A DNA stretch of 40,023 nucleotides from a virus, in the IMG/VR virus record IMGVR_UViG_3300028837_001063, positions 1 through 40,023 of that record. The stretch is one strand, 5' to 3'. Position numbers and translations under genes: made by a program. The first letter of the stretch is position 1, and each line of letters opens with the position of its first letter. Shown here one piece after another: positions 1-40,023 of the stretch. The notes beneath the pieces are model-generated. The model was not told the origin of the DNA. It worked only from the letters and a program-made list of their open reading frames with translations, and made no database searches.

Positions 1-949
1 GATTGGGATAATAAGGATCGACTTCAACGCCGGCGGCGCCGATCCATTGCCTGCCGACTTCGTTACGGATTTCCGGCATCTTTCCCGAAGCCAGTTCCTC
101 GAAGATTTCTCCGATATTAACAGAAACATCCATACCCTCTAAAAGGGCGTAGAGTTTCGGGAACTGCAGGCCGCTGCGAAATCCGGTAGTATAGGGCAAG
201 CCGTCTTTCTGAGAAATCAGGCACCTGGCCGAAAGTGGTCCGCTAAACAGATTCTTTTTAAGGAACGTCTCAAGCTTCTTGAGTGTGTGCCGGTATAATG
301 TGGCTTCTGCAGGTTCCTTTCTTTTGCTTTTGTTGGGCTTTTTCAGCGGCCAGTACCAGGCGATTAAGGCTTCGGAATTCTCTATCGAAGAATGAATAGT
401 GCCCGGAACAAGTTCGCCGTCCAGGAACCAGGCCTCGATCCGGATTTCTTTGCAGTTTGAAATCCGCTCCGCCAAAATGAAGTTTACCGGCCTGTAATGC
501 TCCAGAACTTTGATAAGCTCGTCATTGGTATAGAAGTCGCAGTTCAGGAAGTTCCAGCTCTGTTCGCTTCCCGAAAGGAAACCTGCCGCATCCTCAAAGG
601 TATTGAACTTCTGAAATTCCGGCACCCTCAGTTCGTGTATCTTGGCGATTCTCAGTGCGAATTCCCTGTCGTATGTGAAAACATCATTCAGTTTGCCGGA
701 ACCGAATACCCTCAATCCGGATTCCCTTAATTTACCGGCCAGCCTTCCGCTGCCGGACGAGTCGAATAGTAGAATAGTTTCCTTGTCAAGCCCCTCGCGC
801 CAGTCGTTTACCTGCCCGATGATTCCGGAGTAAATATCCTTGGCGAGCGGACAGCTTACCCAGAAGTCGCACTGATGGCCCTCGGCGGCGAGTTTAAGAA
901 GCAGTGCCGCGCCTTTTGCGTTTTTGGATATCATTCTAAAATGGCTCAT
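1..949 (-). CDS. PurD-like ATP-grasp ligase, N-terminal part (cut by left edge)
   Basis: Reading the minus strand from the ATG at 949 gives an open frame that runs off the left end without a stop, so the protein is at least 316 residues. It starts MSHFRMISKNAKGAALLLKL and continues with VNDWREGLD, LLFDSSGSGRLAGKLRESGL and VFGSGKLNDVFTYDREFA. This order matches the N-terminal and ATP-grasp A/B subdomains of phosphoribosylamine-glycine ligase (PurD) relatives: nucleotide-like N domain, then a GSGK..D..F start of the grasp domain, then FILAERISNCKEIRIEAWF. The ATG overlaps the stop of the giant gene upstream (ATGA), so it is translationally coupled to it. PurD catalyses an ATP-dependent amide ligation in purine synthesis. 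Many phages carry a diverged ATP-grasp protein of this type whose substrate is not known, so I do not claim a purine role. Confidence 0.75.
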   Translation of the reverse strand, partial: MSHFRMISKNAKGAALLLKLAAEGHQCDFWVSCPLAKDIYSGIIGQVNDWREGLDKETILLFDSSGSGRLAGKLRESGLRVFGSGKLNDVFTYDREFALRIAKIHELRVPEFQKFNTFEDAAGFLSGSEQSWNFLNCDFYTNDELIKVLEHYRPVNFILAERISNCKEIRIEAWFLDGELVPGTIHSSIENSEALIAWYWPLKKPNKSKRKEPAEATLYRHTLKKLETFLKKNLFSGPLSARCLISQKDGLPYTTGFRSGLQFPKLYALLEGMDVSVNIGEIFEELASGKMPEIRNEVGRQWIGAAGVEVDPYYPN

Positions 950-3900
950 TTCAGTTTCTTCTCCAAATCGCGAGTCCTCTTTGAGGAATTATCAGCCAGC
1001 ATAAGGACGATTCTCATTCTTTTATATATGGCCTTTCTCTGTCCTACGGTCTTTGTCTTTCGCAACAACTTCCACATCGGACTCATTACTTCGTTTTGTT
1101 TAAGGTAAATTCTTCTTTCCGTATATTCATAAGGTGAAATTTTTCTGGACTGATACTTTCGATTCAGTTCTTCCAGGCGGGTATAGAAGCGTTCAATATC
1201 CTGTTTCGGTGCATACGGGTCTCTAATAAAGAATCTTCCTACAAGCGGCCAGTCAGAAGGAACCAATTCCTTTTCACGCTTTCCAGTTACTAATTCTGCT
1301 TCTCTGGCAACACGGCGATAAATACCACCAGAGTAAGCGTTCAAAAGATATTCCAATTCTATAGGTGATATTTTTTTCATGCCGGGAATTTTATTCCATT
1401 GATTCGCAATGATCTTGCAGAACTCGGTTGTATATTGCTGATACTGATCTTCCGGTAACTTGCCTTCCAGCGACTTCGGGATAATCGGCTTGCCCGTCCA
1501 GTCCTTGTTCATCTTTACATCAAGGTATGGTCCAATGATTTGAGGCCATTCGAAAAGCGGTTTAATATCTGCATTGAAAACTTCACCGAATAAATCCTTT
1601 ATTTTTTTCGGGTCCTGATGATAAAGCGTATCCATAACATAAGTTGGAAAAGCCATAAAGATATGTCCCATCAGGAAGGGAACTGGTAATCTCAATATAT
1701 GATCAACTTCCCATTTTCCCTTTTTATTCTTTTTGTAGATAGGTATATGAGTATAATTTGTCTTTTCCCAGGGCGGTAAACTTTGATACCATTTTTTGTC
1801 TTTATTCAGCCACCAAATACCTAAAGAAGGAAGAGTCAAGGCTGCAATTCCCCAGAGAATCGACTGTTTCGGATTATACCTTAAAGTCCGATAGACCTTG
1901 GAGAGATCCTGAGCATTTGCGTTCCAGAACATAATCATTGAATTAAGCCAGCGGCCATATTGTCCGGCCCTGCGATAATTTATCGTCTGATCGGAAGCCA
2001 GCAAAAAGGCATACATAATGGCATCGGGCGGCGGCTCACCACCCTGAGGCTGGTTCTTTTTCATCCAATCTTTTATGGCTCTATCAAATTCCTCAATCCT
2101 TAATCCTGATTCGGGAACACCAATAACAGCCCTCAATGCCTCAACAGGATGTCGAATTGTTGTAATTGTCTTGCCAAGAACGTCACTTTGAAGCATTTCT
2201 CCTTTTAGATGATGAATACTCCTTCTGTCTTGTCCGATATATCCAGAAATCTTACCACCCATATCGTTGAATCTTCGAGCTGCTTCATTTGTCTTGAATC
2301 CCAGACAATGAGAAAATCCTGTTCTGGACAGGTCTTTGGCAACGCCTTTGAAGAACGGTAAAGGACCTCTTGCATATCTCGCCTTCGGTACAGTATCAAG
2401 CATATCACGAATCATATTGGCGATACCGAATGAGGCGTTTAATCCTGTTGCACCTAAACGACCCAATCTTGCAGCCTTGCCCATTAAAAGATTCAAAAGT
2501 TTAGGCAACTGGAACTGGTCCATGTCTTCCAGGACACGGTAGAGTTCAGGTGCGACCTGGTACCAGTGACGCTTACCATTGACTACAACAGAGATAATGT
2601 GCTCTTTGCCTAAATATATCGGTGAGTTTGCAAAGACGGTGAACATCGCATCGTCCAGATCGCCCGGGACAATATCAATTCCGAGTTGTATAAGTTGTTT
2701 TTGGAGCTGCTTTGCGTCAAATGTCATTGCCTTAATAGGAGAAGGTACCCGTTCAATCATGCCGGCAAGACCTCCGTATTTTGCCTCAATCTCTGCAAAG
2801 GCCCTGGCAATCATGGACTTGTGTGCAATGGAGATCATCCTGCGGACCTGAGTAATCATTGAATCCAGCGGGTCCTCGATACCGCGGCCACTTCCGACAA
2901 TTTTATAGACACCCTTACCTCTTTTAATCAGTCCTCTACGCCCGACTCCGGATGGCGTTCTCCTTTTTTCACCTGGAGCGAATGAACGCATGAATGGAAT
3001 ATATATAGGATTAAGCAGCCGCATCCTTCTGGCCGCTTCCTGCTCGAGCGCACCGGCCTGAACAAGATAATCCAGGACACGATGGTTCCATTCGGTTACA
3101 TCATCAGCGACTTTACGCCATTGTGGACTATCGTATTTCTTGAAGATATAAAGTGCATCTTCCGGGTCGAATCCTGAGTTGATTTCTCTCGCTTCCAGAT
3201 TCAAAGCCCTTGCAGCAACAACGTATCGAGTCCATTCTTTAATTCGTTTTGCAACCGGCTTGATACATTCCTCAAGAGACTTTCCGGTGACGTTACACCA
3301 AATATCTACTGTATTTCTCATAACAAAAGCTGTTGCTCTTGCACCTTCAGTTTGGGTAAGCATCTCATATAAAAAACCAGGATCATTGCTTCCGAACATC
3401 TTTGAACGTGATGGAATATTCTCCTGCAAAGCGTGCTGAATAGGAGCTGATATATCCGCTAAACCTAATTGCCACCATAAACTGAATCTCTCTGCAACGC
3501 CTTTTTCCGGCTTGAGTTTCTGTCCGATGGAAGCATCGAACCTTATTTCCGCTCCCTGCTCCTTCCAGTTTTCGATCATATCCCTTGCCGTATGCAGAAT
3601 ATCGGAGATTTCAGGATTGTCCCGAAGATAATTCTTTTCGAAGAATTTCAATACTTGAGGTGCTTCTTTTTTCAAATCTATAGCACCTGTCAGCCAGCCG
3701 AAGACGAACTCGGCGTAGCCTTCGGCCTTGTAGCCGCCTTTTGGTCTCTTTTTGCCATAGCAGGCTTTTCCCAATCTTACCAGCTCGGCGCCCATGCCGT
3801 ACCAGGCATGAGATTGTGTCTTTGACCATTCGTTGTTGAAGTAGATATCGATATGATGGCCGACTTCGTGACAGGCGACGCGCAGACTGTTGACGTTCTT

Positions 3901-6900
3901 CATTCTGATTCCGCGAGACCGCTTTGTGTACCAGCCGGGGAATTTCTTCCGATGGGTAGCAACGCCTCGGATCGGGACACCAAACGCTCTGCTGAGATAT
4001 TTGACAATCTCTCGATTAGAGACGGCTTTCGTTTTGACAGGCGGCGCCTCTCGCTTCAGTGTGATCTTCCGTGGCTTTCTGGGTCCCGGCATACCGTATT
4101 CTTCTTCAGCTTCCGGATAGTCGCTTTCAGGCCGGTCACGGTGAGCATTATTGTACTCCCTGGCTGTGTCCGGATCGTTGTCGTCACTCTTAATGGCGTT
4201 ACCTTTATTGCGGAGATAGACAAGGACATCGGGCAGGTGCTCGGCGTCGAAGTCGGCACGCATGGCGTTTCGCCAGGTCTCGAAGTCACCTATAAGAGAA
4301 ACAAGGCCGGTATCGTTGTAATATTTCATGCCCCGTGCCTTGGACTTCGGTATTTCCATATAGCATCTTGTCGATGATACCTTGAATATTCTGGCCTCAC
4401 CCACTTTCAGGTGACGCTGATCAATAGCTCCGTCCATCAGGTATGCTGCAGCCGCCTCCGGTATCATATTGACAGAAGTGGGCAAATCCTGAGAAGGGCT
4501 GTAACCCTTGGGCAGCAGCAATCCCTGTCTGATAGTCCCGTCAGACATTGTGTAGTTGATAACCTTGGGCCGAACCGTTTTTTGACGTTTCTCACTGTCA
4601 CCTACAATAATACCCATTGCAGCGATAATATTACCGTTGGCGATGTATCGTTCCTCTCGCTGTTCGGCAGGAATATTATAATGACGCTCGACATTTCCGT
4701 AATAAGACTTCATGCCTACCCATTGAGAAAGAGATAAAGTCACTGTTTTGGCAGGATGTGGGACCGCTACTCTCAAATGAATGTTGCTCGGAGCTGCCGG
4801 ATTGACGTTGAACTTCTTCTTATCAAAGGTATCCATAATCTCCAAAAGAATCAGCGGATTACCTTCCAAATCCATACGACCACCGCCAAGAGCCAGATGG
4901 CGCATATCTCTATCTGCCCTTGAATAGGCGTCAACGGAAGATTGTTTTACTTTTTCCTTTCCTTGTTGATCTACATATTTTTCCCAGGCGGCATCGAGCT
5001 TTTTTCTCATTGCCTGCATATAAGCTGATGGTGTCTCCTGGCCTGCCTTCTTGACGACATCGTCAACTTCTTTCTTCATTTCATCTGTTGTATATGGCCT
5101 GCCTGCCATCTTGATAGACATCTTGTCTATAGTGGCGACTTCCTGAAAGACGTTGCCAGGCTCACCTACAAAGATAACCTGCGAACTGACGATCTCGGCC
5201 TTGTAGTCCTTTTCTATACTGATTAGCTCGTTCTGGTCCGTCTTATCAAGGTATTCGATAAGTCGATTGAATTCAGGCTCAATCCACTCGTAGAATTCCT
5301 CCTGTTCATCTGTTGAAAGCAAAGCTAAACGACCAGTAAATTTCTTTGCTATTTTATCATTATGCCATGGACCTTGATAAGTACCAGTTCCCATTGATTT
5401 CTGGTAATTAGATATATCTACACCAAGTCCGGCTTTTCTAAGAATATCCTGATTTTCCAAAATGTACTGTGCTGTCAGATAATCACCGTAAAGATTCAGG
5501 ATATCGGGTATTTGCTTTTGCTGATACACACCTTTTGTCTTGGCCGATGTATTGGCGTTCAGTGATCGCATCTTCTTTTCCAGAACGGCTGCCGGCCTTA
5601 TCTCAGAAGGAAGGGAAGTCATTAATATCTTGTATTCCGGCTTTACTACCTGACCCTTTCGATTGACACGACCGAGCATCTGCACGAACTTGTTGATATC
5701 GGCGTGAGGCTGAGCTACAATCATCTGACGCTTCTGCTGGTTCTTGAACTTCTCCGAGGCGTGGATACTCATTCCTTCGGCTGCAGCCACATTACCAATC
5801 AGGACCTGAATATCGCCGTTGTTGTATTGATATGCAATAGAAGTCTTGTCTCGGTCCGCAACAGAGCGAGATTCCAAAGTATATTCGTTTGTGCCGGTTT
5901 TTTTCAATATCTTATCTCGGCCTGTAATCTCGCCTACTTTGTAACCTTCGGCTTCCAGTTTGCCGATAATTTCATCAATAGGCGAGCCTGGCAGGTCAAT
6001 AATCATATCTCTTATATGTTCTTCTATGCGATGGTATGCTTCCTGAAGGTCCAGTGAAAGTTCAGAGACAGAAACTACGATAACTTCATCATTGCCGTAG
6101 GCATCGGTCTCTCGATATTTTAAGACATTTTTCAACAAATTTGACAAGACGGCACGATAATCAAAACCTTCCACCTTATCGCCATCATTCAGGCCATAAT
6201 CTTCTATATATCTTTTCAAGAAGGAACCCATCGTGTTTTCAACACCGATAAACGGACGCTTTCCCTCTTTCAAGGCTCTCAAGGCCATTGCCACCGTCTC
6301 GTCAATCTTCAGTGCCAGCAGCATCTGCTTGATTGCATTGTGAGCAACTGCGGCGAAGTTGGTATGCCCGATGGTTGTCCCTACACTTTTAGTCCTCTTG
6401 CGTATGGCTTTCAGTCGTTTCTTTTCAGGTTCAATCTGTTCGGCACTGAACATATTGTCAAAGACGACAATATCTCTAAGAACTTTCGTCACCTTATCGG
6501 CTCGCTCCGCGTCTCTTTCTTTATGCTGTGCGTCAATCGTAGTCTCGTAATTAACGCCGGTAAAATCCAGCTCCGTTCGAATGTAGGCGTTCGCTCTTGC
6601 CAGGGCCGCGGCAATCACTTCCTGATAAGGCTCGCCGCCCATTGTCACGGCATCCATCATCTTATCAACATCGCCGTCAAAGGCGTCAAGCAAACCCGTG
6701 CGTGCATAGAGCATCATCGTCTTGGGATTCTTCGCATAAGTGGCCGACATGAAGACAACGCCGCTTGAATGAGGTATGATGGTATCCCTGAAAAATTCGC
6801 CCGTATTACTCTCGCCGGCAGCGGTATGAGATTCATCCATAACGACTATCTGCTGATAAGCCAGTTCTGCAAGCTGTGCCCTCTGCTGTCGGCCTTCGGC

Positions 6901-9900
6901 ATTGATTTGAGAATATGTGGAAAATACTATATTATAATCACCTGTTTTAAGTGCTTTTCGAATTGCAGCCGTAGCATTTGGCCTGCCACCATGTTTCTGG
7001 AATACTATATTGTTGTGCTGATCCTTGATATCGATATCCGCATTAATCATTAAAGGCTTTATCTGGTCCCTCTTTATGCCGATATCTATCATGTCCCTGT
7101 AAAAGTCAGTGAATAGGTCTTTCTTTGCAGTGAAGAATACGGGCTTATTTCCCCTGAGTATTTCACGTCTGGCAATAGCTCGCCAGACGATACCTGCAGC
7201 GCATCTTCCTTTGCCTACTCCTGTCTGGTGTCCGATGATAAATCCTTTGCCTTTGTCCAAACTGTCGAAGGCCAGGGCAATCGTATCAATCTGAGTTGCC
7301 GAAAGATGTTCCCACATCTGCTCGTTGGATTCGTACTGGAGTTGTTCACGAACATAGTCGTCAATATCGCCGACTTCGTTTTCAAGTCTTTCCAGTCCTT
7401 CTTTGACGTGCGGTTCGAGATAGGTAGGAATGTTTTCGTTCTCGGCTGGTGCCTTGGAGAAAGGTTGGTATGGTATTTGAAGTTTGCCTTTGCCTACAGC
7501 AGTTCCCACCACTCCCACAGGTTTACGCTTCTCAGCTCTTGTAACTTCTGGGCGGCGTTCAGCTTCCGGTACTCTGGGTCTTTCCGGGCCTCTTTCAGGA
7601 GTCGGTTTCTTTGTTTCGGGTTTTTGCTCCTCATGTAATCGCTCGCCTGGTTTACGAGATGGTTCTGGGCGAACTGGTCGCTGTTCACCAGGAACTCCAC
7701 CAGCTCTTGGCCCGGGTCTTCCTCCAGCAGGCTCTCGCTCACCAGGAAGTTTACCAGGCCGGCCCGGGACCTCGGGTCTTTCGCCAGTCGGTTCAGGCGG
7801 CTTCTTAGCAGGTTTTCGTACTGGCCCCAGTTCTTCGGCAGGCTTTTCTTCGCCTCTACCCCCAGTAATCTCAGGGCCTGGCGGCTTCTTTCTGGCGGCG
7901 GCAGGTACAACATGGATTTTACTCCTTATCGTTTTCTTGGGCTTTTTACCCTTTACTTTTACGTCTTTCGTCTGGGCAATGTTCGAAAGTGCCTTGATTG
8001 CATCGGCAAAGTTGTCGAAACTCTTGCCTTCTTCGGGCATCCCGTATTCTTCCGGCTTTTCTTTTTCAATCGCACGAACATTGAAGGTTCCATCTTCTAA
8101 CTGAACTATCTCGCCGACAGGCCGGTTATTGCTGTCCAATACCTGCCATCTTCCCTGCTGCTCTTTAATCGACCAGCCTTCCGGCAGTTCTATCTCCGGA
8201 AGTTGAGCCTCCCGGATATCCTTCATTATATTATACACCTCTTCCCAGGAATTTGCACGAACTTTCGCAATTCTCGGCGGTGTTCTCTCCGATTTCTGCC
8301 GGCCATTGATTACTATTATCCTGACCGGCCAGGCCGCTCCCTGACGCTTGTAAAGGTCTCCGGATACCTCGAAATCGCCGACTACGTTGTAATTACCATA
8401 GACAAAATTCCCGAATACCCAATAAGGAGTCGAATAAGGCCCTTTTATCTTCGGTGCTGAGATAATCATTACCGCCCGGCCATCATCGGCCATGGCATTT
8501 AGATTCTGAGCTGCTATAATATGCTCTATTCTCGATAGTTTATACTTGTCGATAATGGTATCTTTATACTTGCCGAACGGTGGATTCATAATAACGACAT
8601 CGTAGTTCTTTTCATCGGTAGGCTTCGTGGCGTCCTTGGCCCGGACTTTTTTGAATCCCTGAGCAGCGAGTAAATCGGAACGAGTAGGATCTATCTCGTT
8701 TACTGTGACATTTTTCGGATCGGCGCCGATAGTCAGCATCCCGGTACCCGCAGTCGGTTCGAAGACAGTGGTATTTTCATCAATGCCGGCCAACAGAGAA
8801 GTTATATATGCCAGAGGTACAGGTGTTGAATATGCCTGCCTTGCAATCGTCTTGCCCGTGCGCGAGACAAGGACCGGCTGGTTTTCGTACAGCCGCCGCA
8901 AGTTGCCGTAAATCACTTCCTCGGATTGTCCTTTTGCTCTGCCTTCTCTTATAATGTCCCTGGCAAACTTGACTATAGTGGCCTCTACAGCCTCCTGAAC
9001 TTTCTTGTGCGAGTATTTCTTTTCAGGTTTAAGATCAGAAGTATTAACACCGTAAAGATTAGCAACGATATTTTTGATATGAGTATTAGTAAATGGCTCA
9101 ACTTTTTCTCCCGTCTTTAATATTGAAAGCTCTTTTTCCAATGCCCTTGACAAGCCGGCAACGTTGATATTGTCGATTGTGCCGATATCTTTTTTGGGCA
9201 CAAGTTTTTCGATTACCTGCTCAGTCTTGGATACTGGCTTAGTGATATATATAGCCCTTACATGGTCTTCACCAACTTTTTCAATTAAACCGACATACAA
9301 AAGATCATCGTATATATCTTTTGCTTTTCCTGGAGCACGTTCATAATAAAAGACCGCTCTTTCCTGTCCAGGGGTTGGTTGTGTTCCGAGCATGGATTTG
9401 AATTTATCAATCGCATCCTGACTCAATTCCGTAATTGCTCTAAGCCTTTCAACATATTGACCATCTGTTAATTTATCTTCTGTTGCTTTGTGCTGAATTG
9501 TTGTAACGACAGGAGCACTAAGTTTTTTCATTACTTGATTTTCAAGTTCAGAGACTAATTTTTGTATTTCTTCCGGCTCTGGATATTTGAAGTCCTTTAA
9601 GTTCCAATGTGCTCCACCATATCCTGAAACAGTGATTCTTACATTTCCTTCCGAATCGGTTATAACATGCTGAACTTTACCGGGACCATGATTTTTTAAT
9701 CCTGATGTTGGTGTAGGAACTACAAGTTCACCGATAATATCACTTTTGTACTTTGATCTTGCTACTTTCTGTTGAAGTGTTTCCTCTGCCTGCTTTGTGG
9801 TCGGCTTAGTAACAGGTGCATCGTATTTTTTGTCACGAATCAGATCAATCGTATCAACTATGTGAGTTTTTCCGAGTTCGAGATCAGCAATAACTCCTGT

Positions 9901-12003
9901 ATCAACAATCCATTTTATTTTGGCCTGGTGAGTTTCAGGATAGACTTCAACAATTCTCAGGCCGCGATTTACTTGTCCAGGTAACTTCCATCCAACACCT
10001 TGGCCCGGCTGCCACTTGGCGACATTTTCTGCTATTTGCTTTTGTATGCGATTTATAATTATTTCATCATTGGCTGTCTTAAATCTCTTGCCTTGATATT
10101 CTTTAAGTACCTTCTTTCTCTCTGCAAGCCATTCAGCTTCAGTCCATTTTTTCTCAGCAGGTTTTTCGGCGGGTTCTTCAAGTTCGGGAATATCTTCCAG
10201 CCGCTGTGGCTGAGGTTTGAATCCGAGTTTCAGCATCAAGTCACTCAGTTCATCAATTCGAGTTTTTATATCTTCGCTTGCCCGGTCCCAGGCAAACTGT
10301 TCTGGCCTTCCTTCTTCCGGACGTTCTCCTAAAACCTGCGTTCTTTCATTGAGTGCATCGAATTCATTCCTGATCTGAGGCCATTGCTGTGTCAGTTTAT
10401 CTGTCAGCAATTCGTCCGCTTCTAATCCTTCGTATTCCGGAAAACGCTTAATAATTTCCTTGTAGGTTGTATCCTTGACTTCTTCGCCCATCCCGGGCAG
10501 GGCGCCTGTTGCTATTTCTTCCGGTGTCGGCGCGATAGCAGGTGGTACCTTCGGCACTTTCGGCGGTGTTGCAGGTGGCGTTACTTTCGGTGGTGTCACT
10601 TGCGGTTTTGTTGGTTCTTTAATCAGCGGTGCTTTCGGCGGTCTCGCAGTTCTAATGATTGGCGCCCGACCTTTGGGCATTACTCCTTTTGGTGGAATAA
10701 CTTCCTGTTTAAGATAACCTGCTTTATCCATCCAATCCAGAATATCTTTACCTACTTGTATTTTTCTCGGATTTCCAGATTTTATCCATTTTTGAGCCTT
10801 ATCAATCCAGTTATTGAATTTTTCTCTTGTTGGTGCAAAGGCATCATCGTGCATAATTCTTCGATGTGCATTTTGAATGGCACGATCCACATTGCGCATA
10901 TTCGCAGCGGTTACATCTTCGAGATATCTCAATTGCTTTCGATATTCATGGCGTTTTATACTATTAATTGCCTCTGCCTGTTCAGGTGTAATCCCTGGGA
11001 TTTGACGTGTTTTTTTCATATCAGCATTAAATGCCGCTTTTAATCGAGCCAATTCGGAAGTATAAGCCTTTTGGACATTTCTTTTGGCCGTTCTTTCATA
11101 ATTATCCAAAAGATATCTTTGTTTTGCGAAATTCCATGTATTGAACACTACAGGAATCATCGCTGAGATTAGTATATCTTCACTATCACCACCCAGAGCA
11201 GCAGTTGATCCTGCAAATGTTCCAGATTCTAATGCAGTTTTAATCGCTTTTCCTTTTAAGCTGGATGTAGGGATTCTTCCAATTTGACCTAATGTCGCTC
11301 TCATGGCAGCACCCTGACCTGGAATCCCGCCAGTTAATTGATTATGAACTTCCCATATTACAGGTTCTGGTGTTCCTGCTGGCAACACCTTTCTCGTTAA
11401 GGCAAGTTGCGAAATAAAGGCTGTAATACCAGCGCCAACATCTACAATCTTTTCAGGAACATCTTCTGCTGGCTGGACCTTAAATCTTGGAACTTTTTCA
11501 TAAGCGGCTAAATCTATAGACCTTCTCGTTGCTAATTTACGTGCTTCTGCAGGACTACCCTTAAATCCTGATTTCTCTAATTCTTCATAGGCTTTTTGTA
11601 AATATTTTCTAACATTAGGTGGCTGCTCTCCACCTGTCGGCGCTAAAAATGATAATATTCCAGTACCTACATCAGAAAAAGCATTGATAATTTTCTTGCC
11701 GAATCGTCCTTTGAGTTCATCAACTTTTCGATCAATATTATAAATATCATATCCAATCTCACCGACTTTTTGCTTAAAAGGCTTCTCGGTTTTTTCTTCG
11801 ATAATTTTTAATGGCTTTTCAAGTTTTTCAGTTTCAGGAACAATCCCATGCAGCCAGTCCTCGGCGAATCTGCCCACATCTTCCATACGGAACTTCGCCG
11901 GCTTTTTCATAACAGGTTCTTCTGGAATATCGGAAAGCCGGATCGGTTTCGGCTTTGAAATCTTTGAAGGTGTTTCAGGTATATCGGATAATCTTATTGC
12001 CAT
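946..12003 (-). CDS. Giant polyvalent virion protein: adenine methyltransferase, strawberry-notch helicase, zincin, LPD38-like region
   Basis: This 3685-residue protein has several separate enzyme modules. Residues 1-420 hold repeated RLSDIPE motifs, a hydrophobic stretch near 185-205 and helices. A Pro/Lys/Thr linker (about 445-495) leads to an SH3-like stretch. Residues about 1040-1280 are an N6-adenine methyltransferase with FEPTAGTGML (about 1081) and NPPFG (about 1137). A Pro/Arg/Gly linker (about 1360-1510) precedes a strawberry-notch-type SF2 helicase with GHQTGVGKGR (about 1591), MDESH (1722), MSAT (1749) and QMLGRVNRKGQ (about 2111). HEVGHH near 2709 with a downstream EGYAEF marks a zincin. 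The last 700 residues are helical with a hydrophobic segment near 3381 and resemble large polyvalent-protein domain LPD38. Such proteins are known from phages and plasmids and are thought to enter the cell with DNA and block restriction (DarB-like). It follows two ejection-type genes. Individual domains are firm; the antirestriction role is inferred. Confidence 0.9.
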   Translation of the reverse strand: MAIRLSDIPETPSKISKPKPIRLSDIPEEPVMKKPAKFRMEDVGRFAEDWLHGIVPETEKLEKPLKIIEEKTEKPFKQKVGEIGYDIYNIDRKVDELKGRFGKKIINAFSDVGTGILSFLAPTGGEQPPNVRKYLQKAYEELEKSGFKGSPAEARKLATRRSIDLAAYEKVPRFKVQPAEDVPEKIVDVGAGITAFISQLALTRKVLPAGTPEPVIWEVHNQLTGGIPGQGAAMRATLGQIGRIPTSSLKGKAIKTALESGTFAGSTAALGGDSEDILISAMIPVVFNTWNFAKQRYLLDNYERTAKRNVQKAYTSELARLKAAFNADMKKTRQIPGITPEQAEAINSIKRHEYRKQLRYLEDVTAANMRNVDRAIQNAHRRIMHDDAFAPTREKFNNWIDKAQKWIKSGNPRKIQVGKDILDWMDKAGYLKQEVIPPKGVMPKGRAPIIRTARPPKAPLIKEPTKPQVTPPKVTPPATPPKVPKVPPAIAPTPEEIATGALPGMGEEVKDTTYKEIIKRFPEYEGLEADELLTDKLTQQWPQIRNEFDALNERTQVLGERPEEGRPEQFAWDRASEDIKTRIDELSDLMLKLGFKPQPQRLEDIPELEEPAEKPAEKKWTEAEWLAERKKVLKEYQGKRFKTANDEIIINRIQKQIAENVAKWQPGQGVGWKLPGQVNRGLRIVEVYPETHQAKIKWIVDTGVIADLELGKTHIVDTIDLIRDKKYDAPVTKPTTKQAEETLQQKVARSKYKSDIIGELVVPTPTSGLKNHGPGKVQHVITDSEGNVRITVSGYGGAHWNLKDFKYPEPEEIQKLVSELENQVMKKLSAPVVTTIQHKATEDKLTDGQYVERLRAITELSQDAIDKFKSMLGTQPTPGQERAVFYYERAPGKAKDIYDDLLYVGLIEKVGEDHVRAIYITKPVSKTEQVIEKLVPKKDIGTIDNINVAGLSRALEKELSILKTGEKVEPFTNTHIKNIVANLYGVNTSDLKPEKKYSHKKVQEAVEATIVKFARDIIREGRAKGQSEEVIYGNLRRLYENQPVLVSRTGKTIARQAYSTPVPLAYITSLLAGIDENTTVFEPTAGTGMLTIGADPKNVTVNEIDPTRSDLLAAQGFKKVRAKDATKPTDEKNYDVVIMNPPFGKYKDTIIDKYKLSRIEHIIAAQNLNAMADDGRAVMIISAPKIKGPYSTPYWVFGNFVYGNYNVVGDFEVSGDLYKRQGAAWPVRIIVINGRQKSERTPPRIAKVRANSWEEVYNIMKDIREAQLPEIELPEGWSIKEQQGRWQVLDSNNRPVGEIVQLEDGTFNVRAIEKEKPEEYGMPEEGKSFDNFADAIKALSNIAQTKDVKVKGKKPKKTIRSKIHVVPAAARKKPPGPEITGGRGEEKPAEELGPVRKPAKKPPEPTGERPEVPGRPGKLPGEREPAGGRPGPRAGGVPGEQRPVRPEPSRKPGERLHEEQKPETKKPTPERGPERPRVPEAERRPEVTRAEKRKPVGVVGTAVGKGKLQIPYQPFSKAPAENENIPTYLEPHVKEGLERLENEVGDIDDYVREQLQYESNEQMWEHLSATQIDTIALAFDSLDKGKGFIIGHQTGVGKGRCAAGIVWRAIARREILRGNKPVFFTAKKDLFTDFYRDMIDIGIKRDQIKPLMINADIDIKDQHNNIVFQKHGGRPNATAAIRKALKTGDYNIVFSTYSQINAEGRQQRAQLAELAYQQIVVMDESHTAAGESNTGEFFRDTIIPHSSGVVFMSATYAKNPKTMMLYARTGLLDAFDGDVDKMMDAVTMGGEPYQEVIAAALARANAYIRTELDFTGVNYETTIDAQHKERDAERADKVTKVLRDIVVFDNMFSAEQIEPEKKRLKAIRKRTKSVGTTIGHTNFAAVAHNAIKQMLLALKIDETVAMALRALKEGKRPFIGVENTMGSFLKRYIEDYGLNDGDKVEGFDYRAVLSNLLKNVLKYRETDAYGNDEVIVVSVSELSLDLQEAYHRIEEHIRDMIIDLPGSPIDEIIGKLEAEGYKVGEITGRDKILKKTGTNEYTLESRSVADRDKTSIAYQYNNGDIQVLIGNVAAAEGMSIHASEKFKNQQKRQMIVAQPHADINKFVQMLGRVNRKGQVVKPEYKILMTSLPSEIRPAAVLEKKMRSLNANTSAKTKGVYQQKQIPDILNLYGDYLTAQYILENQDILRKAGLGVDISNYQKSMGTGTYQGPWHNDKIAKKFTGRLALLSTDEQEEFYEWIEPEFNRLIEYLDKTDQNELISIEKDYKAEIVSSQVIFVGEPGNVFQEVATIDKMSIKMAGRPYTTDEMKKEVDDVVKKAGQETPSAYMQAMRKKLDAAWEKYVDQQGKEKVKQSSVDAYSRADRDMRHLALGGGRMDLEGNPLILLEIMDTFDKKKFNVNPAAPSNIHLRVAVPHPAKTVTLSLSQWVGMKSYYGNVERHYNIPAEQREERYIANGNIIAAMGIIVGDSEKRQKTVRPKVINYTMSDGTIRQGLLLPKGYSPSQDLPTSVNMIPEAAAAYLMDGAIDQRHLKVGEARIFKVSSTRCYMEIPKSKARGMKYYNDTGLVSLIGDFETWRNAMRADFDAEHLPDVLVYLRNKGNAIKSDDNDPDTAREYNNAHRDRPESDYPEAEEEYGMPGPRKPRKITLKREAPPVKTKAVSNREIVKYLSRAFGVPIRGVATHRKKFPGWYTKRSRGIRMKNVNSLRVACHEVGHHIDIYFNNEWSKTQSHAWYGMGAELVRLGKACYGKKRPKGGYKAEGYAEFVFGWLTGAIDLKKEAPQVLKFFEKNYLRDNPEISDILHTARDMIENWKEQGAEIRFDASIGQKLKPEKGVAERFSLWWQLGLADISAPIQHALQENIPSRSKMFGSNDPGFLYEMLTQTEGARATAFVMRNTVDIWCNVTGKSLEECIKPVAKRIKEWTRYVVAARALNLEAREINSGFDPEDALYIFKKYDSPQWRKVADDVTEWNHRVLDYLVQAGALEQEAARRMRLLNPIYIPFMRSFAPGEKRRTPSGVGRRGLIKRGKGVYKIVGSGRGIEDPLDSMITQVRRMISIAHKSMIARAFAEIEAKYGGLAGMIERVPSPIKAMTFDAKQLQKQLIQLGIDIVPGDLDDAMFTVFANSPIYLGKEHIISVVVNGKRHWYQVAPELYRVLEDMDQFQLPKLLNLLMGKAARLGRLGATGLNASFGIANMIRDMLDTVPKARYARGPLPFFKGVAKDLSRTGFSHCLGFKTNEAARRFNDMGGKISGYIGQDRRSIHHLKGEMLQSDVLGKTITTIRHPVEALRAVIGVPESGLRIEEFDRAIKDWMKKNQPQGGEPPPDAIMYAFLLASDQTINYRRAGQYGRWLNSMIMFWNANAQDLSKVYRTLRYNPKQSILWGIAALTLPSLGIWWLNKDKKWYQSLPPWEKTNYTHIPIYKKNKKGKWEVDHILRLPVPFLMGHIFMAFPTYVMDTLYHQDPKKIKDLFGEVFNADIKPLFEWPQIIGPYLDVKMNKDWTGKPIIPKSLEGKLPEDQYQQYTTEFCKIIANQWNKIPGMKKISPIELEYLLNAYSGGIYRRVAREAELVTGKREKELVPSDWPLVGRFFIRDPYAPKQDIERFYTRLEELNRKYQSRKISPYEYTERRIYLKQNEVMSPMWKLLRKTKTVGQRKAIYKRMRIVLMLADNSSKRTRDLEKKLK

Positions 12004-12006
12004 TTT

Positions 12007-12858
12007 TTATATCTTTTCCACTAAAGGCTCGCCATCGGTATCGAATCCAACCACCTTGTAGCGATTACCGCCGCGTTCAATTATATCACCTTTTTTGTAT
12101 TTACCTCTCGTTGCTGTTGTTGTCGGTTTCGGTGGTGCAGGTGGTCCTGTGAATTCTGTTTTTGTCTTGGCTTTTTTAACGCCCATTCCCTTGCTCAGTG
12201 GCGGAAAACCGGCTAAAGGACTGTAACCTGCTCTTGTCCCTGCAGTTCTTTTGTTGAGCGCTTCCAATATACGAGAAGAAATCCCCGGCTTAGGCGGCAG
12301 AGACGGCCCGACAAAAGGTTCCTCAGTTGTCATAGGAGTTTGTGACTGCAGGCGATTGATTATGTCACTAATATCCTCTGTCGGAACTGTCGGTGCCGGC
12401 ATCTGTCCCATTCCTGTCGGTGCCATTCCTGTCGGTGCCTGCGGCATAATGCCGCCCATACCTTCTTCTTGAATCAGGCCCTGAAGTTCGGGCGAAGAAC
12501 CGAACAGAGTGGAAAACGGGTCGATGGAAACAGGAGCTGGTATATTCGTCCTGGTTATCTGGCCGGTATAAGGATCAACCATGTAGTAAACATCCTTGCC
12601 TTTGATAATCTTTCGTTCACGATATGGTCTTCCCGGCGTGGGCATCGGGTATCCAGCGCCTTTGAATGTCTTTTGAGCCTGCGGAGAAGAAAGCATAAAC
12701 GGATCATACTGCGCCATCTGCCAGATACGCATTGCATCATCCTGAGCCTGCTTTTTCTTGAGCAGTTTGCCCTGAGTATATCCGCCCATAATACTGCCGA
12801 ACAAATCACCGAACAGCTCGGTCTTGCCCTTTTCCTGTGGTATTATCTGAACAGCCAT
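12007..12858 (-). CDS. Probable internal virion / DNA-ejection protein with C-terminal SH3-like tail
   Basis: The 283-residue product is not recognised as a named family. Its start is supported by an AAAGGAG site. Residues 8-30 contain GDLFGSIMGGYTQGKLL, a glycine-rich amphipathic helix of the type seen in membrane-active ejection proteins. The centre is rich in Pro, Met and Gly with PTGMAPTGMG repeats, and a Pro/Lys/Thr linker precedes a compact C-terminus with GDIIERGGNRYKVVGF, which looks like a small beta-barrel. It lies 3 bp upstream of the giant polyvalent gene and follows another glycine-zipper protein. That placement after the tail genes is where podovirus internal (ejectosome) proteins usually sit. 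The function is inferred from position and composition. Confidence 0.65.
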   Translation of the reverse strand: MAVQIIPQEKGKTELFGDLFGSIMGGYTQGKLLKKKQAQDDAMRIWQMAQYDPFMLSSPQAQKTFKGAGYPMPTPGRPYRERKIIKGKDVYYMVDPYTGQITRTNIPAPVSIDPFSTLFGSSPELQGLIQEEGMGGIMPQAPTGMAPTGMGQMPAPTVPTEDISDIINRLQSQTPMTTEEPFVGPSLPPKPGISSRILEALNKRTAGTRAGYSPLAGFPPLSKGMGVKKAKTKTEFTGPPAPPKPTTTATRGKYKKGDIIERGGNRYKVVGFDTDGEPLVEKI

Positions 12859-12880
12859 TTTTTATTTTCTCCTTTGAATA

Positions 12881-13807
12881 CTAATATCCGAAGTTGGCCA
12901 GCCAGGGAGTTCCTACTGTCGCTGCACTGGTAGTCATAGGAATACCGCCGCCGCCACCTTGTCCGCCGCCTTGAAGTGCCATCAGTAGTGCCAGATTACC
13001 CATCCCGCTGGTCAGTCCGCTCGTATCGGAAGGTGCAGGCGCCCAATATTCAGGCTTCATCGCCGCCATCTGTACGGCCTCCTGCAAACTCATTCCAAGC
13101 TCCTGTAACGTTCTCAGGAAGTCACTATATCTCGCCGAAAGGTCCGCCTGCTCGATGAGTCTCGGTAAAGCGCCCAGTTCCTCGGCGGCTGCTACTCTCT
13201 GCATCGGTACCTGCTCCGCCCAGCCCATCTGCTGCAGGGAAAGAGGTACCGCGCCCAGCCTTCTTGTCCGTTCGGCCTCGTACAGTCTTCCCAGCTCCTG
13301 TGCCAGCGAACCCATAGCACCTTCTTCCACTTCCCTTTCCTGCTGCATGCGCCCGCCGCCGAAGTAGGCGTCCCGGGCGGAGCTTCTTTGTGCTATCCTG
13401 TCCTTTGCCTGCTGAAGCTCACGCATAAGATTCGTCCTGAAAGCCTCATAATACTGACCGCTGGACGGATCGTATTCCTTGCCGCCCATTGTCTTTTCCA
13501 GTTCCTCCGATGTCAGGCCGAACAGCTTGCTCTCGGTCGGCATCGGCTGCTTGAGCATATCGCCCAGACTCTTGAGTCCCAGTTCTTCGTACTCGCTCAT
13601 GGGCGCCGTCATTTGTCCGGTATAAGGCTGGCCGGCAACGTTGATAAACTCTCCGCCCTTGGCTGTCAGGCCGGGCAGTAATTTACTGTACGCCTGCAAC
13701 TGCTCCGGCAGCATTAAGAGTTTGGGCTTTTTCTTCTTTCCGCCCAATATTGAAGAAAGGCCGCCTGATACACCACCGGCTACTAATCCCATTGTTAAAG
13801 GGTCCAT
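12881..13807 (-). CDS. Probable internal virion / ejection protein with N-terminal glycine zipper
   Basis: The 308-residue product begins MDPLTMGLVAGGVSGGLSSI, a short glycine-zipper hydrophobic segment followed at once by GGKKKKPK, suggesting a single membrane-inserting helix with a basic stop. The middle (about 80-235) is long amphipathic helix with many Glu, Gln and Arg, including RDAYFGGGRMQQEREVEEG, typical of phage proteins stored in the head or tail lumen. The C-terminus has a Gly-rich run. The start has a clean AAGGAGTTATAAA spacing. It is followed after 22 bp by the second ejection-type gene. I recognise the general type found in uncultured podovirus genomes but no exact family; an alternative is a tail-tip or needle component. 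Confidence 0.65.
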   Translation of the reverse strand: MDPLTMGLVAGGVSGGLSSILGGKKKKPKLLMLPEQLQAYSKLLPGLTAKGGEFINVAGQPYTGQMTAPMSEYEELGLKSLGDMLKQPMPTESKLFGLTSEELEKTMGGKEYDPSSGQYYEAFRTNLMRELQQAKDRIAQRSSARDAYFGGGRMQQEREVEEGAMGSLAQELGRLYEAERTRRLGAVPLSLQQMGWAEQVPMQRVAAAEELGALPRLIEQADLSARYSDFLRTLQELGMSLQEAVQMAAMKPEYWAPAPSDTSGLTSGMGNLALLMALQGGGQGGGGGIPMTTSAATVGTPWLANFGY

Positions 13808-13827
13808 TTTATAACTCCTTTTTTATT

Positions 13828-14454
13828 TTAGACCGTAACTATCGGCCTGTAAGTAACCTTCAAAAACTCGACATTGGCTACATCAACCCAGTCGCCGGGA
13901 TCGGTGAAAACGTCACGAACGATAAGGACCGGATAATGGTTATTGATATACCGGTTTCTCAGAATAACAATTGCGTATTCCTTAACCGTTATAGTTCCAC
14001 CGGACGAATTTCTAAAAATACGTTCAATATCGTAATATATATCCGAACCACTAACGGTTACTACATCATCTAAGCAGCCGCCGAAATGCTCAAGCTGCCC
14101 TGATCCGGATCCATGTACTATTTGCTGGTGCAGCGTATATGTAAGAGCTGTATTGGCGGCGTTGCCGTTGCCGACCTGAATTCCTATTTCATCACCTTTG
14201 TATTCTTCACCTCCGCCATAACCATAGACAAAACCGCCGCCATAACACATCGGACAATACAAAACACCTGATGTCTCATTGAGACTGCGCGTATTTGCAC
14301 CTGTGTCAACTACATCGTATGAATTAGCAGTATCAAATTGTGCAGCCAGGCTGCCAAGTATATTCTTTACATAGCTTTTCGATATCCAGGCCTTGGATTT
14401 AACAATCCCTTTTTCAGGATTAATAACCTGTGCCTCTAAATGTAACTGAAACAT
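13828..14454 (-). CDS. Virion protein, paralogue 3 of a three-member beta-rich family
   Basis: I chose the ATG at 14454 over an upstream non-ATG start at 14472 because GAGG lies six bases before it and it follows the previous stop by one base. The 208-residue product begins MFQLHLEAQVINPEKGIVKS and then SYVKNILGSL. It ends with VREVF-like and TYRP strands (VRDVFTDPGDWVDV, LKVTYRPIV). The same order (N-terminal V.[DN]..[KE] strand pair, an S..N.L helix, QQIxHG, an I.R.F.N..G.ITV.E stretch, RD, final TY strand) occurs in the gene just upstream and less completely at 24941-25417. The protein is probably a tail or surface structural subunit. No catalytic motif is visible. Confidence 0.65.
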   Translation of the reverse strand: MFQLHLEAQVINPEKGIVKSKAWISKSYVKNILGSLAAQFDTANSYDVVDTGANTRSLNETSGVLYCPMCYGGGFVYGYGGGEEYKGDEIGIQVGNGNAANTALTYTLHQQIVHGSGSGQLEHFGGCLDDVVTVSGSDIYYDIERIFRNSSGGTITVKEYAIVILRNRYINNHYPVLIVRDVFTDPGDWVDVANVEFLKVTYRPIVTV

Positions 14455-14455
14455 T

Positions 14456-15454
14456 CTAAGCCTCGCAAGCAAGAGTATATGTTAATGTTAATTCCTGACC
14501 GTTGGCAACAGCTACAGGAGTGACTTTTGTATCTCTTATTCCGAGAAGCCAGGTGTAATATTGTGAGTGAGCAGGATTATCAAATATGAAAATACAACCG
14601 AACTCACTTACATTTATTGTAGTGCCGCAGCCGTTGGCAAACGTCCTTGTAATTGTCATTGTGGAAGTTAAAGAACCGTCATCTTCCGGCGCTGTTATTG
14701 CGTTCAAGCCATGATTCATCATGCCGTAAGTTTTTATTTTGTAAGTTTGACTTTTCTGTTCGGCAGAAAGCGGTGCGTATATTCCATAAGAATAACTTGT
14801 TGATCTTGACAGACCCAAGTAATCGGGAGAACTATCAACTGTATCTAAAATGATTCTTTCCTGACCGTTATCAGGACCGGAAGTCATTTCAAGGATATAA
14901 TGATTATACTGGTCGTTAGAAAAAGGATTGCCGCCATCGTCATATACAGTATGCTCGTTACCGGAAGAAGCATGTGTAGTTCCGGTAAGAACAGAGCCGT
15001 TTGGTGCTACGTCGCCGTGCGTTATCTGCTGCTCCATTCTCGTATCCGTTGGGGCAGGTGCCGTTGTTCCTGTGCCGATAACAGGACCACAGAAATAATT
15101 ATAATTATTCCCGATAAGTAAACGAAGATTGCTGTTGTACTGATTTTCAATTTCATATTCGTAGGCATCGTAAGCATTTGGAATATTTACATCATCGTGT
15201 GCCATCATAGCCCGCATTACTGTCATCCAGCCCTTCAAAAAGCTGTGGCACGGCACTTTCTCATAGCCTACAATCTTCTTTGTCTTGGCGTCACGAACAC
15301 ATAAGTCCATATTGATTCTGATTGCGCAGTCGGACTCTTTTATCTCTCCGCGTCTTCTCAAATCGCCAAGCGTTCTGAAAACGTTCTTTTTTGAAACGGA
15401 GCTACGAGGTTTTATTATCGTTTTTCTCGGTGTTAGTATTGTTGGTGTTTTCAT
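14456..15454 (-). CDS. Virion protein, paralogue 2 of a three-member beta-rich family
   Basis: The 332-residue product has an AAGGAT ribosome site before its ATG. After a basic N-terminus (TPRKTIIKPRSSVSKK) comes LCVRDAKTKKIVGY, then SFLKGWMTVMRAMM, MEQQITHG, ITRTFANGCGTTINVSEFG and a closing LLGIRDTKVTPVAV...LTLTYTL. These landmarks align by eye with the next gene downstream. An insertion of about 70 residues (around FSNDQYNHYILEMTSGPDNG, which looks like a small jelly-roll or carbohydrate-binding hairpin) makes it longer than its paralogues. It sits between a fibre-type gene and the ejection genes, so a tail or baseplate surface role is likely. No enzyme motif is seen. Confidence 0.65.
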   Translation of the reverse strand: MKTPTILTPRKTIIKPRSSVSKKNVFRTLGDLRRRGEIKESDCAIRINMDLCVRDAKTKKIVGYEKVPCHSFLKGWMTVMRAMMAHDDVNIPNAYDAYEYEIENQYNSNLRLLIGNNYNYFCGPVIGTGTTAPAPTDTRMEQQITHGDVAPNGSVLTGTTHASSGNEHTVYDDGGNPFSNDQYNHYILEMTSGPDNGQERIILDTVDSSPDYLGLSRSTSYSYGIYAPLSAEQKSQTYKIKTYGMMNHGLNAITAPEDDGSLTSTMTITRTFANGCGTTINVSEFGCIFIFDNPAHSQYYTWLLGIRDTKVTPVAVANGQELTLTYTLACEA

Positions 15455-15469
15455 TTTTAATATCCTTTA

Positions 15470-16243
15470 CTATATTACGGGAAGAGCATACATGCTCGAT
15501 GTCATCGAAGCTTCTATCTGCTTTGTCACGTCCATTGCGATTATCGAGGCGCTTAGTAAGACCGCATCCATTTCAGGTTTGTATTCAACGAAATAATCCA
15601 GATCGTCAAAGTTGTCTCTCTGAATCGAGGTCAGTCCGCTCGGTATTACTGTTTTTTCCACGTCCATCGTTATAATCGAACATTCCTTGACGTAGGCATC
15701 CATCCATACCCTAATATCAATCTCGGCACCGAAGCCCGGAACTAAAGCCCAGTACGGCCTTTGATTAGCACCGCCCGTATGTAGAACCTCGCCTAATTCG
15801 CCCGGCAATAATCTTTCAAGATACTTTTCGCCTTCCCAGTCCTTCCATACATAGATTATCGAGCCGATAGGCGAGGCGAGAATATACGCCAGCAGTGCAT
15901 CCACGTAGGCCTTAATAGCGTATTCCGATACCGCTGCGTATGGATCGGCGTCCGCAAGGGCTGTATCATTACTGAACCCGTCACCGTGTCCGGTGAACTT
16001 CCTCGTACCGTCCACTAAAAAGGCGTAAAGATGGTCCTCGACATCCTGAAGGCCCAGGAGACTGCCGTGGTCCAGCTCCGAGATAATATTGGTTATATTG
16101 GTTATGTTCTGCTCCAGATTCATATCTAACAATCTTTTCAAATCGTCAAGAACCCGGGTAAGTTTGCGCGCATATCGTCTGATATTCTCATCTTTTACGA
16201 TTGAGGTTTGAGGGAAATTAATTTTCTTCACTAAATCAGACAC
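15470..16243 (-). CDS. Tail fibre-type protein with DHGSLLGLQD motif
   Basis: The 257-residue product uses a GTG start at 16243, placed six bases after a strong AAGGAG and overlapping the upstream stop by 8 bases. Residues 1-55 form a coiled coil (RKLTRVLDDLKRLLDMNLEQ) with Asn-Ile-Thr repeats. Then comes DHGSLLGLQDVEDHLYAFLV, the hinge motif found in many phage fibre and receptor-binding proteins before a head domain, followed by GTRKFTGHG. The C-terminal part has alternating hydrophobic strands. It directly follows the nozzle gene, so it is probably a fibre or nozzle-tip subunit that trimerises through the coiled coil. Which receptor it binds cannot be read from the sequence. Confidence 0.7.
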   Translation of the reverse strand: MSDLVKKINFPQTSIVKDENIRRYARKLTRVLDDLKRLLDMNLEQNITNITNIISELDHGSLLGLQDVEDHLYAFLVDGTRKFTGHGDGFSNDTALADADPYAAVSEYAIKAYVDALLAYILASPIGSIIYVWKDWEGEKYLERLLPGELGEVLHTGGANQRPYWALVPGFGAEIDIRVWMDAYVKECSIITMDVEKTVIPSGLTSIQRDNFDDLDYFVEYKPEMDAVLLSASIIAMDVTKQIEASMTSSMYALPVI

Positions 16244-18413
16244 TCAGTCTCCTTCCGGCCCTCTGCCAGTAAATAACCATCTTCTGAAACTCGAACGTCT
16301 CTCCTGTCTCTGCGTTTTTGAAGCGAAAACGAATATACTTGCAGTTGATCCTCTTTTTGACTATCTGAGGAAGTTCAAAAGACGTGCTGGTCGAAAGCTC
16401 CTTTAGCAAAGTCCAGTTCTTGCCCTTGTCTGTCGAATAGTAAACTGAAAGGCTTGCACCGACGTAATAGAAATCGTATCTGACGCACCGCTGCCTGTCG
16501 AAAGGACCGGCAAATTCGAAGTCCTTGGTATCGAACCAGGCGTCTATAGCCGTGCCGTTGTCGTTATTTTCAAGCGTGCTGTGTTCGTAAACATAGCCGT
16601 CCTTGTCACCGAACAGCAGTGTCGGCGTCTGGCTCAGAAGTCTCCTGTCTCCTATCCGCCAGGTCATATCCCTTACCTTCATCGTCAGATCGCCGACTTT
16701 TATCGCGTCCTCGATGTAATACTTGCCGTAAGAAGTCAGGTAATCGGCGAACTTGTGCCTTGTCCATCTTGCCAGTTCAAGATTGAGAACCCAGGCGATA
16801 TCGGGATAAGAGGAAACGGTTGATACTGCCATGAGCCAGTATTCGGCGTAATCGTCCAGCTCCACTCCGTAGCAGCGGTCGATTTCCTCGGTTTTCAGTT
16901 TGGCAAACAACTCCGTCCTTATCAGCTTGCCGAGCTTTTCGGCCTCGATTGCATCGAAGGTGTAAAAATCGTCCCAGCCGAGAAATACTATCTGCTCACC
17001 CAGACAGACGGCGGATCTTCCGGCTGCACAGCCTATCTCCGGAACCTTGTTGTCGAAGTGGAAAATATCGGTATCGTCCGATGGATAGCCCAGCCACAGG
17101 CTCGAATCCTTCAGGACTACTAAGTAGTCACCCTTGTACCTTAATACCTGCTTAATCCAGTCGGCGCCGGGAAGGTCCTTGTACTTGGCGTTTCCGGTCA
17201 GCCAGTTCTCGGGATCCGCGGTATTCGGCCAGCGCTTTCTCTGGTGCATAGGATTGCCCATCTCTATAGTATCTGCCGCAAAGAGGTAATCCTTGAATTG
17301 ACGAACGATTGCCGACCTCGGTGCGTCACTGCTAAGGTCGGTTATCGAGTTGCCGTCATATTTCTTGATATTATTTGCCCGGTTAGTGCAGCACCACCAC
17401 AGATCGGATTCGGTGTTTTTGCGGATGTGGTCGAAGTGGAAGTAGTCCCTGTCCGTTCCGGTAAAGCACTCGGAGATATCTATCTTATCGATAATGATAT
17501 CGCAGGTCCCGAAGTCCGTAGTAGCCTGTATGCCGATAGATGTAATATCAGTCAGGTCGGTAGTAACGGCCAGTATTCGCAAGTCAAGCAGTATGCTTTT
17601 CCAGGCATCGGCTGTAAGTGCCGGGATATCCATTTTTCTCAGGGTGCGTTCAGTCGAAACATAATCACTAACGGTAACACTGTCGCTGACGGATACGCTC
17701 AGTATATTTGCCGAGGTCATCTGGACGGAAACAAAGTCCGAAACTCCCACTTCCTCGGAAACCATAATCCCCAGTCTATCGACAAGGGCCAGGGCGAAAT
17801 CACCGACTGTAACTGAATCGTAAACGCTGATACTGAGCGTTGACGGCTTTGTCCTGCCGTTGACGAAGAACTGAAGATTGCCTGATGAAAGATTTATAGA
17901 AGACTTTATCCAGAACCTAACGTGATTGTAGGCGCTGATATCCCCGAAGGACTTTTCGTGACAGGCCAGGATTCCAGTAGTAAAATCGGCTGAAGGAGTA
18001 ATCTTGACCGCTGCGGTTCCTTCCTTCTTGTCGGTAGTCTCTCTGGCTACGGTTACATTGGTATTCGCTGTCCAGGCGACAGGGTCGTCATCGCAGTTGT
18101 CGATTGATAAAGATGGTGTAATAACGTCCCAGAACTTCGTAGAGTTGTTCCATCGGTAGATATCCCTGGTAGTCATCAGCAGTAAGTACTTGGCACCGGA
18201 CATTTTCCTGAACTGATCGAAACCCATAACCGCACCGGATAAGGGAAGATTGTTACCGAACAGCTTATAGCCGTGACGCTTGACTATCTTGCCGTCCCTT
18301 ATCGAGACGTTCTGGCAGCCGGACATCTCCAGAGGCAGGATATCCGCTGAATCGGCGGTGTAATTCAGGCCGCCAATAGGTGCCATTAAAGTTTCAGCTT
18401 TCGTCTGTTTCAT
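16236..18413 (-). CDS. Tail nozzle / stabilisation-type beta-propeller protein with repeat insertion
   Basis: The 725-residue product starts with APIGGLNYTADSADILPLEM and then NVSIRDGKIVKRHGYKLFG, the usual opening of podovirus tail tubular B / P22 gp10-like nozzle proteins. Propeller-like strands follow (KYLLLMTTRDIYRWN, YLFAADTIEMGN, IVFLGWDDFYTFD, YWLMAVSTV, ARWTRHKFADYLTSYG). The C-terminus has CRYDFYYVGA and KYIRFRFKN strands. Around residues 100-320 a carbohydrate-binding-like beta sandwich is interrupted by three copies of a SISVYDSVTVGD-type repeat (DNA about 17640-17845), the same repeat as in the 818-residue adhesin upstream. Known nozzle proteins close the tail end and hold DNA. 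The insertion may add a surface-binding function. The start at 18413 lacks a strong Shine-Dalgarno; an ATG at 18386 is an alternative. Confidence 0.8.
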   Translation of the reverse strand: MKQTKAETLMAPIGGLNYTADSADILPLEMSGCQNVSIRDGKIVKRHGYKLFGNNLPLSGAVMGFDQFRKMSGAKYLLLMTTRDIYRWNNSTKFWDVITPSLSIDNCDDDPVAWTANTNVTVARETTDKKEGTAAVKITPSADFTTGILACHEKSFGDISAYNHVRFWIKSSINLSSGNLQFFVNGRTKPSTLSISVYDSVTVGDFALALVDRLGIMVSEEVGVSDFVSVQMTSANILSVSVSDSVTVSDYVSTERTLRKMDIPALTADAWKSILLDLRILAVTTDLTDITSIGIQATTDFGTCDIIIDKIDISECFTGTDRDYFHFDHIRKNTESDLWWCCTNRANNIKKYDGNSITDLSSDAPRSAIVRQFKDYLFAADTIEMGNPMHQRKRWPNTADPENWLTGNAKYKDLPGADWIKQVLRYKGDYLVVLKDSSLWLGYPSDDTDIFHFDNKVPEIGCAAGRSAVCLGEQIVFLGWDDFYTFDAIEAEKLGKLIRTELFAKLKTEEIDRCYGVELDDYAEYWLMAVSTVSSYPDIAWVLNLELARWTRHKFADYLTSYGKYYIEDAIKVGDLTMKVRDMTWRIGDRRLLSQTPTLLFGDKDGYVYEHSTLENNDNGTAIDAWFDTKDFEFAGPFDRQRCVRYDFYYVGASLSVYYSTDKGKNWTLLKELSTSTSFELPQIVKKRINCKYIRFRFKNAETGETFEFQKMVIYWQRAGRRLSV

Positions 18414-18417
18414 TCTT

Positions 18418-19239
18418 TTAAGCCGCCAGATAAGAGATTAAAGTTATTGTGAAGGTTGTAGATGTAGCAGCAGAAGCTATTTCAAGTTTTCCTGTCGCAC
18501 TTGTAAGATATATGCCATAAGCATAATGAGTTCCGTTAGAGAACGTTATAACTGGCGAAAGAAGTTCAGAATAAGTTCCTGATTCTCCATAAGGCTTAAG
18601 TTTAAAAACATCATTCGCTTGACTTACAACTGCTTTAAATTTGAGGCAAACCATTGCCCTTTTTGCTCCCACAATCGAAGATAAATCCAGTTCCTGAAAT
18701 ACCCCTGCTGACGAGACTTGTGTATTGAAAACGACAGTGCCGTCATCTTTCAGAAGTTTTACATTATCATCGACATATATTTTGGTTGCCGCATCCTGAT
18801 TGGCCGTAGGATCGAGCAATCCGGTTGCCTTTTTATTATTAAACGCAGCTCCCTCACTTAATACAGGCGTACTTGAGAATGTCTTGATTCCGGCTATTGT
18901 CTGATTTCCTGTAATCAGAACAGGCTCTTGAACTTTTAACCAGCCGGAACCATTCCAGTAATAGACTTGATTACCTTCGTCCGTTGCTATTGCCACACAG
19001 CCTTTTGTTGTAGTTGCAGGAGTCGGGAAGCTCGCCTTGGTGCCCACGTGGAGAATCGTACATTCGCCCGGCTTGTGCTCCCAAACGTCACTGTGTCCGG
19101 ACTCATCGAGATATGCCTTGTGCTGAACAGCCGCACGCTCCCTGACATCCTGCCGTGTTTGACGCTGATAATCGTCCAATTCAAAACCATAGTTGTCGTC
19201 ATTTGGGTTGGCTTCCTGCCATGACCTTGTAAGTGCCAT
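18418..19239 (-). CDS. Tail fibre / spike protein
   Basis: The 273-residue product has a strong AAAAGGAG site. It begins SWQEANPNDDNYGFELDDYQ and RQTRQDVRERAAVQHKAY, the N-terminal pattern of many phage fibre proteins in which a W..xxP.....D..... stretch precedes a D.R.R...EH helix. The middle carries TGNQTIAGIKTFSSTPVL and a KKATGLLDPTANQDAATK stretch, both typical fibre shaft motifs (the former resembles repeats in side-tail fibres). The C-terminal 90 residues look like a compact beta domain. It is the first gene after the structured RNA/terminator at 19269-19383, so it may have separate regulation from the adaptor upstream. Confidence 0.75.
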   Translation of the reverse strand: MALTRSWQEANPNDDNYGFELDDYQRQTRQDVRERAAVQHKAYLDESGHSDVWEHKPGECTILHVGTKASFPTPATTTKGCVAIATDEGNQVYYWNGSGWLKVQEPVLITGNQTIAGIKTFSSTPVLSEGAAFNNKKATGLLDPTANQDAATKIYVDDNVKLLKDDGTVVFNTQVSSAGVFQELDLSSIVGAKRAMVCLKFKAVVSQANDVFKLKPYGESGTYSELLSPVITFSNGTHYAYGIYLTSATGKLEIASAATSTTFTITLISYLAA

Positions 19240-19268
19240 TTTAATTGTCTCCTTTTGCTTATATTTTT

Positions 19269-19383
19269 ATGCGGGTAAAAAAAGAGGACGGCGCAAACAA
19301 TCAGGTGGATAAGGCACCTTATCTGCCGTCCTCTTAAATAACCTTTATTCCGGTCTTTCACTCGGAAAGGCCGATACCCGCAT
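19269..19383 (-). ncRNA. Candidate structured RNA with nested Rho-independent terminator
   Basis: On the minus strand the element is bounded by ATGCGGGTA (19375-19383) and its exact complement TACCCGCAT (19269-19277). Inside are a hairpin CGGcCTTTC/GAAAGaCCG (19351-19373) and an 11-bp stem AAGAGGACGGC/GCCGTCCTCTT (19282-19292 with 19325-19335) that holds a further small stem, GATAAGG/CCTTATC. Seven U follow the 11-bp stem, making a good intrinsic terminator read on the minus strand. The outer 9-bp helix closes only if transcription passes the U tract, giving a three-way junction. It occupies the gap between the adaptor stop and the fibre start. It could be a read-through control element, a processing site, or a small mobile repeat with inverted ends. 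Confidence 0.6.
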
Positions 19384-19403
19384 GATTTAACTTTTATTCA
19401 TTA

Positions 19404-20141
19404 CTAAACTCCCAAAGATTGACCGTCCACCGGCTGCATACCTCTTTCGATGGTGCCCAGCTTAATGGCCTGGTCGTTGTTTATTATCTCCAATAGTCTT
19501 TTAGTAGCCCTGTTTCCGTAGAACTCCACACCCTCGCTGTCTTTTGCCCATTCGAAACCCAGCTCCGTCGCCTTCCATTCGAGGACTTCGGGATTCTTCA
19601 GAGTAAGAATGTTCGTATCACCATCAGCCGAGAGATCATCCAGATATCCGTAATACTCCATATTGATTGTCCATGCCGTGTTTCTGTTGTAGGCGTGATC
19701 GGGCAGTTTATAGAGCCAGATATCGTTCTGCTCGATGCAGAAGTGCGTTGGTATTCCCTTGCCCAAAAGGTAAGCGAAAGAGGAATCGTCCTCGATATCC
19801 CTCTTGAGAACCTTTTTTAATGGTACCCGGTAATTGTCGGCGTTAATCAACTCTATATTCTTGTCTTTTCTGAACTCCCATACCCCTATGATACTACCGT
19901 CAGGAAGGGCATACTTTCGCTGCTCATCCACAGTATCGGCCTGTGCCTCGCAGCAGAGGAAAGAAAAGTCGTGCTGAATCATCATCGTTTTGCCGAACTG
20001 GTCGGTGACGATTACCTGTCCCTCGCATACCCAGCGCTGGGCCTGGTTGATCCACTTCTTTCTCATATCGGCAGTCAGTGCGGTAAACTGAGAGCCTTCC
20101 ATATTATCGTTTAAGGCGTCCTGTAATTCCTTGAATGTCAT
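19404..20141 (-). CDS. Head-tail adaptor / connector protein
   Basis: The 245-residue product begins MTFKELQDALNDNMEGSQ followed by MRKKWINQAQRWVCEG, the helical opening of podovirus adaptor (tail tubular A-like, head completion) proteins. A beta-rich insertion (KYALPDGSIIGVWEFR, GIPTHFCIEQNDIWLYKLPD, WTINMEYYGYLDDLSADGD) follows. The C-terminus has a helix with NPEVLEWKATELGFEWAKD and a tail ending LGTIERGMQPV. In the family the protein docks on the portal ring and carries the nozzle. Its start overlaps the upstream stop by one base (TAATG) with GGAG nine bases before. The neighbouring nozzle gene two positions downstream supports the assignment. Confidence 0.75.
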   Translation of the reverse strand: MTFKELQDALNDNMEGSQFTALTADMRKKWINQAQRWVCEGQVIVTDQFGKTMMIQHDFSFLCCEAQADTVDEQRKYALPDGSIIGVWEFRKDKNIELINADNYRVPLKKVLKRDIEDDSSFAYLLGKGIPTHFCIEQNDIWLYKLPDHAYNRNTAWTINMEYYGYLDDLSADGDTNILTLKNPEVLEWKATELGFEWAKDSEGVEFYGNRATKRLLEIINNDQAIKLGTIERGMQPVDGQSLGV

Positions 20142-22597
20142 TAGACTTTACTCCAATTAGCGCTGTCACCGCCTGTAACCCTGCTCCATGTGCAGATATC
20201 TGATTCTGTCGGTGCAGACCAAGTGCAGGTATCATCATCAACAGGCAACTGCCAGTCAGGAAGTCTCACAACGGAAACAGACTCGGTCAGAACTAAAATA
20301 TCAAACGTAAGAATTGATAATTCCAATCCGGGTATCATTACCGAAATATTATCTGTAACACTAAGGGAATCGAAGACCTGAACGCTGAGCGGGTACATCA
20401 AAGCTTCCAGTGACTCGCTTACTTCCAGACTATCGGCAACCGATACCTTGAGAGGGCTTGTTTTTACAATAGAAACATCCGTCACTTCCACGCTGTCTGC
20501 AACATCCACTTTCAACTGCATCAATCGAGCTGTCAGTGACTCGGAAACTCCCAGATCATCTGATACCGATAGCTTCAAAGGACTGATTTTAGCTGTCAGT
20601 GATTCGGAGACGGAAATTTCGTCATAGTTATCAATTTTGTAAAGACTGAATTTTGCAGACAATGACTCCGCTACTTCCAGAGAATCGTAAACGTTGATTT
20701 CGAGAATCTCCGGAGCGGTTCTCTCAACTGAAATATCTTCAGTCAATTCGACAGAATCGGAAACGTTTATTTTCAACAAGCTAATCCGGACTGTAACGCT
20801 TGTTATTAAAGGAATATCAACTATCGTAAGTCTTTTTCCTGAGTTGGATGTAACATAAAATAATCCGTCTTTTTGCCTGAACTTAATGTCATCGGCACCT
20901 TTAAGATAAATTTCATCTATGATATAATTTATGATGGAAGAGCTTGCGGGATTACTGATATCCAAAACAGCTAAATTATCATCACTATAAGCTGTCGAAA
21001 CACAAACTTTCCCTATAATAAAATTGACCATGCAATAATCAAGGTAATCTTCGCTGGTGCAATATCCCAAATATTGCAGGTCTGAAGGATCAGATATGCC
21101 AAAAAGGACTACTCTATCATTACTTCTACTGCATACCGCTAAAACACTATTTTCACTTGAAAATGAAAGACCTGCAGGATTATTCAACTGGTCACTTATG
21201 GAATCGAGTGGAGAAAGGCTTAATGGATTTGAGGCATTGAAGGCGACGAGAGAATTTACTCCTCTTGCTGAAGCAAATAATATTTTACCCAAGGCCTTTA
21301 AATATATTACTCTGTTTGCATAAGTAGAATGTTCATAAACTGTTGATACAACCAGATTTTCAGGGTCGGTCTTGTTGACAATAGTGAGCTTATTAAATCC
21401 TTCCGCATAATTGCCGACAATCAAATAATCACCAACTATCTCGACACAGGCTGAATAATCGAAGTAATCGCTGTCTGTAATTGAATCCAGAACTGACATA
21501 TTTTCCGGATCGCTTATATCAACTGCATAAATTCCTGCCCTGCTTCCGTAGGAACAGACATAAGCCACATATCCCTCGATTACTATTCCTTCACAGTTAG
21601 GAATATTTATCTGATGCAATACGGTTGGATTTGCAGGATCTGATATATCGAAGGAAGTAAATGTGCCGCTCGTTGCCGCTGTGCCGTAACAGACATCCCG
21701 TGTTTTGTCAAAATCCAGCCAACCAAATCCTGCCAAGTTAGCATTATATTCTGAGCCGACTATTCTGGTTTCATTAATTTTAACATTGTCGTAAACATTA
21801 ATCTTTAACGGCGATATCTTTGCGGTCACATCCTCGGAAACGGAAACGCTGTCACTTACGTTTATTTCAAGTATTCCTGTTTTGTTTATTTCCAGATTTT
21901 CACTAACTGATACTGAATCGTAAACGTTAATCTCAAATTTTAATTTTGACAAAATATGAGTTAATGACTGATAAATGATTCTCGAATGTGCGGCAACTGT
22001 TGTACCACTCGCCGACAGATTATATCCGCCTACAATATCGTTCAAACTCCTGACCAAAGGCCAATAAGAAACCAGATTTTGAGGACGGACGAATAACGGT
22101 GAATAGCCCTTGGCCAGCAGTGCGACTTCCGCATCGGTCAGGGCGACATTCCAGATTGCGGCCTCTGCCAAGTTACCATCCATAAAAAATTCATTTGGAG
22201 GTTCAAAAGCAAGACTTCCAATTCTTGTTTCATCAAGTGCTAAAGGTATAGCTGTATTGGCATTTGTCCCTTTATTGCCACCATCCAAAAAACAAGCTCT
22301 ACTATCATTGGCAGAAAAAACCCCACAAGCATGATGCCACTGGTCATTGTTGACCGTACCACCTGCATCAGCAGAAAAATTATTTACATCATCTCTTGCA
22401 ATTGCCTTAAACGAACCAGTCCCACCGGAATGTGCCAACCAGAAATAATTATCGCTGTTGCTCTTATCATATATAACTAAAACAGTTTGGCTTTTACTGT
22501 TGTCATTGGTCTTAAACCAACCACATATAGTAATTGGAACTGCTGTCAATATAGCATTAGTGTTTTCTAAATAATCACTTGAGAACTCACGAGCCAT
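20141..22597 (-). CDS. Large adhesin-like virion protein: LamG domain, LVIVD beta-propeller, SVSDSV tandem repeats
   Basis: The 818-residue product starts with a concanavalin A/LamG fold (about 1-205: ICGWFKTND, WHHACGVFSANDSRACFLDG, EAAIWNVALTDAEVALLAKG). Three copies of a roughly 25-residue repeat, core INVYDSVSVSEN, follow (about 215-275). Residues about 280-593 form a beta-propeller with LVIVD-type blades (YAVDISDPENMSVLDSI, LAVLDISNPASSS, LTIVDIP). Seven or eight more repeats (INVSDSVELTED, LSVSDDLGVSES, VSVADSLEVSES) run to about 770. The end carries three short CTWS/NWSKV units. LamG and propeller domains bind surface sugars or proteins, so a receptor-binding or virion-surface role is likely. 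It lies between a small virion protein and the adaptor, with TAATG coupling at both ends. No hydrolase residues are evident. Confidence 0.8.
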   Translation of the reverse strand: MAREFSSDYLENTNAILTAVPITICGWFKTNDNSKSQTVLVIYDKSNSDNYFWLAHSGGTGSFKAIARDDVNNFSADAGGTVNNDQWHHACGVFSANDSRACFLDGGNKGTNANTAIPLALDETRIGSLAFEPPNEFFMDGNLAEAAIWNVALTDAEVALLAKGYSPLFVRPQNLVSYWPLVRSLNDIVGGYNLSASGTTVAAHSRIIYQSLTHILSKLKFEINVYDSVSVSENLEINKTGILEINVSDSVSVSEDVTAKISPLKINVYDNVKINETRIVGSEYNANLAGFGWLDFDKTRDVCYGTAATSGTFTSFDISDPANPTVLHQINIPNCEGIVIEGYVAYVCSYGSRAGIYAVDISDPENMSVLDSITDSDYFDYSACVEIVGDYLIVGNYAEGFNKLTIVNKTDPENLVVSTVYEHSTYANRVIYLKALGKILFASARGVNSLVAFNASNPLSLSPLDSISDQLNNPAGLSFSSENSVLAVCSRSNDRVVLFGISDPSDLQYLGYCTSEDYLDYCMVNFIIGKVCVSTAYSDDNLAVLDISNPASSSIINYIIDEIYLKGADDIKFRQKDGLFYVTSNSGKRLTIVDIPLITSVTVRISLLKINVSDSVELTEDISVERTAPEILEINVYDSLEVAESLSAKFSLYKIDNYDEISVSESLTAKISPLKLSVSDDLGVSESLTARLMQLKVDVADSVEVTDVSIVKTSPLKVSVADSLEVSESLEALMYPLSVQVFDSLSVTDNISVMIPGLELSILTFDILVLTESVSVVRLPDWQLPVDDDTCTWSAPTESDICTWSRVTGGDSANWSKV

Positions 22598-23097
22598 TAC
22601 GTCTCCTTAATCTCGATAAAGAGAAGCTCTGCATCGCCTGTAAGCGAATCACTGCCGTTGTCGGCATCCCTTGTAATTCTCAGGCGGAAATATTCACCGG
22701 CAGCGACCGAGTCCATATCCGCACCATCGGTAAAAGTAATCTCCGCATAAGCCACCTCGCCGGAGGCGGAGGCCTCCTGGTCCGTTACCGAGTTCGCCGC
22801 GGCAAACGACTTGGAATCCAGATCGTCCGCATCATCGCTAACCGATTTGAAGGCGGCGTCCCAGACGACACTGTGAGGCGTCACCGTCGTATCGGTAGCC
22901 ATCCAGCCGATAGTAACCGTAATACCGCCCCCAGCGTAATTCCTCGGCATGAACCCGCCGAACTCAGCAGACTCATCTGTGTCTGGGTCAAAATCAAGAA
23001 CTGGTATCGAGTTGCGGGTATCCAAGGTTGCAAAATTACTCGCAGGCGGCTCGTTATTCAATGCGGTAAATACCGCTAATGTATCACCGGAAGCCAT
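22597..23097 (-). CDS. Virion structural protein (tail-associated, beta-rich)
   Basis: The 166-residue product is acidic and rich in Ala, Asp and Thr. Key stretches are FGGFMPRNYAGGGITVTIGW, VVWDAAFKSVSDDADDLDSK and YFRLRITRDADNG, which together resemble a small jelly-roll protein commonly found beside fibre genes in environmental podoviruses. The ATG has an AGGAG site at good spacing. The stop overlaps the start of the 818-residue adhesin by one base, suggesting the two are made in similar amounts and may assemble together. No enzyme motif is present. Calling it a tail-associated surface subunit is an inference from fold-like pattern and position. Confidence 0.65.
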   Translation of the reverse strand: MASGDTLAVFTALNNEPPASNFATLDTRNSIPVLDFDPDTDESAEFGGFMPRNYAGGGITVTIGWMATDTTVTPHSVVWDAAFKSVSDDADDLDSKSFAAANSVTDQEASASGEVAYAEITFTDGADMDSVAAGEYFRLRITRDADNGSDSLTGDAELLFIEIKET

Positions 23098-23110
23098 CTT
23101 TTATATTCTC

Positions 23111-23923
23111 CTAAAATTTCGGGAACTGCTCTCCCGTATTTAAGTCAATGTGCCGGCAGAAGATATTCGTATCGCAAAGAAACGGATACTTTTTCCTGCC
23201 AATCTTCGGCCATCCTGATCGTTTCAGGACTTTCTCTTCAACTACACGCTTGCACCAGGCAAGGTCACTCGTGCCGCCTCCACCTGCAAAGGTTTGGTTC
23301 TCCGGATTGTAATAGACTTTGGACGGCGTCTCGAAGACCTTGCGCGTTACTCTGCCGCCCTTGGTAGTATAGTTTTCACTTTCTTCCCACATAAGTTTGA
23401 TAAGGGAACTGTGAATCAAAAGAAAGCCCGTGGGAATTCCGGAGGCCCAGACCTTTTCGCCTATCTTGAACTTCGTAAAGCAACTGTTACCCCAGCCACG
23501 GTATAGAATCGGCTCGGAGAACGTACCTTTGGTGAAATAAAGGCCGCTGACTACCGGAATATCACCCTTGCTGATATAACTGTTCAATCTCAAAAAGGCG
23601 TCCAGAGGCGGCAGGACATCATCTTCCCATAAAAGCAGCCATTCGTAATCCTTTTTGACTACTTCCTCGCAGCCGATATTCTGGGCATCGGCAACCAGAT
23701 AGTGCATCGGCACGACAAATCCTATACCGAGTGTCGCATAACCTGCGGACCAGTTGCACGGTATCGCCTGGCCGAATCGCTGGATCGACCACTCTATCCG
23801 GACAATTCCCAGAGTCGGCGTGACAATCAGGAGACGGTTCCTCGGATTGCCGCCAGCTCCGCTCTTGATGATAATCACCTCGGACTCGATAGGCTGAACA
23901 GGTTTTGTTTTTTTCTTAGGCAT
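23111..23923 (-). CDS. GT-A type glycosyltransferase
   Basis: The 270-residue product opens with a low-complexity Lys/Pro segment, then RLLIVTPTLGIVRIEWSIQR, the first strand of a GT-A (Rossmann-like) fold. The nucleotide-sugar/metal motif is LLLWEDDVLPP with E100-D101-D102, followed by VVSGLYFTKG, a WASGIPTGFLLIH acceptor-side segment and GGTSDLAWCKRV. The last 40 residues (GRKKYPFLCDTNIFCRHID) hold Cys and His that could bind metal. It belongs to a phage-borne family usually located in structural gene clusters. The likely job is adding sugar to a virion protein or a host glycan, but neither donor nor acceptor can be read here. It overlaps the preceding gene by 8 bases. Confidence 0.8.
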   Translation of the reverse strand: MPKKKTKPVQPIESEVIIIKSGAGGNPRNRLLIVTPTLGIVRIEWSIQRFGQAIPCNWSAGYATLGIGFVVPMHYLVADAQNIGCEEVVKKDYEWLLLWEDDVLPPLDAFLRLNSYISKGDIPVVSGLYFTKGTFSEPILYRGWGNSCFTKFKIGEKVWASGIPTGFLLIHSSLIKLMWEESENYTTKGGRVTRKVFETPSKVYYNPENQTFAGGGGTSDLAWCKRVVEEKVLKRSGWPKIGRKKYPFLCDTNIFCRHIDLNTGEQFPKF

Positions 23924-24362
23924 TGCCGTTTCTTTTTCTGCGCTCCTGTAGTATTTTCTCTGCTATGTCTTTGTTGTCGGTGAAGACCTGAATTCCAGTC
24001 AGAAGAAGAAAGCACAACTCTCCATTATTAAATCGCTCGGTATCGATCTTCTGATTAAAGAGCATTGTTTCCGTATCAAGCTTGACAGTCGCTCTTTCAA
24101 CGGACGTAATTTTCCCCATAATGACCGTTCCATCTTCTTCAACAACCTTAAGCCAGTTACCCGGTTGCAATGAATCAATCCAAAAGCCATCAAAGAATTC
24201 TTCTTTGTTAGCAGCCAGGCAGTACCAGGTTGAGGGAATTGCTTTCAGCCTTCTCTGGCGTTCCTTTCCTTCCGGACCTTGGGCATAGGCGATTTCTTCC
24301 GGCGTCATTGTTCTTAATTCCACGTCAACATGGTCCGAGATTTTCGTCTTGTCACTGAACAT
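23916..24362 (-). CDS. Hypothetical protein between methyltransferase and glycosyltransferase
   Basis: The 148-residue product is not recognised. It has an acidic/basic N-terminus with MTPEEIAYAQGPEGKERQRR, a small beta-barrel-like centre (GNWLKVVEEDGTVIMGKITSVERATVKL) that resembles an SH3 or KOW fold, and a basic helical end (AEKILQERRKRNGN). A site AAGGA precedes the ATG by nine bases. It starts 2 bp after the methyltransferase stop and overlaps the glycosyltransferase by 8 bases, so the three are co-translated. An accessory or substrate role for the modification cassette is possible but not shown. Confidence 0.55.
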   Translation of the reverse strand: MFSDKTKISDHVDVELRTMTPEEIAYAQGPEGKERQRRLKAIPSTWYCLAANKEEFFDGFWIDSLQPGNWLKVVEEDGTVIMGKITSVERATVKLDTETMLFNQKIDTERFNNGELCFLLLTGIQVFTDNKDIAEKILQERRKRNGNA

Positions 24363-24364
24363 TG

Positions 24365-24931
24365 TTAAGTATCCTTTTTCTGAAGTTTCACTTCGTCCTT
24401 GACAGCAGGTTTTTTCGGAAGTATCGGCCTGCCTTTTTCCGTCTTTCTCGGCTCAAATACAAGTTCGATACAGCCTGAATGATTGGCGTCACATCTAAGA
24501 ATCTTCCAGGGACTCGGCTTCTTGTAGCTGCAGGCGTGCCAGAGAGGGTAATCCGGATCGAAGAACTGAAATGTCATCTCGTTCGGGCACATATAATGGG
24601 CCGGATGACCGAAGGCCAATGGACTTGTTGCATAAGGAGCGGACAGCAGGAGCTGACCGTCCCACCGGCAGATTCGCCAGAGTTCGTCCATTACCTGAAA
24701 ACGATACTTAGGCTCGATATGCTCCCAGAGGTGAGACATCAGTATCTGGATACAGATATTGCTCGGGACCGGCCAGGGGAACTTCTGAATGTTATGGACG
24801 ATATCCACGCATTTATGGCGCATCATATCCATACCCAGAAAACCCTTTTGCTTGAACAATCCACAACCGATATCCAAACGAATGCCCTGAGCCTTATCAA
24901 AAAGTCTCTTGTTGTAACGAATCTTCTTCAT
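24365..24931 (-). CDS. Class I SAM-dependent methyltransferase
   Basis: The 188-residue product has the glycine-rich AdoMet motif LDIGCG at 19-24, an acidic strand end at GMDMMRHKCVDIVHNI, then LMSHLWEHIEPKYRFQVMDEL (the region that follows motif II in Methyltransf_11-type enzymes) and LWRICRWDGQLLLSAPY. The C-terminal part is a shortened cap with AHYMCPNEMTFQFF. It lacks an NPPY-type motif, so it is not an N6-adenine DNA methyltransferase. Its size and neighbours suggest a sugar or small-molecule O/N-methyltransferase within the glycan cassette. The substrate is not readable. Confidence 0.75.
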   Translation of the reverse strand: MKKIRYNKRLFDKAQGIRLDIGCGLFKQKGFLGMDMMRHKCVDIVHNIQKFPWPVPSNICIQILMSHLWEHIEPKYRFQVMDELWRICRWDGQLLLSAPYATSPLAFGHPAHYMCPNEMTFQFFDPDYPLWHACSYKKPSPWKILRCDANHSGCIELVFEPRKTEKGRPILPKKPAVKDEVKLQKKDT

Positions 24932-24940
24932 TTTTTGTTT

Positions 24941-25417
24941 TTAGCTTCTTGAGTATCTAAATTCATAAGAAGCATTGATATCCTGATCCGCTCCCAGTGA
25001 AGAAGTTGGAAAGCTCTTGCCGGCAATAAGAGAGCCGTTTGAAGCGGCCAGGATACCGATATTGCCGAGAGTTGCCATCGAACCGTTTGAACCGGCGAAA
25101 CTACCCGTCAATCTGGCCATTAATGATGCAATGACACTGGACTGGCCGAAGGCCGAATACTGGTCGCTGTTACTTCCTTCCAAGGCCGTTGCACTTGATG
25201 CCGGATCTCCACCGGTACCTAAGACAAAGCCCGCGGCCTGCACAGAGGCGGCACCTATAGGAGCGGCACAGAGACAGTTATTCATCCCGTAGTTGGTAAT
25301 CTGGTTCTGCAGCCAGCCGGTATCACTGATAATCTTCTTGGTCTTTCTGTCAACGCGCTGAAGGCGTGTAAAGCCCTTGATTCTTATCAAGTCCTTGTTG
25401 AATCCTACTTTTTTCAT
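24941..25417 (-). CDS. Virion protein, paralogue 1 of a three-member beta-rich family
   Basis: The 158-residue product has AGGAAGG before its ATG. It begins RIKGFTRLQRVDRKTKKIIS, then DTGWLQNQITNYGMNNCL, followed by Gly/Ser/Ala-rich strands (VLGTGGDPASSATAL, ASLMARLTGSFAGSNGS, TLGNIGILAA) and ends INASYEFRYSRS. The opening and strand order match the two proteins encoded at 13828-15454, although the RD motif before the last strand is missing. The Gly/Ser content fits a capsid- or tail-surface subunit. It sits alone inside the methyltransferase/glycosyltransferase cassette and could be an acceptor for those enzymes; that is speculation. Confidence 0.6.
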   Translation of the reverse strand: MKKVGFNKDLIRIKGFTRLQRVDRKTKKIISDTGWLQNQITNYGMNNCLCAAPIGAASVQAAGFVLGTGGDPASSATALEGSNSDQYSAFGQSSVIASLMARLTGSFAGSNGSMATLGNIGILAASNGSLIAGKSFPTSSLGADQDINASYEFRYSRS

Positions 25418-25517
25418 TTTTATTACCTTCCTAAATTTTTATATTTTTCCCGTGGATTCTCTAACTTTCCTCAATCCATCGCTTTCAATATTTACAATTT
25501 ACAGACGATTAAAAAAA

Positions 25518-26015
25518 CTACTTGTCTGCTTGAGGCGGTGCGTTTTTCAGAGCTTCGGCAATAGCTTTTCTCAATGCTTGAATAAGAGATGGCTTGTCCA
25601 TGTTGTCGTAACCTTCGATTGTTTTAGACTTCTTTGCCATTGCCTTGAGTTCCTTGGGCGTCAGTTTATTCAGGTCTTCTTCAGTTGGTACCAGATCGAC
25701 AGTTGTTTTAGGCTCGGTTTCCGTCCCTGTTTCCTCTTTTTTTGTTTCGGTGTCTGCAACAGTTTCCGGAGCTACCGGCTTTGGCATCAAGTCCGGCACT
25801 TGTGCCGGATGTATGGCCATCAGATGTTCCTTGAGCAGTTCCGGAGTCTGGCGAATCGCTCCGCAGAACCTGCAGGCGTAGCCTGTATTTTTGTGGACGG
25901 GAGGAACAACTTCCTCGTTAGTATTCATATCGAAATACTTTCCATCCTGACCGAAGTAAGTATTATCTCCGATAAAGGAAATGCCGTAAGATTTAGTTTT
26001 GTCTAACTTTCCCAT
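25518..26015 (-). CDS. C2H2 zinc-finger protein with SAP/HeH-like C-terminus
   Basis: I use the ATG at 26015 because AAAAGGAG precedes it at ideal spacing; longer starts in the same frame lack this. The 165-residue product has a beta-like N-terminus (KSYGISFIGDNTYFGQDGKY), a C2H2 finger with C48, C51, H64 and H69 in the spacing C-x2-C-x12-H-x4-H, a Thr/Glu/Pro-rich linker and a helical end LNKLTPKELKAMAKKSKTIE...KPSLIQALRKAI. The end resembles the SAP/HeH helix-extended-helix nucleic-acid-binding fold often found in head-tail joining regions. It overlaps the end of the broken GT9 reading frame by 23 bases. The 100 bp between it and the next gene contain no clear signal. DNA binding is inferred. 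Confidence 0.65.
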   Translation of the reverse strand: MGKLDKTKSYGISFIGDNTYFGQDGKYFDMNTNEEVVPPVHKNTGYACRFCGAIRQTPELLKEHLMAIHPAQVPDLMPKPVAPETVADTETKKEETGTETEPKTTVDLVPTEEDLNKLTPKELKAMAKKSKTIEGYDNMDKPSLIQALRKAIAEALKNAPPQADK

Positions 26016-26379
26016 TTTCAAACTCCTTTTTCTTTTTCCATTGTTTGTAGATTTTAAGAAAAGCCGCATAAACGGTATGCGGATTGATATTCTCCATGCA
26101 CTTTGCCGCAAGATTGTGCCTTCCCTTCGGGCAGCAGTCGGTATAGATAAGACGGTGGCAGGGATAACAGTCGCAGTCCTTGGCGTGCAGAGTGACGCAA
26201 TTTTTCCAGTTCTTACCGCAGTTGTTCCTGCTCGAATGCGATAGGAACATTATTTTCGGAGTATCGTAGCAGCTTGCAGCGACGAGAATCCCCGTCTGTG
26301 GGCCTATAACCAAGTCGGCATACTTTGTCATTATCATAGACTGCCGGACGTTCCATACTCCGGACTTGTTTATGGTACG
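25993..26379 (-). pseudogene. GT9 glycosyltransferase, C-terminal fragment in a shifted frame
   Basis: After the in-frame stop at 26380-26382 this frame reads INKSGVWNVRQS, MTKYADLVIGPQTGILVAA, PKIMFLSHSS, NCGKNWKNCVTL and a cysteine-rich CDCYPCHRLIYTDCCP. These are the C-terminal landmarks of the phage methyltransferase-GT9 (heptosyltransferase-like) family, where the GPxTG segment binds the nucleotide sugar. The N-terminal half of the same family ends a few codons upstream in another frame (26370-27281). About 80-100 family residues between EEFNWP and the INKSG region are missing. The fragment could still be translated from internal starts such as the ATG at 26337, but by itself it lacks the acceptor domain. 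A deletion with a one-base frame change explains both pieces. Confidence 0.7.
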
Positions 26380-27281
26380 TCAGCCGGCCAGTTGAATTCT
26401 TCAGAACTTTCAAGCTTTAGCAGTTTTCCCTCTATCGAACCGCTGAAGTTTATTACCTTCTCAAATGACTTGCCTATTTCTTCCCAGTAATTCGGCAAAT
26501 CACCGTTAGGAATAGCACCTGAGTCCTGAATCATAAATTCGTCAATGAAAGGATTCTCGCGCAGAACTTGTGCGGAGTAGTCGGTGCAGTTATGAACGAT
26601 ATAATAACCTTGTTTTTTCAATTCTCGAAATACCGGAGTCAGCCATATAGCGTCACCCAATGCTCCATAACGGATTGTCAGACATTCCTTCTTTGTTTTT
26701 TTCTTGCGGGGAAACGAGACAGCACCGTCTCCGTTCCTTTTGAACAGTAAATCGAGAGGCCTCTTGAGAAAGTCATATTTCTTTTTGACTACCAACTGCC
26801 AGCTAAATTCGTTGGATTCATTGTGCCTGCTGGCCGATATCTTTTTTGCGTTACCGAATGACTTGATTATCTGCCATACATCCTGCCAGTACATATCGTG
26901 TATGTGGTCAGGATTAGAGCCAATAGTGCCTATATGTGGATAATAATCCGGGTCCGGACCGTAGAGAATCAGATACCCGCCCGGCCTTATCAATCGCCAC
27001 CATTCGCGCAGTATCACTTCAGGAAGGTAAAAATCTTCCAGGCAGTGAGAAGAAAAAACGTAATCGAAATGATTGTCGGAGAACATTCGCAATGAGTTAG
27101 GATCAGTCATATCAAGGGCAATATTGACCGCCTTACCCTCGACATCGATGCCTATGGCATTAGGGACAATCTTCTCGTTGCCGCAACCCATATCTATTCC
27201 AAGTCCACGGCAGAATGTAACTACCCTTTGCCGGCACTTTCTTACTTCATTTTGTTCGTTTTCATTCGGCAGCCATGTCAT
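26370..27281 (-). CDS. Methyltransferase fused to the N-terminal half of a GT9 glycosyltransferase (truncated)
   Basis: The 303-residue product has a class I AdoMet methyltransferase at residues 1-170: GIDMGCGNEK (28-37), IGIDVEG, FDYVFSSHCLEDF and RLIRPGGYLILYGPD. After a basic linker (KRNGDGAVSFPRKKKTKK) the GT9 N-domain begins at LTIRYGALGDAIWLTPVF (201-218) and proceeds to FEKVINFSGSIEGKLLKLES, then stops at EEFNWPADVP. Intact members of this fusion continue with the nucleotide-binding half, which here is partly deleted and shifted (25993-26379). The methyltransferase probably still folds; the glycosyltransferase should not work alone. The ATG overlaps the stop of the zinc-ribbon methyltransferase (ATGA), so the two methyltransferases are coupled. 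Confidence 0.75.
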   Translation of the reverse strand: MTWLPNENEQNEVRKCRQRVVTFCRGLGIDMGCGNEKIVPNAIGIDVEGKAVNIALDMTDPNSLRMFSDNHFDYVFSSHCLEDFYLPEVILREWWRLIRPGGYLILYGPDPDYYPHIGTIGSNPDHIHDMYWQDVWQIIKSFGNAKKISASRHNESNEFSWQLVVKKKYDFLKRPLDLLFKRNGDGAVSFPRKKKTKKECLTIRYGALGDAIWLTPVFRELKKQGYYIVHNCTDYSAQVLRENPFIDEFMIQDSGAIPNGDLPNYWEEIGKSFEKVINFSGSIEGKLLKLESSEEFNWPADVP

Positions 27282-27940
27282 TGTCTTTCTCCTTGTATCT
27301 GAGCTGCTACTGTCAAAATGTTTTTTTCTCCACCGCTTTTTCTGATAGTTGATTCGTTGTAATTGTAATCAATAACCGCGTATCCGATGGAATTGAAAAG
27401 ATCTGTAAGACTTTTCAGATTGAAAAAGTGGACGTGCTCTTCGGGTATATAGTGACGCCAGTTGAGTATATTTGAAAAATCGATATCATCGGTACTCGGC
27501 GTTGAAACAAAAACGAAATCAGGCTTTATGCCGCTTATTATTTCCCCTGGATTTTCAAGATGTTCCAGGCTGTCCCAGAATGTTACTATCTCGTAACGCC
27601 TTAAGAGAACTCCTATATTCAGAAAACCGGAATAAGGATTGATATCAAATCCACTCGAATCTTCAAACTGGCCGTCAATGAACTGCAGAAAACTTCCGTT
27701 GCCGCATCCGAAATCAAGTAAGCGTCCCTGTTCGGTGTATTTTTTGACAAAATCAAATCTTAGCTGCTGCAGAAGAACGTTCTCTTCTCTCTGTGAGTAT
27801 CTCTGGTACTTAAGGCAGTAGCTCTTGTCGTAGATACTCTTATCGAGCGGTGTTGAACACGAAACGAGCTGGCAAAATTTACATCTAAACAAATCAGATA
27901 CCAAAGGTTTCATCGGTTTGTTGCAGATAATACAGTTCAT
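27278..27940 (-). CDS. Class I methyltransferase with N-terminal zinc ribbon
   Basis: The 220-residue product has four cysteines (C3, C6, C20, C23) forming a zinc ribbon, followed by LLDFGCGNGSFL (about 74-85), GFDINPYSG, IVTFWDSLEHLENPGE and the late strand FVFVSTPS. This is the layout of Methyltransf_23-type enzymes, many of which act on nucleotide sugars or lipids in surface glycan clusters. HVHFFNLKSLTDLFNSIGY matches the usual C-terminal part of that family. The gene is first after the capsid terminator at 27953-27991, so the modification cassette begins here, probably with its own promoter or by read-through. Substrate unknown. Confidence 0.8.
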   Translation of the reverse strand: MNCIICNKPMKPLVSDLFRCKFCQLVSCSTPLDKSIYDKSYCLKYQRYSQREENVLLQQLRFDFVKKYTEQGRLLDFGCGNGSFLQFIDGQFEDSSGFDINPYSGFLNIGVLLRRYEIVTFWDSLEHLENPGEIISGIKPDFVFVSTPSTDDIDFSNILNWRHYIPEEHVHFFNLKSLTDLFNSIGYAVIDYNYNESTIRKSGGEKNILTVAAQIQGERQ

Positions 27941-27952
27941 ATCTTTTTTCTC

Positions 27953-27991
27953 TAAAAAAGGTTAAAAGGGGGACAATCAAATGTCCCCCTT
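27953..27991 (-). terminator. Rho-independent terminator after the capsid genes
   Basis: On the minus strand a perfect 10-bp stem AAGGGGGACA/TGTCCCCCTT (27966-27975 with 27982-27991) with a 6-base loop is followed by TTAACC and six T. It begins 25 bp after the decoration-protein stop. It would end the scaffold-capsid-decoration transcript before the methyltransferase cassette, allowing high capsid expression. The plus-strand reading has no T run. Confidence 0.85.
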
Positions 27992-28016
27992 AAAATCAAT
28001 CTTCAGTTCATTATGC

Positions 28017-28400
28017 TTAACCAGCGTAGAATCTCTGCTGGTAATGAACTCCGATCATCGCCGAGGCAGTATCAGTTGCCACCAAGTTCTGAAGTACAAG
28101 GTCGTCAGTCGCATCGAAATCGGCATCAACCAGGCTTGCGTCAACCACACTGCCGGCAGCGTTTGTTCCCAATACAACGGCACCGATTGAGCTTGTGCCT
28201 TTCAGGACGGTAAACGCCGAAGTTGCTGCTTTGCCGGCAACCTTTATTGTAGCACGAATTTCCTTGACTTTGACCTTGGTGAAGAAACGGAATCGAGCAA
28301 TCTCTTCTTCTGCGTCACCGCTAACAGTCGGAGTAAGTCGACCAAGACAGAGTGCTTGATCTACGTCGAATCTGGGATCTGTGTATTTTTCTCCGCCCAT
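28017..28400 (-). CDS. Probable capsid decoration or head structural protein
   Basis: The 127-residue product follows the major capsid gene by 60 bp and has a strong AAGGAGAATTAAT start. After MGGEKYTDPRF comes RFRFFTKVKVKEIRATIKVA and a Val/Ala/Thr-rich beta domain (FTVLKGTSSIGAVVLG, DDLVLQNLVATDTA). Small beta-rich proteins at this location in N4-gp56-type phages usually cover the capsid surface. It shares no motif with enzymes. The terminator right behind it puts it in the capsid transcript. The exact family is not recognised. Confidence 0.6.
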   Translation of the reverse strand: MGGEKYTDPRFDVDQALCLGRLTPTVSGDAEEEIARFRFFTKVKVKEIRATIKVAGKAATSAFTVLKGTSSIGAVVLGTNAAGSVVDASLVDADFDATDDLVLQNLVATDTASAMIGVHYQQRFYAG

Positions 28401-28460
28401 ATTAATTCTCCTTATATCTAAGGTTTCAAAACTTGTTCAGACGAATCTTTTCAAAAAAAA

Positions 28461-29423
28461 CTACTGACTCGTCACATGGATTATGTGGGGCGCCCAGCCT
28501 TTAGTAGCATCTACACTGTCGCCGGTATCGGTACCGCACCAGATAATCTTCCAGATCAGCAGGCCGTACCAGGCTATTGCCTTGTCACGGCCAAAGTCCT
28601 TGGCTGGGTCCCGTCTTACCTCCGGTGGAATAACAACAATCTCCTGGACTGCATCCGCCCCGAAAATTACCGCCTCACCATAAGAACCACCAAGTATATT
28701 TGACATCAAGTTCGTCTCTTCCACGAAACGGCAGCCGTATAGCTTGCCGGCCTCGTTGGTAAAGAGCTGCTCAGGCTTGGCGTAAAGATAGGCGTCTCGC
28801 CACTTCGAATCGTCCTTGACGCCACCAAGTGCATCGACAGAGCCGATACAGACGTAGTTTCCCTGGTTATCAAAAGGCTTGACGTTCCACTTGCGTAGCT
28901 GGTCGCAGATTTTCTTGACGTGGTAGTAGTTCAGGTTGCATGTGCTTGTTGCACTTGCCGTTCCTGATGTCGTCAGAGTACCGCTCGTAGTACCAATACA
29001 TACATACTTTGCAAGTGTATCCTTGAACTGCGCTCCGGCAGCACCATCGGTTACTTCAGCCTCGTCTGAAAGCAGGGTCTTGTGAGTGGCGTTATCAACA
29101 TCGAATTCTGCAAGTGTCTCCAGCTTTCCCGTATAAGGTACGCTGTTGCCATACTCGGTAACAATTGCCGTTCCACGACCGACAATAAAGTTGCTTCGAG
29201 GTATCGTGGAAGTCTCTACAAGAGTTCCACCGGCAGTTGCAAGCTTGGAAATCTTATCGAAGTAAACAGTATCGCCGGTGTTCTTGCCTTTTGAAGTTTT
29301 CAAACGGCAGAACTGTCGAAAACGCATCAAAGGCTCTGAATATAACCAGAGCTTCTTGTCAAGCTTAGGGCATCCAAAGTAACCACCGAGGGTATTATTT
29401 ACCCATACTTGTTCGCTTGCCAT
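28461..29423 (-). CDS. Major capsid protein, N4-gp56-like (HK97 fold)
   Basis: The 320-residue product follows the scaffold gene. Its sequence runs through LYSEPLMRFRQFCRLKTSKGKNTGDTVYFDKISKLATAGG, IVTEYGNSVPYTGKLETLAEFDV, YHVKKICDQLRKWNVKPF (spine-helix region), NYVCIGSVDALGGVKDDSKWRD and YGEAVIFGADAVQEIVVIPPE. This order (gap-filled beta strands, long helix, then a P-domain with the conserved KWRD and YGCRFVEETN stretches) is that of the N4 gp56 family. The subunits form the icosahedral head around the scaffold. Start choice is backed by GGGAGATTGAAAT. Length is in the short part of the family range. Confidence 0.85.
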   Translation of the reverse strand: MASEQVWVNNTLGGYFGCPKLDKKLWLYSEPLMRFRQFCRLKTSKGKNTGDTVYFDKISKLATAGGTLVETSTIPRSNFIVGRGTAIVTEYGNSVPYTGKLETLAEFDVDNATHKTLLSDEAEVTDGAAGAQFKDTLAKYVCIGTTSGTLTTSGTASATSTCNLNYYHVKKICDQLRKWNVKPFDNQGNYVCIGSVDALGGVKDDSKWRDAYLYAKPEQLFTNEAGKLYGCRFVEETNLMSNILGGSYGEAVIFGADAVQEIVVIPPEVRRDPAKDFGRDKAIAWYGLLIWKIIWCGTDTGDSVDATKGWAPHIIHVTSQ

Positions 29424-29443
29424 ATTTCAATCTCCCAAATATT

Positions 29444-30235
29444 TCAGATATTCTGCCGCTTGAGACGTTGTTCCTGCCTTCCAGCGACATAATCATCTGC
29501 TGTTACAGGTTTGTTTTCGTCTTCCTGTGGTTTAGGAGTTGTCGTTGTTGCTCCCGAAGGAGATAGTCCCGAGGCTTTTGCGGCGGCAGCGGCCTTGGCC
29601 TTGGCCTCTGCTTCGGCCTTGGCCTTTTCCTCGTCAGCCGTCTTCTTACCTTTATCTTCCAGAGACTTTAGGTGCTCTCTGGTTAGCTTGACTGCCTGCT
29701 CGATCCGCTTTTCCGCCTTTTCGGTGGGAATCGTCTTGTTCTGAAGAAAGTAACGGCCCAAAACTTCGTTGGGTCCGTTATCAAAGATGTCCGGATACTT
29801 GCTGCGGATATTCATAGCAAGAATCTTTTCATTGACTCCCTTCTTAACATCAGTTATCATCTTCTCGACCTGCTTGCCGGTAAGGTAACTTTCCTCGCCT
29901 TCGCCTTCACCTTCACCTTCACTTCCACCTCCGCCGGATTCTCCACGCATCCGGGCGTAGTCGATGTAAGGGTCGATAGCGGTCAGCAATTCTCTTGACC
30001 TTGCGGCCTCCTGAGAAACTTCGGTGAACTGAGATTGAAGATTCTTGTTGCTCTCGGAAATTTCCTCAATCTTTTTGTTCAGGTCCTCAATGCTCACTGT
30101 TGGGGCGTTACCCGCCTTGGGACTTCCCGATTGTTGTTGGCCCTCTGTCCCTGTCCCGGCACCTGCGGCTGTACCTCCAGCCTGCTGGGATTGATTTTCA
30201 GAGCCTTCCTGTTGAATGTCTTCTTCGTTTGCCAT
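29444..30235 (-). CDS. Capsid scaffold protein
   Basis: The 263-residue product is highly charged and helical. Residues 1-45 are Gln/Gly/Thr-rich disorder, 48-95 a coiled coil (LNKKIEEISESNKNLQSQFT), then a Gly/Glu run near 105-118, an amphipathic middle with KYPDIFDNGPNEVLGRYFLQ, and a long Lys/Ala/Glu helix (EEKAKAEAEAKAKAAAAAKA) before a basic end (RQEQRLKRQN). This composition and the place immediately before the major capsid gene fit a scaffolding protein, which shapes the procapsid and leaves or is cleaved before DNA entry. AAAAGGAG precedes its ATG. Confidence 0.8.
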   Translation of the reverse strand: MANEEDIQQEGSENQSQQAGGTAAGAGTGTEGQQQSGSPKAGNAPTVSIEDLNKKIEEISESNKNLQSQFTEVSQEAARSRELLTAIDPYIDYARMRGESGGGGSEGEGEGEGEESYLTGKQVEKMITDVKKGVNEKILAMNIRSKYPDIFDNGPNEVLGRYFLQNKTIPTEKAEKRIEQAVKLTREHLKSLEDKGKKTADEEKAKAEAEAKAKAAAAAKASGLSPSGATTTTPKPQEDENKPVTADDYVAGRQEQRLKRQNI

Positions 30236-30255
30236 TTTTTAATTCTCCTTTTCTC

Positions 30256-30287
30256 GTTTGAGTTCCCGTTTAAGGGATTGTTCAAAC
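30256..30287 (-). promoter_or_regulatory. Hairpin in the leader of the scaffold/capsid transcript
   Basis: The minus strand reads GTTTGA..., TCCC, a TTAAAC loop, GGGA and ...TCAAAC, so two short arms (6 bp and 4 bp) can pair. It lies 21 bp before the scaffold ATG, just upstream of its AAAAGGAG site, and downstream of the terminator at 30307-30356. It could be a 5-prime stabiliser of the capsid mRNA or the footprint of a dimeric regulator. I see no convincing -35/-10 pair in the remaining bases. Confidence 0.4.
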
Positions 30288-30306
30288 ATTCAAAAAACCA
30301 CGGTTT

Positions 30307-30356
30307 AAAAATAAAAAAACCCCTGCCAGTCCCGCACACACGGAACCAGACAGGGG
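30307..30356 (-). terminator. Rho-independent terminator before the scaffold gene
   Basis: On the minus strand CCCCTG pairs with CAGGGG (30351-30356 with 30320-30325), an internal loop follows, and TTCCG/CGGGA continues the stem around a TGTGTG loop. Thirteen mostly T bases (TTTTTTTATTTTT) follow. It closes the packaging/portal transcript that ends with the Tat-signal gene and the structured element at 30391-30506. The scaffold-capsid genes therefore need their own promoter or read-through. Confidence 0.85.
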
Positions 30357-30390
30357 CGTCTTCCAGCTTGTCCTGCTGCTACGAATTAAC

Positions 30391-30506
30391 TTTTAGAAAG
30401 AACAAATATATGATGTGCCCTAAATCCTTTTATGAAACGCTGGTCATCTGGGCATCCGTTCCTATAGCCAATACGCGGCACACCACATATATAAATTTTA
30501 GAAAGA
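30391..30506 (-). ncRNA. Candidate structured RNA or small insertion flanked by an 11-bp direct repeat
   Basis: The 280-bp gap between the Tat-signal gene and the scaffold gene holds this element. It is bounded by two copies of TCTTTCTAAAA (minus strand; 30496-30506 and 30391-30401). Inside, ATATATG..GTGTGCC near one end pairs with GGGCACAtcATATAT near the other, enclosing about 55 bases with GCGTATTGGCTATAGGAACG and GATGCCCAGATGACC. GATGCCC can alternatively pair with the same GGGCacATC strand, so two exclusive folds exist. It lies directly before a terminator, so it would be the 3-prime part of the portal-operon transcript or a processed small RNA. I do not recognise an Rfam family, and it has no tRNA cloverleaf or hammerhead core. 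Confidence 0.5.
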
Positions 30507-30515
30507 GCTTAATTA

Positions 30516-30755
30516 TTATTCTGATACATTAATAATATGAAAACCCGATTCGCCAAACCTAAAATAAACTTTGTATTGAAATGGCCATGCTTGAACTTGA
30601 TCCATGCCGTTAGCGGTCACAAGTTCGTCTCTAATCTCCTTGACCTTCTTCACCGTCAAATATTCGTCCGCTTTGTCTTTTTTAGAAAAAAGAGGCAATA
30701 CGAGAAATCCTGCTACCGCCTGTCCAACTCGTTTCAAAAATGTTCGCCTAAGCAT
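30516..30755 (-). CDS. Small protein with twin-arginine (Tat) signal-like N-terminus
   Basis: The 79-residue product starts MLRRTFLKRVGQAVAGFLVL. The RRTFLK motif matches the twin-arginine consensus (S/T-R-R-x-F-L-K) and is followed by a hydrophobic stretch to about residue 22, then a charged FSKKDKADEY region. The rest (LTVKKVKEIRDELVTAN, AWPFQYKVYFRFGESGFHI) is a short mixed domain. GGAG precedes the ATG. Small phage proteins of this form occur near portal/capsid genes in several environmental phages; the function is not known. The signal could send it to the membrane or it could be a pseudo-signal used as a virion membrane anchor. It is the last gene before the terminator. Confidence 0.65.
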   Translation of the reverse strand: MLRRTFLKRVGQAVAGFLVLPLFSKKDKADEYLTVKKVKEIRDELVTANGMDQVQAWPFQYKVYFRFGESGFHIINVSE

Positions 30756-30756
30756 T

Positions 30757-31104
30757 TTACAGTCTCCATACTGCCTTTATCTCAACACCTATTAGCGGCG
30801 GCTTCAGCCGTTCCATCCAAACGATTTTCAATCTGCCCAATTCAGGATGATCCAGAAAGCACAACAAGCGTCCGTCATAGGTTATATTGAAGAAACAATT
30901 TTTTTGAATGTAATCAAAATCATCCGGATTACGATGGTCTAACCCCAATGAACGCAGCGACTCATCAAGGAATAAGCAGATTTTTTCATGCACCATTCTG
31001 TGGTATTTTAAAGCCATTTCATTGGACTGAAGGGCCATACCTCGCAGGTCCTCGTCCCATGAATTTATAAATTCGGTATCGTTATGTAATAGTGAACAAA
31101 TCAT
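30757..31104 (-). CDS. Hypothetical small protein
   Basis: The 115-residue product is not recognised. It has a helical first half (NEMALKYHRMVHEKICLFLD) and a second half with strands (FFNITYDGRLLCFLDHPE, LKIVWMERLKPPLIGVEIK). The stop is 1 bp before the start of the Tat-signal gene, so it is in the same transcript. The start at 31104 has only a weak ribosome site. No motif or membrane segment stands out. Confidence 0.55.
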   Translation of the reverse strand: MICSLLHNDTEFINSWDEDLRGMALQSNEMALKYHRMVHEKICLFLDESLRSLGLDHRNPDDFDYIQKNCFFNITYDGRLLCFLDHPELGRLKIVWMERLKPPLIGVEIKAVWRL

Positions 31105-31109
31105 ATTAA

Positions 31110-31298
31110 CTATAACTTCGTCTTTTCAGGCCGCTTCGCTTCAATAGCAACACCATCTTTAAAATATATTTCAACACATCCGGTGAAATCAGGTCTCTCC
31201 TGCAGAAGGTTTCTAACATACTCTTTTACCTTCTGTGAGACGTTGCTAATCCGGATACTGTTGTCTCCAAAATCCGTTGTCTTCGTCAAATCTGTCAT
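31110..31298 (-). CDS. Hypothetical small protein
   Basis: The 62-residue product has AGGA just before its ATG and 2 bp from the upstream stop. It shows one strand-helix-strand pattern (NSIRISNVSQKVKEYVRNLL, GCVEIYFKDGVAIEAK). I recognise no family. Its place in a run of tightly spaced small genes between portal and scaffold supports it being real. Confidence 0.55.
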   Translation of the reverse strand: MTDLTKTTDFGDNSIRISNVSQKVKEYVRNLLQERPDFTGCVEIYFKDGVAIEAKRPEKTKL

Positions 31299-31300
31299 TC

Positions 31301-31597
31301 CTAAGCACCTTCCTGCATCTTCAATGCTTCCTTTTTCGTTATCTCATCTGCCTGTTTGATTATATCATTTATAAATTTAAGAAAACGGTCAACAACCAAA
31401 AGGCTTGCTTGGCAAACTCTCATTTCTTCAAGTGTTTTCCACTCTGTTGTTTTTAATTCTTCCTGATACATTTTTTGATAATTTTCCAACTCCGGAAGTA
31501 TAACATCCGTCCAGCCCGGGTGCCGGATTAAGTCACGAAGCTTGCCGGCGTCCTCAAGCGTCTGCTGATTTTCTTCAACTGGCTCGTGCTCGCTCAT
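31301..31597 (-). CDS. Conserved phage hypothetical protein, helical
   Basis: The 98-residue product is nearly all helix. It contains LEDAGKLRDLIRHPGWTDVI followed by a long coiled segment (ELENYQKMYQEELKTTEWKT) and MRVCQASLLVVDRFLKFIND. A short helical protein with the L.DA..LR.L..HPGW opening is common between portal and scaffold genes in podovirus-like genomes; its function is unknown. AGGAATAA precedes the ATG. Confidence 0.65.
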   Translation of the reverse strand: MSEHEPVEENQQTLEDAGKLRDLIRHPGWTDVILPELENYQKMYQEELKTTEWKTLEEMRVCQASLLVVDRFLKFINDIIKQADEITKKEALKMQEGA

Positions 31598-31603
31598 TTA
31601 TTC

Positions 31604-31894
31604 CTATCTCTCTTTTATTTCGTAAAGAGTCCCACATTCGTTACATCGGATATCGCCTTTGGTTTCACCTTCAATCAGGCAGCCGCAACAATTATCATCA
31701 GGACATTTAATAACATCGCCTGACTTTAGTTTTTTCAGATTCTCAAGCTCTTTGAGTGCTTCCCAAGGAGGAGGAACAACACTCATTCCTTCATGCCCAG
31801 GACATTCGTGCAACGTGTTGGCTTTTCCGGTTGGAGTTTGCACAAACACTATTCCGCAATCAGGACAGCACCAATATTTAACTCCATAGCTCAT
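31604..31894 (-). CDS. Zinc-ribbon protein with two Cys clusters
   Basis: The 96-residue product has CPDCG near residue 10 and HECPGH near 30, and a second cluster CPDDNCCGC with CNECG in the C-terminal 35 residues, enough for two structural zinc sites. Between them is a helical linker (PPWEALKELENLKKLKSGDV). The ATG overlaps the upstream stop (ATGA). Such proteins often bind nucleic acid or bridge proteins, but no further function can be inferred. Confidence 0.65.
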   Translation of the reverse strand: MSYGVKYWCCPDCGIVFVQTPTGKANTLHECPGHEGMSVVPPPWEALKELENLKKLKSGDVIKCPDDNCCGCLIEGETKGDIRCNECGTLYEIKER

Positions 31895-32208
31895 ATATTT
31901 TTCGCCTTCTGCCTTATGTTCTTATATTCTTCCTGCTGGCTCAGATCGTCCGGCATGTTAATCTTGCGTACCTCGAAACGGTATAGGAACTTTTTCTTGG
32001 TATCAGACCTTTCCTCTGACTCTATACTCACCAGCTTGATATCGGCCTTGATTGATATTATCTTGCCGATGTCTTGGTCGTCAAAAGACGAGACGCCTCC
32101 TACACCGTTATCACTAAAACTTACTGTAGGATAATATTTATTCGGCTTTTTCGATGGCTTGGAAGTTGCCATCGTCTCCATCTTCTCGCCTAAGTCAATC
32201 GTTTTCAT
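31891..32208 (-). CDS. Hypothetical small protein, possible capsid-associated beta domain
   Basis: The 105-residue product has KYYPTVSFSDNGVGGVSSFD, DIGKIISIKADIKLVSIES and KKFLYRFEVRKI, a layout of four or five strands after a disordered N-terminus. Short proteins with a YPtv.f......l....iG..i.i...v.v pattern are found next to portal and capsid genes in many phages and have been proposed to staple or decorate the shell. That link is only by resemblance. AAGGAT precedes the ATG, which overlaps the upstream stop. Confidence 0.55.
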   Translation of the reverse strand: MKTIDLGEKMETMATSKPSKKPNKYYPTVSFSDNGVGGVSSFDDQDIGKIISIKADIKLVSIESEERSDTKKKFLYRFEVRKINMPDDLSQQEEYKNIRQKAKNI

Positions 32209-32582
32209 CTTATGTATCCTTCAATCTTTTTGAAAATGTAACCAATCATATAAGCATAAATTTCCTCACTCGAATCTGTAAGCCAGATACCCTTATCAAG
32301 CAAAATCCAGTGAACTGCGTGCATACATTCGTGAGCAATATCACATTTTTTAACTTGTTTTTTTAGCCATATAACACCTACGGGAATTCCACTTTTTTTG
32401 TATGCTTCGAAAGTTGCAGGAACAGTTTTTACTTTCTTAGGAGCAGTTTCACCGAATTCATATAGAATCGCTTTTTCATATTCCTGACGTGAACATATAA
32501 TTACGTAAACATTTGCTCCTAATACCTCGAAGTAGAGATGATGAAACTTGGGTTTTTTAGATTTTTTCTTCGACTTACTCAT
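32205..32582 (-). CDS. Small HExxH metallopeptidase-like protein
   Basis: The 125-residue product has a basic N-terminus (SKSKKKSKKPKFHH) and then HECMH at residues 84-88 within CDIAHECMHAVHWILL, a HExxH zinc site in a helix. A downstream SSEEIYAYMIGY provides a glutamate (about 104-105) at the position expected for the third zinc ligand. Strands before the helix (GVIWLKKQVKKC) fit the minimal zincin fold. Small proteins of this kind are common in the portal-capsid interval of phages; a maturation-protease role is possible but untested. It overlaps the next gene by four bases. Confidence 0.75.
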   Translation of the reverse strand: MSKSKKKSKKPKFHHLYFEVLGANVYVIICSRQEYEKAILYEFGETAPKKVKTVPATFEAYKKSGIPVGVIWLKKQVKKCDIAHECMHAVHWILLDKGIWLTDSSEEIYAYMIGYIFKKIEGYIR

Positions 32583-32586
32583 CTCT

Positions 32587-32814
32587 TTATCGTTTCTGTG
32601 CCTTCCTTCTCATATTTACGTAGTCACTCGCCTTGTTACTTTTACGACTTTTATTCGCTGTTCCGGCAACTGCTGCGTTGGCCTGGCGAATGGCCGAACC
32701 TTCACTATCGCCGGAGGCAAGTGCGGAATTGGCAACATCAGCCCACTGCCTTTTCTTTTTAGGCGTATCCGCCTTTTTAGTGTGTTTGGTTGCATCTGAA
32801 GGTTCCCACGGCAT
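32587..32814 (-). CDS. Conserved small basic phage protein (MPWxPxDA type)
   Basis: The 75-residue product begins MPWEPSDATKHTKKADTPKK and continues RQWADVANSALASGDSEGSAIRQANAAVAG, a pattern seen in many short phage proteins that start MPW and carry a KRQW.dvAN..L...gdeg.AI..ANAAV helix pair. The C-terminus is basic (RKSNKASDYVNMRRKAQKR). Function not known; DNA or portal contact is plausible. AGGAG precedes the ATG. Confidence 0.7.
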   Translation of the reverse strand: MPWEPSDATKHTKKADTPKKKRQWADVANSALASGDSEGSAIRQANAAVAGTANKSRKSNKASDYVNMRRKAQKR

Positions 32815-32835
32815 AATTTAATCTCCTATTTCAAA

Positions 32836-33159
32836 TCAAAAATTTATAGATAATTTCTTTGAAACGATTGCCCTCATGTCTTTAAGATGTTTTTGTGTTG
32901 CATAAAGTTCCCCTGAACTATCTTTGCCTTGTGTAGGTCTCAAACCACAATTCCATAGTTCATCCATCAATAGTTGTGCATTTTGTTTTGTTAAATCTAA
33001 AGTCGGTCTTATAGATTCTTCTTTACTCGGACACATAATCAAAGGCTCTTTTACAACACTGATTATTCTATTATCTAAATCAGTCTCACAGATAAGAAGT
33101 GAGTAATTTCTTCCGTAGTTTTCAACTCTCGCTAAAACTTTTGTTTTTTGTAACAACAT
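32836..33159 (-). CDS. Conserved phage hypothetical protein
   Basis: The 107-residue product starts 3 bp after the portal stop. Its C-terminal half LDLTKQNAQLLMDELWNCGL, RPTQGKDSSGE and TQKHLKDMRAIV matches a recurrent phage pattern in which a two-helix unit surrounds a G[LV]RPxxG turn. The N-terminal half is a small beta unit. No function is known for this type; its constant nearness to portal genes suggests a head or connector role. Confidence 0.65.
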   Translation of the reverse strand: MLLQKTKVLARVENYGRNYSLLICETDLDNRIISVVKEPLIMCPSKEESIRPTLDLTKQNAQLLMDELWNCGLRPTQGKDSSGELYATQKHLKDMRAIVSKKLSINF

Positions 33160-33162
33160 TTT

Positions 33163-35133
33163 CTAAGCCCTAATAGTTTCCTTTGCCGGTGACATTCTTG
33201 CGTTCGGATTAACTCCAGCCGGCAGAGCCGGTCTTTGTTGTATGGCTTCACCTGCTGGTAGTTGCTGCTGTTGTTGCATTATCTGTTCTTCCTCGTCAGA
33301 ATCGTTGTACGCCTCGTCCAGATTCCAGATACTTAGCAAGCGCTCCCAGATTTCCCTGAGCTTCGTCCACTGTGCGAGGTTTGGATATTTCAAAGCAATA
33401 CTCAGAGCCTGAACAAGATATTCCACCTGCTGTTTCTGCAGCAAGAGCAGGCTCAGACCGCCAACGTTGAACTGATAACGCTCTACATGCTTATAATCGC
33501 TGATGAACTCCGCAAGCATCTCGTAGCTGTTGTAGAGAATCTTACTGATGGAGTTCATTTCAATCTTCCTGGCAATGACATCGAAGTAGCCGTGAGACTC
33601 GGAAGTCTTGATCTCAATTTCGCCCAGAGTCTTGGCCTGCTTGCCGGGCATTGCAGTCAAGAACTCTGTTATGGCGTTTCCTTCCTGAAGTTCTTTGATA
33701 ATTATTTCCAAAGTCTTGAAAACATCCGCTGAAATAGGATCAGTCTTAACAGGATTTACTGCGTTTCCATGCACCCTCGTAGCAATGGTCTTGCCTGGGA
33801 ATATACGCATCATAGTAGTCGGGTCTTGCAAATCGTAGGGATTGTACTCGAACATTTTATTGACAACGAAGTTCAGGTTATCAATTACCATATTGACAAT
33901 ATTGTTAAGCGTGTACTGGAGCTTGACCTGATTTGCTACCATGGAGACGCCGGCAACGCCCCGATGTGGATAGACAATAGGGATGGTGAACTCGTAGGGT
34001 ATCTTGCCGCTGCTGTATGGATTGTCGTGACTTCTAATAAGAAATTTTTCGTTCGCAATCATTAAAAGCTGGTTCTTCTTTTTCTCCCTGCTGTCCTCGG
34101 AAACAACGTCACCCCAAAACTGCAATATACCTACCTTCTTATTTACGTGGATATGCTCATCAAGCTCTTTGCGTTTGTTCTCCTGGGTATCAAGTTGCTG
34201 TTTGTTAAACTCTTCGCTAATTTTATTAATTTCATCAATATCATAAACAGCTTCCTGACCTTCTTTTTGGCATTGTTTGTTTGTATCTTCGGCGGTCTCA
34301 ATCAGATCGGCAAGCTCCATCTCGAAGTAATCTACAAGATATCGCGGTCTGTCATCGACAAAAGGTTTGAATTCCGGCGCTATGTACAAGTTGAAGATGT
34401 CCTTACTATCATACTTTAACCGTTTTTTTCCGGGTTCAAAACTACGTTTAGTGCATCCGAATCCCAACAGGCATGAAGGCTTTACAGTCTCTCCGTATGC
34501 TGCTGAGAAATTAGTTTTTTTGATGTGGGCCTTGAATCGTTCCTCGTCCTCCTGCAGCTCGTCACCGTAGTCCTCAAGTTCCTCTTCGAGTGATTCTATT
34601 TCTTCTTCAATGGCCTGTACCTTACTTTCTTCGGAACGGATGTTATCTTCAATGATTGAAAAAGCAAACTCTCTTGCAATATCATCCATATTGCTTTGTT
34701 CTAATTCTTGAATCTGCTGTTTCAAGTCCTCTCCACTTTTGACAAATTGTTTTCTCGCACGTTTTATTCTCTTTTTCGCATTTCGCAGCTTGCTCTTTAG
34801 CGGCAGAGAAAACTCATCGTCCAGCTCCATGGAGAAAAGCTTGCTCGTCTGCAGAATGGCTCTCTCGATGAGAAGGCTTGAACGCTCAATAGCCATGAAT
34901 ATTTTAGGAATGAACAGTTTCGACTGCCAGGCACCTTTCTTGCTGTAGTCCTGAACGTTCTGATAGCACTGCAAAAGTTCCTTCCATCCTTCTCGTAGAG
35001 TGGTTGTGGCTTGTTCGGCCTCCTTCTTGCACTTGATAACATAATCAATCAGATAAGTCTTGTCACTGAACTTGTCAATCTGCTGCTCGGACTCGCTCTT
35101 TTCCTTGGTTTTTTCTGTTTTTCGATTTGCCAT
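33163..35133 (-). CDS. Portal protein
   Basis: The 656-residue product starts by TAATG overlap after the RNase H-like gene. Residues 40-90 (REGWKELLQCYQN...LFIPKIFMAIERSSLLIERA) are the opening helices of large podovirus portals. A charged coiled coil at about 110-205 is inserted. Then come SCLLGFGCTKRSFEP, YIAPEFKPFVDDRPRYLVDY (clip/wing strands), IPYEFTIPIVYPHRGVAGVSM, QYTLNNIVNMVIDNLNFVVN (stem helix), TEFLTAMPGKQAKTLGEIEI and a Gln-rich C-terminus with a run of five Gln (about 635). The portal forms the dodecameric ring that is the DNA entry gate and tail attachment site. The length is near that of the P22-type group. Confidence 0.85.
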   Translation of the reverse strand: MANRKTEKTKEKSESEQQIDKFSDKTYLIDYVIKCKKEAEQATTTLREGWKELLQCYQNVQDYSKKGAWQSKLFIPKIFMAIERSSLLIERAILQTSKLFSMELDDEFSLPLKSKLRNAKKRIKRARKQFVKSGEDLKQQIQELEQSNMDDIAREFAFSIIEDNIRSEESKVQAIEEEIESLEEELEDYGDELQEDEERFKAHIKKTNFSAAYGETVKPSCLLGFGCTKRSFEPGKKRLKYDSKDIFNLYIAPEFKPFVDDRPRYLVDYFEMELADLIETAEDTNKQCQKEGQEAVYDIDEINKISEEFNKQQLDTQENKRKELDEHIHVNKKVGILQFWGDVVSEDSREKKKNQLLMIANEKFLIRSHDNPYSSGKIPYEFTIPIVYPHRGVAGVSMVANQVKLQYTLNNIVNMVIDNLNFVVNKMFEYNPYDLQDPTTMMRIFPGKTIATRVHGNAVNPVKTDPISADVFKTLEIIIKELQEGNAITEFLTAMPGKQAKTLGEIEIKTSESHGYFDVIARKIEMNSISKILYNSYEMLAEFISDYKHVERYQFNVGGLSLLLLQKQQVEYLVQALSIALKYPNLAQWTKLREIWERLLSIWNLDEAYNDSDEEEQIMQQQQQLPAGEAIQQRPALPAGVNPNARMSPAKETIRA

Positions 35134-35801
35134 TAGAAAACAGTCTCCACATTATAAGAATTAGCCATATCGGTCTCATCCTCAATTTTTTCTTCCTCAC
35201 TATCAAATGAGTAGTGCTGTCTCATCTCGATTACGGCATAAGCCAGGGCCTCTATCGCCGGGTAGTCACCGAGTTTCAGCTCTGCTATTTCCGCTGGATC
35301 AATGGCGGAAAGATAGTTTGGTATGACGCTTTCTTTTAGGTGTAAAATCCTTCGTTCCGGGTCCAGGATTCTCTTGATTTCAGGGAGAATATAAGAGTAC
35401 AATTTTTTCATCTCGACCATAAGAGTTTTAACTATTCCGAAGTTGCGGACCTTGGCTCTGGGATTCTTTTTGAGAACCTCCATATTTTTGATATCGTTTA
35501 TTTCATTGATGAACTTATCTGCTGCATCATTCTCAGAATCGCCGAACCAGACCAAAGGCTTGTACTTGTATTTCATAACACCGCAGGCGTGAATAAGAAC
35601 TTTCAAATCGAAAGTCTCGAACTCATCGAGAAGGTATATATCGTGACTGTCGAAGTGCTTGTCCCAGTCCATAGCCACGACAACGGCAAAGCCGGGCTTC
35701 CTGCCGGGAAAAGACACACCGCCGTAAATAGCCTTGCACTGATTCCTCAGCTCGTATTCGAGATAAGTTGTGCCCAACTCAGATGTCTTGATGTTGTTCA
35801 T
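35133..35801 (-). CDS. Degenerate RNase H-fold (terminase nuclease-like) protein
   Basis: The 222-residue product lies between the large terminase and the portal. It resembles a free-standing terminase nuclease domain: first strand CKAIYGGVSFPGRKPGFAVV, second strands IYLLDEFETFDLKVLIHAC, a strand/turn LVWFGDSENDAADKF and, near the C-terminus, GDYPAIEALAYAVIEM where terminases have an acidic DHxxDAxRY-type helix. The first-strand acidic residue found in active nucleases (GxDxG) appears here as S-F, so it may be inactive. It is 23 bases into the zinc-ribbon gene. It could be an accessory of the packaging motor. The relation is by pattern only; an unrelated fold is possible. Confidence 0.5.
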   Translation of the reverse strand: MNNIKTSELGTTYLEYELRNQCKAIYGGVSFPGRKPGFAVVVAMDWDKHFDSHDIYLLDEFETFDLKVLIHACGVMKYKYKPLVWFGDSENDAADKFINEINDIKNMEVLKKNPRAKVRNFGIVKTLMVEMKKLYSYILPEIKRILDPERRILHLKESVIPNYLSAIDPAEIAELKLGDYPAIEALAYAVIEMRQHYSFDSEEEKIEDETDMANSYNVETVF

Positions 35802-35973
35802 TGAATCTTTTTCTAAATTCTGAATCCGTTCTTAATCTACTAATTCCTGTCATAATTTCTGATAAGTCACCATTATTACTCAAAAATATTTCGCCACACT
35901 TATCACATTCGTATAAATCCAATTTTGTTATATACTTTATGTTTCCACCGCAAGTACATTTTTCTGCACTCAT
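35779..35973 (-). CDS. Small zinc-ribbon protein
   Basis: I take the ATG at 35973, which overlaps the large terminase stop (ATGA); longer starts in this frame would lie inside the terminase. The 64-residue product has CTCGG and CDKCG, four cysteines in a treble-clef or ribbon, then a helix LSEIMTGISRLRTDSEFRKR. It overlaps the next gene by 23 bases. Short zinc ribbons next to terminases occur in phages; the function is not known. Confidence 0.6.
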   Translation of the reverse strand: MSAEKCTCGGNIKYITKLDLYECDKCGEIFLSNNGDLSEIMTGISRLRTDSEFRKRFNEQHQDI

Positions 35974-37283
35974 GCCGCCAGCTCTCCTTCCGTGAAGTAG
36001 AACTTGCCCTCGACACCGTAAATCGCATAGCGAAGGCAGTCGCACGTATGGTCGTTTACTGAAAGAGGCACTTCCTTCGGATCGTTACGCTCCGTTCCTT
36101 CCGGCCACTTGTACCCGGTGACTTCGTTTATCGTATTCTTGCAGTTTCGCATAATGAACAATCTCGGCCTTCCGTCACCCTGAACCTTAAGTGCAGTCTG
36201 GACCGCCTCGATTCCTGCGTGAACGTCTTTCTTTGCCGGCATGGTAGCCAGGCCCAGCTTTCTAAGCTCGGCTGCATCCTGAGAATCGTGGTCCGCCCAG
36301 GTACAACGGTATTTCTCGGTGCCGCTTATCTGCTTAATCCTCTCGACATGATAAGCCAGTAACTCCCTTGCCTGATAATGCTCTGCGTAAACATACCAGC
36401 GCCGATCCGGGTCACGTGCCATCCACAGGCAGGCGAAAGGATTGTTAAATCCGAAGTCTATTACACGGTACCTCGGCCATTCCTTTGGAATTTTGAATTG
36501 ATTGACCACGTGAATTGCACGATTGAATGTCTTGTAAACGGCACCGGCGAACGAAGCGAAGTAGCCCTTGATTCGAGTCTCCTGAATCTCTGCAGGCCAC
36601 TGACTGATAAGCAAATCTATCTCGGCATCGTCAATGTACCCGCCCCTGCTCTTGCGGTTATCGTTCAGGTCGGCGTAGAATACCTCATCGGTATCAGGAA
36701 GTGACTCAATCCTCTCTGCCAGCCAAGACTGTGGAATTATAGGTGTCATTGACTGTGCGGAGAATCCTTTCTTGTCCATTAGCCGTGCCTGTATCTCCTG
36801 CCATATACCCTCACTGTCGGACTTGCACTGCTCATCTCCATAGAAAGCATCAATGGCACGTCCCTCGAAAGCTTTACGTCCCTGCTCATAAGCCTTGAAC
36901 TCGATTCGATTGCCGTTAAGCAGTCTGATTTCTCTCGGGATTTCATCCTGCTTGTTGTGCCATGAGATTGGATATGAGATTTGATATGATGGTATGTACT
37001 CCTTGATTTTCTCTTTCCACAGCAGCTTGCCAACCAGCGGCCATGTATTCGCTGCGGCCCAGATTGTAGCTTCCTTCGGTGTCACTCTAAACGGATGAAT
37101 CCCCAGGGCGAACGAACACAGGTCATAGCCGATATTGCCCTCGGATTTGCCCGAACGATTGCCACCGCAAAGCCAGCGGTTCTTTGCTTGGCTTGCGTGA
37201 AACAATTCCATAGCCGGCAGAGGATCATACGTCAGTATCTTCGTGCCGAACTTCTGAATCTGTTGGTCCGGTACTATCTGCAT
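35970..37283 (-). CDS. terL: Terminase large subunit (TerL)
   Basis: The 437-residue product has the packaging ATPase at the N-terminus: Walker A GGNRSGKS (about 40-47), and Walker B AFYGDEQ with the catalytic D-E at about 150-151. The RNase H-like nuclease domain follows, with the first metal ligand in VIDFGFNNP (D276), a second acidic cluster CTWADHDSQDAAEL and a C-terminal DHTCDCLRY. Both domains look intact. I selected the ATG at 37283, giving a 59-base overlap with the small subunit; an ATG at 37337 with GAGGA eight bases upstream and a GTG at 37343 are alternatives. The enzyme cuts concatemers and pumps DNA into the head through the portal. Confidence 0.85.
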   Translation of the reverse strand: MQIVPDQQIQKFGTKILTYDPLPAMELFHASQAKNRWLCGGNRSGKSEGNIGYDLCSFALGIHPFRVTPKEATIWAAANTWPLVGKLLWKEKIKEYIPSYQISYPISWHNKQDEIPREIRLLNGNRIEFKAYEQGRKAFEGRAIDAFYGDEQCKSDSEGIWQEIQARLMDKKGFSAQSMTPIIPQSWLAERIESLPDTDEVFYADLNDNRKSRGGYIDDAEIDLLISQWPAEIQETRIKGYFASFAGAVYKTFNRAIHVVNQFKIPKEWPRYRVIDFGFNNPFACLWMARDPDRRWYVYAEHYQARELLAYHVERIKQISGTEKYRCTWADHDSQDAAELRKLGLATMPAKKDVHAGIEAVQTALKVQGDGRPRLFIMRNCKNTINEVTGYKWPEGTERNDPKEVPLSVNDHTCDCLRYAIYGVEGKFYFTEGELAA

Positions 37284-37725
37284 GGTCTGATTTGCCGTTA
37301 TGTTTATTAAAATTATTGCGCATAATTCTACGAACATTCTCACATTCCTCGGGTGTCGGCGGCTCCTGCTGATTGTCCATGACTACATGCTCAACAGCCT
37401 TGCCTTCCTCACGGTCAAAGAAGTGCTTGGCTAAATACTCGGAAGACTTGCCGGCTGCCATGTTCTTCGCAATTTCAATTGCAGATTTTTGAACGAGAGT
37501 TAGCTTTTCTTTTTCCAGCTCATCAATCTCCGCCTCGGTCATGTTCATATACGTACATACCCAGCGCCATAGAAAGCACCTTGCCTTCGGCTGACCCTTG
37601 GGATTCCCGCTCTGGCCAGGCTTGAACTGGTACTTTTTAGGCGGCAATCCATAACCTACCAGTTCTTCTTCATTTCCCTGTAATGCAGGGAATTGACTAT
37701 TTTCACATTCCTGTTCTTCACTCAT
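37225..37725 (-). CDS. Terminase small subunit-like protein (DUF5681 type)
   Basis: The 166-residue product carries KYQFKPGQSGNPKGQPK near residues 31-47, the signature of DUF5681 proteins that precede large terminases. A helical centre (LEKEKLTLVQKSAIEIAKNM) and FFDREEGKAVEH follow, where the FDRxxGK pattern is usual in small terminases. The C-terminus is acidic and disordered. Its frame overlaps the large subunit, as terminase pairs often do. The small subunit recognises the packaging start and loads the large subunit. Confidence 0.75.
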   Translation of the reverse strand: MSEEQECENSQFPALQGNEEELVGYGLPPKKYQFKPGQSGNPKGQPKARCFLWRWVCTYMNMTEAEIDELEKEKLTLVQKSAIEIAKNMAAGKSSEYLAKHFFDREEGKAVEHVVMDNQQEPPTPEECENVRRIMRNNFNKHNGKSDHADSTGPTDSEVRHEDTDV

Positions 37726-37726
37726 C

Positions 37727-37822
37727 TTAACTCTTTATCTCTAATACAATTAGAAGTCCAATCAGTAAAAGACCTATTAAACCTAAAGTCAGCCAGTAAA
37801 TTTTGTCCCACTTATTCATCAT
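37727..37822 (-). CDS. 31-residue single-pass membrane micro-protein
   Basis: From the ATG at 37822 the frame reads MMNKWDKIYW, then LTLGLIGLLLIGLLIVLE and ends IKS before TAA at 37727-37729, one base from the small-terminase ATG. The central 18 residues are a clear membrane helix with Trp and Tyr at the interface and a positive N-terminus. It fills the space between the 70-aa gene stop and terS almost exactly, which argues for a real gene. AGGCG precedes it weakly. Tiny phage membrane proteins include holin-like and superinfection factors, but nothing here decides between them. Confidence 0.5.
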   Translation of the reverse strand: MMNKWDKIYWLTLGLIGLLLIGLLIVLEIKS

Positions 37823-37826
37823 AATT

Positions 37827-38039
37827 TCACGCCTGTTTTCTCTCGTTTTTAGGGAAAAAAGCCTCGTAAGCTGGCTCGAACATCCTTCTTCGCCATATAT
37901 CAAAAGTCTCTCTGCAATCGTTCAGTTTTTCAACCTGTTCAGGTGTCAGTTCCTTCTCCGCAGATAAAAGAAAAAGTTTACGCATAATCTCATTTGAAGA
38001 ATCGTGGATTTGATCGAGATTTGACTTAATATCTTCCAC
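37827..38039 (-). CDS. Hypothetical small helical protein
   Basis: The start I choose is GTG at 38039: GGGAG lies exactly seven bases before it, whereas the in-frame TTG at 38045 is too close. The 70-residue product is nearly all helix (IKSNLDQIHDSSNEIMRKLFL, LTPEQVEKLNDCRETFDIW) and ends FEPAYEAFFPKNERKQA. I recognise no family. It has its own AT-rich promoter region. Confidence 0.55.
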   Translation of the reverse strand: MEDIKSNLDQIHDSSNEIMRKLFLLSAEKELTPEQVEKLNDCRETFDIWRRRMFEPAYEAFFPKNERKQA

Positions 38040-38052
38040 AAACAAACTCCCT

Positions 38053-38085
38053 GTATTATATATATATACTTATATACTAATACGG
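38053..38085 (-). promoter_or_regulatory. Candidate promoter upstream of the 70-aa gene
   Basis: The minus strand reads CCGTATTAGTATATAAGT followed by an AT alternation ending TATAATAC. A near copy lies upstream of the outer membrane protein (38871-38897). TATAAT fits a sigma-70 -10 box but would put the start point inside the ribosome site, so the active -10 may be one of the earlier TATATA steps. Confidence 0.45.
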
Positions 38086-38121
38086 TACCTTATGTACGGA
38101 TGCTTTTGTTCTTTGCAGAAA

Positions 38122-38838
38122 CTAAAAATTATAAACTAAGCTGATTCCGTACCAGGTAAGATTGTCATCCGGATTGACGGCATTATCGAACGTCATTTGA
38201 TGATAGACAGCCGGGCGGATTATGATCTTGTTCTCAAGCTCGATATCGAAGTGAGCACCTAAAAGAACGTGCGTAAAATCTTTTTTGATCTTAATACCAC
38301 CAGGCTCGAAGCCGTCATTGTAAGTCAGCTCTGCGAAAACATTCACTCCCTCGATCTGCTTCGAAGCCTTCAAGAGATGTAAGAAACCCGTCCCTTCTTT
38401 CGCTCCGGAGTTGAATGGCGTAATGTAAACCAGACTGTAATCGACATCGACCGGCAAGCCTAAATTTGGCACTTTCGTTTGGAACCAGAACTCGTGAAAG
38501 TCGGGCGAGTCCGCAGAGTGGCTGGAGGAGTCCGGGAAGTTGTAGTAATTATATCCGAACGTTCCGTACTCCGTTTCCTTCGTAAGAGACAAATCCAATC
38601 TCTTATCATTTTCCTGTGCTTCCTCAGATGGCCTGACACCGCCGACATCAAGACCGAAGCCGGCGAGATTGAGTTTGGTAAACGGAGAAAGTGCCGAACT
38701 CTCATCATACAGGGGAAAGCCACGAAATAGGACCTTTTCCTCGTATGTGATACCCGATTCCGTCTCCAGCTCCTGTGCCTGAACTGTGAATGCGGCAATC
38801 AGTATCACAATCAGCATTGTCAACATTTTATTAAACAT
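38122..38838 (-). CDS. Secreted beta-barrel, porin-like outer membrane protein
   Basis: The 238-residue product has a signal peptide: basic start (MFNK), hydrophobic core MLTMLIVILIAAF, then a VQA cleavage site near residue 21. The mature part alternates in strands with aromatic girdles (EKVLFRGFPLYDE, YGTFGYNYYNFPD, VNVFAELTYNDGF) and ends YGISLVYNF with a terminal Phe, the signal read by the BAM complex. The FRG..L.D start and strand order resemble TorF-type putative porins. It is flanked by AAGGAACAAACT and an AT-rich promoter. In a phage this could alter the host surface after infection, for example to exclude other phages, or be a captured host gene. That role is inferred. Confidence 0.75.
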   Translation of the reverse strand: MFNKMLTMLIVILIAAFTVQAQELETESGITYEEKVLFRGFPLYDESSALSPFTKLNLAGFGLDVGGVRPSEEAQENDKRLDLSLTKETEYGTFGYNYYNFPDSSSHSADSPDFHEFWFQTKVPNLGLPVDVDYSLVYITPFNSGAKEGTGFLHLLKASKQIEGVNVFAELTYNDGFEPGGIKIKKDFTHVLLGAHFDIELENKIIIRPAVYHQMTFDNAVNPDDNLTWYGISLVYNF

Positions 38839-38870
38839 AGTTTGTTCCTTTCATAATAAGAGTTATTAAT

Positions 38871-38897
38871 AATATATATACGTGTATATAAATACGG
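38871..38897 (-). promoter_or_regulatory. Candidate promoter upstream of the porin-like gene
   Basis: The minus strand reads CCGTATTTATATACACGT followed by ATATATATT. It shares CCGTATT, TATATA and GTATATATAT in the same order with the region at 38053-38085. It lies 33 bp before the ATG. It sits within a 191-bp gene-free stretch (38839-39029) that otherwise holds only a 13-bp palindrome. Confidence 0.45.
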
Positions 38898-38911
38898 ACG
38901 TTTAGTAGGCT

Positions 38912-38924
38912 GTTCTTGAAGAAC
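38912..38924. promoter_or_regulatory. 13-bp palindrome, possible operator
   Basis: GTTCTTGAAGAAC is a perfect inverted repeat with 6-bp arms around one base. It lies 15 bp upstream of the candidate promoter of the porin-like gene, a position suitable for a dimeric regulator. No protein that would bind it is seen in the window. Confidence 0.3.
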
Positions 38925-39029
38925 TGATATTAAAACTTTCTATTTTGCAAAAAGAGGTACTTTGGTATTAGTTGACTTGAGATCGTGGCTTGTAGGGTCT
39001 GTGGCGCATCGTAAATGTGGTATAAATGG

Positions 39030-39464
39030 CTATTCTTCGCTGTTTTTGTTATCTTCTGTCAAAAAGCTGAATTTCTCTTTCTCCATTTCCTGAATGTCTT
39101 CAAGGAAGTTTTGATAGACTCTTTCTATCTCCCTAAATTCTTTGTTTAGTTTACTTTGAAGCCTACTTGCATAATACTCGCTTCTCTTTCCGTGCCTCAA
39201 TAGTGCGATTATCTTCTCCGCTTCTCTGATTGTTATTAGTATATAATCAATGGGACATATATTATCCAGCCTCCTGATTTGCCTTCCGAGGTGACGGAGT
39301 TTTTTCTGGAATGAACTCTCAAAACTTTTCTCCGATTCTTGAAGTGACTCTGATATCCTGCGATACTTCGCCTCGCAGTTCTTCCACCCGAGATTGTATA
39401 TAGCCAGGTCCAGCTCTTTACGCTTCGGATGTTTTTTCCAGAATTTATTCAGTTTACTTGCCAT
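39030..39464 (-). CDS. Hypothetical coiled-coil protein
   Basis: I use the ATG at 39464 in place of a TTG one codon upstream. The 144-residue product is highly charged and helical (KAKYRRISESLQESEKSFES, LNKEFREIERVYQNFLEDIQ) with a predicted coiled coil over most of its length and an acidic end. It overlaps the radical SAM gene by 11 bases. No family is recognised. A 191-bp gap with a candidate promoter follows before the porin-like gene. Confidence 0.55.
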   Translation of the reverse strand: MASKLNKFWKKHPKRKELDLAIYNLGWKNCEAKYRRISESLQESEKSFESSFQKKLRHLGRQIRRLDNICPIDYILITIREAEKIIALLRHGKRSEYYASRLQSKLNKEFREIERVYQNFLEDIQEMEKEKFSFLTEDNKNSEE

Positions 39465-40023
39465 CAATCACTTCTCTTATCGAATCCTTCCACCTGATAT
39501 AAGGCTTTTCATTAAGTAACGAATAAATCTTTTTTACATACCAGTCTTCTCGAATCTTCAATAACGGCTTTACGTATTTTACAATCTGTTCTCCCGCGAC
39601 ATCTTTCATATCAACTCTGCGCTTGAAATCTCTTAGCTTGCCGATCCAGAAGCTGTCTGTAATATAATTATTACATACTTCGTATAAATGTTCAATCCAG
39701 CAATCGAGATAAGGCTCGCAGCTAACCGATGTTTGGAATCCGTTATTGTGTGCGTAGATAAGCGAATTGAGTCTGTCCTGGAAGCAAGGCGCATTAGGTT
39801 CCCAGAACTTGAGGACCTCATCGGAAGTAGATCCTATCGTGAATCGAAAGACAATCTGCTTCTTGTATTCTTCCAACAAATCGCACATAGCGGATATCAA
39901 AACTAATCTCGGCTTCGTGACTATAAGAACCTGGTTGCCGGCTTTAAGAAGTTTTTCAAGCACTTCTACACAATGTATGAAGTTGTTCTCGGTGATATCG
40001 TGCGTGGAAGGGAACATAACAAC
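39454..40023 (-). CDS. Radical SAM protein, C-terminal part (cut by right edge)
   Basis: The frame is open to the right end, reading VVMFPSTHDITENNFIHCVE, then LIVTKPRLVLISAMC, FRFTIGSTSDEVLKFWEPNA and FQTSVSCEPYLD. These strands belong to the TIM-barrel half of SplB/photolyase-like radical SAM proteins found in phages. The CxxxCxxC iron-sulphur motif, expected in the missing N-terminal part, cannot be checked. The C-terminus (RFTIG..VDMKDVAGEQI, DWYVKKIYSLL) is helical. The substrate is not known; relatives are linked to nucleic-acid repair or modification. A Met at 40017 is internal, not the start. Confidence 0.7.
   Translation of the reverse strand, partial: VVMFPSTHDITENNFIHCVEVLEKLLKAGNQVLIVTKPRLVLISAMCDLLEEYKKQIVFRFTIGSTSDEVLKFWEPNAPCFQDRLNSLIYAHNNGFQTSVSCEPYLDCWIEHLYEVCNNYITDSFWIGKLRDFKRRVDMKDVAGEQIVKYVKPLLKIREDWYVKKIYSLLNEKPYIRWKDSIREVIDGK

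Follow-up and report, generated by a model that had tools for sequence, protein, structure and literature searches.

The gene at positions 38122–38838 of the analyzed DNA is carried by a phage and very probably encodes an outer-membrane β-barrel (hereafter P0001) with a weak similarity to TorF porins. We assign a probability of about 0.55 to the reading that P0001 is an outer-membrane channel supplied by the phage and changing the permeability of its host, an estimate that applies to the whole statement, including export, a barrel of about 12 strands and the time of synthesis. The analyzed DNA (the window) is a linear IMG/VR record of 40,023 bases without end repeats.

Genomic context and coding evidence

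Almost all long genes of the window were located on the minus strand. In the direction of this strand, a radical-SAM-like gene truncated at the end of the contig was followed by a gene for a 145-aa protein, the P0001 gene, one or two very small genes, the DUF5681 gene and the gene of the large terminase subunit, and then by genes encoding the portal, an N4-gp56-type capsid protein, tail and structural proteins and a polyvalent protein of 3685 aa. The features considered were as follows:

39454–40023, minus: radical-SAM-like protein, C-terminal part, truncated by the contig end (the intact homologue L016:2750–3601 has CEHGCRYC)
39030–39467, minus: Lys/Glu-rich 145-aa gene upstream of P0001, no convincing family match
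38839–39029, minus: AT-rich intergenic stretch of 191 nt upstream of the P0001 gene, no convincing sigma-70 promoter
38846–38851, minus: ribosome-binding site AAAGGA, 7 nt 5' of the ATG, from the sequence
38122–38838, minus: gene for P0001, a predicted TorF-like outer-membrane β-barrel of 238 aa
38776–38838, minus: signal peptide MFNKMLTMLIVILIAAFTVQA, residues 1–21, likely cleaved after Ala21 (by inspection and a heuristic rather than a trained predictor)
38125–38154, minus: C-terminal outer-membrane (BAM) signature WYGISLVYNF, found in 1 of 1375 ORFs
37225–37725, minus: DUF5681 protein occupying the small-terminase position; first large gene downstream of P0001 (PF18932, E = 1.6e-7)
35970–37343, minus: terminase large subunit (phrog_5653, E = 1e-25; relatives 63–79% identical)
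33163–35133, minus: portal/head–tail connector protein (phrog_332, E = 2.8e-20; relatives)
28461–29423, minus: N4-gp56 family major capsid protein (TIGR04387, E = 1.6e-19, above the cut-off)

The coordinates given for the P0001 gene in the initial annotation were exact, the ORF beginning with ATG. Its codon log-likelihood, calculated with a model built from the other phage genes, was 0.116 per codon (0.05–0.26 in those genes), whereas all five alternative frames of the same segment had negative scores and contained 5–16 stops each. The GC content (0.46) and GC3 (0.55) were ordinary values for this phage, so neither codon usage nor GC gave a sign of recent foreign origin. The gene is flanked on the same strand by phage hallmark genes, and since the terminase, portal and capsid genes lie downstream of it on that strand, the possibility that the segment is host DNA retained on the contig was rejected and the phage context is secure. 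Thus, 38122–38838 is a real gene in a phage, as had been proposed, and both the hallmark genes and the phage-like codon usage bear this out.

An ORF encoding a DUF5681 protein was conserved adjacent to the terminase gene in 18 loci. Homologues of the radical-SAM-like protein were found in seven other viral contigs (42–62% identity), with more distant ones in archaeal bicaudaviruses. In the 3685-aa polyvalent protein (946–12003), an LPD38 domain and a Strawberry-notch-type helicase pair were recognized, together with a possible methyltransferase motif. The methyltransferase-domain protein encoded at 26370–27281 aligned with the first portion of a single, longer protein of the related phages L005 and L020, the rest of which matched a separate ORF (25993–26337); the gene of the window may be split or frameshifted.

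The suggestion that the P0001 gene has its own promoter found no support. Sigma-70-like matches in the region numbered 10, compared with 5.5 ± 2.4 in shuffled sequences, which is not a significant enrichment, and the nearest minus-strand match (38854–38825) overlapped the start codon. The 191-nt gap leaves room for a promoter of another type.

Evidence for an outer-membrane barrel

Both the signal peptide and the terminal Phe noted initially were present in P0001. The C-terminal pattern was F(−1), Y(−3), L(−5), I(−7) and Y(−9); among the 1375 ORFs with 90 or more aa from the collected loci, P0001 alone had this signature, and the OmpF protein of E. coli carries the same ending. The single-sequence AlphaFold model was uninformative (pLDDT = 39.4). 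The model guided by an alignment of 29 viral TorF proteins had 12 strands (pLDDT = 71.2, pTM = 0.64), in agreement with the ten to twelve expected from the initial annotation, although the alignment may itself impose the barrel. The best structural match of this model was KdgM (Z = 14.5, rmsd = 3.0, 159 residues aligned), the second was a designed 12-strand barrel (Z = 13.9), and the further ones, including VhGalP, FapF, Tsx, OmpG and NanC, were nearly all outer-membrane barrels; a Foldseek search with the P0001 model returned porins from rank 1 downward. Both the barrel of 12 strands and the resemblance to the TorF architecture are predictions of these models. An amphipathic-strand scan was discarded because E. 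coli OmpF went undetected by it as well, which makes its strand count uninformative for P0001.

According to the signal peptide, the BAM-type C-terminus and the alignment-guided model, P0001 is very probably an outer-membrane barrel, as annotated. If so, a diderm host follows; the further expectation that the protein would identify the host lineage did not hold, since no close cellular relative was found.

Similarity to TorF porins and other known barrels

P0001 had no sequence match in Pfam, NCBIfam, PHROG or PDB. It was below the cut-off of the TorF/Gcw_chp family (PF09694, TIGR02001), nothing in the window matched PF09694 even at E = 10, and P0001 matched none of the Pfam families of lambda Lom, Ail and OmpX at the same E-value. 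A reference set of 18 plasmid TorF porins was obtained in a tblastn search for which a consensus sequence of TorF served as the query; most of the plasmid matches to this consensus were annotated as TorF.

In profile–profile comparison (hhalign), P0001 scored 30.8 over 170 colinear columns with the first 12 TorF porins, for which 400 shuffles reached at most 23.3 and 428 other ORFs at most 21.5. For seven short marine viral TorFs, the score was 36.9 (27.1 for the mature part; maximum of 26.2 in 300 shuffles), with viral and plasmid TorFs combined it was 25.7 (maximum of 24.4 in 300 shuffles), and with 24 viral TorFs it was also 25.7, reached by none of 400 shuffles. The score thus lay above all shuffles with four profiles, but not with the set of 29 viral TorFs (24.1, reached by 1 of 400 shuffles) or with the 18-sequence profile A7 (20.9, reached by 6 of 600 shuffles, non-significant), in which real TorFs had leave-one-out scores of 120–276 versus about 21 for P0001. 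With two viral profiles, mature P0001 scored 14.5 and 17.0, and with the sets of 24 and 29 viral TorFs the mature part alone was not significant; some of the signal stems from the signal peptide. Residues R39-G40 and E116 were in register with columns that are invariant or nearly so across the 29 viral TorF proteins.

Such similarity is what would be expected of a very distant relative or of a convergent small barrel. The initial lead to TorF was therefore retained in part: the profile similarity is weak and profile-dependent but repeated, whereas P0001 falls below the PF09694 cut-off, for which reason we call it TorF-like rather than TorF, and the larger profile A7 weakened the similarity, so that membership in the family is not claimed.

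P0001 shares with TorF a signal peptide, a similar length, the terminal Phe, the weak colinear profile similarity, an RG motif after the first strand and a conserved Glu at the same place; it differs in the absence of the W and of the SQ after RG, which most members keep, and of any PF09694 match at E = 10. The 12-strand oligosaccharide channels KdgM, NanC and VhGalP are its closest structural counterparts (Z = 13–14.5 with the alignment-guided model), although their identity to P0001 is 4–13% and no sequence relation was shown. A few temperate phages of enterobacteria are known to encode outer-membrane proteins. The prophage porins NmpC and Lc and the lambda protein Lom are, as P0001 is predicted to be, phage-encoded outer-membrane barrels of diderm hosts; unlike P0001, NmpC and Lc are 16-strand trimeric porins and Lom is an 8-strand barrel of the Ail/Lom type, that is, they differ from it in family and size, and their genes are found in temperate phages, close to lysis or tail genes.

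TorF genes in other viral contigs

Two tblastn scans revealed TorF relatives in 93 distinct IMG/VR contigs (L081–L176, duplicates removed by contig name), for a minority of which hallmark genes were checked, so that some of the others may be host sequence. The PF09694 cut-off was exceeded by all 35 viral TorF records tested, and a terminase family match was found in six of these 35 (five above the cut-off). The contigs with a terminase match included a 200-kb, a 130-kb and several 34–39-kb records. Most of the TorF-carrying contigs are probably of freshwater or marine origin.

In two marine phages (G053 and G059), the TorF gene was located approximately 4 kb upstream of the terminase gene on the same strand, and in G053, a weak match to the N4-gp56-type capsid protein followed beyond the terminase, so that G053 shares its gene order with the window. 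The TorF gene of L132 (L132:2353–2985) was adjacent to a gene for a virion structural protein (phrog_3287, E = 1.8e-75), and the window also contains a member of this family. These porins of the family suspected for P0001 are likewise carried by phages, in G053 and G059 upstream of the terminase, but they are recognized members of PF09694 and P0001 is not. In the collection of isolate phages, TorF matches were found in Acinetobacter records only; four of these records look like pieces of a larger assembly, and the record AB1I1M-1 carries a TorF annotation.

The statement that such barrels are uncommon in phage genomes was too strong in view of the 93 viral contigs and of the many phage barrels present in viral structure libraries. 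No report of TorF in phages was found in the literature searched, which covers part of the literature only. The 93 contigs suggest that TorF-like channels are common in environmental phages; if this is true, outer-membrane remodeling during infection would be a wider strategy, with possible consequences for the uptake of nutrients, the entry of antibiotics and the competition between phages. With dozens of environmental viruses carrying well-recognized TorF genes, viruses may reshape the host cell surface more often than has been noticed.

Proposed role of P0001

In diderm bacteria, a signal peptide together with an outer-membrane C-terminus implies export by Sec and insertion by BAM, and these two features of P0001 suggest that it would be exported by the Sec system and inserted by the BAM machinery of the host. 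It would form a monomeric barrel of approximately 12 strands resembling the TorF/KdgM-type channels and would be produced close to the beginning of the operon for packaging and structural proteins. Monomeric barrels of this kind with 12 strands are usually narrow channels, and P0001 may alter how permeable the outer membrane is during infection, most likely by letting small solutes diffuse through. We infer this insertion into the host membrane, as well as its timing and the channel function. Several plasmid TorF genes were adjacent to transporter genes (Kdp potassium, ammonium, urea or betaine-type), a setting that suggests a part in solute uptake, and it is because of these neighbors that a role in permeability is preferred over surface exclusion.

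Surface exclusion, the strongest of the competing explanations, would mean that the P0001 barrel masks, displaces or replaces the receptor used by the same or other phages and thereby blocks reinfection of the infected or lysogenic cell. There is a precedent, since the prophage porins Lc (PA-2) and NmpC (DLP12, in which nmpC is annotated) replace OmpC-type receptors; in addition, the phage of the window has a ConA-like lectin/β-propeller tail protein that could serve in adsorption, and the P0001 gene occupies a variable slot, as expected of an arms-race gene. However, no integrase was noticed among the ORFs of the window, which belongs to an incomplete contig, and there is thus no indication of lysogeny, under which exclusion would be most advantageous; nor did the literature searched contain exclusion data for TorF-type proteins. 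We regard this explanation as possible but doubtful.

Less probable still is that P0001 is not an integral outer-membrane barrel but a component of the virion, a periplasmic protein or an exported protein of another type. The lack of a family match and the uninformative single-sequence model would fit such a protein, and in relatives of the phage, neighboring genes encode other exported proteins, some of them tail-spike-like with signal-like N-termini (L020:6414–8639), but the C-terminal outer-membrane signature, the colinear TorF-like similarity and the 12-strand alignment-guided model with its barrel matches argue for a barrel. A contribution to lysis, in which P0001 would weaken or permeabilize the outer membrane late in infection, is very unlikely, even though the gene adjoins late genes and no lysis gene was recognized among the scanned proteins of the window: the contig is incomplete on the side where other genes may lie, and P0001 is unlike spanins and disruptins, which are lipoproteins or small cationic proteins. 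No lytic activity is known for barrels of the P0001 type.

Relatives of the phage and of the gene

Homologues of P0001 were found neither by tblastn in phages and plasmids nor in pattern scans of viral and genome contigs, which required short exact peptides, so that distant relatives could have escaped them. The 16 phages with related portals and the loci with related terminases or radical-SAM-like proteins also contained none, so that the gene itself showed no conservation among the phages scanned. The search of genome contigs for portal relatives yielded no host genome. The portal relatives (41–55% identity) carried other, unrelated terminases, while some of the terminase relatives (63–79%) had unrelated portals, for example L028 (terminase 75% identical). 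The packaging module is thus mosaic, and its parts (35970–37343 versus 33163–35133) have been exchanged.

In L028, an ORF (L028:6774–7328) in the corresponding position, upstream of the gene for the small terminase, encoded a protein of 184 aa (P0002) with a signal peptide and the ending FGIRIPF, not detectably related to P0001. With Gly at −9, P0002 does not pass the strict test for the C-terminal signature and is therefore no more than a candidate outer-membrane protein. Tentatively, several unrelated phage lineages might have independently placed small TorF/KdgM-like channels upstream of their packaging genes, as a widespread means of remodeling the surface or permeability of infected cells, with P0001 as a diverged member and L028 with an unrelated candidate barrel in the same place; we consider this scenario rather unlikely on present evidence.

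The related phage L020 encodes, just upstream of its portal region (L020:5797–6432), an exported protein with a PEP-CTERM-like C-terminus, PESATIIILGLGILLCARKR, which scored below the TIGR02595 cut-off. This tail is only a hint at a planctomycete-like host.
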